The notes below the pieces were generated by a model that was not told the origin of the DNA, searched no databases, and saw only the letters and a program-made list of their open reading frames with translations. The position numbers were made by a program, and so were the translations under genes. DNA of 64,000 bases, from the NCBI GenBank assembly GCA_944989445.1, contig CALYLW010000425.1:248001-312000 (forward strand), read 5' to 3'. This stretch comes from Ampullaceana balthica. Taxonomy: Eukaryota; Mollusca; Gastropoda; Lymnaeidae. How positions within the stretch are numbered: the first letter of the stretch is position 1; the number at the start of each line of letters is the position of its first letter. Positions 1 through 64,000 of this stretch are shown here, piece after piece.

Positions 1-375
1 GTCTTCGAAACCACTTGAACATTCTTCCATTAACTTTCCTTCTGCACCTTGGATGGCGAAATTGCTGAGCTTATTTAGGTTTGTAAGAAATCCAAATTTC
101 TCATGGATGTATTTAAATGCGCCTAATCGATGTTGTAGGGCTTAAGAAAGTTTGTCAATGATTACCAGAAATACCTCAACCTTGAATTTTTGTCTCGGTG
201 AGAATACTGTTTTGGTGATGTCCCTTTATCAAACTGACACACTCTCTTTTTTTTAATAGCATTGAAGATTGCTTTTACTATTTTTTTTTAACCACGGACT
301 TGTCATTTCCTTTGTCTTCATAGGAATCAAATTAAGAATGCTGTCTTTTAACAAACTCAATGAGAGACTTCCTTT

Positions 376-803
376 TTAAAATTGTTTCCAAATTTCAATT
401 AAAATAGCGACTCCCAGTTGTTCAAGTTCCTTTAGAAATCCTTCTGCTTCAAGTCGACAGTCATGTGGCTGATTTTCGTTTGTTGCTAATTCTTCCATTG
501 CGGCGATATTCTCATGGTATGAGTTATTAACAGACCTTACAGCATCAGTCTGACCATCTTGTGTCAGACAAAGGTTTGTAACATGTATCAATTTCATGTG
601 TTTTCGAAGTACCTGTCAACGATGAGTAGATGCAAGAAGCCGGGTATAAAGATTTTGCAGAAGACAAAATATCTGACTGCAGCAGGGCAACCTGCTGCAC
701 TTTCCCCAACCAAATCAATGGAATGAGCTATGCACGGCACATAATGAGCAACACTGCACTTCTCATGAAGAAGAACCTGGTTTCCATTATACTTCCTACT
801 CAC
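376..803 (-). pseudogene. hAT (ZMYM1-like/DUF4371-type) transposase remnant
   Basis: Two minus-strand fragments in different frames read in order as one transposase. At 594-803 comes a block with MSRKYNGNQ, then HYVPCIAHSIDLVG, matching the 'SGKYNG...CAAHSLNLVG' block of ZMYM1-like hAT proteins. At 376-597 comes a block with the pattern 'TQDGQTDAVRSVNNSYHEN', matching the 'TRWSAR.DAV..L...Y..I' block. A frameshift between them and the loss of the Trp-Ser pair show decay. The same two blocks occur in the copy at 50425-50960. The family assignment is from motif memory, not a search. Confidence 0.65.
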
Positions 804-964
804 ATTTGCAACATTGCCATAAGACTGGCCAAGACATTTTCAGGGATTCATACAAACATTTGCCTGCATCTTTCTTATACACTATAATAAATTTGTGGGA
901 CCTTAAATTATTGGGGGCACCTGGATTTAGCCCGTTCAGCCCCCTCCCTTTTAATCCACCATAG

Positions 965-1351
965 GGGGACGGGGTCACGCATCTGTGACGATGTGTGACG
1001 AGGGGGAGGGAGGGTGTGTTTTAAAAATGTGACGTCACATAAAAAAGGCGCAACTTTAAAAAAATAGTTCCACTTAAATATTTGATTGTTTACAATTTAT
1101 TTAATGACGTTTTCAATGGCTTCACACGTGTTACGATATTAGAGTGCAGACGTACCCTAAATACATATTTAAAGGGAAAAAAAATAATTTGCAACATGCT
1201 AATTTTTTATTTAGAAAATACGGCTTGCGGTCAAAGCTTTGTTACGTCATATCGTAAAAGAAGGGGTGGGGGTCTAAGTTTTTGTGACAAAGTATGACGC
1301 TGGGGGAGGGTGGGGTAAAAATCGGCAACCTCGCGTGACGTCATTTATGGA
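965..1351. repeat. Dispersed module with GTGACGTCA ends, copy 1
   Basis: A roughly 390-bp module inside the hAT element. It begins near 'cgcatctgtgacgatgtg' and ends near 'gcgtgacgtcatttatgg'. The same module recurs inside an unrelated hAT at 17351-17710 and, split by another insertion, inside the hAT at 49388-51587. It contains GTGACGTCAC near one end and CGTGACGTCAT near the other. Recurrence in different host elements suggests a MITE of its own. I found no target duplication here. Confidence 0.5.
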
Positions 1352-1430
1352 CGGCCCCTTCAGTCGTGAAAGGGTGACATCATGAGCTATCGCCCCGGGT
1401 GACACCAACCCTAGCGACGCCTCTGCACCT

Positions 1431-2560
1431 AATGTAATTACTGAATATGAAGACCCAATGTCATTACTGAATGTGAACACACAATGTAATTACTGAATGT
1501 GAACACACAATGTAATTACTGAATGTGAACACCCAATGTAATTACTGAATGTGAAAACACAATGTAATTACTGAATGTGAACACCCAATGTAATTACTGA
1601 ATGTGAACACCCAATGTAATGACTGAATGTGAACACCCAATGTAATTACTGAATGTGAACACCCAATGTAATTAATGAATGTGAACACGCAATGTAATGA
1701 CTGAATGTGAACACCCACTGTAATTACTGAATGTGAACACCCAATGTAATGACTGAATGTGAACACCCAATGTAATTACTGAATGTGAACACCCAATGTA
1801 ATTAATGAATGTGAACACACAATGTAATTAATGAATGTGAACACGCAATGTAATTACTGAATGTGAACACCCAACGTAATGACTGAATGTGAACACCCAA
1901 TGTAATTACTGAATGTGAACACCCAATGTAATGACTGAATGTGAACACCCAATGTAATTACTGAATGTGAACACCCAATGTAATAACTGAATGTGAACAC
2001 GCAATGTAATGACTGAATGTGAACACCCAATGTAATTACTGAATGTGAACACCCAATGTAATGACTGAATGTGAACACCCAATGTAATGACTGAATGTGA
2101 ACACCCAATGTAATGACTGAATGTGAACACCCAATGTAATTACTGAATGTGAACACCCATGTAATTACTGAATGTGAACATCTAATGTAATTACTGAATG
2201 TGAACACCCAATGTAATTACTGAATGTGAACACCCGATGTAATTACTGAATGTGAACATCCAATGTAATGACTGAATGTGAACACCCAATGTAATTACTG
2301 AATGTGAACACCCAATGTAATTAATGAATGTGAACACCCAATGGAATGACTGAATGTGAACACCCAATGTAATTACTGAATGTGAACACCCAATGTAATT
2401 ACTGAATGTGAACACCCAATGTAATGACTGAATGTGAACACCCAATGTAATTACTGAATGTGAACACCCAATGTAATTACTGAATGTGAACACCCAATGG
2501 GATTACTGAATGTGAACACCCAATGTAATGACTGAATGTGAACACTCAATGCTGTCACTT
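1431..2560. repeat. 26-bp satellite array, about 43 copies
   Basis: Head-to-tail copies of the 26-bp unit aatgtaattactgaatgtga + acaccc, differing by single substitutions (ttactg/tgactg/ttaatg; cccaatg/cacaatg). The long minus-strand open frames here are a by-product of the repeat and have no codon structure of their own. A degraded edge lies near 2550-2580. Confidence 0.95.
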
Positions 2561-3650
2561 AGTGTTAACACCGAATCCTATGAATATATATGACTATGAA
2601 ATATTGTATGAGCCCGTGACGTAATAAACACTGACACTCTATGATATAACTCACCCAGTATCACAAGATCCGATTAAGGAAAACACAAAAATTATGGCAT
2701 TACTATCCCATTATGCGAAACCTTTTTGTCAACTGCAAGAATATCACCTGTAACACAATTCACATGGAGACAGTAGCATGTCTCACCACGCACCTGAGAA
2801 AGGTAAAACAACAACAAAGTTTACATACACTTACAAGGCTGACACATTAAGAACTAGGATTGGGGTAAATATTGCTCTTTTGTGTAGAGTTTCATCTGAT
2901 GGACCGTCCCTTTAAACAGCGGAGTTATGGTGGCTTGAGACGATGGACTGTGTGTCATTACTAGACTATTTACTCTGTTGTAGTAGTGCAGACTGAGGTG
3001 GGGGGTGCTTATAGTTTATGAGAACAACTTAAGTAAAGTTCTCAGAGGAACCACGCTTGTTGGCTGCATCAGTTATAGAAGAAGAATAAATGTGGTGTAT
3101 GTCCTGTTATTTATAGAGCAAAAATACATGTGGTGTATATCTTGTTCTTTATAGAATAATAAATGTTGTGTATATCATGTGATTTATAAATCAAGAATAA
3201 ATGAAGTGCATATTTTGTTCTTTATAGGACAAGAATACATATGGTATATACAGAATGATGTACAGAAAGAAATAAATGTATTGTATATCTAGTTATTTAT
3301 TGAACAAGAAAAAATGTGGTGTTATCTTCTTATTCATAGAACAAGAACAAATGTGTATACATTTTCAGTAATAACACAAATCAACATTTTAAAAGCAATC
3401 ACATCAAGGAATTATCTATCCAACAAGATACTAACATTCAAAAGTATTGGATTAGTGGCGAAAATTACATCAATTCATGCAGTCCTGAGTCCAGATTTAC
3501 TCCCCTTCCCCACATCACACACACACACAAAAGCAACTCCCCCAGCACATTTAAATATATAGTTGAAAGCATACATTGTATCAAATAATGTCGTCTGGTC
3601 ACTTATATCTGGACAATAAATATTCGTGCCTGCTGCTTGAGACTGAGCCC
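2561..3650. other. Non-coding spacer with degenerate repeats
   Basis: No gene is supported. Between about 3085 and 3350 there are diverged copies of a roughly 50-bp unit containing 'atgtggtgtatatcttgtt' and 'ctttatagaacaagaataa'. The rest is AT-rich unique-looking sequence with a short (CA)n run at 3518-3530. Confidence 0.5.
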
Positions 3651-3912
3651 AGAACATGACCTAAACTGACCTGTCCAGAACATGACCTAAACTGACCTGT
3701 CCAGAACATGACCTAAACTGACCTGTCCAGAACATGACCTAAACTGACCTGTCCAGAACATGACCTAAACTGACCTGTCCAGAACATGACCTAAACTGAC
3801 CTGTCCAGAACATGACCTAAACTGACCTGTCCAGAACATGACCTAAACTGACCTGTCCAGAACATGACCTAAACTGACCAGTCCAGAACATGACCTAAAC
3901 TGACCTGTCCTG
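3651..3912. repeat. 26-bp tandem array, about 10 copies
   Basis: Near-perfect copies of the 26-bp unit cagaacatgacctaaactga + cctgtc. The unit length equals that of the satellite at 1431-2560, but the sequence is unrelated. Copies are almost identical, suggesting recent expansion. Confidence 0.95.
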
Positions 3913-4030
3913 CTTCTTAATATTCCCGCTAAATTATAGGAAATATTGACACCACATATTATCCCTACTTTTGGTCCCTTAATGTGCTTAAAAATTTGTC
4001 TCCATATATTGTTGTTACAGTTTTCCCCCA

Positions 4031-4584
4031 CAGCAGAAAAAGAATGGCATCCAATGGACCTTGTGGGATCAACTTGATGATCTTGACTTTGCTGATGATC
4101 TTGCCCTTCTTGCACATACCCAACAACAGATGCAGGAGAAAACAAACATTGTCGTAGCCACTTCTGCTAGCATGGGTCTCAACATACACAAAGGGAAGAG
4201 TAAAATCCTCAAGGTTAATGCCACCAGTACATCACCCATTATGCTTGAAGGAGAAGCCCTTGAGGAGGTGGACAGTTTTGTTTACCTTGGCAGCGTGATA
4301 GATAAACAAGGTGGTACAGATGCTGACGTTAAAATAAGGATAGGAAAAGCAAGAGCAGCCTTCCAACAACTCAAGAATTTTTGGGTCCCCAACAACTTAG
4401 GCAGCAAGTTAAAAGTAAGGATTTTTAACGCTATGGTGAAAGCTCTGCTGCTATATGGAGCCGAGACATGGAGAACAACGGCCGTAAACCTGACCAGAAT
4501 CCAGTCCTTCATCAACAATTGTCTAAGAAGGATTCTCAGAATTCACTGGCCGGACAAAATCAGCAACCGGGAACAGACCACGGC
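4031..4584 (+). pseudogene. RTE-like non-LTR reverse transcriptase fragment
   Basis: An open stretch translates to the palm and thumb of a non-LTR reverse transcriptase. It shows 'LDDLDFADDLALLAHT' with the catalytic FADD motif C, 'YLGSVIDKQGG' downstream and 'LLLYGAETW' near the end, the layout of RTE-clade LINEs. The N-terminal endonuclease and fingers are missing, and the 3' end runs into a SINE fragment at about 4590, so this is a truncated dead copy. It is clearly different from the other LINE family in the window, which has FADDC and SSVWDP. Confidence 0.75.
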
Positions 4585-4589
4585 TATAG

Positions 4590-4740
4590 GCGTTCCTCGC
4601 ATTACCCAGCCGCCTTTATTTCCCTAACTAGTGTTAGGTACCCATTTGAAGCTGTGTGGACTCCGGAACGCCCTTGTCCCCGGGAACAAATCCTTGCCTT
4701 CACATGGATTCGAACCCGTGACCATCGGTTTATTCCTGGC
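4590..4740 (-). mobile_element. tRNA-derived SINE fragment
   Basis: On the minus strand this reads through a B-box-like 'ggttcgaatccatgtgaagg', then the SINE body ending at 'gggtaatgcgaggaacgcc'. It aligns end to end with part of the SINE at 18884-19168. Both the 5' head and the 3' tail are missing. Confidence 0.7.
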
Positions 4741-4800
4741 ACAATTAAAGATTATTCTATTTACTTTGCTAACCAATCCATCATTTAATAAATTTAAATA

Positions 4801-6375
4801 AAATAGAAGAAATAGGTAACATAACTGTAGGCGAGATATGTATACAAACACTCCTAAAAAAATTAAAAATAAACGAAGCTACTGGTACAGATGAATTGCC
4901 TGCAAGTTTATTCAAAGAACTAAGCAATGAACTGTCCCCAATCCTTGTACATAGTTCTTTTTAAGCCTCTTTAAATCAGGGTGAAGTGCCCCAGGATTGG
5001 AAATTAACTGACGTAATTCCCCTATTTAAGAAAGGTGATAAATCAGACCCTGGTAATTACAGAGCTGTATCACTTACTAGTATCCCCAGTAAATTATTAT
5101 CCCATAGAATAGTTAACCACCTAGACAAATATGATGTCTATGCCCACATCAACACGGCTTTAGAAAAAAACAGATCATGTGAAACACAATTAATTGTTTT
5201 AATAGATGATCTGTCAAAATGCTTAGACAATAATAATCAAATAGATACAATATTACTAGACTTCTCAAAAGTATTGGAAAAAGCTCATTATCTTTAGTTT
5301 ACTCAAAAAACTTAACTACTTTGGAATCTGAGGTTCCTTACATCATTGGATCCAAGACTTCCTTTTGGTAGAGAGCAAACGGCAATAATTAATGGATATA
5401 AATCAGCACCAATAAAGGTTAACTCAGGAGTTCCACAAGGAACTGTGCTAGGTTACCTACTCTTTTTAATTTATATAAATGATTTATCCAACAACATCTC
5501 AACAGGAACAAAAGTTAGGTTATTTGCTGATGATTGTATAATCTATAGAACAATTAAATTCGAACAAGATAGCACAATCTTACAAAAAGACTTAGATGAA
5601 TTGATAAAATTGGAAACAACATGGAGTATGTCTTTCCACCAAGAAAAGTGTCAACTGTTAAGAGTAGCAAAGAAAAAAGAAACAAATACATTCAAAATAT
5701 TTCATTAATGGAAAAGAACTAGCCCAAACTAAAGATCCAAAATACTTAGGAGTCTTAATAAATGAGAAACTATCATGGAATCCCCATGTCAATGAAGTTA
5801 TTAAAAATTCAAACAAAACCTTTGGCTTTATAAAAAGAAACTTTTACAAATGTAATAGAGGTATAAAACTAAAACGCTACATCACTTTGGTGAGACCTGT
5901 ACTAGAATATGCATCTTCTGTATGGGAACCATCCACCAAAGAAAACATTGATAAATTAGAACACATCAAAAAAAGAGCTGCCAGATTCATTACTGGAGAA
6001 TATTCCAAACTGACAAGAATAACACCATTAGTTAAATCATTAAACCTTGAAACACTAGAGGATAGAAGAAAAAAGAGCAAAGTAGTAATCATGCATAAGA
6101 CAATTAATTCTAATTTAGAAATACAACACAAAGATAACTTAATACAACCCTCAGATAGACATAAGGATACAAATTCCTTTCTTATTCATGAGCAAACACA
6201 TACAAATTCTCATTTTTCCCGTCCGGAATTCAGGCATGGAATGGATTGATGGAGAAACCAGGAAAACCAACACTTTATCAAAATTTAAAACTCTAATGAG
6301 AATGCAGGACTAGACACAACCCATATTATAGGCGTAGGACGCAAACATCTTCTGTATATAATAAGATAAGATCAT
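4801..6375 (+). mobile_element. LINE copy A (Jockey/CR1/L2-group), decayed
   Basis: Broken open frames together give the reverse transcriptase and C-terminal region. At 4986-5297 are 'GEVPQDWKLTDVIPLFKKGD' and 'NYRAVSLTSIPSKLL'; at 5346-5708 'NSGVPQGTVLG' and 'VRLFADDCIIYR' (motif C FADD); at 5887-6249 'RPVLEYASSVWEPSTK' and 'KRAARFITGEYSKLTR'. Stops and frameshifts near 4962, 5297 and 5708 make it a pseudogene. The 3' end carries 'taggacgcaaacatcttctg' and a (gataa)n tail, shared with the other copies and with the SINEs. The 5' part including the endonuclease is missing. The clade label is a judgement from motifs. Confidence 0.85.
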
Positions 6376-7764
6376 GTTTTCATCATACAATATATTATCC
6401 AGATTTTGCAGCTACTAATGAAAGTATAATATTGCATTCCAAATTTAGGGACTCAATAATTCTTCAGAAGACTTAAGACTTATGTCAACATACAACAACA
6501 TATTCTTCAATGTCACTCAAGAATATTTTGAAGATGAAAAGTAATTAATGAAACGTGCTAACCTTCTGGTCTTCCAAAACAACGACACCAAATATTCGCA
6601 CCAAATATTCTCACTAAATATCCAGGAGAGTTTAGAAGCTGCGCTGACCGAGTGCTTGACTTACTGGGGTACGTCCTCTAAACCTGAGACAGATTCCACA
6701 GTCATGGACGAGATGTCCGCTTGCCGCATTTAAGGCGGGTCGGAAACCATGGCGTAATTGAACAAGGCTCAACTTACCTGCCCGGTGGTCTGGGCGCCAG
6801 ATTACTCGTCTGCGAGTCTGTGACGCCGAGTCCAGGAGAATAGATTTTTAATTTTTGTTTCAAACTAAAATTTTGAGTGACATCAAAGTTCACGATCCTT
6901 TCCTCCCCTCCCCTCTCTCAGATCCCGCCGACACTGAACTGAAAAAACGCGTTGTTTTCGTTAGTGGAATATTATAGGAGACCGAGACGAATTCATTGGA
7001 TTACCCCGTGAAATGGAGGAGATCGTGGGCGTTCCCGTCTTAGAGCCCGAAGGGAAACCTAGCCGCCTCTGTAAGTCCGCTCGCGGCGTGACATTTGAAG
7101 TCGGTTCATAACTCGACCCTTCGTACCTGAATGTTACCCCCCCCCCGAACTCCACCCCCGCCCCTTCCCCTCAGCCACAATTGAAACACCTATGAAAATC
7201 TCGTTGGCTCCGCACAGTAAATTCAAAGTCACTTCTAATTAGCGCTCTCTTTGTGGCTGTATATGCGTTTGTATTCCTAGGCTCTGGTGAATATGCATGT
7301 TAAAATCGTATGTGCCGTTTATGGTGGAGTGGAATTAATAGGTCACGTCTGCTCTATGACCAAGTATGAAATAAGTCATCATAGAAGTCTTGCGTTTTTT
7401 CTTTGTGGCGTGTTCCCATTGAAGAAATTGAGCCTAATTAAATATACATACATGTATGTCTGTATGTAATACAACAAAAGAAAAACATCTTATGTTTATG
7501 AATAATATTAACAAAATGGCGCTCTAGATTCATACTTGGTATTCTCGAACATCAACTCTCAATTCTGGAATTCGGATAAAACAAGATGAACTACTGATGA
7601 CAAAGTCAGAGTCGTTTCTCCGGACCTCCCCTCCCCCACCCCTCATTCTTCTGCCACATGCCCAGCTAAATCAAAACTTCTGCCTTGTCACATGCCCAGT
7701 TACATCAATTTTTCTGGCTGACCAATCTTCAGTTGTAAGAATCTACAATTAAGTTAACCACAAT
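6376..7764. other. Intergenic, with CpG-rich patch at 6750-7110
   Basis: No TE or repeat recognised. The patch at about 6750-7110 is richer in G+C and CpG than its surroundings and contains splice-donor consensus sequences facing outward on both strands (minus strand CAG|GTAAGT at 6778/6777; plus strand CTCT|GTAAGT at 7070/7071). It could be the promoter and first exons of one or two genes. Nothing nearby confirms that. Confidence 0.35.
7013..7070 (+). CDS. Candidate first coding exon, unknown gene
   Basis: An ATG in good context (gaaATGG) opens 19 codons, MEEIVGVPVLEPEGKPSRL, plus one nucleotide, followed at once by a perfect GTAAGT donor. It lies in the CpG-rich patch. I do not recognise the protein and found no matching second exon, so this may be chance. 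Transcript data would settle it. Confidence 0.2.
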
Positions 7765-8492
7765 ACGGGGCACAATAATCGAGTGGCATGCAGAAGTTAA
7801 CCACAATAAGGGGCACAATGGTCGAGTGGCATGCAAGGAGTTAACCACAATAAGGGGCACAATGGTCGAGTGGCATGCAGGGAATTGTTCCCAGTCCAAG
7901 GGTGTCCCTGAGTCGGGGCTGGGTAATGCGTGGAACCCTCATAGCGTGGTCTGTGAACGCTGCACCACTTGCCAACAGACCGGCATGGCCTGTGAACGCT
8001 GCACCACTTGCCAACAGACCGGCATGATCTGTGAACGCTGCACCACTTGCAACAGACCGGCATGCATGGTCTGTGAACGCTGCACCACTTGCCACCAGAC
8101 CGGCATGGTCTGTGAACGCTGCACCACTTGCCAACAGACCGGGTTGGTCTGTGAACGCTGCACCACTTGCCAACAGACCGGCATGGTCTGTGAACGCTGC
8201 ACCACTTGCCAACAGACCGGCATGGTCTGTGAACGCTGCACCACTTGCCAACAGACCGGCATGGCCTGTGAACGCTGCATCACTTGCCAACAGACCGGCA
8301 TGGTCTGTGAACGCTGCACCACTTGCCACCAGACCGGCATGGTCTGTGAGCGCTGCACCACTTGCCAACAGACCGGCATGGTCTGTGAGCGCTGCACCAC
8401 TTGCCACCAGACCGGCATGGTCTGTGAGCGCTGCACCACTTGCCAACAGACCGGCATGGCCAGTGGACGCAATTATCTTCTGTATAGATAAG
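7765..8492 (+). mobile_element. SINE copy with internal minisatellite expansions
   Basis: The order of SINE parts is preserved: a tRNA-like head fragment (caatggtcgagtggcatgc), the body 'gtgtccctgagtcggggctg' and 'gggtaatgcgtggaaccctc', and the tail 'ggacgcaattatcttctgta' leading to gataag. Two parts have been amplified. The head (about 44 bp, from 'gttaaccacaataaggggca') is present about three times at 7753-7880, and a 39-bp part of the body is present about 13 times at 7950-8460. Compare the unexpanded copy at 18884-19168. Confidence 0.8.
7950..8460. repeat. 39-bp minisatellite grown from SINE body
   Basis: About 13 copies of the 39-bp unit ggtctgtgaacgctgcacca + cttgccaacagaccggcat. The unit is bounded by the short inverted pair GGTCTGT/ACAGACC. 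Because 39 is divisible by three, several frames stay open on both strands; one plus-strand frame reads VCERCTTCQQTGM repeatedly. These frames most likely result from the repeat rather than being genes. Confidence 0.95.
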
Positions 8493-8584
8493 TCAAGAAC
8501 ATCATACAAGTAAATTATAAAGGGTCAATATCTAGAGGTATATACATATATACATTTCATACATTTGTCACGTCCAAGAAACGT

Positions 8585-8785
8585 TAAGGGTCCACTTTGG
8601 GTTCATGGTAACTAGGCCAATTAGAATGACTTAATTAAGGGTTCACTTTGGGTTCATGATGAGACCAATTAGAATGACTTAATTAAGGGTTCACTTTGGG
8701 TTCATGATGAGACCAATTAGAATGACTTAATTAAGGGTTCACTTTAGGTTCATGATGAGACAAATTAGAATGACTTAAGTGAAAA
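8585..8785. repeat. 48-bp tandem array, about 4 copies
   Basis: Unit aattaagggttcactttggg + ttcatgatgagaccaattag + aatgactt, with the first copy diverged (gttcatggtaactaggcc). Confidence 0.9.
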
Positions 8786-8908
8786 TTCTTGTCAAATTCT
8801 GTGTAAACGTCTGCTAATCAAAGTGTCTTCTGATTAATTGCCACACACGCCCAACTCTGTGAGTTTAATGATTTATCGCCAATAACGAAATTATTTTCTA
8901 TAAGTTCA

Positions 8909-9256
8909 AGCAGAGGATCTTACCCTGTTTCTCTTGGGGTGCCTGATGGAAGCACTTGAGATAACAATCAGAGGATCTTACCCTGTTTCTCTTGGGTTGC
9001 CTGATGGAAGCACTTGAGATAACAATCAGAGGATCTTACCCTGTTTCTCTTGGGTTGCCTGATGGAAGCACTTGAGATAACAATCAGAGGATCTTACCCT
9101 GTTTCTCTTGGGGTGCCTGATGGAAGCACTTGAGATAACAATCAGAGGATCTTACCCTGTTTCTCTTGGGTTGCCTGATGGAAGCACTTGAGATAACAAT
9201 CAGAGGATCTTACCCTGTTTCTCTTGGGTTGCCTGATGGAAGCACTTGAGATAACC
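8909..9256. repeat. 58-bp tandem array, 6 copies
   Basis: Unit begins atcagaggatcttaccctgt and ends cttgagataaca; copies differ mainly at ttgggGtgcc/ttgggTtgcc. The flank at 9257-9305 contains 'tttgggaaccactg', which resembles a hAT terminus, so the array may have grown inside an old element. Confidence 0.9.
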
Positions 9257-9599
9257 AAGCGAAACCATTGGGGCACTGAGGAAATATTTGGGAACCACTG
9301 CTCCAGACTTATAAGACGTAGCTGCTCTTCCATAGCTGGCTGACTATTATTGCCTGATTATGGCTGTCTGACTATAGCTGATATATCAATACTCACATCT
9401 CTTTAAAAGAAACTAAAAAGATGCTGGTTTTGGTGTGGGGGGGGGTCCTGTCCTAGATCATGTTTCCAGGTCAAAGGCCAGAAACCCGGGCAGATGAAAA
9501 GTGAGGGTGATCACAAACCACGCTCTTGTGTCATCAGAGTCATAAACAGACCATCAGTGGCATCGGCGATCAGCATCAGACAACACTCATGGAGGCAGC

Positions 9600-9756
9600 A
9601 ACACCAGAGGCCATGATGACGTCAGTGTTTGCAAGAGTTTCTTCCCTGCAGTCTCACCGCTTGTCCTTCTGTTGTCAACACCAGAGGCCATGATGACGTC
9701 AGTGTTTGCAAGAGTTTCTTCCCTGCAGTCTCACCGCTTGTCCTTCAGTTGTCAAC
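9600..9756. repeat. 77-bp direct duplication
   Basis: Two almost identical copies of a segment beginning caacaccagaggccatgatg and ending near cttgtccttc. Each contains TGACGTCA. No gene is supported. Confidence 0.85.
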
Positions 9757-11028
9757 AAGGTCGAGTCTCGTCAAGCTATCATGTTTCCTCGTTGTCCTAA
9801 CGGATGACGGAGCGCGTGTCGAGGGCAGAAGCTTGGGGTCAGGACACTAAGGACATTTACAGAAAGCTAGAGGCTTCTAGAAAGTCAGATGTTTTTTCTT
9901 AGATCCGTGGACAGTCAACCCCGTCATTAAAGTAAAGGTGCATCAAAAACAAGTAACATTTCAACTTTTAGTCAAGTTCCACAAAATTATAAAGATTTTT
10001 TAATGAAATTTTTTTACTATCGATAAAAATAGTTATTTAATAAGATTTGCACTGACATGTTAGTAATTTTTTAAAGAAAAAATTCATATTCTTGTACATA
10101 AAAAAAAATATTTTATAATTTACCACTGAACAATAAATATCAAAAAAAAATTGAAATTTTTAAATATAATAAAGAATGTAATGGCATTTTAATTTACGAT
10201 TTTTAAAAAAAGAATATGTATACATATATATTTAATTTATTATTTATATATTTATACATATATATTCAATTTATTATTTATATATATATATTTTTTTTAA
10301 AATATATATATATATATATATATATTTTTAAAAAAATTTGGGGTTAGGGAGGGGGGGATGGCGCACTGAAAAGCACGCAGTACATTGGGAGGAGATACTA
10401 ACCCATGGACCATTATTTCTTGTTGACCGTAACTTGGATACGTTGATTGCGCCACGTCTTGTCAAAGCGAACTCGCCATGGCACAAGGTGCGTGCGCCAA
10501 TCCAGATGAGGGGAAGGGGAGGTTAAAAATTAATATTTATCTAGCTATAAACTACATGTTTTCTTCAAAGTGGCTATAGTGGCCTCCCCTTGGTATCAAA
10601 GTACACCAGAAATTAAAATCACACAATCGGAAGCCCCCCCCCTCCCCATGCTCACTGGTGGTTACTGTACTTCAAAGCGAGGCTAACTCTCCTGTATGCA
10701 GGTGTGAGTGTAAGAAGAGACCAGTGGTTCTCAATAAGATAGGGCTTCAAGGGACTACTCAGGTTTTATCATCGCTGATAGGTACAACGTTTGGGATTTC
10801 TGGCATCTGATCGAAATATATTTAAATTTTTAAAAAAACAAAAAAACTGGGATTGTTTTAATACAAAATTTCATAAAATGACATGAAATGACACAAGTGA
10901 CTTTTACAGAGGATCGTGTCAGGAAACCTCGAGTAGTTTAAAATTATATTTTAAATACAGTATTTTCAAAAATTTAAGATAATTATTACATTTGTGGTTC
11001 GTCCATATTTCTTTCCTTTGCTTACCCA
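9757..11028. other. AT-rich intergenic sequence
   Basis: Low-complexity A/T runs dominate from 9940 to 10340, including a (TA)n stretch at 10300-10325. I see no gene, element end or array in the rest of the stretch. Confidence 0.5.
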
Positions 11029-11215
11029 GAGTGTATGTTTATATTATACACTGTGTATGTTTATATTATACACTGTGTATGTCTACATTATACACAGTGA
11101 ATGTCTATATTATACATAGCGTGTATGTTATATTATACAAAGAGTGTATGCCTATATTATACACAGTGCATGTCTATGTTATACTCGTACATAGAGTGTA
11201 TGTTTATATTATTTA
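11029..11215. repeat. Degenerate tandem array, roughly 22-25 bp unit
   Basis: Repeats of 'gtgtatgtttatattataca' with indels and substitutions. The open plus-strand frame across it is a product of the repeat. Confidence 0.7.
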
Positions 11216-12252
11216 TATAGTAATGGTCTTAAAAATAAATATAGTACTGTTATACACTTATAAAAAGTCCAGTTTTAAGTGAGAATCTAATTAAATTTTT
11301 ATTTTATTTTTTCTACTTTTGAGTGCGTCCTTCATAAAGATATTTTTTTTAAAAATTGTATTTTATTTCTAATGTTAAGTCTGTCAACTAGCCAGTCATG
11401 AAATAAATTCTGTGATGTAAAAAGCAAGTCATAAAATGTTCGGATGTAAAGCAAATCATAAAATGATCTGATGTAAAGCCAGTCATAAAATATTCAGATG
11501 TGCAGGCGCTGTAGATAAGGGCAAGGGAACTCCCTTACCCCCACCCCCTTTTCGATATTCAATAAACACGTGAAAATATCACGTGCTGTAGCCGTCCAGA
11601 AGGTAGTTGAGGTGGGTGGGTGAGCTTATGACCATCAGTGACGACACTTATGGCTTGTCGTCAGAAGTTTAATAGTCTCACTAAACAAGGGGAGAGAAGG
11701 GTTATATTAACTGGAGCGTGACGTTAGTTGTCAATCAAAGGACAATATAGGGGGAGAGGGGGTTGATAACTGGGACGCTATGTTTCCATTGTTGGGGGAT
11801 GGAGGGGGGGGTTGTTGTGTCAACATAAAGTGGACAAACAATCAAGTCCTGCGTCAAGAGAAACTGATCTATCTCAACCATGTCCAGACTCGTCATTTCA
11901 TAAGTTTTCATTTAGCGGTTTTATTGGGGAGAGGGTGGGGGGGGGGTCTCTCACAACTATTTATGTAGTTTGGTTAGAAGGGCTCTGAAGCCTAAAAGAT
12001 ATAAGTTGGCCAGACTACAGCTGATGAAATAAAGGGTTAGTTGCTCTCTCCCTTGAAAATTATTATATATTTTTTTAAAACTAATAATTTTTTCCTCTAT
12101 TTTATTCGCTCCATTAATTTCATTATAATAGTAATAATAGGCCATTTTTTGGCTACTTTTGTTGTTGTGTGTTTTATTCGGTGTTCTACCGCTTCCCATT
12201 ATGAATTGTAAAAACAATTCTCCTGAATGTTTCATAATACGTAATAATAACT
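11216..12252. other. Intergenic; diverged G-rich repeat
   Basis: Between about 11690 and 11950 there are three diverged copies of a block with 'ggggagag' followed by 'ggttatattaactgg' or 'ggttgataactgg'. The remainder is AT-rich with no recognised gene. Confidence 0.4.
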
Positions 12253-12356
12253 AATTGGTATTGGTATTGGTATTGGTATTGCTATTGGTATTGCTATTGG
12301 TATTGGTATTGGTATTGCTATTGGTATTGGTATTGCTATTGGTATTGGTATTGGTT
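12253..12356. repeat. (TTGGTA)n / (TTGCTA)n hexamer microsatellite
   Basis: About 17 hexamers, mixing ggtatt and gctatt. Confidence 0.95.
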
Positions 12357-12954
12357 ATGTGTGTCTAATGGTAGCAGCAGATATCTGGGAATTAATCCAT
12401 GATAGTCCCCCCCCCACCGTTGACTTTTTTAAATAATTAAAAACAAACAGAAGTGTTGGACGGGAAACCCCAAATGTCGATTTCTGCCTGCGGCCCTTTG
12501 TTCTTTGGGTCAGTCCCAGTAGAACTTCAATGACGGGCCGACCAGTTGGTTTAGCGGAGAAGGCACCGGGCATCCATTTTTGGACCAAAACAGTGTAGGA
12601 TATGACTTTTGTTGTTGTTGTTGTACTAAGGCCTAAGGTGTCATTTACGCTATAATATTACAGCTAATAATTAACACAAAAAATATTTGTGTTCCAAATT
12701 CCAATGTAAAAATACTCATTTTTAAAAGGGAAAATTTGTTTTAAATTTACCAAATAAAATCAATTAGAAAACCCCATTAAGTTATAATTTGAAAACATCA
12801 TTTAAGACACAAGTTAATTTAGACTTCATATAGACAGATGACTTAGATATAAGGCTACGGTGCGCAGATCATAACCTGCGCATCCTTCCGGGGTGGAGGA
12901 TGTGTCAAATCATAGACGGCCTTGAACGACTTTATTATTTGTTCGTTATTTCAT
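12357..12954. other. Intergenic, no feature recognised
   Basis: A moderately GC-rich stretch at 12395-12600 has an open minus-strand frame of 77 codons that I do not recognise. A short imperfect hairpin (tgcgcagatcataacctgcgca) lies at 12862. No support for a gene. Confidence 0.3.
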
Positions 12955-13487
12955 CGTATCTGTTACAGACGCTCCGTTTACGCAGAAGATTATTGCGTCC
13001 TACGCTTATCCATGGCTTGTGTCTAGTCCTGCATTTTTATTATTGTTTTAAATGTTGCTAGAGTGTAGGTTTTCCTGGTTTCTTCAGGCAACCCATACCA
13101 CGTCCGAATTCCGGACGGGAAGAACGAGAATTTGTATGAGTTTGTTCTTGCATACGGAATAAGAAAGGTGTTTTTATCCCAAGGTCTATCTGAGGGTTGT
13201 ATTAGATTATCTTTGTGTTCTTTTTCCAAAAAAGAATTAATTGCCTTGTGTATTATTACCATTTTTACTCTTTGTTCTTCTATCCTCTAGTGTTTCAAAG
13301 TTTAATGCTTTACTAATGCTGTTACTCTTGTCAGTTTTGAATACTCTCCAGTAATTAATTGGAAGTGATTTTTTTGGATCTGTTCTAGTTTATCAATGTT
13401 TTCTTTGGTGGATGGGTCCCATACAGAAGATACATATTCTAGTACAGGTCTCGCCAAAGTGAGGTAGCATTTTAGTCTTATTACATC
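12955..13487 (-). mobile_element. LINE copy B, 3' part (split by LTR element)
   Basis: On the minus strand this carries the C-terminal LINE segment, 'KDNLIQPSDR', 'FSFFPSGIRTWYGLPEETRK' and the stop after KMQD, then 'taggacgcaataatcttctg' and the 3' tail at about 12960. The upstream part of the same copy resumes at 17963, beyond the LTR retrotransposon. The rejoined target is interrupted only by the inserted element and a 4-bp CATC duplication. Confidence 0.85.
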
Positions 13488-13799
13488 TGTAGCCGTCTGC
13501 TAGAGCAGTGCTTCTCAAAGTGGTGGTCCGTGGGCCATCCGCCGCCAGTCCGCAGAAGTCATCAAAAAAGGACAGAAAAAATCGCCAGTACTCGGAAAAT
13601 AGGGTACCGGTCCCTGGTGAAAGGGAAAAAATTCCTGCCGGTCTGCCATACTAAAAAAAGTTTGAGAAGCACTGTGCTAGAGTTAAACCTCAGCAGTCCG
13701 TCACTGCAGGTTCACTCCGGCCCTCGATGTGCTTGGAGTTCACCATGCCAGCGGGCCAGTAACACACTGCCCTTGGTCTGTGAGAGAGATTAGTAATAA
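13488..13799 (+). repeat. 5' LTR, truncated and interrupted
   Basis: Matches the 3' LTR from its first base to about 'gagattagtaata' and then stops. The promoter-distal part of the LTR and any primer-binding site appear deleted before the gag leader. A 169-bp MITE sits 18 bp into it. Confidence 0.75.
13506..13674. mobile_element. 169-bp hAT-type MITE in 5' LTR
   Basis: Termini CAGTGCTTCTCAAAGT and TTTGAGAAGCACTG are inverted repeats. The flanks are a perfect 8-bp duplication, tgctagag, at 13498-13505 and 13675-13682. The uninterrupted sequence 'gtctgctagagttaaacc' is seen in the 3' LTR at 15836, which proves the insertion. Confidence 0.95.
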
Positions 13800-13841
13800 G
13801 GTAGGGATAGCAGTTTAAAACAGTGTTTTCCATTTTAAAAA

Positions 13842-15237
13842 ATGGAACAAGTGGAGCAGCTACAGATAAACTGGCCTCCAAAGTTACCACGGTTTACGGG
13901 CGAAAATGGAGCGGAACAATTTATTAAAGAGGTCAGACTGCTCCTGCAGTTCCATCCTATGCCACCAGCCTCAGCGGTCACCTGGATCCTTGGTGCCCTG
14001 GAAGGACGTGCCCGCCAGGACATCCTGGACAGGGCACCGACTGAGATTAACACCCCTGATAAACTTCTCAACCTAATAATGAAGAACTGGGGAGATCAGC
14101 GGGATGGCACCACCCCGGGCTCGGCCTTTTACAGACGGCAGCAGGGCTTAGGTGAAAGCGTGGAGGACTATGCGGCTAACTTACACAACCTCTTTACTCT
14201 AGCCAACAATGCACGGCCCGGCACGCTGGCGGATGACATGCTGATGAGTGCATTTGTGCAGGGCCTACAGCCGGCAGCACTACGGCAGGACATCAAGGCC
14301 TACAGATGGCAGCACTACGGCGGGACATCAATGCCTACAGATGGCAGCACTACGGTGGGACATCAAGGCCTACGCCAGGCTACACGCAGACATCACCTTT
14401 GATGAGGTTCGTAGGGAAGCCCAAAGGTGGACGAGAGAGGATTTTGCTGATGTTGCCGCCACGGCACAGCTCTCAGCAGCACCTCTCCCGGACTGGACAC
14501 AGATGTCGCAGCACCTGATGGCCTACATCAACCAGCAGGTAGCAGTTGTGGAAGATAGGCTCCACCTGTCAATACAACAGCACCGAGAGGACATGGACGC
14601 CACGGGTGCCCACTGTCCACCAGCACCCAGACATCCCAAGTCAAACAAACGGAAATTCCGTCGCCAAACAATGGTATGTCTGTGGTGCAACAGAAAAGGC
14701 CACGTAGAGGATGACTGCCGTGCCAAGAAGAGGTATGTCGAATACCACACTGGGACATATAATTTCCTCACAACCCCAGGTTTACCTGGTAACCAGGAAA
14801 AAGAGGCTCGAGGGTCTGAGAGGTCAAACCCAGCCCAACAAACTGCAACGTTACGCTCCATGACAGCGTCCCCTAGTTCGCAAAACAAAGATGACAGGGA
14901 CAGGGGAACCAGTCACAATACATGTAACTGGCAGCACACTTCAACTTCAACCAGTCACAATACATGTAACTGGCAGCACACTTCACGGAAGCCACGTCGT
15001 GTGGGGAGCGACGGGTCATCTTGTCCACTGAGGGACGGTGAAAATATGGATTGTTGTACTGTCTGCCACGGCAGAGTCGGAGAACGGTTGGTCAAGCAAC
15101 GTAACACTTTGAACCGTCGTAAATCTTATTGTGGATTTCAAACTCCTGATATCCCAACTGTCAGCAAGACGACATATCATGCCGATGGCCTTCAGCGGCA
15201 ATTACGTTCAATGAAAGCCGAAAACATAAACAGGTGA
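13842..15237 (+). pseudogene. gag of LTR retrotransposon, frameshifted
   Basis: The frame opens at 13842 with MEQVEQLQINWPPKLPRFTG and continues through 'FIKEVRLLLQFHPMPPAS' and 'YRRQQGLGESVEDYAANLHN', a layout typical of Ty3/gypsy capsid regions. At 14278-14382 a 35-bp segment is present three times. The two extra copies add 70 bp and shift the frame by one. The distal part then continues in the next frame ('RLHADITFDEVRREAQRW'), reaches a zinc knuckle C-LW-C-NRKG-H-VEDD-C near 14680-14725, and ends at 15237. The knuckle indicates nucleocapsid-type RNA binding. No protease or polymerase follows. Confidence 0.75.
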
Positions 15238-16245
15238 CTACGGATGCCTTCCTTAAAGAGAGCACACCTCCAATAGATTCTCACAAAGGTCCTATCTGGC
15301 CTAGGTCAGAACGATGCAGGCCTGAGAAGAGTCAATTGACCACTAAAACAACCGTCAACAGCTCTACACAAACACTGTTTTAGAAGAGCCTGTCAAGACA
15401 GAACGGCCCAACATGGCTGACTTGGGTCACGGGTTCGACGGTCTAATACCCCTGACCATAATCCACCTAGACCAGTATCACGGGAACACCCCAACTAACC
15501 AGGTCATCAACAAGCTAGAGTGCACTGGGCACCCAGAAGACCTCGGCTATGTTACGACTACGCAAGATGGACGAAACAATCTCCTCCAATTAAGTAATTA
15601 AGCCGCGCAGATCATGAATGATGTCAAGATAGCGGACACGTTGTTGTATTCTGTGGACGATGTCAGATGCCCACTCAACGTGATACTAACAATTGAATTT
15701 TTAACATTGCTTCTAATTAGGGTGTAAACGATATTGTTTAACAGTTTGGATAACAATGTTATTAACATATATTGTTGATTATATATATTTTACCAGCGAG
15801 GTCGCTGGCATTCAGGGGCCTGGGGAAACTGTAGCCGTCTGCTAGAGTTAAACCTCAGCAGTCCGTCACTGCAGGTTCACTCCAGCCCTCGATGTGACTG
15901 GAGTTCACCACGCCAGCGGGCCGGTAACACACTGCCCCTGGTCTGTGAGATTAGTAATAATGTGGTAGTGTGCACACCCACACAGCGCCGCACCATGTGC
16001 ACCGCACCGAGATGCACTAGGTATGTTAGAAGAAAGGAAGTAGAAGAGAGCAGTGCTGCCAGCGCTAGGTTTTTCAACCTAGATCTAGGTTTTTTTCGAC
16101 CTTGTCTAGGTTTCTAGGTTTTTTCTTTCAAAAAGTAAATAAACGATGTTTAAGTACAAAATTTAATAAATATGTGCAATTAATATCGTAAATAAATTTG
16201 ATTTTTCACAAATAAAATTAAGCATCAGGTGACAACAGTTTTTTT

Positions 16246-16714
16246 AAATCCCTTATATTAACTTCGCGGCCGTCTCATCATCTCATCATCTCTCTCATCA
16301 TCTCATGGGCTGGGCGGGCGGAAAAAGAAAAGTCAAAAATGCCCCACTTCCAGTGATCCGATCGAGCTGAAATTTGGCACACGGACCCGACTCACCTAAC
16401 AATGCATCGTATCAAAATTTCAGATCGATCGATCTTACCGTAATTAAATTAATGCATTTTTAGTTTATCCTTATATGAGGTATGTAATTCAAATTCACTG
16501 TTTGTTATTGTTTTTTTCTTCCACTTCCACGTGAGATTTTGAGTTGACGCAGACCGTCGTGCCGACACCCCCTCACATCCCCCCCCCCGGTTATTAAAGA
16601 CAAGGGACATCACTCTGTGTCCGTCTGTAAATTTTTGTAGAGTTGGAACATTATCAATACTTTTAGTTCTGTCTCATATATAAGGGATTTATAGTCAAAA
16701 ACTTTGTTTTTACG
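16246..16714 (+). mobile_element. Helentron-like non-autonomous element, copy 1
   Basis: The left end reads AAATCCCTTATATTAAC. The inverse ATAAGGGATTT lies at 16678-16690 just before a hairpin (AAAAAC ttt GTTTTT) and the end TACG at about 16714. This layout is an inverted repeat at the 5' end that pairs with a site internal to a 3'-terminal hairpin, with insertion into a T tract. It matches the asymmetric termini described for Helentrons/Helitron2. Two further copies lie at 48837-49332 and 49628-50108. No Rep/helicase is present. Confidence 0.55.
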
Positions 16715-16948
16715 GGTTTGTTTTTATTCAGCCGCTCTGTCATGTTATGTAAGGATATATATATGATATCTATACCTCTATCATGCTATCCCACCGAATT
16801 GGGAAGATGGCGCTGCTGCGGTGCAATCTGTCTAAAGAAATCTTAAAACAGCTTGAATGAGCCAAAATATTCAATTTTATTAGACCTCATGACAAACTTA
16901 ACATCTCTACCATTTTCTTGTGCCTGCTTCTTTCAAGTATTCATGGTA

Positions 16949-17225
16949 TGAACCAAAGATAATCTAATACAGCCGTCATATAGACATAGTTATAAAAACA
17001 CTTTTCCTATTCCGTATGCCTCAACAAAAACATAAACATTCTCGTTGTTTTTCCGTCCGGGATTCGGACGTGGAATGGATGACCTGATCAAACAAGGAAA
17101 ACCAAAAATCTATCAACATTTAAAACTCAAATAAAAATGCAAGACTAGACAAAAACAGGGATAAAAGTAGGACTCAATAATATTCTGTATAAAAGGAGAG
17201 TCTGTAATAGATAAAATAAGAATAA
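16949..17225 (+). mobile_element. LINE 3' fragment, highly diverged (copy C)
   Basis: Recognisable landmarks are 'cctattccgtatgcctcaac', 'gtccgggattcggacgtgga', a KMQD-like 'aaaaatgcaagactag' and the tail 'taggactcaataatattctg'. It is the most diverged LINE copy in the window, and it lies inside the hAT at 16051-17804. Confidence 0.65.
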
Positions 17226-17350
17226 TGCCAAGAATTCTGATAAGATTGCCAATAAGATTTATAAGGAGACGACATAAGTGATGAATAAATGCAGATGCAA
17301 GTATACTTTACAAATACATGTAGTTACGTACAACATACACATTAATACAA

Positions 17351-17710
17351 TATCGGCCGTCCATAAATGACGACACGCATCTAAAAGGGTGGGCAGTAGG
17401 GGTGGTGGAGGTGTGATGTGTTGAGATGTGTGACAATAGGGAGGGAGGTGTTCAAGAGCTGTGACGTCACATAAATCTTGCACAACTGTAAACGAAAGCT
17501 CAACTTAAATATCTGGTTGCATACAATAAATTTATTTAATGACGTTTTAAATGGCTCCGCGCGAGTTACGATATTAGAATGCAGTCTTACTCTTAAGCTA
17601 AATACATACTTAAATAACAAAATTTTTTTTTGAAACATGCCAAGTTTTAAGTAGGAAATACAGCTTCTTTGTGTGGGGGAGGGGGGGAAGCTTTTGTGAC
17701 GTCATATTTG
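17351..17710. repeat. Dispersed module with GTGACGTCA ends, copy 2
   Basis: Aligns with 965-1351: 'ccgtccataaatgacgacac', 'gctgtgacgtcacataaatc', 'tatttaatgacgttttaaat', 'acgatattagaatgcagtct' and the end 'ttttgtgacgtcatatttg'. It is inside a different hAT from copy 1. Confidence 0.6.
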
Positions 17711-17962
17711 TTTATTTTTAGGGTGTCTAGGTTTTTTCTTTCGGATCTAGGTTTTTTATGACATGTTGGCTAGGTTTTTCCCAAAATTGTCACTGGAAGC
17801 ACTGGAAGAGAGTATGACAGTTTGATGCGCTAGAAAGAAAGAGTTGAACGTGGTGCAGAATGTTCCTCTATTGTTGTTCAATAAAAGACTGTTATAAACA
17901 ACTGCTTTAGTCACACATTTGTGAACCTGTATTAAATTTAAGTCACCACACGGCTACACATC

Positions 17963-18240
17963 TGTAAAAGTTTCTTTTTATAAAAAGCCTAAGGTTTTGT
18001 TTGATTTTTAATGACTTCATCCACATGGGGACTCCATGATAATTTCACATTTATTATTACTCCCAAGTATTTTGGATATTTAGTTTGGATTAGTTGTTTT
18101 CCATTAATAAAATATTTTGAATTTATTTGTTTCATTTTCTTTATTACTCTTATCAGTTGACACTTTTCTGCGTAGAAAGACATATTCCAAATCCCAGTTA
18201 GTTTCCCCGTTAATTAATTCATCCAGGTCTTTTCATTGTG
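17963..18240 (-). mobile_element. LINE copy B, upstream part
   Basis: Minus-strand codons read 'MSFYAEKCQLIRVIKKMKQ' then 'YPKYLGVIINVKLSWSPHVD', continuous with the reverse transcriptase 3' region in copies A and E. It joins copy B's 3' part at 13487 once the LTR retrotransposon (13488-17958) is removed. The 5' end is truncated near 18240. Confidence 0.85.
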
Positions 18241-18459
18241 TGTAAAGATTATATAAACTCATTTTTCCTTTATTAAGAAGTCTTTAAAAATAAATAAATT
18301 ATTATTTTGTAACATCCCAACTTCGCACAATGCCATCAGCACTTGACGTCTCACTTCGGGTCAAAAACTAGGACTGCACCAGGTACTGACTCCAATTTAC
18401 CTAATTGTAGACTAGAAGACCCGTCACATACCCGGACCGGTCAAAAAAAAAGTCACCGG
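18241..18459. other. Short spacer, nothing recognised
   Basis: Unique-looking sequence between LINE copy B and the 21-bp array. Confidence 0.4.
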
Positions 18460-18883
18460 TTCAGGTGGTAAAATAGTGCTATCAGGTGGTAAAATAGTGC
18501 CATCAGGTGGTAAAATAGTGCCATCGGGTGGTAAAATAGTGCCATCTGGTGGTAAAATAGTGCCATCTGGTGGTAAAATAGTGCCATCAGGTGGTAAAAT
18601 AGTGCCATCAGGTGGTAGAATAGTGCCATCTGGTGGTAAAATAGTGCCATCTGGTGGTAAAATAGTGCCATCAGGTGGTAAAATAGTGCCATCAGGTGGT
18701 AAAATAGTGCCATCGGGTGGTAAAATAGTGCCATAGGGTGGTAAAATAGTGCTATCAGGTGGTAAAATAGTGCTATCAGGTGGTAAAATAGTGCCATCAG
18801 GTGGTAAAATAGTGCCATCAGGTGGTAAAATAGTGCCATCAGGTGGTAAAATAGTGCCATCGGGTGGTAAAATAGTGCCATCT
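18460..18883. repeat. 21-bp array, left part
   Basis: About 20 copies of aggtggtaaaatagtgccat + c, with cgggtgg/ctggtgg/caggtgg variants. The array continues at 19169-19237 after a SINE insertion. The unit length is divisible by three, so plus (SGGKIVP) and minus (MALFYHL) frames remain open; I regard these as by-products. Confidence 0.95.
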
Positions 18884-19168
18884 TCTTTTTCTTATCTATA
18901 CAGACGCTCCTTCTATGCAGAAGATAGTTGCGTCCACAGACCATGACAGATGATCTGTTGGCAAGTGATGCAGCGTTCACAGGCCACGGCTTTGTGGGTT
19001 CCACGCATTACCCAGCCGCCTAACTACGTGTAGTGTTAGGTACCCATTCGGAGCGGGGTGACTCAGGGACGCCCTAGGCACCGGGAACAAACCCTTGCCT
19101 TCACACGGATTCGAACCCGTGACCATCGGTACGACAGTCCAGTGCGCTGCCACTCGACCACCGCGTCC
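18884..19168 (-). mobile_element. Near-complete tRNA-derived SINE
   Basis: Read on the minus strand: the head GGACGCGGTGGTCGAGTGGC, a B-box-like GGTTCGAATCC, the body with 'ggcggctgggtaatgcgtgg' and one unexpanded copy of the region that forms the 39-bp repeat at 7950-8460, and the tail 'ggacgcaactatcttctgca' then 'gaaggagcgtctgtatagat'. It lies inside the 21-bp array with a short duplication (catct) on both sides. The tail matches the LINE 3' end. Confidence 0.85.
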
Positions 19169-19237
19169 CATCTGGTGGTAAAATAGTGCTATCTGGTGGT
19201 AAAATAGTGCCATAGGGTGGTAAAATAGTGCCATCTA
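19169..19237. repeat. 21-bp array, right part
   Basis: Three further copies of the same 21-bp unit, separated from the main array by the SINE. Confidence 0.9.
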
Positions 19238-19990
19238 CTGTATTTCACGAGGAGTCGATTATGGTGGAGTTATGAGTTACTGCTCTTTTCAGGTTTAAAT
19301 GGTAACACTCTAAAGTATTCTTTTGGTTTGGTCATTTAAAACCCACTAAATATGCTGTAGCTTATTGTTAAAAATATAAAACACTTGCAAACCCTGCTAA
19401 GTAATTGAAACATTCACTAACAAAACCCTGCTAAGTAACCAGCCAATAGCAGTAGTAGTTACTTTGAGAAGATTATGAATTAAGTTGTATTTTCATGTTT
19501 AGTTTTGCCTGTCAGGGACTAGAAATGATTTTTAAAATTTCCACATAACAAAACTGATTATTATTTCACAGAATAATTGTAAACATATACAACATGCAGA
19601 ATTAAAAGTCGAGGACACGGAAACAATCATAATTTATGTTCATTGTAATGCAAGAAGGCATCCAACCTTCCTATAATAAATTGTTATGTTCAAACCATTT
19701 AGCCAAATAAAGTTAACAATGTAATTTGAAGTTACATTTTATTCAATTAACCACGGCAACTTTCTGTATCTAGTATGTTTTTTTTCTTTTTATGTTGGGT
19801 AATTTGTGATAAACTAAGGATACATTTTCTAAAAAAAATGAATACTTTTCATTCTTATGGGACCAAAATTCAGCACAAAAGCTACAGACTTCCAGGATTC
19901 AGTAATCATATTATTTTAGAAAATGTATTTTTCCCCCTTAAAATCTCTAAAAAGTGACTTAGCAAGTTTGTCGTTTGATGTGAATGTGTG
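19238..19990. other. AT-rich spacer, no gene recognised
   Basis: No element ends, arrays or plausible exons were identified. Confidence 0.4.
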
Positions 19991-19994
19991 CATA

Positions 19995-20292
19995 TTTCAA
20001 ATGAAGATTAAATATAAAAGTGGCCAGTGATTGGCCCGAAACATAAGATTAAATATAAAAGTGGCCAGTGATTGGCCCGAAACATAAGATTAAATATAAC
20101 AGTGGCCAGTGATTGGCCCGAAACATAAGATTAAATATAAAAGTGGCCAGTGGCCAGTGATTGGCCCGAAACATAAGATTAAATATAAAAGTGGCCAGTG
20201 ATTGGCCCAAAACATAAGATTAAATATAAAAGTGGCCAGTGATTGGCCCAAAACATAAGATTAAATATAAAAGTGGCCACTTATTGGCCCGA
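19995..20292. repeat. 41-bp tandem array, about 7 copies
   Basis: Unit ataagattaaatataaaagt + ggccagtgattggcccgaaa + c. The unit contains the near-palindrome TGGCCAGTGATTGGCC. Confidence 0.9.
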
Positions 20293-20463
20293 AATAATAG
20301 CTGAAATACAACATAAAATAATGCATTTAATAAATTAAAAACGTAAGTTTTCATGAGAAAAATAAATTTCGCTGTGAAATAATAGATTCTATATACCTGT
20401 AAAATCTGCAGGATTACCCTTTGTCCTCTACCATGCCACTTTCTATAGACTACTAATATAACA

Positions 20464-20550
20464 TATCTATACACACGCTCCTTCTATGCAGCAGATTATT
20501 GCGTCCACAGACCATGCGGGTTTGTTGGCAAGTGACGCAGCGTTCACTTT
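20464..20550 (-). mobile_element. SINE 3' tail fragment
   Basis: Minus strand 'gtgaacgctgcgtcacttgc' ... 'ggacgcaataatctgctgca' ... 'gaaggagcgtgtgtatagat', the 3' end of the SINE family with its LINE-like tail. Confidence 0.75.
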
Positions 20551-20574
20551 TTGTTATCGAGACTAAAAGTGAAA

Positions 20575-20740
20575 TACAGTCGGATCTCGCTAAGTCGAAC
20601 TTCCCTAAGTCGAAAACTTCCCTATATCGAATTAATAGTTAGGTCCCGGCCAAATTCCTTAAGACTAATGTATTTTAGATCTCCCTAACTCCAAGATTTT
20701 TGGCTTTCAGCCTCTCTTAGTCGAATTTTCCAAGCCATTA
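20575..20740. mobile_element. Fragment of TA-target TIR element
   Basis: 'tacagtcggatctcgctaag' followed by 'tcgaacttccctaagtcgaa' resembles the CAGTCGAACC...TTAACTCG termini of the elements at 25297, 31724, 32787 and 39591, but is diverged and has no recognisable second end. Confidence 0.45.
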
Positions 20741-21224
20741 TTACTCTGGAGTGACATTTCAGAACACATGTTCCATAGAGCCACATAAATGGACGTAACA
20801 TCTTATCTTAGTGCATTCCACAAGGGATTAAGCGACCCTTGCAAGTACAAAAAAATGACAAAGACAAGAAAAAGGAGTGGTAACTAATTCGCGTCCCTTT
20901 GCTGCATTCTGTGACTCTTTTTAAAAAGAAAAAAATATTACTCGCCCCATCCCACTGTGGAAGGAGAAAAGTGGGGGAGGGGAGGGTAGGTGTCTCCTCT
21001 CACGGGCTTGTGTCGGCATGTCAAAGCAAGTTGGCTTCCTTTCATATTTAGAGGGAATATTCCATGGTAGGCAAACGATTTCTCTAAATGGATACATAAC
21101 CTTTATCAACATTTTTAACGTTAAGTCAGTCAATAGTGAAAACCAAATTGTTCGTGTAATCGTCCTGAAATTAGTGTATATTTATCGGCCGAAATATTTT
21201 ACCTATTGACTTCCAGTATATTTA

Positions 21225-21330
21225 TAAATAGTGGGTCGATTAATCGTTAAACAAATTTTAATCGTTTAAAATTTTTAACGATTAATCGAGAAAATAATCG
21301 TTAATTTCCGCAGCCCTACTATTATTACTA
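21225..21330. mobile_element. hAT-type MITE remnant
   Basis: Contains the internal inverted repeat 'cgattaatcgttaaa'/'ttaacgattaatcg' and, on the minus strand, a TAGGGCTGCGGAAATTAACG-like terminus of the kind common in hAT elements. Element limits are uncertain. Confidence 0.4.
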
Positions 21331-21514
21331 ATGATACTATTATTACTAATGATAATATTATCATGTGTTTGGGGCCCCTATCTCTGATGTCCCTTTTATT
21401 TCTACTGGTTTATGCAAACATTTTGACTTCTTGCCTAGGGCTTTAAGCATTGAATACTCGCTTTTTAAATGTTTTTTCTTCTTCAAAATATCAGGAATTA
21501 GAATTGAATAACCC

Positions 21515-22100
21515 ACCGCTCCTAGCTGAGGTCAAACGTTAAGTTAACCACTGCTCCTAGCTGAGGTCAAACGTTAAGTTAACCACTGCTCCTAGCTGAG
21601 GCCAAACGTTAAGTTAACCACTGCTTCCATAGCTGAGGTCAAACGTTAAGTTAACCACTGCCCCTGGCTGAGGTCAAACCTAAAGATAACCACTGCTCCT
21701 AGCTGAGGTCAAACCTAAAGTTAACCACTGCTCCTAGCTGAGATCAAACCTAAAGTTAACCACTGCTCCTAGCTGATGTCAAACCTAAAGTTAACCACTG
21801 CTCCTAGCTGAGGCCAAACCTAAAGTTAACCACTGCTCCTAGCTGAGGTCAAACGTTAAGTTAACCACTGCTCCTAGCTGAGGCCAAATGTTAAGTTAGC
21901 CACTGCTCCTAGCTGAGGTCAAACCTAAAGTTAACCACTGCTCCCAGCTGGGGTCAAACGTTAAGTTAACCACTGGTCCTAGCTGAGGTCAAACCTAAAG
22001 TTAACCACAGCTCCTAGCTGAGGTCAAATGTTAACCACTGCTCCTAGCTGAGGCCAAATGTTAAGTTAACCACTGCTCCTAGCTAAGGCCAAACCCACTT
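21515..22100. repeat. 35-bp tandem array, about 17 copies
   Basis: Unit ctcctagctgaggtcaaacg + ttaagttaaccactg, with two alternating sub-variants (aaacgttaagtt and aaacctaaagtt). Confidence 0.95.
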
Positions 22101-23220
22101 GGTTAATGTAATCGCCTGATGTTACCTAAAATAACCATATTCCTCCCAGCCCAGAATTCGTCACACCGATGCTTACCCCTCTCCCCGTTGACCACCATGC
22201 CCGATTGATTCGTGCCGCGACCAAAGGGCCTTGTGATGTGTCAGTTGAATTCACTAATGGCACGGGTCCCAGGCAGGCAATAATTGCCGATTCTGTGCAT
22301 TCACCACCACAACACTGGTTCGTTATGCTGGTGTGCCAGGGTAGAGACGAAAATAGTCCAGAGTGACATAACTTGAGTTATATTTGGAAATTCTCATGGC
22401 GGTGGATGGGTACATTGGGTTGACCCAGATGTCCACATCAGATCTCAGACCACTTACTCCCAACACTCAGATCTCAATAGTCTAGGTCTAATCACTGACA
22501 TCTGTCTAACAGCCTAGGTCTAGTCTCTTACAAATTACCTGGACATCATTTGAACCCATTATAAACACAAAGTCAATCACGACCACACAATATTTAAAAA
22601 AACAACAAATAAATAGTGAAAAGAAAACAAACAAGTTAGGTGAACAAAAATTTAAATTTTTTAATTGCCCAAATCTGCTTGCAACTAAACAATGACAAAC
22701 TTGGGATGACAAATATCTTTACAAACATGACACATGTCTTTACAAACAAAATGTCTTTACAAACATGACAAATGTCTTTACAAACAAACCAAAACTAATC
22801 TGCCATATCATGTGATAAGTTAATTGGACAATAGTAGACTGAGTGCAGTCTCCTTACTTCTTCACTTTTTAAACCGTAATATTAGTAATAAATCAAAATT
22901 ATTTTCATGTCAAGGGAGATTAGTTATCAGGGGAGCTAATTTTTGACACAACTGCAAAATCTCTGATTTTCTGCATTTTTATAAGATTAATGAACTTATT
23001 TGTATTCAAAATAAAATAAAAACACAGTTTAAAGAAATGTAAAAACTGCTAACAAATAATGACTCACCTTTCTTTTAAATATAGATATTTACTTGTTTGA
23101 ACAATATGTCCAGAGATTTTAACAACATACCATTCCAATCTAACATTTGTACATTTCAGGAATAAACTCATGGCCAGATGCTTTTCTTTTCATCAAATAT
23201 TATTTACATATTTAAACAAA
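22101..23220. other. Downstream flank of NDUFS2; unassigned
   Basis: At 22169-22366 a plus-strand open frame of 65 codons has balanced composition but matches nothing I know. At 22690-22790 there are about four copies of a short 'tctttacaaacatgacaaat' motif. The rest is AT-rich. The NDUFS2 polyadenylation site may lie here, but no canonical AATAAA on the minus strand close to the stop could be chosen. Confidence 0.35.
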
Positions 23221-23362
23221 AATATCCCAGCCTCCCATTAACATCACATGTGCTATGCTGTTAATCCCCTGTGGTACTCCATGTATCTAATAATATCCCA
23301 GCCTCCCATTAACATCACATGTGCTATGCTGTTAATCCCCTGTGGTACTCCATGAATCTAAT
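23221..23362. repeat. 71-bp duplication in NDUFS2 3' flank
   Basis: Two nearly identical copies starting aatatcccagcctcccatta, immediately downstream (minus strand) of the NDUFS2 stop codon and so probably in its 3' UTR. Confidence 0.85.
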
Positions 23363-23399
23363 GCTGTACTATCAAACAGTAATTCAGCTAGTCAGGCTT

Positions 23400-23437
23400 T
23401 TATCTGTCCACCTCTCCAAACACAATATCAAGTGTAC
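23400..23437 (-). CDS. NDUFS2: NDUFS2 exon 13 (C-terminus, stop)
   Basis: Completes Gly451 and encodes [11 protein letters not shown] followed by TAA at 23402-23400. This is the canonical C-terminus of the family. Confidence 0.95.
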
Positions 23438-26400
23438 CTGGACAAAAGGAAATCATTATTAATGCTAAACAAAAATTAAAAAAACAACAACTAATTAGCA
23501 TTTGTTCAGTCTGTACTACTAGACAATTAACATTGAGGCAAGTAGAATAACTACTAGACAATGAACATTGAGGCAAGTAGAATAACTACTAGACAATGAA
23601 CATTGAGGCAAGTAGAATAACTACTAGACAATGAACATTGAGGCAAGTAGAATAACTACTAGACAATGAACAGTGAGGCAAGTAGAATAACTACTAGACA
23701 ATGAACATTGAGGCAAGTAGAATAACTACTAGACAATGAACATTGAGGCAAGTAGAATAACTACTAGACAATGAACATTGAGGCAAGTAGAATAACTACT
23801 AGACAATGAACAGTGAGGCAAGTAGAATAACTACTAGACAATGAACATTGAGGCAAGTAGAATAACTAATAGACAATGAACATTGAGGCAAGTAGAATAA
23901 CTACTAGACAATGAACATTGAGGCAAGTAGAATAACTACTAGACAATGAACATTGAAGCAAGTAGAATAACTACTAGACAATGAACATTGAGGCAAGTAG
24001 AGACACTGGAAAAGTGAACCCAAATGAAGACATGGAAAAAAAAACAGGTTTAAAAATAACAAGAAAGTTCAGCCATCAATAATTTCTGCTCACTGCTTGT
24101 ATACATTATAAATATTTTAGAGAAACATTTAAGACAATATTTTTGTGTTTCTTATTCACTTATGCATTGCAGATGCTTTAATCTGGTTTCTGCTGAACAT
24201 TTAATTTTTAAAACTGTCCATGGAGGAGTGTAAAAATAATTATAAACATCAGACTTAGCTGTATTTATTTTAATTTATTACATGCCTGTGTGTCTTGCAT
24301 TAAAAAGCCAGAAGGGTTGATTGCAAACTTCTTAATTAACTAGGATTAGCCATTCTTGAAAAACATAATAGTAAATTGATAATTTATATAGCGCAGTACC
24401 TCAGCAAGCAAATGGGCTCACAGCGCCTTACATGAAACTAGTAATACACACAATTATCAATTCATTCAATAAACAACATTTATATCCTAAATACAACATA
24501 AAATGACATAACGGTGTATATAAGCTACGTTTATCATTGAAAGAAATGTTTGATAGTTATTTAATAAATTGTGAAAGTAAAGTTTGAAGAGATGTGTGTT
24601 TAGTGCAGTCTTGAAGGCCTTAGTAGTTGGAATACTGTGACTGTGTTATGGTAGACAATGCCATTGTTTGGCGGCACAAAAAGAGAAAGACCATTTCACC
24701 AAATATTTTAGTGTATGTCTTAGGAACAAGGAATACGTGTGTCTGCAGAAGAGCGTAGCTGACGAGTGGGTGAGTAGACAGAGAGAATTTCAGTATGATA
24801 GGAAGGCAAAAGTCAGAAAAGAAATTGTGATGGAGAAACAGACAGTTTGTAATCAATTCGTGCTTGTAAAGAGCCAATGAAGTTATTCAAAAGCAACAAT
24901 GTTCTTTATATTTTATGGCAGAACTCTTTCAGTGCCAGATTTTTTGTTTATCTTTTCCAACAAATCTCCATGCATCAATCAATTTGACATATTTGACTTT
25001 GAGTGCACCAAAAAATGTGAACAGTTACAAACCTATAATAGCCACAACATCAGCCAACATGTGTTTTTTGGACATCTTGTCGAGAGCAGCCTTTGAAAGA
25101 AATTTAAAAAATATCAGGGTTAGAGTATGGCATAGAAATACTGCAACACCAACAAAAATCAATCAACGTGAAATTTTACAAATTTATATATCAATTTTTT
25201 TATAAGTACTAAGGTTGTTAACGGTTAACCGGTCCTCAGATCAGGACCGGTCCCGTTTAATCAAGACCGGTTAACCGTAACTTCAATTAGTCGATACAGT
25301 CGAAACCGCTTAAGTCGACGGTGTTGGGGTATGAAAAATGGCGTCGAGATAACCGATGATCGAGTTAAAACGAAAACCAATATGGCGACAAAATATTAAC
25401 ATGTGCTTGAAATTTCTTTATGTACATGATTAATTAGTTAGCGTTTTAGTGATGGGATGATTAATCGGAATCGTATCGGAACCCTAATATTTCTTCACTC
25501 TTTCCTAAGGTTGTAATGACCGTTCGTTTTTAAGGACCGTTTAAAATTTAAATATAACCATGGTTCCCACTCAGGAAAACGGGAAAAAGTCGGGAATTCT
25601 TAAAAATAAATTCTCTGCCTTGAAAGTCGGGAAAAGTTATGACAAATCGGGAATTTATATATATATATATATAGACACATGTATATATATTTATGCCAAA
25701 GTAAAGGACTTTGATTACGTCTCTGTCATGTTTCGATTCCATTTAATGAAAAATAAGTTACCAGTTTATAATTGACTGCGCATGCGCTAAAAGGTCAAAG
25801 TTTACGCTTCGCCGTGTCACAGCCGCTCGCGTTTGTCGTCGTATCAGCGAATTTAAAATACAAATAAACAAATCAATCTGGTTATTTTAAGTTTAATGCT
25901 TTTGATGTGCAGGATATCTGTTACATAACTATCAGAACGTTCTCGAATTTCCTCAGTCAATCAAACTTGTAATATAAATAAAACTATTGTGGCCTTGACC
26001 GTTGATCACAGCACGCTGTGGGCTATGTGTACTGTGTTGGCCGGCAAATAAGCCTAAGCGAATTTTTTAAAAAATCATTCCTTATCAGAAATGATTTCAT
26101 TTCATCGCCACGCGCGTGTTAGTCACAGTCACGTATCCTACTGGTAACAAAGCAACAACAACAAACTTTTAAAAGAATAATAATTTTTTATTTAATTATA
26201 TAAAAACCACCGTCGATTCTCGATACAAACCTTTAATTTCATTTCTAAAGATATTCGTTTATCTTAAAAAATAAAATGATTAATGCATCAGAAAAGGAAT
26301 TAAGTTTAATAATAATATAACATGCACTGCGAAATAATGACGATTCACGACCTCTAACGCGATTGTCCAGTACCTCGGGTGAATACATACTCCATGGATA

Positions 26401-29400
26401 CACGTCGAATTATAATTCACACACGCAAAACATCCGGTAATTTTTATTGAAATCTTGTAGGATCACACAATAGCCGGAAGGCTAGAAGAAAAGCGAGATG
26501 TCAACACTGTTTTGAACTAAAAATGACAGAGTGCATTGCTAGGCCAACCGACGAGGATCGAGCTAACCAAGTTAAGTTGCAAATTTAGCCCTCTTTTGTG
26601 CTCGAGGTACCAGGGTTCGGCAACTTAGAAAAATCGAATTAGCCGATGAAAAAATGCTAAGACAAAGAGAGAATTTGGCGGTTCCAATAAAAAATGTCGA
26701 GTTAGTGGGGTGGTCGAGCTAACCGAGCTCGAGGTAAGTGGGTTCGACTGTATTAGTTTATTACCATGAGTTATTTTGTTGTTGTGTTACTGCAGAATAC
26801 CAGAGCCAATTCGCGAGCGACTGTGACATCAAAGCGCTTTCTTAATATTCTGGTCTATAAATATTTTTTAAAAATACACCTTCATCACTGTTAGTGGAGT
26901 TCGGCTAGAGAACAATTTTTTTTTAATTCGCTTAGTTGACGAAGCATAGTACGAGAACTAACACTAACACACAGCGGGGCGTGATGTCAAAATGTGAACA
27001 ACAGTCAAGGCCGTTAGTGTTACTATTTATATTACAAGAGGAAAGATGCACCTAACATAACAGACTGTTTACTGTTCCTCAAATTCCATTTCGGCCTAAT
27101 TTTTATATGGACAGTTTTCCTGCTAAGTATGTGCACGTCAAAGGCATTTGACTTAAATTACAACATTGATATAAAATTTGATGCTTTCTAAAAAAAAATT
27201 TTCTTGTGCATTTTAAAAGGAGCACAACGCATGAGAACTGAACGCTAGTGGGTCGTGACGTCACATGTTCTTTGAAAGCTAGTGGGTCGTGACGTCACAT
27301 GTTCTTTGAACACTAGTGGGTCGTGACGTCACATGTTCTTTGAACGCTAGTGGGTCGTGACGTCACATGTTCTTTGAACGCTAGTGGGTCGTGACGTCAC
27401 ATGTTCTTTGAACGCTAGTGGGTCGTGACGTCACATGTTCTTTGAACGCTAGTTGGTCGTGACGTCACATGTTCTTTGAACGCTAGTGGGTCATGACGTC
27501 ACATGTTCTTTGAACGCTAGTGGGTCGTGACGTCACATGTTCTTTGAACGCTAGTGGGTCATGACGTCACATGTTCTTTGAACGCTAGTTGGTCGTGACG
27601 TCACATGTTCTTTGAAGTCACCATCAGACGGCGCGAGGCAAAAATCTGATACACACTCTCTTTGTTGGTTTTAAACAAATAAGGAAAAATACAGACAGGA
27701 CAGTAAAGCTGTTTTTTAAGTTAACCAGTCCTCAAAAACGATCCTACTTGACATTTGATAACATGCCTGACATTTGATAACATGCCTGATATTTGATAAC
27801 ATGCCTGATATTTGATAACATGCCGTTTTAATACTTTTCATAAATAAATTTAAAAATTGAATATTAATTATTACAGTTTATTTATTTGTTCCGACGATTT
27901 AAATAAAAATTTAATTTTTTGTTTGCTTTGAATTCGCTATTTTGACGCCAGCGCCATAGAGAGCTAAACACTAGGGGCGGTACATATCAGGCGCTTGGAT
28001 ATCAAATCAGACGACGTGGGGCAAAAATTTTATGCATTCTCTTGTTAGTTCACAAAACATAGTAATAATACGGACAGACAGTTAACCAGTCTTTTTTTTC
28101 AACGATTAACCGGTCATCAAAAACGAGCGGTCTTAACAACCTTAATAAGTACTACCCTAGATTCTTACACTTAAACTTGAAATAAGGAGCAAAAAATTGA
28201 AACACATTTTTTAAATATTATATGTTTTAGGTCTATTTAAAAAATGAGTGGCCTCAAGGAAGAAAATAGAAGACAGCTGCATAAAAAGGGAGCTCACCAA
28301 ATGTGCAAATCCAGGAGCTTTAATTTTACATCTATAAGGTTTGTTGGTGCCATCTGATACCAGGTACACACCAAACTCACCCTGGAATCAAAGGAAACTC
28401 TTTATTGACAACAAATGGAGACTCTTTATAGACAATAAATGCAGACAAAATACAAGAAACTATTAGCTATTTTATTCACAAGTGAAAACAAAGAACATCT
28501 GCATGAAAACAATTGTGCAGGTTAGGTTTGTTGGTATGTACCATTGTGCAGGTTAGGTTTGTTGGTATGTACCATTGTGCAGGTTAGGTTTGTTGGTATG
28601 TACCATTGTGCAGGTTAGGTTTGTTGGTATGTACCATTGTGCAGGTTAGGTTTGTTGGTATGTACCATTGTGCAGGTTAGGTTTGTTGGTATGTACCATT
28701 GTGCAGGTTAGGTTTGTTGGTATGTAACATTGTGCAGGTTAGGTTTGTTGGTATGTACCATTGTGCAGGTTAGGTTTGTTGGTATGTACCATTGTGCAGG
28801 TTAGGTTTGTTGGTATGTACCATTGTGCAGGTTAGGTTTGTTGGTATGTACCATTGTGCAGGTTAGGTTTGTTGGTATGTACCATTGTGCAGGTTAGGTT
28901 TGTTGGTATGTACCATTATGCAGGTTAGGTTTGTTGGTATGTACCATTGTGCAGGTTAGGTTTGTTGGTATGTACCATTGTGCAGGTTAGGTTTGTTGGT
29001 ATGTACCATTGTGCAGGTTAGGTTTGTTGGTATGTACCATTGTGCAGGTTAGGTTTGTTGGTATGTACCATTGTGCAGGTAAGGTTTGTTGGTATGTACC
29101 ATTGTGCAGGTAAGGTTTGTTGGTATGTACCATTGTGCAGGTTAGGTTTGTTGGTATGTACCATTGTGCAGGTTAGGTTTGTTGGTATGTACCATTGTGC
29201 AGGTTAGGTTTGTTGGTATGTACCATTGTGCAGGTTAGGTTTGTTGGTATGTACCATTGTGCAGGTTAGGTTTGTTGGTATGTACCATTGTGCAGGTTAG
29301 GTTTGTTGGTATGTACTTCTGTTATAGATTAGAGCTGGGCTAAATTTGTTTGTGCTTCTGTTAGAGGGTTGAACTAGGATACATTTGTTGGTGATTCTGT

Positions 29401-32400
29401 TATAGGGTTGAACTAGGATACATTTGTTGGTGATTCTGTTATAGGGTTGAACTAGGGTAAATTTGTTGGTGCTTCTGTTATAGGGTTGAACTAGGGTAAA
29501 TTTGTTGGTGATTCTGTTATAGGGTTGAACTAGGGTAAATTTGTTGGTGTTTCTGTTATAGGGTTGAACTAGGGTAAATTTGTTGGTGCTTCTGTTATAG
29601 GGTTGAACTAGGGTAAATTTGTTGGTGCCTCTGTTATAGATTAGAGCTGGGGTAAATTTGTTGGTGCTTCTGTTATAGGGTTGAACTAGGGTAAATTTGT
29701 TGGTGCTTCTGTTATAGATTAGAGCTGGGGCAAATTTGTTGGTGCTTCTGTTATAGGGTTGAACTAGGATAAATTTGTTGTTGCTTCTGTTATAGGGTTG
29801 AACTAGGGTAAATTTGTTGGTGCTTCTGTTATAGGGTTGAACTAGGGTAAATTTGTTGGTGCTTCTGTTATAGGGTTAAACTAGGGTAAATTTGTTGTTG
29901 CTTCTGTTATAGGGTTAAACTAGGGTAAATTTGTTGGTATGTTCTTCTGTGATAAGTTTAAGGGTCATCATTAAATCCCTAAAAGTTTGGAATTTACAAG
30001 ATAATAAACTATAAAAAACAAAACTCTCTTTCCCAAGGTTTTCCCCATTCTTGAGAACACCATACAATGTAAGACTTCAGTGCTAGCCTTACTTACTTTA
30101 GGGGCTTCAACTGCAGCATACGTTGAGCCTGGCGGCACTTGGAAGCCTTCAGTGAACAACTTGAAATGATGGATCAGAGATTCCATGGAGTCCTGGGGAG
30201 AATGGATGGGAAAAGATTGAGTAAAACATTGGATGATGGCACATTGAGTAAAACATTGGATGATGGCACATTGAGTAAAACATTGGATGATGGCACGTTG
30301 AGTAAAACATTGGACGATGGCACGTTGAGTAAAACATTGGATGATGGCACATTGAGTAAAACATTGGACGATGGCACGTTGAGTAAAACATTGGACGATG
30401 GCACATTGAGTAAAACATTGGACGATGGCACGTTGAGTAAAACATTGGATGATGGCACATTGAGTAAAACATTGGACGATGGCACGTTGAGTAAAACATT
30501 GGATGATGGCACATTGAGTAAAACATTGGACGATGGCACGTTGAGTAAAACATTGGATGATGGCACATTGAGTAAAACATTAAAACAATCTAAGCACTGA
30601 GACAACCAACGTTACATTAATACATTTCTCACTCCAGTATGCAACACTTCATTCAAAAGAAAGGTTGTATCATTAACACTTTATAAAAACAGGGGACCAC
30701 ACAGTTTCATTCCTCACAGATTGGGTGTGTATTATGGATATACCAAACAGATTGGAGGCGTACTATGGATATACAGAACAGATTAGTGGTGTATTATGCA
30801 CATTCCAAACAGATTTACACCATTATTACAATAAATGTGTTCAGACCTTCATGTCTGCCCTACTTGGAGGAGTCACTTTGTTGTCATCTGTCTTGATCTC
30901 CCCAGTGGGCATCTTATTCATACACTGCAGTATAATCCTCAAACTTTGTCGCATTTCTTCCATTCTTATTAAATATCTGGCAATGTTGAAACCATTAGAT
31001 AGATTTATTGATCATAAGATAGATTTATAGATCCTAAGATATATAGATTTATAGATCATAAGATATATAGATTTATATATCATAAGATATATAGATTTAT
31101 AGGCCATGAGATAAGTTGATCTTTAACCCACAGGATATATAAATCACAGGATATATAAATCACACGATATATAAATCATAAGATAGACTAACCATAAGAT
31201 ATGTTCAACTTTTTCCTAGTGTATAGAAATGAAATTAACCTTCAAGATTTAAAATTGTCATATCATGGTCAAATATTCAATGTACCCAACAGGGTGTCAA
31301 GTGTAGTATGCTTCTCTATATATAGAATTCACCAGAACAACAACGAGTAGTGTGCAAATAAGCATGACGAATGACCCTTGCTGGGGTCGACCAATCATAG
31401 TATATGGTTGGCAAACAAGGTGGTGGAGAGGGGGGCATGTCTCGAGACCGACAATGCTTCTTAACTCAACAGCTCCTGAAGGGCTACTTCCGTATCTATT
31501 TCATATTCCAGACAAAAGGGAAGCAACTTCGTTAAGCTTTTGATTCCATTAAAAAAATGCTTTTCTTTTCTAAAGATATTCGTGTATCTTAAAAAATAAA
31601 ATGATTAATGCATCAAGTTTAATAATAATATAACATGCACTGCGAAAAATGACGATTAAAGACAGATAACGCGATTTTCGGCACCTCGGGTGAATACATA
31701 CTCGATAGAGACACGTCAAACTACAGTGGGGCCCACTTAACTTGAGGCCTGGTTAACTCACCAGCTCTATTAAGTCGACGTTTTTTTTTGGAACCGCCAA
31801 AATCTCTCTTTGTCTTTGCATTTTTTCAGCGGTTAATTCGATTTTTTAAAGTCGCCAAGCCCTAATATTTCGAACACAAAAGAGTTCCAAATTTTCAACT
31901 TAACGTCGGTTAGCTCGATCCCCGTCTGTTAGCCTAGCAATGCACTTTGGCATTTTTAGTTCAAAACAGTGTTGACATCTCGCTTTCTTCGAGACTTCTG
32001 GCTATTGTGTGATTCTACGAGATTTCAATAAAAATTACCGGATGTTTTTTCTTTCAATTTGATTCCGTTAGATTGAGTGTGTATTCACCAGAGGTACTCC
32101 AAATGGCGATAGTGGTCTTTAATGTGTCATTATTTCGCTGTGCATGTTATATTATTATTAAACTTAATTCATTTTCTGATGCATTAATCATTTTATTTTT
32201 TAAGATAAACAAATATCTTTAGAAAATAAAATAAAGGTTTGTATCGAATCGAGAATCGACGGTGGTTTTTATATTTTATATAATTAAATAAAAAATTATT
32301 ATTATTCTTTTAAAAGTTTGTTGCTTTGTTACCAGTAAGATACGTGTCTGTGACTAACACGCGCGTGACGCTGAAATCAAATCATTTTCTTAATATTCTA

Positions 32401-35400
32401 GTAGATATATAATATACACGTCATCACTGTTGTAGGTCGAATTCTGATAAGGTCAAGACTGCATTTGGTACTATTTATATTACAAGTTACACGTATCATT
32501 TGATTGACGGAGGAAATTCGAGTGCGGTCTCACAGTGACAGATATCCTGCACGTCAAAAGCATTAAACTTAAAATTACCATATTGATATGTTTATTTTTT
32601 TTTAATTCGCCGATTCGACGGGCATTGCAAACACGCGCCATGAGGCGAGGCGAAAAATTTGACCTTTAACGCATGCGCAGACAATTATAAACTGGTAACT
32701 TTTAAAAAAAAATTAAATTGAATCGAAACATGACCACAGAGGCGTAATCAAAGTCATTTTACTTTTACTTCGGCAAAAAATATATACAGTCGAACCCACT
32801 TACCTCAAGCTCGGTTAGCTCGACCGCCCCACTAACTCGACTTTTTTTTATTGGAACCGCCAAATTCTCTCTTTGTCTTAGCATTTTCTCATCGGCTAAT
32901 TCGATTTTTCTAAGTCGCCGAAACCTAATACCTCAAGCACAAAAGAGGGCCAAATTTGCAACTTAACGTTGGTTAGCTCGATCCTCGTCGGTTGGCCTAG
33001 CAATGCACTCTGACATTTTTAGTTCAAAACAGTGTTGACATCTCGCTTTCTTCGAGACTTCCGGCTACTGTGTGATTCTACGAGATTTCAATACAAATTA
33101 CCAGATGTTATTATCTTCTTTCAATTTCGATCCATGTGTGAATTAGATGTACTCACCCGAGGTGCCCGTAAATCAGCGTTAGCGGTCTTTAATCCGTCAT
33201 AATTTCGCAGTGCATGTTATATTATTATTAAACTTAATTCATTTTCTGATGCATTAATCATTTTATTTTTTTAAGATGAACGAATATCTTTAGAAATGAA
33301 AATAAAGGTTTGTATCGAGAATCGACGGTGGTTTTTATTTAATTAAATAAAAAATTATCATTCTTTTAAAAGTTTGTTGTTGTTTTGACTTTGTTACCAG
33401 TAAGATACGTGACTGTGACACTAACACGCGCGTGACGATGAAATCAAATCATTTTCTTAATATTCCAGTACATGTATATAATATTATTTATATACACGTC
33501 ATCACTTTTGTAGGTCGAATTCTGATAAGGAATGATTTTTTAAAAATTTCGCTTAGACTTAGTTGCCGGCCGAGGTCACACAGGCCACAGCGTGCTGTGA
33601 TCAACGGTCAAGGCTGAATAGTTTTATTTATATTACAAGTTTGATTGACTGAGGAAATTCGAGAGCATTCTGATAGTAACAGATATCCTGCACGTCAAAA
33701 GCATTAAACTTAAAATTACCATATTGATATGTATATTTTTATTTATTTTTATTCGCTGATTCGACGGACATTGCAAACGCTAGCGGCTGTGACACGCGCC
33801 ATGGGACGACCCGAGGCGAAAACTTTGACCTTTTAACGCATGCGCAGACAATTATAAACTGGTAACTTTTTTTTTATTAAATGGAATCGAAACATGACAG
33901 AGACGTAATCAAAGTCCTTTACTTCTGCATAAATATATATATAGAGAGAAAAATTCCCGATAAGTCATAACTTTTCCCGACTTTCAAGGCAGAGAATTTT
34001 TTTTTAAAGAATTCCCGATTTTTTGTCCAGTTTTCCTGAGTGGGAACCATGGTTATATTTAAATTTTAAACGGTCCTTAAAAACGAACGGTCATTACAAC
34101 CTTAGGAAAGAGTGAAGAAATATTAGGGTTCCGATACGATTCCAATTAATCGTCCCATCACTAAAGGTTCGATACGATTCCAATTAATCGTCCCATGACT
34201 AATTAACGCTAATTAATTAATCATGTACATAAAGAAATTTCAAGCACATGTGAATATTTTGACGCCATATTGGTTTTCGTTTTAACTCGATCATCGGTTA
34301 TCTCGAAGCCATGTTTCATACCCCAACGCTGTCGACTTAACCGGTTTCGACTGTATATATATAGATATATTCCTGACTAGTCATAACTTTTCCAGACTAT
34401 TTTCCGACCGGGAAAATTATTATAAGAGAATTCCCGACTGAGTGGGAACCCTGGGTTATATTTATATTGATTGCAGTCTCACCCCCATTACGTTATATTT
34501 AAACGGTCCTTAAAAATGAACTGTCTTTACCTTAGGAAAGAGTGAAGAAATATTTGGGTCCCGATATTCCGATACGATTCCGATTAAATCATTAATCGTC
34601 CCATCACTAAGTAACGCACATCATGTATATAATTATAAAGAAATTTCAAGCGCATGTTAATATTTTGCCGTATATTGGTTTTCGTTTAAGTCGTGATCGG
34701 TTATCTTGGCGCCATTTTTCATACCCCGAGGCCGTCGACTTAAGCGGGCCCCACTGTAATTCACACATGGATCAAAAGCAAAACAAGATAAAAACATCCG
34801 GTAATTTTTATTGAAATCTCGTAGAATCACACAATGGCTGGTAGTCTCGAGGAAAGCGAGATTTCGATGCTATTTGAAAAAAAAATGCGAGAGTGCGTCG
34901 CTAGGCGAACAGACACATTTGGTCGCATCCGTACGGACGCCTATAAAGACTTATTAAGTCGCATCAGGAGCTAATGAGTTAAGTTCAGTTTTATTGTTCC
35001 TTCACAGAATAATATGCATTTCGTAGTGTAGTGGTTATTACATCTGCCTAACACGCGGAAGGTCCTGGGTTCAAGCCCCAGCTGAAACATTAGTTTTTAA
35101 TTTTTTTAAATGTTTATGTTTGTGCCCCTTCTTTTCCCTCTTTCTTTGCAAAAATGACTTCGCAACGTGGCTGTAAAATTTGTTTCTCAATATTGGGATA
35201 ACTTCGGTGAAGTGCTCTCTGTTGTTCTCAGTGACGGAAAAGTAGTCATACACTCTCCTCAACAATACGTTCAGTACATGAATACTTCAGGAGTATATGG
35301 TGCAGAGGCAGAAATTATCGCGATGTCCGAAATACTTCCCGCAAGTATCATCATTTACTTCCAAGAACGTCCTCATACCTCTCCTAGAATTTACAATCCC

Positions 35401-38400
35401 AGTCAACATTTGTCTATAAACGTGCTCTTTAGCAGTCCTTCCGATCATGGCCATTACGAAGTTCTATTGCCTCTCACACATGATGACTTTCTGAATCCAT
35501 CCATTGACAACGTCAGTATATCCACACAAATTTCGCAACCACCTTATCACACTGATGTGACGGCAACTTGCCACTATCCTGATAAACATGTACAAACGCA
35601 TTTCAAAACACACTCCAATGAATACCGCAGAAGAATTTCAATCCATCATTTGTTCTAAATCATTCTGACTTTTCTGTTTCTTCATGCCGTAGTTTGTGTC
35701 AGTTCTCACCCCCTCCCCGTTTCTTAGCACTATCTATGTGCAAGTCTGCGGCGTGTGCTACACCGCGGGTCGTATCTAGTTAAAAAAGAATTATTTAAGA
35801 TTTAACTAAAATTATCATTAATGCCCCATAATTAATGAAGTATAATTGATTAAGTCACACAATCTATTTGGCAAGTTAATAAGACAAGATGCCATAAAGA
35901 AAATACAGATAACAGCATTTTGATAAATAAAAAATAACAGTATAATAGATAAAGAAGCATACTTGATACAAGAAGTAAACAAACAAGATGTAAAGAAACA
36001 AGAGGTAAACAAAAAAGGGGTAAAGAAACAATGGGTAAGAAAAAAGGGGTAAAGAAACAAGAGGTAAACAAAAAAGGGGTAAAGAAACAATGGGTAAGAA
36101 AAAAGGGGTAAAGAAACAAGAGGTAATAAACATGGGGTAAAGAAAAAAGAGGTGAACAAACAAGAGGTAAACAAAGGATTATTTCACCTGTCATAACAAT
36201 CTCCTCTATTGCCAACAGGGACGTCAAACTCCACCTCAGCGTATGAGTCATAGGGTTGAACCTTACGAAGATCCCATTTGATCCCTGAACCACGGAGCAT
36301 CACACCACTGTTAAACAAACCAAAAACTGTCTGCATTACTTACAGGGACATTCCTCACTCTAAACTTGTGGGGATATGTATAAAATAGTCTGCATTACTT
36401 ACAGGGACATTCCTCACTCTAAACTTGTGGGGATATGTATAAAATAGTCTGCATTACTTACAGGGACATTCCTCACTCTAAACTTGTGGGGATATGTATA
36501 AAATAGTTTGCATTACTTACAGGGACATTCCTCACTCTAAACTTGTGGGGATATGTATAAAATAGTCTGCATTACTTACAGGGACATTCCTCACTCTAAA
36601 CTTGTGGGGATATGTATAAAATAGTCTGCATTACTTACAGGGACATTCCTCACTCTAAACTTGTGGGGATATGTATAAAATAGTTTGCATTACTTACAGG
36701 GACATTCCTCACTCTAAACTTGTGGGGATATGTATAAAATAGTCTGCTTTACTTACAGGGACATTCCTCACTCTAAACTTGTGGGGATATGTATAAAATA
36801 GTCTGCATTACTTACAGGGACATTCCTCACTCTAAACTTGTGGGGATATGTATAAAATAGTCTGCTTTACTTACAGGGACATTCCTCACCTGCTAAACTT
36901 GTGGGGATATGTATAAAAGCTAAACATTTCAAGATGTGACAATTACTATATATGGTGGCTTTTTTTGAAAACCCATCACTAAATTTATTTCCAGGTAGTT
37001 TAAAACCTAAAATTTTAATTTAAATATGTATTCTATATAAATTACCCTAAAAGCTCCCAATAGACCCCAGTGCCATCCCACTATGAGAACAACTAAAGTC
37101 AAAGGTCAAGCCCACCTCATGCCATAGGTCAGTGCGTCCTCGGCCGAAATGATTCCAATGTCGATTGTCCTGGCCTTCCAGATCCTGTTCTCTGTCAGGA
37201 GGTCGTCCACTTCATCCAGCCTCTGGCTGAACTTGCTGGCCCATTCGTAGATGTCCTCCATGAGGCCCAGGGGCATATCCTGTGATAACATTTTAAAGGT
37301 TAATACGACAAGCTGGACAAACAAGAATAGCTGATGACCAGAACATATCTCAAACAGATGTAGATGATAAAATATTGTAAGGAATTTAGGTTAACTTGCA
37401 TTGACCGCCAAGAGCTGAGATCAAAGACTGACCGCCACTAGCGCGGAGCTGAGCGCGGGCCTTTAGATCTAGGGCGGTAAGAGGGTCTTGAGATAAGACG
37501 GGGACATGAAATAGAAGCAATCTTCTGACCCATGATTGGGAGTCCGTGGGACTGGAGGTGCGAAATGTGACGTTCTGGCACAAAATGTTATCTCGCTTGA
37601 ATTGGGAAATCAAAGAGGTAGCAGAGCGAGGAGACCGGAGGTGAAATGCCCCAAGGTAGATAGGATGACCAGACGTGCAGATGGTCTGGGTAGGGGTAGG
37701 TAAGTGGTGAGGGTCTCACCAGAGACGGTTATGTCAAACCGGCTCCACCCCCAGTCAATCTAGGAGGGCGGGACTTGATAATTGATGGACTGGAGACAAA
37801 TGGACTGTGACGGAAGTTGTTTGGACATAGACTGGGGAGTCAGTTATAGGACGGGACCAACTACGTACAGGGGAGACCGGAGAGCCAGGAGGGAAGAGAG
37901 TAGATGGTAGACAGAGACAGTAGAATTGACTTAGGACAGTTGTTTTTACTTATGTGACGTTAGAGTACAGTGTAGGTTGGAGTCAATGAGTGAAGCAATA
38001 AAGGAATCATACGTGTTCATGCAGTCTTGGAGTTTGGTGTTTGATTATGAGAAGACAAGTGTGACCAGTAAAATTAAGAAGAATTGAGTGAATGCAGAGA
38101 GTTAGTCACACACAAGGTTCTTTACAATATACAGGAGCTAACCTTCAAGTCCTCATAAGAAGCCTCTTTGATTCCAGCAAGTATGTTTGCTAAGTTAAGA
38201 GCAGGATTTCTTAAATAAAAGCCATATTTAAGTAAGAGAGCCATACAATTGGGGGTCTAAACTATATGCATTTTTATTTATATATTTTGGGACTTGATTG
38301 GTAAGATCAAAGCTGTTGGTAAGATCACAGCTGTTGGTAAGATCATAGCTGTTGGTAAGATCATAGCTGTTGATAAGATCACAGCTGTTGGTAAGATCAC

Positions 38401-40744
38401 AGCTGTTGGTAAGATCACAGCTGTTGGTAAGATCACAGCTGTTGGTAAGATCACAGCTGTTTTTGTTTAAAGCCGGAAACAACACAATGTTTTGAAATGC
38501 TCATGTATTTAGGACAATGTTCAATGCTCATGTATTTAGGACAATGTCCAATGCTCATGTATTTAGGACAATGTCCAATGTTCATGTATTTAGGACAATG
38601 TCCAGTGTTGTATGAATAGGAATAACCGTAATAATATTTTTAGGCCTTAGTGTCCTTGGGGGAATACCAAGCAGACAAGTCTGACAAGGCAATAGCAGAC
38701 AAGTCTGACAAAGCAATATATAATTATGCTGAAATTGACACAAATTTGTAACTGGTATTTCTTACCAAGGAAACACCACCCGGCCGGTAGTAAGCTGCAT
38801 GGAGGCGGGCCCCAGACACTCGTTCATAAAATTCCATCAGCTGAAATGACAGGTGAATACTGAACACTATGTTTTTTATAATTGTATGGTGGAAAGTTAG
38901 TTACAAAATGACAGGTGAACACTGAGTACTATGTTTTTTATTATTGTATGGTGGAAAGTTAGTTACAAAATCACAGGTGAACACTGAGTACTATGTTTTT
39001 TATTATTGTATGGTGGAAAGTTAGTTACAAAATCACAGGTGAACACTAAGTACTATGTTTTTTATTATTGTATGGTGGAAAGTTAGTTACAAAATCACAG
39101 GTGAACACTAAGTACTATGTTTTTTATTATTGTATGGTGGAAAGTTAGTTACAAAATCACAGGTGAACACTGATGACTAATGTAAACCATTACACTAGTA
39201 TGATGACTAATGTAAACCATTACACTAGTATGATGACTAATGTAAACCATTACACTAGTATGATGACTAATGTAAACCCTTACACTAGTATGATGACTAA
39301 TGTAAACCCTTACACTAGTATGATGACTAATGTAAACCATTACACTAGTATGATGACTAATATAAACCCTCACACTAGTATGATGACTAATGTAAACCAT
39401 TACACTAGTATGATGACTAATGTAAACAATTACACTAGTATGATGACTAATGTAAACCATTACACTAGTATGATGACTAATATAAACCATTACACTAGTA
39501 TGATGACTAATGTAAACCATTACACTAGTATGATGACTAATATAAACCATTACACTGGTATGATGACTAATGTAAACCATTACACTAGTACAGTCGAACC
39601 CACTTAACTCGAGCTCGGTTAACTCGCCCACCCTACTAACTCGACATTTTTTATTGGAACCGCCAAATTCTCTCTTTGTCTTAGCATTTTCTCATCGGTT
39701 ATTTCGATTTTTTTTAAAGTCTCTGAAACCTAATACATCGAGCACAAAAAGAGGGCCAAATTTGCAACTTAACGTTGGTTAGCTTGATTCTTCATCTGTT
39801 CGCCTAGCAATGCTCTTTGGCATTTTTAGTTCAAAACAGTGTTGACATCTCGCTTTCTTTGAGATTTCCGGCTATTGTTTGATTCTACGAGATTTCAATC
39901 AAAATTACCGGATGTTTTTTCTTTCAATTTGATTCCGTGTGTGAATTAGTTTAAGTATGTATTCACCCATGGTGCTCCAAAATCACGTTAGCTGTCTTAA
40001 ATCAGTCATTATTTCGCAGTGCATGTTATATTATTATAAAACTTAATTCATTTTCTGATGCATTAATCATTTTATTTTTTAAGATAAACGAATATCTTTA
40101 GAAATGAAAATTAAGGTTTGTATCGAGACTCGACGGTGGTTTTTATTTAATTAAATATAAAATTATTATTCTTTTAAAAGTTTGTTGTTGCTTTGTTACC
40201 AGTAAGATACGTGACTGTGACTAACACGCGCGTGACGGTGAAATCAAATCATTTTCTTAATATTCCAGTATATATATATATAATATACAAGTCATCAGTG
40301 TTGTAGGTCGAATTCTGATAAGGAATAATTTTTTTTAAAATTCGTTAAGACTTAGTTGCCGGCCGAGGTCTAACACACAGCGTGCTGTGATCAACGGTCA
40401 AGGCTGCAATAGTTTTATTTATATTACAAGTTTGATTGACTGAAGAAATTCGATAGCGGTCTGATAGTGACAGATATCCTGCAAGTCAAAAGCATTAAAC
40501 TTAAAATTACCATATTGATATGTTTATTATTATTTTTTGATAATTCGCTGATTCGACGGGCATTGCAAACGCGAGCGGCTGTGACATGCCACGCCACACC
40601 CACCATGGGACAAGGCAAGGCGAAAAATTTGACCTTAGTTTTAACGCATGCAATTATAAACTGGTAACTTATGTGTTTTTTTTTAAAAATGGAATCGAAA
40701 CATGACCACAGAGACGTAATCAAAGTCCTTTACGTCTGCATAAA

Positions 40745-40777
<33 letters not shown>

Positions 40778-43700
40778 AATTCCCGACTAGTCATAATTTT
40801 TCCCGAATTTCAAGGTAGAGAATTTTTTAAAAAGAATTCCTGACTTTTTCCCGTTTTCCTGACTGAGTTATATTTAAACGGTCCTTAAAAACGAACGGTC
40901 ATTACAACCTTAGGAAAGAGTGAAGAAATATTAGGGTCCCGATATTCCGATACGATTCTGATTAATCGTCCCATCACTAATTGACGCACATCATGTACAT
41001 AAAGAAATTTCAAGCACATGTTAATATTTTGCCGCCATATTGGTTTTCGTTTAACTCGACCATCGGTTATCTCGATGCAATTTTTCATACCCCAACGCCG
41101 TCGACTTAACCGGGTTCGACTGTATGATCATTAATGTAAACCATTACACTAGTATGATCATTTATGTAAACCATAACAATAGTTAAAACACTGAATCAAA
41201 ATATAAATAAATAACAGCTTGGCTACTGAAACTTGCAAGTGATGGTAGCTGATTGATTTTGATCAAATAAAAGATTTATGTTAGTATAGCCACACAAACA
41301 TTTACTAATGAATTAAGTCACAGAGTAAGGTAAGTCAAGTACAGGTGAAGGTAAGTCAAGTACAGGGTAAGGTAAGTCTAGTACAGGGTAAGGTAAGTCA
41401 AGTACAGGGTAAGGTAAGTCAAGTACAGGGTAAGGTAAGTCAAGTACAGGGTAAGGTAAGTCAAGTACAGGGTAAGGTAAGTCAAGTACCTTTTCTCTTT
41501 CTTCAAAGAGCCAGAAAAGTGGAGTCATGGCGCCCACATCAAGGGCATGGCTTCCAATGGCCATTATGTGGTTGAGAATACGTGTAATTTCACCAAACAG
41601 AGCTGGAAATATCAATTAAACAGGGATATATTTCTATTTCATGCTAAAAAAAAAGTAACTCTTAACTAGATTTTAAAAAATATATTTACAAGTTTTTTAA
41701 ACTCTAATTTCACTGTAAACCAAATTTAAATGTTTTTGTCATATTCTTCAGCTGATTAGTAATTCAAATAAAATCAATGGAAAATGTTTCATATCTCCTT
41801 AAAGAATTGAGTAAATTATTGTTGACCCACTTCTAATCATTTTAGTAAATTATTGTTGACCAACTTCTAATCATTTTAGTAAATTATTGTTGACCCACTT
41901 CTAATCATTTTAGTAAATTATTGTTGACCCACTTCTTATCATTTTAGTAAATTATTGTTGACCCACTTCTAATCATTTTAGTAAATTATTGTTGACCCAC
42001 TTCTAATCATTTTAGTAAATTATTGTTGACCCACTTCTAATCATTTTAGCTCTTGGTGGAACCTCAATGTTAAGTAGCTTCTCAATGGCCAGACAGTACG
42101 CCTGCTCACTGCACATCATTGACACGTAATCAAGGCGGTCAAAATAGGGCAGGGCCTGTTGAAGGGTAGCCATAGATCAGGACAAAGTGTTTAGTGTGAT
42201 CAAATGTAACATTACTGTAACTTTTATAGATCTCAGCTCTCCAGGTGATGTATATTCCAAAGGCAAACAAAAAGATAATCTAAAACATTTTTATGACAAT
42301 TGAAAACAGTTTTACTGCAAGCAGAAACATTTTTATGACAATCTAAAACATTTTTATAACAATCTAAAACAGATTTCTATGTCAGTTATTTTCAGCTTAA
42401 GTTAATAAATTATGTAATCAATTAAGAATATTAAAAATTGACAATCTTTAAAAAAAAATTAAATAAGATTAAACACATATAACAGCAACTATTTTAAAAT
42501 TATTTACCTGAATATAAGTTTTGTACTCAATGAGTTTCTCTGTTCCCCTGTGTAGGAGTCCGATATGAGGGTCAGCTCTAACAACTGTCTCCCCGTCCAG
42601 GGTGAGAACTAAGCGAAGCACGCCATGAGCAGCTGGATGCTGGGGGCCAAAGTTCATCACGATATTCTGTACCTGTCTTTCAACCTCAGGTTCTCGAACT
42701 GTTGAGATTATTGGAATAATTGTGATACAATAAACCCAATCATAATAATTGTATTTCTATAAATCTAACCATTAGAACAAAACTTATCTTTTAAATAGTT
42801 ATTTTTTAAAATATTTGACTAAAAATAAGATCAGACATGTTTGTTTAAACAGCTAATAAACTAATGTCATTTTCTGGAAGCTTGAGATCACTCTCTTAAA
42901 GCTTTGGCTAACACCTGGGCAACCTACTCTATCTGTTGAACAGTGCCATACAACATTGCCTGAGCGTAGGACTCACTCGCCGCCTTAACCTCCCTGGCTA
43001 TGTCTAGCGTGGGTACAAATTCAACAGGTCATCACCAATGTTCCCTCTAAGGTTCGTTGGTCCGTGTGCAAAGTAAAAAAACTAGTATGCAAAGTTGCGC
43101 AGCATCCATATTTTTGTGAAATATTTTACATTTGCTGCTTGTTAATTCTTAACTGCTGCGTGGCGTTGGTCAGATATCTGCACGGCCGCGCAGCTTAAAG
43201 GGAAAACTGGTCACCACTGTTAGGCTGCAGAGCTAATAATAAAATAATTCTTTTTGCTATACCACTCTGACTAAGTTGACAAATGCTACACCACTCTGAC
43301 TATGTTGACAAATATTATACCACCCTGACTAAGTTGACAAATGCTATACCACCCTGACTAAGTTGACAAATGCTATACCACCCTGACTAAGTTGACAAAT
43401 GCTATACCACCCTGACTATGTTGACAAATGCTATACCACCCTGACTAAGTTGACAAATGCTTACGGTTGTATGGGGGCAGTTTCCAGTCTGTATCTTCAG
43501 GATAAAAAATAGGTTTTTTATAAGGTTTCATGTAGTCCTCATCTGGCATCCAGACATGGGAGGCATAACTATAGGAATAAATTACTTGTTTTTAAAATAT
43601 TATAACTATTAAAGGGACACACAAGAATGATAATATATTATATTTATAATATAATGTTACTAAAATATAGAAATGCAAATTCAAATCCCACTTTCTTATG

Positions 43701-45998
43701 TAGTCAGTGTTACTAAGGATTTTAACACTTTTTCCAGGTTCTGCTGTTGTTTCAATGGTCAAGAGCAATATCATTTATTAAGGTAAATTGAATGTTAATT
43801 TTAAACAATAATGCTTTTTGGCATAACAAGTCTAATGTGTCGACCAGTGTAGTCACACAGATTAGAGCAGTTTTGTGCTTGTGTTTTGTTTAAGTAGCTG
43901 GTTACTTGTCTTGTTGTGTTTATTATTATTTCCCTTTTCTTTACAGTCCGTAATAATTAATGGTAAATACGGCATTGGACGTCCGGAAGTATTCTGTATT
44001 TTAATTATCATTTTTGTTAGTCTACTTTCTGTTTCAAAGTTGACTGTTCTCAATTATTTAAAAATGTACCTCTTGGCTACATAGTTACTTTTAACAATGC
44101 GTTTCCTCAAGTTGTGTTTATCGGTTCTCAAATTATTGAAATATTAAATATTTAAGATATAACACTTCCCAGTGACTCTAAAATTGAGTTTCCGACAAAA
44201 TAAAATTTTGTATGTTTTCTAACCTCGACTTTGAATGTATTTTTATGTAGCCGAGAGGTGCATTTTAAATAACTGAGAACTGTCAACTTGGAAACAGGAA
44301 GTAGACTAAAAAAATAATTAACTGAGTGGTTATCCCCAGAAATCTGCGAATAATTTTCAAAGCTATCCCGAGAACAGACCTGAATGTAAGCCTTAAGCAG
44401 ATTGTCTGAACTTTATTTTGTCATGGACATGACACACCGCGCGTAGCGCGGTCAAGCGCCGGAGGCGCTAAATACTAGTGGGGGTCCGGGGGCATGCCCC
44501 CCCGAATTTTTTTTTGGAATTAACACATTAAAACACCCAATTTAATGCTATCCTGAAAAGAAAATGCAGATTAATTTATATCAATAAATGATATCATGCT
44601 TCAATATTATGTAGATTGTTAACATCAAACAAAGAGAAATAAAGTAATAAAGGGAAAACATGAAAAATGACTGATCTAAGTAATATGGCTATATTCTGAA
44701 AAATAATAATGTATATTTAGTTGAACCATGGAATGACACCATGCTGCATCATTCTTTAAAAGATGCACACACAAAAAAAAAGTTAATGTGAAGTAGTAAA
44801 AAGAAAACTTCCATATCCCATATGGCCACAGACTGTGCGTGTCTTTTTATGAAGGATTTGCCTTTCTTGCTATAATCAAGTCTACGATCACAGTAAACAC
44901 AAACAACTACACCGGGTTTATTTAATTTTCGCACATATTTTAATAGATAATCTCCATTACTGTCTTTTTCTTCGAGCCAGTCCCATCGAAACTTATTCCT
45001 TAATCCATTTTCGATCGCTTATCTATTTACGATCGATAACCGTAAAGGCATCCATCTTGAAACGAATATGTGCCAGTTCGTCACTTTTCGTATTCGCATT
45101 ATTTTATTAATGCCGACAATCATTGTCGGCAAGCCGACGTCGGCAGCTATCGAAGTCTAGGGCCAAGATAAATTTCCGACACTGATTGTCGGCAGACGAG
45201 TCGCGCTAGAAAGGTCACATTAAATCATCACGGAGATTATTCTGGCGCTATTATGGGTTGTTAAGTAGGTTATTTATGAAAAAAAAACAGTATTACATTT
45301 GTTAATATATTTTTCGCAGATTATTTATATTTAAAAAAAAATTCCCGTCCTTGTCGCTATTGTCGGCATTCCGACTATTGTCGGCAGAAATGCAGGTCTG
45401 CGAGAATTCTGCAAATAACGTTGAACGTTATCTTATCTTATCTGTTTACAGACGCTCCTTCTATACAGAAGTTATTGCGTCCTACGCTTATCTATGGTTT
45501 GTGTTTAGTCCTGCATTTTTATTAGAGATTTAAATTCTGTGAATTAAGTGGCTATTCGGAACTGGGTCCGTATAGCTTGTGATTGCTATTCGGACCCGAT
45601 GTCTTGGTAATCGAAAAACCTAGTGTGTTAGGCATAGTAAGCAATAATATTAAAGGATAAGTTTAAAAAGCACAATTTCCATCACGTCTTCCTGGTTGTA
45701 TGGTAGTGTGAAGGACTGCTGGTGTGGTGGTACAGGTTCGATTTTCAGTTGGGGAATCTAATTTATCTTAAAATTTTTTTTTAAATTCTATTTTAACCCT
45801 TTTGTTATTGGATAAAATTTAAATTGGGAGTAGCACAATTGACATATACTGGCTATATTGATTACACTACTAATAATAATAGTACTAATAGCCTATTCTA
45901 TAGCATATATAAATATATTGGTCTATTTGTCCAATACATCATGGACTGTAAGACCTATATTACTATCACTACGAATAATAATAGTACTAAAAGCCTAT

Positions 45999-46044
<46 letters not shown>

Positions 46045-47077
46045 TTTTTATTGGCCTATATCCTATATTAAATACGCCATGGACTGCACTGAGCTAAATA
46101 TATGTAGCTCAGTGGACTGAAATATAAACTTCTAAAATATAAACTTATAACCAATATGAAAAACAATAAGACTGGTGCTGTTTTCTTACTTAGGTCAGAT
46201 ATAATCAACGTGAATTAACTTGGTATACATGATATAATGATAAATAATGCTCAAAATTATCCACGGATTTCTGTAATGTTGAGAATCGTTCTCTGAATTC
46301 TCGCTTAAATGCTAAGAATCAATCACAGAATTCTTGGGATAACCTTCACGTTATTCGCAGAATTCTCGGGATAACGTTGAAAATTATTTGCAGAATTCTG
46401 GGATAACGCCTTCCATAAATAAAGTACTGAAAACTTCCAGACATCTAATGCCGTATTAACTATAATTAATATTAAAATTTGAAAACTTAATTTCATTGGG
46501 ACTGAAAATACTGAAATTTATGGCTTATTATTTAATAAGTCTAATAACTCAAATCTAACTAATTGTGATTGAATCAGTGATTGTGTAAAAATTAAAAATA
46601 TCAATTATGATTATGAAAATATTATGACATGAATATGATTAATATGAAGGCCTCTTCAATGACTAATTTTGTAGAATTCAGAATAGGCTTACTTGTATAA
46701 AATTAGACATTATAAAAACCAGGACGGTACAAAATTTAACATTATATTATGTATAAAAGCTTTAACCATTCATTCATCTTCCAATAACCAATGCCTCAAT
46801 ACTGTCTTTTGAGTAGTAGTAGTTTTAATTTTAGTTAGTTAAGTTAGTGGGCAAATGGCAAAACCAAGAAGACCAAGTCCAAGGACAAACCACATTCGTT
46901 CATCTATGGATCAGTACGTCGCAAGCGCATATGAAAAATATAATTTATAAATATTAAGTTTACAAATTATTTATTTATTTACCGCGGTAAAGAACAGACT
47001 GGGCCATGGCGAGCCACTGCTCTCTTTAGTAAGCCTAATGTTGAGGCCTTTCGTAACACTGTCCCCAAAGCGGCCAT
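23400..47077 (-). CDS. NDUFS2: NADH dehydrogenase [ubiquinone] Fe-S protein 2 (complex I 49-kDa), 13 exons
   Basis: Coding exons on the minus strand, 5' to 3': 46983-47077, 43465-43568, 42508-42698, 42035-42155, 41490-41602, 38766-38840, 37116-37279, 36188-36307, 30847-30976, 30097-30192, 28298-28381, 25033-25090, 23400-23437. They total 1389 nt (462 residues plus stop), close to the usual length of about 463. All introns are GT-AG and all phases join. Residues 1-32 form an Arg-rich transit peptide. [11 protein letters not shown] (82-92) is the quinone-site loop with the conserved His. [12 protein letters not shown] fits the 49-kDa signature. Tyr140 in RLDYVSMM corresponds to the quinone-contacting Tyr of the family. 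The C-terminus is VFGEVDR. The protein is a core subunit of the peripheral arm of mitochondrial complex I that helps form the ubiquinone site. It has no frame breaks, so it is probably functional. Confidence 0.97.
23514..24002. repeat. 35-bp tandem array, about 14 copies
   Basis: Unit actactagacaatgaacatt + gaggcaagtagaata, nearly homogeneous. Lies in the last NDUFS2 intron, about 75 nt upstream of the exon 13 acceptor. Confidence 0.95.
24370..24890. mobile_element. Dispersed repeat with 'tatatagcgcagtacc' block
   Basis: The block 'aatttatatagcgcagtacc' ... 'gggctcacagcgccttacat' followed downstream by 'gtgcagtcttgaaggcctta' resembles a LINE/SINE 3'-region repeat common in animals. I cannot name the family. 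Opposing open frames at 24620-24880 show no recognisable protein. Confidence 0.4.
25033..25090 (-). CDS. NDUFS2: NDUFS2 exon 12
   Basis: Residues 432-450: [19 protein letters not shown]. Acceptor tttcaaag, donor GTTTGT. Confidence 0.95.
25297..26750 (-). mobile_element. TA-target TIR element (pogo/Tigger-like), copy 1
   Basis: Ends cagtcgaaaccgcttaagtc and, inverted, cagtcgaacccacttacctc, flanked by TA at 25295-25296 and 26751-26752. Its interior aligns in reverse with the copies at 32787-34353 and 39591-41122. Non-coding. The superfamily is inferred from TA targets and TIR style only. Confidence 0.8.
27238..27617. repeat. 34-bp array, each unit with TGACGTCA
   Basis: About 11 copies of gaacgctagtgggtcgtgac + gtcacatgttcttt. 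Every unit carries the palindrome TGACGTCA, the consensus cAMP-response element. It lies within the hAT element in an NDUFS2 intron. Confidence 0.95.
27745..27825. repeat. 19-bp tandem repeat, 4 copies
   Basis: Unit tgacatttgataacatgcc, with tgatatttg variants. Confidence 0.85.
28298..28381 (-). CDS. NDUFS2: NDUFS2 exon 11
   Basis: Residues 404-431: [20 protein letters not shown] then KAPGFAHL. Acceptor gattccag, donor GTGAGC. Confidence 0.97.
28515..29318. repeat. 31-bp array, about 26 copies
   Basis: Unit gtgcaggttaggtttgttgg + tatgtaccatt, extremely homogeneous (only a few single-base differences). Lies in the intron between exons 10 and 11 and runs directly into the 39-bp array, with which it shares 'tttgttggt'. 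Confidence 0.97.
29319..29945. repeat. 39-bp array, about 16 copies
   Basis: Unit tctgttatagggttgaacta + gggtaaatttgttggtgct, with 'gattagagctggggtaa' variants. Directly adjoins the 31-bp array. Confidence 0.95.
30097..30192 (-). CDS. NDUFS2: NDUFS2 exon 10
   Basis: Residues 372-403: [20 protein letters not shown] then [12 protein letters not shown], one of the most conserved parts of the family. Strong donor GTAAGT. A 27-bp array starts about 22 nt before the acceptor. Confidence 0.97.
30214..30590. repeat. 27-bp array, 14 copies
   Basis: Unit gatgatggcacattgagtaa + aacattg, alternating between acatTG/acgTTG and gaTgatgg/gaCgatgg sub-variants. It starts 22 bp from the exon 10 acceptor. All six frames are nearly open because the unit is a multiple of three. 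Confidence 0.97.
30847..30976 (-). CDS. NDUFS2: NDUFS2 exon 9
   Basis: Residues 329-371: [20 protein letters not shown], then [18 protein letters not shown]. The donor AAG|GTCTGA is weak; phase and homology still require it. Confidence 0.95.
31010..31190. repeat. Degenerate roughly 24-bp A/T repeat
   Basis: Variants of 'agatatatagatttatagat' + 'cata', starting about 35 bp from the exon 9 acceptor. Confidence 0.75.
31724..34756 (+). mobile_element. TA-target TIR element, middle level of nest
   Basis: Ends cagtggggcccacttaactt and, inverted, cagtggggcccgcttaagtc, flanked by TA at 31722-31723 and 34757-34758. It carries the inner element 32787-34353. The CAGTGGGGCCC end differs from the CAGTCGAACC of the inner copy, indicating two subfamilies. 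Confidence 0.8.
32787..34353 (+). mobile_element. TA-target TIR element, innermost level
   Basis: Ends cagtcgaacccacttacctc and, inverted, cagtcgaaaccggttaagtc, flanked by TA on both sides. 1567 bp, non-coding, aligned throughout with 39591-41122. Confidence 0.85.
35017..35089 (+). tRNA. tRNA-Val(AAC)-like sequence, probable pseudogene
   Basis: A 73-nt cloverleaf-like sequence has a D-arm 'gtgtagtggttattac', an anticodon arm tctgc-ctAACac-gcgga (AAC, Val), and a T-arm CTGGG-ttcaagc-CCCAG. The acceptor stem pairs poorly (three mismatches of seven), so it may be a pseudogene or a SINE head. It lies antisense in an NDUFS2 intron. Confidence 0.6.
35167..35658 (+). pseudogene. OTU-like cysteine protease, C-terminal fragment
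   Basis: The open frame has the features of the second half of an OTU domain: '[20 protein letters not shown]' (the Tyr-x-x-x-Met...Gly-x-x-Glu-Ile block) and '[19 protein letters not shown]' with the expected catalytic His in HGHYEVL. The first half with the DGNCLF-type Cys motif is absent, and there is an in-frame stop at 35155, so this is a fragment. OTU domains occur in Helentron/Helitron and some retrotransposon polyproteins. The link to the Helentron-like elements here is only suggestive. Confidence 0.5.
35975..36178. repeat. Roughly 15-bp (aaagaaacaagaggt) repeat
   Basis: Purine-rich units 'gtaaagaaacaagag' and 'gtaaacaaaaaagggg' combine into a 60-bp higher-order copy. It begins about 10 bp into the intron after NDUFS2 exon 8. 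Confidence 0.85.
36188..36307 (-). CDS. NDUFS2: NDUFS2 exon 8
   Basis: Residues 289-327: [20 protein letters not shown], then the conserved [14 protein letters not shown]. Arrays lie on both sides, within about 25 nt of each splice site. Confidence 0.97.
36329..36918. repeat. 59-bp array, 10 copies
   Basis: Unit gtctgcattacttacaggga + cattcctcactctaaacttg + tggggatatgtataaaata. On the sense strand of NDUFS2 each unit contains CCT|GTAAGT, a strong 5' splice-site match. Starts about 21 bp upstream of the exon 8 acceptor. Confidence 0.95.
37116..37279 (-). CDS. NDUFS2: NDUFS2 exon 7
   Basis: Residues 234-287: begins [20 protein letters not shown], ends [11 protein letters not shown]. Donor GTGGGC splits Ser288. 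This exon has no adjacent minisatellite. Confidence 0.97.
37376..38126 (+). mobile_element. Probable solo LTR, 751 bp
   Basis: Begins TGTAAGGAA and ends TTCTTTACA (inverted, one mismatch), flanked on both sides by ATAT (37372-37375 and 38127-38130), a 4-bp duplication like that of the LTR element at 13488. It carries 'gcaataaaggaatc' near 38000 as a polyadenylation-like signal. No internal region. Its higher GC content differs from the intron around it. Confidence 0.6.
38284..38465. repeat. 18-bp array, 10 copies
   Basis: Unit ggtaagatcacagctgtt, with a few atagctgtt/aaagctgtt variants. Confidence 0.93.
38489..38610. repeat. Roughly 28-bp array, 4 copies
   Basis: Unit aatgctcatgtatttaggac + aatgtcc. 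Confidence 0.85.
38766..38840 (-). CDS. NDUFS2: NDUFS2 exon 6
   Basis: Residues 209-233: [20 protein letters not shown] then GGVSL. Acceptor tcatttcag, donor GTAAGA. A 62-bp minisatellite abuts the acceptor. Confidence 0.97.
38841..39165. repeat. 62-bp array, 5 copies, abutting exon 6
   Basis: Unit gacaggtgaacactgagtac + tatgttttttattattgtat + ggtggaaagttagttacaaa + at. It begins within a few bases of the exon 6 acceptor. Confidence 0.95.
39168..39590. repeat. 30-bp array, left part, 14 copies
   Basis: Unit tgatgactaatgtaaaccat + tacactagta. Interrupted at a TA by the element 39591-41122; two more diverged units follow at 41123-41178. Confidence 0.95.
39591..41122 (+). mobile_element. TA-target TIR element inside 30-bp array
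   Basis: Ends cagtcgaacccacttaactc and, inverted, cagtcgaacccggttaagtc, flanked by TA at 39589-39590 and 41123-41124. 1532 bp, non-coding, the most symmetric copy of the family. Confidence 0.9.
41320..41489. repeat. 21-bp array starting at exon 5 donor
   Basis: Sense-strand unit GTACTTGACTTACCTTACCC + T, about 8 copies. The first unit starts with the exon 5 donor GT. The antisense strand shows AAG|GTAAGT in each unit. Confidence 0.95.
41490..41602 (-). CDS. NDUFS2: NDUFS2 exon 5
   Basis: Residues 172-208: [20 protein letters not shown] then [17 protein letters not shown]. The donor GTACTT is also the first six bases of a 21-bp tandem array; the exon frame stays open through the whole array. 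Confidence 0.97.
41825..42048. repeat. 34-bp array containing exon 4 end and donor
   Basis: Sense-strand unit AAAATGATTAGAAGTGGGTC + AACAATAATTTACT, seven copies with starts 34 bp apart. The first copy spans the true exon 4/intron junction (13 exon bases). One copy has GTTGGT in place of GTGGGT, and one has an exon-part change. Confidence 0.97.
42035..42155 (-). CDS. NDUFS2: NDUFS2 exon 4
   Basis: Residues 131-170: [20 protein letters not shown] then [20 protein letters not shown]. Contains the conserved Tyr140. The last 13 nt of the exon and the donor GTGGGT are the first unit of a 34-bp tandem array (41825-42048). Confidence 0.97.
42508..42698 (-). CDS. NDUFS2: NDUFS2 exon 3 (quinone-site loop, signature)
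   Basis: Residues 68-130 with [16 protein letters not shown] and [19 protein letters not shown]. Arg95 in GVLRLV is at the position that is dimethylated in the mammalian protein. Donor GTAAAT. Confidence 0.98.
43036..43209. mobile_element. 174-bp hAT-type MITE
   Basis: Ends CAATGTTCCCTCTAAGG and (inverted) CAGTTTTCCCTTTAAGC. The flanks gtcatcac and gtcaccac are an 8-bp duplication with one change. It lies in the NDUFS2 intron between exons 2 and 3. Confidence 0.75.
43240..43460. repeat. 30-bp array, about 7 copies, at exon 2 donor
   Basis: Unit ctgactaagttgacaaatgc + tataccaccc. The last unit overlaps the donor region of exon 2. Confidence 0.93.
43465..43568 (-). CDS. NDUFS2: NDUFS2 exon 2
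   Basis: Residues 33-66, starting [15 protein letters not shown] and ending TDWKLPPYN, the variable N-terminal part of the mature protein. Acceptor cctatag, donor GTAAGC. A 30-bp minisatellite (43240-43460) begins four bases into the following intron. Confidence 0.93.
43998..44330. mobile_element. Foldback MITE with 63-bp arms
   Basis: 44017-44080 ('ttagtctactttctgtttca', 'aagttgactgttctcaatta') is the near-perfect reverse complement of 44250-44314. The arms are separated by about 170 bp. No target duplication was assigned. Confidence 0.7.
44405..44515. repeat. GC-rich palindromic repeat block
   Basis: Contains ccgcgcgtagcgcgg, agcgccggaggcgct and gggggcatgccccccc, three short palindromes in a row around 'actagtgggggtccg'. 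This looks like a dispersed animal repeat end, in contrast to the AT-rich surroundings. Confidence 0.55.
44516..45424. other. Intron 1 sequence with TGTCGGCA motifs
   Basis: 'ttgtcggca' or its complement occurs several times between 45110 and 45390, as inverted and direct pairs, suggesting ends of an old element. No coding sequence is recognised. Confidence 0.4.
45425..45535 (-). mobile_element. LINE 3' tail fragment (copy F)
   Basis: Minus-strand 'aaaaatgcaggactaaacac', 'gcgtaggacgcaataacttc' and 'gaaggagcgtctgtaaacag' ending in gataagataag. Extreme 5' truncation. Confidence 0.8.
45855..46100. repeat. Diverged duplication around (AT)n
   Basis: 'aataataatagtactaatag' ... 'catggactg' is present twice, about 120 bp apart, with an (AT)n tract of about 35 bp (46001-46036) inside the second copy. 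Confidence 0.7.
46101..46982. other. AT-rich part of NDUFS2 intron 1
   Basis: Three short 'gcagaattctcgggataacg'-like motifs at 46330-46410 echo 44335-44375 in reverse. A plus-strand ATG at 46856 opens 31 codons ([17 protein letters not shown]...) with no supporting context. Confidence 0.35.
46983..47077 (-). CDS. NDUFS2: NDUFS2 exon 1 (start codon, transit peptide)
   Basis: Residues 1-31 plus two bases: begins [20 protein letters not shown], then [11 protein letters not shown], with five Arg or Lys and no acidic residue, as expected for mitochondrial import. Context aacATGG. The donor GTAAAT at 46982-46977 leads into (AAAT)n. The split codon CG|T gives Arg32, directly before Tyr-Ala of exon 2. 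A second ATG further downstream is in another frame. Exon 1 sits 3.4 kb upstream of exon 2. Confidence 0.88.
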
Positions 47078-47714
47078 GTTTATAAATATACTTATGTTTG
47101 TGCATCATATTTGATTTTAAGGTTTCTGTTGAAATTACTTGATAATTTATATACAAAAAAAAATTGAAAATTTATCAAAATAAATAATTTATTGTAATTT
47201 AATTATGAAGAAAAGTTTCAAATTTAGTAAAGAAGTTAGTAAATTTTGTTCCTTTCCATATTGATTTTTTTAAAAAAGGTATGTTATAAATTCAAATGAA
47301 CAGCATCAATCGCATGTCTATTAGTTTGAATAACGTACAGATAAATACATGTATTAACATTTTTCGGTCGCCCCTTTCTCCGAATCCCTTATTTACAATG
47401 TAAATTATGTATCAGTCAAATAAACCCAATTTTAATTGCACTCAGAATAAATCTGACTTACATTTAAAATTAATTAAGACAAGCTAATTACTGATTATCA
47501 AGTTTATACTTAAAATCTAACTTAGGCCTAGTCTATATTAATTTTAAATGAAGTAATCAAAACTTTAAAACAATCTTATCTGATCGATGTCTGTCACTGC
47601 TCTCATTGAAGCTACATATGACATAAAAAATTGACATATGACCAAGTGCAATGAACATGGTATTCCAAAACCCCACAATATTAAAATAAATCAATCTGCA
47701 GGTAGTAGAAACAA
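47078..47714 (-). promoter_or_regulatory. NDUFS2: Presumed NDUFS2 5' UTR and promoter region
   Basis: Lies directly upstream of the NDUFS2 start codon and is AT-rich, with no CpG island or obvious TATA box. The assignment rests on position only. No other gene is seen. Confidence 0.35.
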
Positions 47715-48137
47715 CTACATTTCTGGAGAATATTCAAAACTGACAAGAATAACACCATTAGTTAAATCATTAAACTTTGAAACACTAGTGTCACTAGAGG
47801 ATAGAAGAACCAAGAGCAAAGTTGTAATCATACATAAAGCAATTAATTCTAATTTAGAAATGCAACACAAAGATAACTTAATACAACCCTCAGATAGACA
47901 TAAGAATAAAAACAACTTTCTTATTCCGTATGCAAGAACAAACACATATACATTTTCGTTCTTCACGTCCGGAATTCGGGCGTGGCTTGGGTTGCCTGAA
48001 GAAACCAGGAAAACCAACGCTTTATCAACATTTAAATCTCTAATAAAAATGCAGGACTAAACACAAACCATAGACAAGCGTAGGACGCAATAATCTTCTG
48101 TATAGAAGGAGCGTCTGTAAACAGATATGATATGATA
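47715..48137 (+). mobile_element. LINE copy D, 5'-truncated
   Basis: Open C-terminal frame 'SGEYSKLTRITPLVKSLNFE' to the stop after KMQD at 48060, then 'taggacgcaataatcttctg', 'gaaggagcgtctgtaaacag' and a gatatgatat tail. Starts abruptly inside the coding region, as expected of 5'-truncated LINE insertions. Confidence 0.88.
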
Positions 48138-48836
48138 TACATTTGCAATTTAAGCAATTTACAAGGCATGTTTGTAATCCGTCTAGCGTTAAAAAAATAA
48201 TAATTTAAAAAAAAATAATAATAAAATAAAAATTAAAAAAGTAAATAATCGAGCATTTGTTTATTATCACCCATTTTTATTTAATTATTTGTTTTAAAAT
48301 ATTTTAAAATTATTTAGATCAATCTGAACTGGTAAGAATATGCTCAATAAATACATCCTTACATCACTGGTTCTAAGACTTCCTTTTGGGCAGGGAGCAA
48401 ACTGTAATAATTAATGGATCTAAATCTGCACCAATAAATGTTAATTCAGGAGTTCCACAAGGAACTGTGCTAGGTCCCTTACTCTTTTTAATATATATAA
48501 ATGATTTACCCAACAACATCTCAACAGGAACAAAAGTTAGGTTATTTGCTGATGATTGTATAATCTATAGAACAATTAAATCAGAACAAGATAGCAACAT
48601 TTTACAAAAAGACCTAGATGAATTGGTAAAACATGGAACTGACTGAAGTATGAGTTTCCACCCAGAAAAGTGTCAACTGTTAAGAGTAACAAAGAAAAAG
48701 AAACAAATAAATTCAAAATATTTCATTCATGGAAAGGAACTAACCCAAACTAAAGATGCAAAATACTTAGGAGTCATAATAAATGAGAAATTATCATGGA
48801 ATCCCCATGTCAATGAAGTTATTAATAAAAACAACC

Positions 48837-49332
48837 CGTAAAAAACCAAGTTTTTGACTATAAATCCTTTACGTATGAGACGTAACTAAAAGAATGTTCA
48901 TTATAACACGCAGCGCAAGACCATCCAAAAATACAAAATTGCAGTTGTGTCGTAAAACGTGTTTAATATAATGCGCACCGATCAGGAATAGGTTTATAAA
49001 AAGTGTTGTCAGTAAAATACGCACCTTATTGCGCGACAGAAAGGTTGTTCAATATAATACGCACCGCGACGCTCTATCTCAAAAAATAGCATGATACATA
49101 GGAATAAATAAAATAATCTAAAAAATCAATAATTTAATTACGGTACATGCGATCGATCTGAAATTTTGATACATTGTTTTTATCATCGGTACGAAACTGC
49201 CTGCAATTTCAGCTCGCTATCTTGCGAGCAAGTGGGTTAAAAATCGATCAAAAGTTTTGGCGACAAGCAAGCAAGCAAGCAAGGTCGGTCGGTCGGTCGG
49301 CCGCAGACACCACGAGTTAATATAAAGGATTT
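48837..49332 (-). mobile_element. Helentron-like element, copy 2
   Basis: Reverse orientation. The 3' hairpin end (cgtaaaaaaccaagttttt) is at the left and the 5' end TTAATATAAAGGATTT at the right. It also holds (gcaa)n and (ggtc)n short tandem runs at 49267-49300. It interrupts LINE copy E at gttattaa. Confidence 0.6.
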
Positions 49333-49627
49333 TAAAAAATCAAACAAAACCTTAGGCTTTATAAAAAGAAACCTTTACAAATGTAATCAGAGGCGTCCCT
49401 AGGGTTGGTGTCACCCGGGGCGGTAGCTCATGGTGTCACCCCTTCACGACTGAAGGGACCGTCCATAAATAACGTCACGCGAGTTTGCCGATTTTTACCC
49501 CACCCTCCCCCAGCGTCATACTTTGTCACAAAAACTTAGACCCCACCCCTTTTTTACGATATGACGTCACAAAGCTTTGACAAGCCGTATTTTCTCAATA
49601 AAAACTAGCATGTTGCAAATTATTTTT

Positions 49628-50108
49628 AAATCCTTTATATTAACTCGAGGTGTCTGGTTGCTTGCTTGCACCCTTGCTTGTCGCTAAAACTTTGAATCAA
49701 TTTTTAACTTATTTCCTCGTAAGCTAGGGAGCTGAAATTTTGCAGGCAGTTTTGTACCGATGATAAAAACAATGTATCACAATTTCAGATCGATCCCATG
49801 TACCGTAATTAAATTATTGATTTTTTAGATTATTTCATTTATTCCTATGTATCATGTTAATTTTTGAGATAGAGTGTAAGGGTGCGCATTATATTGAACA
49901 ACCTTTCTGTTTCGCAATAGGTGCGTATTTTATTGACACCACTTTTTATAAACATATTCCTGATCGGTTCGCATTATATTAAACATGTTTTACGACACAA
50001 CTGCAATTTTGTATTTTTGGATGGTCTTGCGCTGCGTATTATAATGAACATTCTTTTAGTTACTTCTCGTACATAAAGGATTTATAGTAAAAAACTTGGT
50101 TTTTTACG
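49628..50108 (+). mobile_element. Helentron-like element, copy 3
   Basis: The 5' end AAATCCTTTATATTAACTCG pairs with ATAAAGGATTT at 50074-50084. A perfect 9-bp hairpin GTAAAAAAC-ttg-GTTTTTTAC (50087-50107) then ends the element. Comparison with 1170-1200 shows that it sits in a T tract of the hAT. Confidence 0.65.
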
Positions 50109-50400
50109 TTTTTTATTTTATTTTTCATTTAAATATGTATTTAGGGTAAGTCTTCACTCTAATATCGTAACACGCGTGAAGTCATTGAAAACGTAATTAA
50201 ATAAATGGTAAACAATCAAATATTAAAATGGAACTTTTATTTAAAGTTGCGCGTTTTTGATGTGACGTCACATTTCTCAAACACCCCCCTCCTTGTACCA
50301 CATCGTCACCACAGATGCGTGACACTCCCCCTATGGCGGATTAAAAGGGGGGTGCTGAAAGGGCTAAAGCCCCCAAATAATTTAAGGACCCCAAACTTAT

Positions 50401-50960
50401 TATGAATTATAGTGTATAATAAAGATGCAGGCTATTATGTTTGTACGAATCCCTGAAAATGCCTTGGACAGTCATACGGCAATGCTGCAAATGAGTAGGA
50501 AGTATAACGGAAACCAGGCTATTCTTCGTGAGAAGTTCATTGTAGCTCATTATATGCCGTGCACAGCTCATTCCTTTAATTTGGTTGGGAAAAGAGCAGC
50601 ATGTTGTCCTGCTGCGGTCATATTTTTTTGTCTTCTGCAAAATCTTTATACCCGGCTTTTTGCATCTACTCATCGTTGACAGGTACTTCAAAAACATATG
50701 AAATTGATACATGCTAACAAAGCCTTGTCTGACACAAGATGGTCAGCCTGACATGATGCTGTAAGGACTATTAATAACTCATACCATGAGATTATCGCAG
50801 CACTGTGAGAATTAGCAACAAATGAAAATCAGCCACGTGACTTTCGACTTGAAGAAGAAGGATTTCTAAAGGAAATTGAACAACTGGAACTCGCTATTTT
50901 ACTTGAAATTTGGGAAACAATTTTAGAAAGGAAGTATCTCATTAAGTTTATTAAAAGATA
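50401..50960 (+). pseudogene. hAT transposase remnant
   Basis: Reads 'MSRKYNGNQAILREKF', 'HYMPCTAHSFNLVGKRAACC' and, after a frame change, an 'EEEGFLKEIEQLELAI' block; same order as the remnant at 376-803. Several stops. Confidence 0.65.
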
Positions 50961-52137
50961 GCATTCTTAATTTGATTCCTATGAAGACAAAGGAAAGGAA
51001 AAGTCCGTGGTAAAAACAGTGTAAACAATCTTCAATTTCAATACTATCAAACAAAAAAGAAAGCGTCAGTTTGATAAAGGGATATCAACAAAACAGCACT
51101 CTCATCGAGAAAAAAATTCAAGATTGGGGTATTTCTGGTCATCATTGACAAACTTTCTTAAGCCCTACAACATCGGTTAGGCGCATATAAAGACATCCAT
51201 GAGAAATGTGGCTTTCTTACAGACTTAAAGCCCAAATGGCTTTATATCTTTTAAAACATAACATACTGCCTCTTTCATTCCAGCCGTTTTTTTAAAGATC
51301 TCTCTGCTGCGAATGTTTCTTTTCTTTTTTCCTAATTTGTTTTAATGTTGTTTGTGTGTTGGGACTGTTTTATTATTGCAAGTTAACTGATATTTGTTTT
51401 AATAAGAGTTTTCGCGTTTAACGTATTTCATTGTATTTCTTAATTTCTTTCTAGATTACAAAATTTGTCATCTTTTTTTTTGTGACATAAAATCGTACAC
51501 AGTAAAATTTTAGGCTTGGGTGTCACCCCCTGATGGGCGTCACCCGGGGCGGCCCGCCCGCCCCGCCCCCCCCTAGTGACGCCACTGAATGTAATAAAGA
51601 TATAAAACTAAAATGCTATCTCACTTTGGTGAGACCTGTACTAGAATATGCATCTTCTGTATGGGACCCATCCACCAAAGAAAACATTGATAAACTAGAA
51701 CAAATCCAAAAAAGAGCTGCCAGATTCATTACTGGAGAATATTCAAACCTGACTAGAATAACACCATTAGTTAAATCATTAAACCTTGAAACACTAGAGG
51801 ATAGAAGAACCAAGAGTAAAGTAGTAATCATACATAAAGCAATTAACTCTAATTTAGAAATACAACACAAAGATAACTTAATACAACCCTCAGATAGACA
51901 TAAGGATAAAAACACCTTTCTTAGAACAAGCTCATACAAATTTTCGTTCTTCCCGTCCGGAATTCGGGCGTGGAATGGGTTGCCTGAAGAAACCAGGAAA
52001 ACCAACATTTATCAACATTTAAAACTCTAATAAGAATGCAGGACTAAACACAAACCATAGATAAGCGTAGGACGCAATAATCTTCTGTATAGAAGGAGCG
52101 TCTGAAGCAGATAAGATAAGATAAGATAAATATATGT

Positions 52138-52419
52138 TGTTTAAACAGGATTTGACAAGACGTCACAGAACAATTTTGTACATACCCCGTTTTAACAACA
52201 TAAATTAATTTATCTAAAAGCCTGATTGCAGTCTCCCCCATATTTTTCAGAATATGCTACTAAAAAAGTCTTTTGAAATATTAACTGGTTGTTTTCCAGG
52301 TATATTCATTAAAAAAAACAACAACTATGACTCCCCCCCCCATCTCTTGTGAAAAAACTATTACATCACATGACAAAGAAGCTTTCTGATATTTCTGAAT
52401 TGAAATATTGAACAACAGT
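52138..52419. other. Short spacer, nothing recognised
   Basis: AT-rich sequence between LINE copy E and the SINE. Confidence 0.4.
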
Positions 52420-52672
52420 AAAATAAATTGGTCTAGTTGCATGCGCGCTCGGCTGGCGTACCGATGGACACGGGTTCGAATCTATGTGAAGGCAGGTATT
52501 TGTTACCGGGGCTTAGGACGCCCCTGAATCCAACCAGCGCCGAATGTGTAGTTAGCAAAAGTTATGGAAAAAAAGGCGGCTGGGAATAGTGTGGAACCCT
52601 CATGGCCGTGAACGCCGCGTCACTTTCAAATCTGCTGCATAGAAGGAGCGTCTGTATAATAAGACAAGACAA
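52420..52672 (+). mobile_element. SINE copy with complete tail
   Basis: 'gtaccgatggacacgggttc' + 'gaatctatgtgaaggcaggt' contains the B-box. The body runs to 'ggcggctgggaatagtgtgg', and the tail 'gcatagaaggagcgtctgta' is followed by ataagacaagac. The 39-bp-unit region is partly deleted here. Confidence 0.8.
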
Positions 52673-52814
52673 ACCAAAAATGGGGATAGGATTGTTTAAA
52701 TGTATAAATTGAATGCACACAATCTTATTCAGTCAGTTTGATTTTGATTAAATTGTGGGAAGGAAAAATACGTCAAGATCCTCGACCTTCCTTTTCTTTT
52801 TTTCTTTTTAACTT

Positions 52815-52925
52815 TCTTATGTTATCTTATTTTATCTATTACTGTATTCTATCGATACAGAAGATGATTGCGTCCTACACTAATCTATGGTTTGTGTCCA
52901 GTCTTCCATTTTTTTATTACAGATT
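52815..52925 (-). mobile_element. LINE 3' tail fragment (copy G)
   Basis: Minus-strand 'gactggacacaaaccataga' followed by 'ttagtgtaggacgcaatcat' and 'cttctgtatcgatag' with a taaaataagataac tail. Confidence 0.75.
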
Positions 52926-53049
52926 GGTATATTGAAAGAGTGTTTTAATATTGTGGACGCCATGACTCGATCAACGATTGGTATAATCTTTCTCGGTGAG
53001 GTATACAAAATAAAATTGAAACAATTTTGCTCCCCGATGATGCCAGAAC

Positions 53050-53370
53050 AAAAATTTGGTGATCTTATAAGACGAACAACAGCATTTCATTAATTTGGTG
53101 ATCTTATAAGACGAACAACAGCCTTCCATTAATTTGGTGATCTTATAAGACGAACAACAGCATTTCATTAATTTGGTGATCTTATAAGACGAGCAGCAGC
53201 ATTCCATTAATTTGGTGATCTTATAAGACGAACAGCAGCATTCCATTAATTTGGTGATCTTATAAGACGAACAACAGCATTCCATTAATTTGGTGATCTT
53301 ATAAGACGAACAACAGCATGTCATTAATTTGGTGATCTTATAAGACGAACAACAGCATTCCATTAATTTA
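53050..53370. repeat. 39-bp array, about 8 copies
   Basis: Unit taatttggtgatcttataag + acgaacaacagcattccat. Confidence 0.95.
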
Positions 53371-53519
53371 TAAAAACGATTTTTCATTTGAATTCAGAAG
53401 TTAATTTTCTAATTGATACCAGCGACTGACGATTTTCACCACCGTCTTTTACTGATGAGATCAAGGTCCTGGCGGGAGACTGTGCATCTGCTAACAAAGT
53501 ACAAACAAGTGCTTCGAGA

Positions 53520-54200
53520 ATGAAATTTGCAAAAATGATTTAGAAAAAAAAATTGTCACTTCAAATTCAAAATAAGACCATTTCAGTTTTAGGGGATGCA
53601 GTTCGCAAAAATTATATCTTGAAGGTACGTGAGACCAAATATTATTCCATTGTATGTTTGTTAGCTCTCAATATTTAAGAACATCAGCATCAAACAAATC
53701 CAGTTGTGTGATATGTAAAGATTGAAAATCAGAAAGTAGACGTTGTAGAATCATTCATGGGTTTCATTGAAAAAAACAAAAACAATTAATCTTCTTACAT
53801 TTCAAAAATGATATTCAATAAGTTTAAAGCTGATGGTCTTAGAATAATGTACTGCAGAGGTCCAACGTGTGTTATTACTGCTTTACTGCTGGAAAGTATA
53901 CAGCAGTTCAAGAGACTTTGAGACATAAATTTCAATGTCAAATCTCACTCAAAAATTTTATCAAATCTTTTTTGTTTACATGCAGTTCTACCTGAGACAA
54001 CTTTCTAACTATTTTTGTACACTACAGCGTTGTCACGCATTTTATTTTCATATCCATGCACTTTGGAAAGATCTAATTGCTGCTACAGGCAAGGCATTAA
54101 ACTGACTTCAGGATACAAACTAGCGAATATACAATTGAGCCATTTTGACGTTGTTTTTTTAAAGCTATAGAAAACTGACTGATCGAGGCAGACAAAAATT
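53520..54200 (+). pseudogene. Second hAT (DUF4371-type) transposase remnant
   Basis: With stops ignored, the plus strand reads 'GDAVRKNYILKVRETKYYSI', later 'ENQKVDVVESFMGFIEKNK', then 'FKADGLRIMYCRGPT', matching the successive blocks of DUF4371 hAT transposases (xKAKYFSI..., ...ExFLGFIE..., ...G.DI..CRGQ). The family is different from the element at 49388. No element ends were found. Confidence 0.55.
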
Positions 54201-54324
54201 TAAACACACGAACTAACGCAGGAACTTTGCTAGTCATAATGAATTTTTTTCTGAAGATTTGGAAACATGTACTTTATGAAGTCAAAGAAGAGCGAACTTA
54301 TTTACAAACGTATTGAGCAAAAAA

Positions 54325-54850
54325 GGCAATACTACCAGGATTATTTGGCACTAGCGAGGCAATATTACCAGGATTATTTGGCACTAGCGAGGCAATACTA
54401 TCAGGATTATTTGACACTTGCGAGGCATAACAATCAGGATTATTTGGCACTAGCGAGGCAATACTACCAGGATTATTTGGCACTAGCGAGGCAATACTAC
54501 CAGGATTATTTGGCACTAGCGAGGCAATATTACCAGGATTATTTGGCACCAGTGAGGCAATACTACCAGGATTATTTGGCACTAGCGAAGCAATACTACC
54601 AGGATTATTTGGCACTAGCTATAGGCAATATTACCAGGATTATTTGGCACTAACGAGGCAATACTATCAGGATTATTTGGCACTAGCGAGGCAATACTAT
54701 CAGGATTATTTGGCACCAGTGAGGCAATACTACCAGGATTATTTGGCACTAGTGAGGCAATACTACCAGGATTATTTGGCACTAGCTATAGGCAATATTA
54801 CCAGGATTATTTGGAACCAGCGAGGCAATACAATCAGGATTATTTGGCAA
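54325..54850. repeat. 33-bp array, about 16 copies
   Basis: Unit ggcaatactaccaggattat + ttggcactagcga. A plus-strand frame encodes RQYYQDYLALA repeats for over 100 codons, broken at about 54620 and 54790 by 'tatag' insertions. Confidence 0.95.
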
Positions 54851-54860
54851 TCCACAGACA

Positions 54861-57800
54861 GTTTATGACAGACGGAGATAGTTTATGACAGAACGAGATA
54901 GTTTATGACAGACAGAGATAGCTTATGACAGATGGTGATAGTTTATGACAGAAAGATTTAGTTTATGACAGACGGAGATAGTTTGTGACAGACGGAGACA
55001 ATTTATGACAGACGGAGATAGTTTATGACAGACAGAGATAGTTTATGACAGACAGAGATAGTTTATGACAGAGAGAGATATTTTGTGACTGACCGAGATA
55101 GTTTATGACATCTGGAGATAGTTTATGACAGACAGTGATATTTTGTGACTGACCGAGGTAGTTTATGACAGCTGGAGATAGTTTATGACAGACAGAGATA
55201 GCTTATGACCGACGGATATAGTTTATGACAGACAGAGATAGCTTATGACCGACGGAGATAGTTTATGTCAGACAGAGATATTTAATTACAGACAGAGATA
55301 GTTAATGACAGACGGAGATAATTTATGACAGATTGAGATAGTTTATGACAGAATGAGATAGTTTATGACAGAATGAGATAGTTTAGGACAGAATGAGATA
55401 GTTTATGACAGAATGAGATAGTTTATGACAGACAGAGATATTTAATTACAGACAGAGATAGTTAATGACCGACGGAGATAATTTATGACACATTGAGATA
55501 TTTTACGACAGAATGAGATAGTTTAGGACAGAATGAGATAGTTTAGGACAGAATGAGATAGTTTATGGCAGAATGAGATAGTTTATGACAGAATGAGATA
55601 GTTTATGACAGAATGAGATAGTTTATGACAGACTGAGATAGTTTAGGACAGACAGAGATAGTTTATGACAGACAGAGATAGTTTATGACAGACAGAGATA
55701 GCTTATGACCGACGGAAATAGTTTATGTCAGACAGAGATATTTAATTACAGACAGAGATAGTTAATGACAGAAGGAGATAATTTATGACAGATTGAGATA
55801 GTTTATGACAGAATGAGATAGCTTATGATAGAATGAGATAGTTTAGGACAGACAGAGATAATTTATGACAGACAGAGATAGCTTATGACAGACGGAGATA
55901 GTTTATGACAGACAGAGATATTTAATTACAGACAGAGATAGTTAATGACAGACGGAGATAATTTATGACAGACAGTGATATTTTGTGACTGACCGAGGTA
56001 GTTTATGACAGCTGGAGATAGTTTATGACAGACAGATATAGTTTATGACCGACGGAGATAGTTTATGACAGACAGAGATAGCTTATGACCGACGGAGATA
56101 GTTTATGTCAGACAGAGATATTTAATAACAGACAGAGATAGTTAATGACAGACGGAGATAATTTATGACAGATTGAGATAGTTTATGACAGAATGAGATA
56201 GTTTATTACAGACTGAGATAGTTTATGACAGAATGAGATAGTTTATGACAGAATGAGATAGTTTATGACAGAATGAGATAGTTTATGACAGAATGAGATA
56301 GTTTATGACAGAATGAGATAGTTTATGACAGAATGAGATAGTTTATGACAGAATGAGATAGTTTATGACAAAATGAGATAGTTTATGACAGAATGAGATA
56401 GTTTATGACAGAATGAGATAGTTTATGACAGAATGAGATAGTTTATGACAGAATGAGATAGTTTATGACAGAATGAGATAGTTTATGACAGAATGAGATA
56501 GTTTATGACAGACTGAGATAGTTTATGACAGACAGAGATAGCTTATGACAGACGGAGATAGTTTATGACAGACAGAGATATTTAATTTCAGACAGAGATA
56601 GTTAATGACAGACGGGGATAATTTATGACAGATTGAGATAGTTTATGACAGAATGAGATAGTTTAAGACAGAATGAGATAGTTTATGACCGAATGAGATA
56701 GTTTATGACAGAATGAGATAGTTTATGACAGAATGAGATAGTTTAGGACAGAATGAGATAGTTTATGACAGAATGAGATAGTTTATGACAGAATGAGATA
56801 GTTTATGACAGAATGAGATAGTTTATGACAGAATGAGATAGTTTATGACAGACAGAGATAGCTTATGGCAGAATGAGATAGTTTAGGACAGAATGAGATA
56901 GCTTATGACATAATGAGATAGTTTATGACAGAATGAGATAGTATATGACAGAATGAGATAGTTAAAGACAGAATGAGATAGTTTATGACAGAATGAGATA
57001 GTTTATGACAGAATGAGATAGTTTATGACAGAATGAGATAGTTTATGACAGAATGAGATAGTTTATGACAGAATGAGATAGTTTATGACAGACAGAGATA
57101 GCTTATGGCAGACGGAGATAGTTTATGACAGACAGAGATATTTAATTACAGACAGAGATAGTTTATGACAGAATGAGATAGTTTATGACAGAATGAGATA
57201 GTTTATGACAGAATGAGATAGTTTATGACAGACAGAGATAGTTTATGACAGACAGAGATAGTTTATGACAGACAGAGATAGTTTATGACAGAATGAGATA
57301 GTTTATGACAGAATGAGTTAGTTTATGACAGAATGAGATAGTTTATGACAGACAGAGATAGTTTATGACAGAATGAGATAGTTTATGACAGAATGAGATA
57401 GTTTATGACAGAATGAGATAGTTTATGACAGAATGAGATAGTTTATGACAGAATGAGATAGTTTATGACAGAATGAGATAGTTTATGGCAGACAGAGATA
57501 GTTTATGACAGAATGAGATAGTTTATGACAGACAGAGATAGTTTATGACAGAATGAGATAGTTTATGACAGAATGAGATAGTTTATGACAGAATGAGATA
57601 GTTTATGACAGAATGAGATAGTTTATGACAGACAGAGATAGCTTATGGCAGACGGAGATAGTTTATGACAGACAAGAGATATTTAATTACAGACAGATAG
57701 TTTATGACAGAATGAGATAGTTTATGACAGAATGAGATAGTTTATGACAGACAGAGATAGCTTATGGCAGACGGAGATAGTTTATGACAGACAGAGATAT

Positions 57801-60800
57801 TTAATTACAGACAGAGATAGTTTATGACAGAATGAGATAGTTTATGACAGAATGAGATAGTTTATGACAGAATGAGATAGTTTATGACAGAATGAGATAG
57901 TTTAAGACAGAATGAGATAGTTTATGACAGAATGAGATAGTTTATGACAGAATGAGATAGTTTATGACAGAATGAGATAGTTTATGACAGACAGAGATAG
58001 TTTATGACAGAATGAGATAGTTTATGACAGAATGAGATAGTTTATGACAGAATGAGATAGTTTATGACAGAATGAGATAGTTTATGACAGAATGAGATAG
58101 TTTATGAGAGAATGAGATAGTTTAGGACAGAATGAGATAGCTTATGACAGAATGAGATAGTTTATGACAGAATGAGATAGTTTATGACAGAATGAGATAG
58201 TTTATGAGAGAATGAGATAGTTTAGGACAGACAGAGATAGTTTATGACAGACAGAGATATTTTATGACAGACAGAGATAGTTTATGACAGACAGAGATAG
58301 TTTATGACAGAATGAGATAGTTTAGGACAGAATGAGATAGTTTAGGACAGAATGAGATAGTTTATGACAGAATGAGATAGTTTATGACAGAATGAGATAG
58401 TTTATGACAGAATGAGATAGTTTATGACAGAATGAGATAGTTTATGACAAAATGAGATAGTTTATGACAGAATGAGATAGTTTAGGACAGAATGAGATAG
58501 TTTATGACAGAATGAGATAGTTTATGACAGAATGAGATAGTTTATGACAGAATGAGATAGTTTATGACAGAATGAGATAGTTTATGACAGACTGAGATAG
58601 TTTATGACAGACAGAGATAGCTTATGACAGACGGAGATAGTTTATGACAGACAGAGATATTTAATTTCAGACAGAGATAGTTAATGACAGACGGGGATAA
58701 TTTATGACAGATTGAGATAGTTTATGACAGAATGAGATAGTTTATGACAGAATGAGATAGTTTATGACAGAATGAGATAGTTTATGACAGAATGAGATAG
58801 TTTATGACAGAATGAGATAGTTTATGACAGAATGAGATAGTTTATGACAGAATGAGATAGTTTATGACAGAATGAGATAGTTTATGACAGAATGAGATAG
58901 TTTATGACAGAATGAGATAGTTTATGACAGACAGAGATAGCTTATGGCAGAATGAGATAGTTTAGGACAGAATGAGATAGCTTATGACATAATGAGATAG
59001 TTTATGACAGAATGAGATAGTTTATGACAGAATGAGATAGTTTAAGACAGAATGAGATAGTTTATGACAGAATGAGATAGTTTATGACAGAATGAGATAG
59101 TTTATGACAGAATGAGATAGTTTATGACAGAATGAGATAGTTTATGACAGAATGAGATAGTTTATGACAGACAGAGATAGCTTATGGCAGACGGAGATAG
59201 TTTATGACAGACAGAGATATTTAATTACAGACAGAGATAGTTTATGACAGAATGAGATAGTTTATGACAGAATGAGATAGTTTATGACAGAATGAGATAG
59301 TTTAAGACAGAATGAGATAGTTTATGACAGAATGAGATAGTTTATGACAGAATGAGATAGTTTATGACAGAATGAGATAGTTTATGACAGACAGAGATAG
59401 TTTATGACAGAATGAGATAGTTTATGACAGAATGAGATAGTTTATGACAGAATGAGATAGTTTATGACAGAATGAGATAGTTTATGACAGAATGAGATAG
59501 TTTATGAGAGAATGAGATAGTTTAGGACAGAATGAGATAGCTTATGACAGAATGAGATAGTTTAGGACAGAATGAGATAGTTTATGACAGAATGAGATAG
59601 TTTATGACAGAATGAGATAGTTTATGACAGAATGAGATAGTTTATGACAGAATGAGATAGTTTATGACAGAATGAGATAGTTTAGGACAGACAGAGATAA
59701 TGTATGACAGACAGAGATAGTTTATGACAGACAGAGATAGTTTATGACAGACAGAGATAGTTTATGACAGAATGAGATAGTTTATGACAGAATGAGATAG
59801 TTTATGACAGAATGAGATAGTTTATGAGAGAATGAGATAGTTTAGGACAGACAGAGATAATTTAGGACTGACAGAGATAGTTTATGACAGACAGAGATAG
59901 TTTATGACAGACAGAGATAGTTTATGACAGAATGAGATAGTTTAGGACAGAATGAGATTGTTTAGGACAGAATGAGATAGTTTATGACAGAATGAGATAG
60001 TTTATGACAGAATGAGATAAATTATGACAGAATGAGATAGTTTATGACAGAATGAGATAGTTTATGACAAAATGAGATAGTTTATGACAGAATGAGATAG
60101 TTTATGACAGAATGAGATAGTTTATGACAGACTGAGATAGTTTATGACAGACAGAGATAGCTTATGACAGACGGAGATAGTTTATGACAGACAGAGATAT
60201 TTAATTTCAGACAGAGATAGTTAATGACAGACGGGGATAATTTATGACAGATTGAGATAGTTTATGACAGAATGAGATAGTTTATGACAGAATGAGATAG
60301 TTTATGACAGAATGAGATAGTTTATGACAGAATGAGATAGTTTATGACAGAATGAGATAGTTTAGGACAGAATGAGATAGTTTATGACAGAATGAGATAG
60401 TTTATGACAGAATGAGATAGTTTGTGACAGAATGAGATAGTTTATGACAGAATGAGATAGTTTATGACAGACAGAGATAGCTTATGGCAGAATGAGATAG
60501 TTTAGGACAGAATGAGATAGCTTATGACAGAATGAGATAGTTTATGACAGAATGAGATAGTTTATGACAGAATGAGATAGTTTATGACAGAATGAGATAG
60601 TTTATGACAGACAGAGATAGCTTATGGCAGACGGAGATAGTTTATGACAGACAGAGATATTTAATTACAGACAGAGATAGTTTATGACAGAATGAGATAG
60701 TTTATGACAGAATGAGATAGTTTATGACAGAATGAGATAGTTTATGACAGACAGAGATAGTTTATGACAGACAGAGATAGTTTATGACAGACAGAGATAG

Positions 60801-63800
60801 TTTATGACAGAATGAGATAGTTTATGACAGAATGAGTTAGTTTATGACAGAATGAGATAGTTTATGACAGACAGAGATAGTTTATGACAGAATGAGATAG
60901 TTTATGACAGAATGAGATAGTTTATGACAGAATGAGATAGTTTATGACAGAATGAGATAGTTTATGACAGAATGAGATAGTTTATGACAGAATGAGATAG
61001 TTTATGACAGAATGAGATAGTTTATGACAGACAGAGATAGTTTATGACAGAATGAGATAGCTTATGACAGAATGAGATAGTTTAGGACAGAATGAGATAG
61101 TTTATGACAGACAGAGATAGTTTATGACAGAATGAGATAGTTTATGACAGAATGAGATAGTTTATGACAGACAGAGATAGCTTATGGCAGACGGAGATAG
61201 TTTATGACAGACAGAGATATTTAATTACAGACAGATAGTTTATGACAGACAGAGATATTTAATTACAGACAGATAGTTTTTGACAGAATGAGATAGTTTA
61301 TTACAGAATGAGATAGTTTATGACAGACAGAGATAGCTTATGACAGACGGAAATAGTTTATGACAGACAGAGATATTTAATTTCAGACAGAGATAGTTAA
61401 TGACAGACGGGGATAATTTATGACAGATTGAGATAGTTTATGACAGAATGAGATAGTTTATGACAGAATGAGATAGTTTATGACAGAATGAGATAGTTTA
61501 TGACAGAATGAGATAGTTTAGGACAGAATGAGATAGTTTATGACAGAATGAGATAGTTTATGACAGAATGAGATAGTTTATGACAGAATGAGATAGTTTA
61601 TGACAGAATGAGATAGTTTATGACAGACAGAGATAGCTTATGGCAGAATGAGATAGTTTAGGACAGAATGAGATAGCTTATGACATAATGAGATAGTTTA
61701 TGACAGAATGAGATAGTTTATGACAGAATGAGATAGTTTAAGACAGAATGAGATAGTTTATGACAGAATGAGATAGTTTATGACAGAATGAGATAGTTTA
61801 TGACAGAATGAGATAGTTTATGACAGAATGAGATAGTTTATGACAGAATGAGATAGTTTATGACAGACAGAGATAGCTTATGGCAGACGGAGATAGTTTA
61901 TGACAGACAGAGATATTTAATTACAGACAGAGATAGTTTATGACAGAATGAGATAGTTTATGACAGAATGAGATAGTTTATGACAGAATGAGATAGTTTA
62001 TGACAGACAGAGATAGTTTATGACAGACAGAGATAGTTTATGACAGAATGAGATAGTTTATGACAGAATGAGATAGTTTATGACAGAATGAGTTAGTTTA
62101 TGACAGAATGAGATAGTTTATGACAGACAGAGATAGTTTATGACAGAATGAGATAGTTTATGACAGAATGAGATAGTTTATGACAGAATGAGTTAGTTTA
62201 TGACAGAATGAGATAGTTTATGACAGACAGAGATAGTTTATGACAGAATGAGATAGTTTATGACAGAATGAGATAGTTTATGACAGAATGAGATAGTTTA
62301 TGACAGAATGAGATAGTTTATGACAGAATGAGATAGTTTATGACAGAATGAGATAGTTTATGACAGACAGAGATAGCTTATGGCAGACGGAGATAGTTTA
62401 TGACAGACAGAGATATTTAATTACAGACAGATAGTTTATGACAGAATGAGATAGTTTATGACAGAATGAGATAGTTTATGACAGACAGAGATAGCTTATG
62501 GCAGACGGAGATAGTTTATGACAGACAGAGATATTTAATTACAGACAGAGATAGTTTATGACAGAATGAGATAGTTTATGACAGAATGAGATAGTTTATG
62601 ACAGAATGAGATAGCTTATGGCAGACGGAGATAGTTTATGACAGACAGAGATATTTAATTACAGACAGATAGTTTATGACAGAATGAGATAGTTTATGAC
62701 AGAATGAGATAGTTTATGACAGACAGAGATAGCTTATGGCAGACGGAGATAGTTTATGACAGACAGAGATATTTAATTACAGACAGAGATAGTTTATGAC
62801 AGAATGAGATAGTTTATGACAGAATGAGATAGTTTATGACAGAATGAGATAGTTTATGACAGAATGAGATAGTTTAAGACAGAATGAGATAGTTTATGAC
62901 AGAATGAGATAGTTTATGACAGAATGAGATAGTTTATGACAGAATGAGATAGTTTATGACAGACAGAGATAGTTTATGACAGAATGAGATAGTTTATGAC
63001 AGAATGAGATAGTTTATGACAGAATGAGATAGTTTATGACAGAATGAGATAGTTCATGACAGAATGAGATAGTTTATGAGAGAATGAGATAGTTTAGGAC
63101 AGAATGAGATAGCTTATGACAGAATGAGATAGTTTAGGACAGAATGAGATAGTTTATGACAGAATGAGATAGTTTATGACAGAATGAGATAGTTTATGAC
63201 AGAATGAGATAGTTTATGACAGAATGAGATAGTTTATGACAGAATGAGATAGTTTATGACAGAATGAGATAGTTTAGGACAGACAGAGATAATGTATGAC
63301 AGACAGAGATAGTTTATGACAGACAGAGATAGTTTATGACAGACAGAGATAGTTTATGACAGAATGAGATAGTTTATGACAGAATGAGATAGTTTATGAC
63401 AGAATGAGATAGTTTATGACAGACAGAGATAGCTTATGGCAGACGGAGATAGTTTATGACAGACAGAGATATTTAATTACAGACAGATAGTTTATGACAG
63501 AATGAGATAGTTTATGACAGAATGAGATAGTTTATGACAGACAGAGATAGCTTATGGCAGACGGAGATAGTTTATGACAGACAGAGATATTTAATTACAG
63601 ACAGAGATAGTTTATGACAGAATGAGATAGTTTATGACAGAATGAGATAGTTTATGACAGAATGAGATAGTTTATGACAGAATGAGATAGTTTAAGACAG
63701 AATGAGATAGTTTATGACAAAATGAGATAGTTTATGACAGAATGAGATAGTTTAGGACAGAATGAGATAGCTTATGACAGAATGAGATAGTTTAGGACAG

Positions 63801-64000
63801 AATGAGATAGTTTATGACAGAATGAGATAGTTTATGACAGAATGAGATAGTTTAGGACAGAATGAGATAGTTTATGACAGAATGAGATAGTTTATGACAG
63901 AATGAGATAGTTTATGACAGACAGAAATAGTTTATGACAGAATGAGATAGTTTATGACAGACAGAGATAGTTTATGACAGAATGAGATAGTTTAAGACAG
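54861..64000. repeat. 20-bp satellite (GATA-containing), over 9.1 kb, runs off right edge
   Basis: About 457 copies of gtttatgacagaatgagata and variants (gacagacagagata, gcttatggca, tttaattaca, gtttaggaca). Near-perfect 20-bp phasing holds for kilobases, with rare 1-10 bp slips (for example at about 57675, 61230-61270 and 62430). Variant units form recurring higher-order blocks. Each unit contains AGATAG, a WGATAR match. It is non-coding. Confidence 0.98.

Follow-up and report, generated by a model that had tools for sequence, protein, structure and literature searches.

A 34-bp minisatellite across the exon 4 donor of NDUFS2 in the snail Ampullaceana balthica, and its likeness to the mirages of amphioxus

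Arrays of exon-intron boundaries have been described in amphioxus, where they were named mirages; according to the two reports, RT-PCR suggested regular splicing and a link with intron gain was proposed (PMC3087553, PMC3902484). Genes with mirages include Adh3, the globins BflGb6 and BflGb9, troponin C and PGBD5 (PMC3087553, PMC3902484), and the unit length of the Adh3 mirage is 10 to 72 bp, as quoted in PMC3087553. The array considered here, at the junction of exon 4 and intron 4 of a snail NDUFS2 gene, resembles these mirages: minisatellite-like copies run across a donor or acceptor boundary, many of them with an AG or a GT signal, and the authentic copy lies at the edge. Each unit combines an exon end with an intron start, the copy at the edge is the one that the protein requires, and the 34-bp unit falls within the range of 10 to 72 bp. 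Judged by its sequence, the NDUFS2 array is a mirage, of a kind already known from amphioxus. The two cases differ in that one host is a cephalochordate and the other a snail, and in that several such arrays occur here in a small gene set and are known from genomic sequence alone. One of them, an intron array of 56 copies in a chitinase-like gene, is much longer than the amphioxus mirages described there, and the in-register donor soon disappears from its copies. No report of a mirage in a mollusc was found among the literature matches listed, which cover few subscription papers and are weak evidence of absence.

Three further systems bear comparison. In potato, intron gain arose from duplication over an intron-exon boundary (PMC4974935), and in humans, repeats lying at such boundaries may give rise to introns (PMC2812944). 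There, as in NDUFS2, a boundary duplication supplies spare splice signals; the difference is that the NDUFS2 copies remain inside the old intron, and no new intron was found at this gene, since the conserved protein results only from a direct join of exon 4 to exon 5. Intron 4 of DOK7 has competing tandem 5' splice sites under the control of SRSF1, and SRSF1 and hnRNP A1 shift the choice among competing donors (PMC5585400). Both genes thus set several donors against one acceptor, but DOK7 has two unlike sites controlled by SRSF1, whereas NDUFS2 has seven that are nearly identical. The earthworm metallothionein gene has intronic minisatellites and duplicated exon copies that are missing from the transcript (PMC12783039); it shares with NDUFS2 the minisatellite arrays within an intron of a spiralian gene and differs in that the accessible part of that paper mentions no array across a splice site.

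The NDUFS2 gene and its exon 4 array

The window, by which we mean the whole stretch of 64,000 nucleotides analysed, carries NDUFS2, the 49-kDa subunit of complex I, on its minus strand. The preliminary description had named this gene, and the identification was borne out by a spliced model of 430 codons, whose closest protein among 7999 homologues scored is NDUFS2 of Biomphalaria glabrata (92% identity); the named gastropods ranked lower are Arion (88%) and Elysia (85%). This ranking places the host among the gastropods, near Biomphalaria. With the B. glabrata protein as query, a spliced protein-to-DNA aligner purpose-written for the present analysis returned the identical 11 introns with zero gaps, and model and aligner both placed the end of exon 4 at 42035, as had been proposed. 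Exon 1 was not located, and the numbering used here is that of exons 2 to 13. The features are as follows.

23400..43568, minus strand: NDUFS2 exons 2 to 13 (12 exons), a 430-codon open frame once spliced
43255..43461, minus strand: 29-bp array, 7.1 copies, starting at nt 4 of NDUFS2 intron 2
42035..42155, minus strand: NDUFS2 exon 4, 121 nt, coding for ...PPRAKMIR and the first nt of a Thr codon
41810..42049, minus strand: 34-bp minisatellite, 7.1 copies (TRF), beginning 15 nt within exon 4
42029..42034, minus strand: authentic 5' splice site GTGGGT (GAA/GTGGGT) in unit 1, U1 duplex −4.9 kcal/mol
42012..42014, minus strand: in-frame TAA, intron nt 21-23, upstream of the second donor
41825..42000, minus strand: six additional donors, starting at 42000, 41966, 41932, 41898, 41864 and 41830
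41490..41602, minus strand: NDUFS2 exon 5 (spliced model and aligner)
41315..41489, minus strand: 21-bp array, 8.3 copies, starting at nt 1 of NDUFS2 intron 5
38844..39173, minus strand: 62-bp array, 5.3 copies, ending 3 nt upstream of the NDUFS2 exon 6 acceptor

The end of exon 4 and its 5' splice site are amplified seven-fold, in agreement with the earlier claim. TRF gave the array a 98% match and a score of 466 (threshold 50), and donors recur at 34-nt spacing with a GT in every unit (7/7); six read GTGGGT, and the one starting at 41864 reads GTTGGT, which is weaker. Each unit is made of 15 exon nt (CTAAAATGATTAGAA), where 13 had been given, and 19 intron nt. Unit 4 has ATGATAAGAA, and both it and unit 6 have private substitutions. 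In the 1.097-Gb assembly (3363 contigs), the 19-mer AAAATGATTAGAAGTGGGT has five exact matches, all inside the array, and this confinement argues for local expansion; a dispersed repeat family was rejected on the same zero-mismatch search. Since the five matches fall within a single array, a second haplotype copy was not seen in this one assembly. A CT dinucleotide precedes the AAAATG of unit 1 and also closes the last unit, which would be consistent with a duplication event between two short stretches of identity. Tandem arrays are prone to assembly error, and the copies might on that ground be an assembly artefact; we find this barely credible, as the private substitutions in units 4 and 6 argue against simple stutter and distinct arrays with the same layout lie on other contigs.

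Unit 1 is the true exon/intron junction, as first described. Joined to exon 5, it codes for KMIRTLFGEITR, the same as the B. glabrata and Arion sequence at that place; it alone joins without a stop, and only this first copy gives the conserved protein. When the best 120 of the 7999 homologues were scanned with a permissive regular expression, 119 had no insertion longer than 2 residues there, and the sole miss, P0186, lay outside the fit of the expression. Translation continued beyond the first donor gives SGSTIIY and then meets the TAA stop. Because this TAA, within the first 34 nt, precedes the second donor, all six distal donors would lead to the same truncated protein, including those three and six units away, which had been expected to keep the frame. 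The truncated transcript is likely to undergo NMD, as many introns lie downstream. Splice noise, decoy binding of U1 and NMD-prone isoforms, which the preliminary description had raised, would be conjectural roles of the copies.

Ranked by the energy of its duplex with the 5' end of U1, the intron 4 donor is the third weakest of the 11 in NDUFS2 (−4.9 kcal/mol), and 9.6% of 1135 intronic GT sites, array copies counted in, are equal or better. Because the donor is weak, its strength does not by itself ensure that the first copy is chosen; with copies so alike, what would have to decide is where each lies relative to the exon body, presumably through exon definition. The weak donor, together with a single in-frame TAA common to all distal donors, could also point to a regulatory device, in which leak to a distal donor yields a truncated, NMD-prone mRNA and the output of NDUFS2 is thereby adjusted through the number of copies. 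We consider such a device very unlikely, as comparable arrays occur in genes of the chaperonin, bestrophin-like and chitinase-like kinds; the donors of some are strong, and two of the arrays lack an early stop.

Other repeats in the window were recorded in passing. On the sense strand, the 21-bp array of intron 5 (41315-41489) repeats ACTTACCTT, which resembles the U1 5' end, and an 18-bp array in NDUFS2 intron 6 (38298-38461) repeats TCTTACCAA, which is exactly complementary to the exon 6 donor TTG/GTAAGA; it is possible that the repeat units of introns 5 and 6 pair with donors. A 20-bp satellite of about 573 copies (11.4 kb) occupies window positions 54856-64000 and continues to position 314297 of contig C425. 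Long open frames at 4965-6249, 13839-15237, 47635-48841 and 51506-52030 look, by eye, like non-LTR reverse transcriptase and a gag-like protein.

Junction-spanning arrays in other genes and their chance expectation

Tandem arrays (TRF, period at least 10) cover 35% of the 264 kb around and including the window. We modelled CCT1 to CCT7, two bestrophin-like genes (a and b) and one chitinase-like gene, which together with NDUFS2 make 11 genes with 107 introns; the set is non-random, consisting of conserved chaperonins and window neighbours, with the bestrophin-like and chitinase-like genes on the same contig as NDUFS2. The CCT, bestrophin and chitinase models were built on human proteins, and their intron numbers count only the modelled part; the NDUFS2 34-bp array is in model intron 3. 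The seven CCT genes were modelled among the places matched by PF00118 (51 matches), with C73, C114, C1327, C485 and C20 left out. C73 has one weak CCT match, and long, one-piece, locally intronless chaperonin-family matches lie at C1327:157272-158021, C485:322747-324375 and C20:2235239-2236198. The first of these has two internal stops and the other two are open; they may be retrocopies, other chaperonin genes or foreign DNA.

Arrays make up 15.9% of intron nt in the 11 genes against 1.6% of exon nt, and none is wholly within an exon. An array was counted as spanning if it took in 5 or more exon nt; on this definition, five of the ten other modelled genes have junction-spanning arrays, and the layout is thus not special to NDUFS2.

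Donor-spanning, NDUFS2 model intron 3: 34 bp, 7.1 copies
Donor-spanning, CCT2 intron 9: 21 bp, 5.1 copies
Donor-spanning, CCT2 intron 11: 49 bp, 9.0 copies
Donor-spanning, bestrophin b intron 3: 28 bp, 11 copies
Donor-spanning, chitinase intron 1: 28 bp, 56 copies
Donor-spanning, chitinase intron 5: 45 bp, 5.8 copies
Acceptor-spanning, CCT2 intron 13: 79 bp, 2.0 copies
Acceptor-spanning, CCT1 intron 10: 67 bp, 7.0 copies
Acceptor-spanning, bestrophin a intron 2: 51 bp, 4.0 copies
Acceptor-spanning, bestrophin b intron 8: 40 bp, 2.1 copies

The GT is kept in register in 7/7 copies in NDUFS2, 9/9 in CCT2 intron 11 and 4/5 in CCT2 intron 9; the 11-copy array of bestrophin b intron 3 has it in all nine printed copies, each reading CAG/GTAATG. 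In the chitinase-like gene the register drifts, and GT is present in 3/9 printed rows of intron 1 and 2/6 of intron 5. On the acceptor side, six acceptors of CCT1 intron 10 are identical over 42 nt (22 before and 20 after the cut), and the three upstream copies in bestrophin a intron 2 are without AG in strict register. When the array of bestrophin a intron 7, which shares just 2 exon nt, is added to the six donor-spanning ones, five of the seven have a stop ahead of the second donor. An early stop is lacking in the other two, CCT2 intron 9 (period 21) and chitinase intron 5 (period 45), and both periods are multiples of three. This pattern fits a filter on harm, in numbers too few for proof. 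At CCT2 model intron 9, the exon end has a 9-nt tandem duplication that inserts VVT relative to the human protein and adjoins the 21-bp donor array, which hints that exons can incorporate in-frame copies. In the chitinase-like gene, model introns 1, 3 and 6 consist largely of arrays (28 bp, 56 copies; 24 bp, 113 copies; 39 bp, 29 copies), the last of which nearly fills intron 6 from nt 27 to the acceptor.

For the chance expectation we used a neutral-birth null, under which any unit-length segment touching an intron may duplicate (73 arrays; 107 introns, 44 of them with arrays). Across the 11 genes, 6 donor-spanning arrays were seen against 3.03 expected (p=0.075) and 4 acceptor-spanning arrays against 3.03 (p=0.36); a first pass over eight genes had given 3 donors against 2.22. 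The totals are thus not far from what neutrality predicts. Without NDUFS2, the counts were 5 donors against 2.10 (p=0.049) and 4 acceptors against 2.10 (p=0.15), or 9 against 4.19 when pooled (p=0.018). Removal of one gene at a time moved the donor p between 0.047 and 0.218, with 0.218 reached without CCT2 or without chitinase and 0.121 without bestrophin b, and present-day intron lengths lower the expectation to 1.80 spanning arrays per side. Arrays of at least 3 copies gave 6 donors against 2.07 (p=0.013) and 2 acceptors against 2.07. An earlier scheme, within-intron shuffling, had given donor p values of 0.0006 to 0.003 for NDUFS2 alone, and for its acceptors 5 against 1.30 within 32 nt (p=0.003) and p=0.15 within 3 nt. 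This scheme bars arrays from exon edges and uses present-day intron lengths; the neutral-birth null took its place, and the signal is weaker under it.

These counts bear on the idea that minisatellites of this genome arise preferentially at 5' splice sites, for example because R-loops or nicks form, or replication stalls, at the exon-intron step. Within 15 nt of a donor there are 9 array edges against 3.33 expected (p=0.004), compared with 4 for acceptors (p=0.43); arrays of at least 3 copies without NDUFS2 span 5 donors against 1.24 expected (p=0.004; acceptors, 2 against 1.24); and three NDUFS2 arrays begin at −15, +1 and +4. However, the main donor count stays at p=0.075 and is weakened by the removal of single genes, the edge count without NDUFS2 falls to 5 against 2.25 (p=0.064), the NDUFS2 acceptors are enriched as much as the donors within 32 nt, and the count thresholds were picked in the course of the analysis. 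A donor-like motif was found in 10 of 52 repeat units of the window against 4.2 in shuffles (p=0.007), an excess that was not reproduced at the same threshold in 151 arrays outside the window (12 against 8.9 in shuffles, p=0.15) and at four thresholds there (p=0.14 to 0.23). Against non-array DNA, the outside arrays gave p=0.003 to 0.04. A general excess of donor-like motifs in repeat units was dropped because it did not repeat against shuffles outside the window. Taken together, we regard a preferred birthplace at donors as doubtful. We are equally hesitant about a broader version, in which the 5' splice site seeds minisatellites, many introns carry donor or acceptor arrays whose exon-proximal copy is chosen by position, and arrays persist only where they bring an early stop or a multiple-of-three addition. 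The donor-side excess in some cuts and the NDUFS2 shuffling mean that array births near exon edges may be not fully random, and, fairly read, the counts indicate a neutral origin that may be biased toward exon edges and most of all toward donors.

Origin of the array and what it offers

The explanation that we favor, and hold to be quite likely, is that tandem duplications happened to straddle a splice site and were tolerated because the exon-edge copy still serves, which makes the array a mirage of mostly neutral origin. A 34-bp segment across the exon 4/intron 4 junction would have been duplicated in tandem, with breakpoints at the two CT dinucleotides, and would then have grown to seven copies, as have other minisatellites of the same snail genome. 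The array would be tolerated because the exon-edge copy retains the original exon end and donor; the copies being locally alike, this exon-proximal copy would be expected to win by exon definition. Any leak to a distal donor would run into the TAA in the first unit and end in truncation, probably followed by NMD. The 34-bp array is probably a by-product of rampant minisatellites.

Arrays at exon edges are natural experiments on splice-site choice among near-identical copies, of which only the one at the exon edge yields the protein, and counts of RNA junctions over them would gauge how far position alone decides and how much is wasted. The snail arrays add a mollusc to amphioxus as a host of mirages, and they offer a test of whether splice sites are where minisatellites arise and whether these contribute to intron gain or exon growth.
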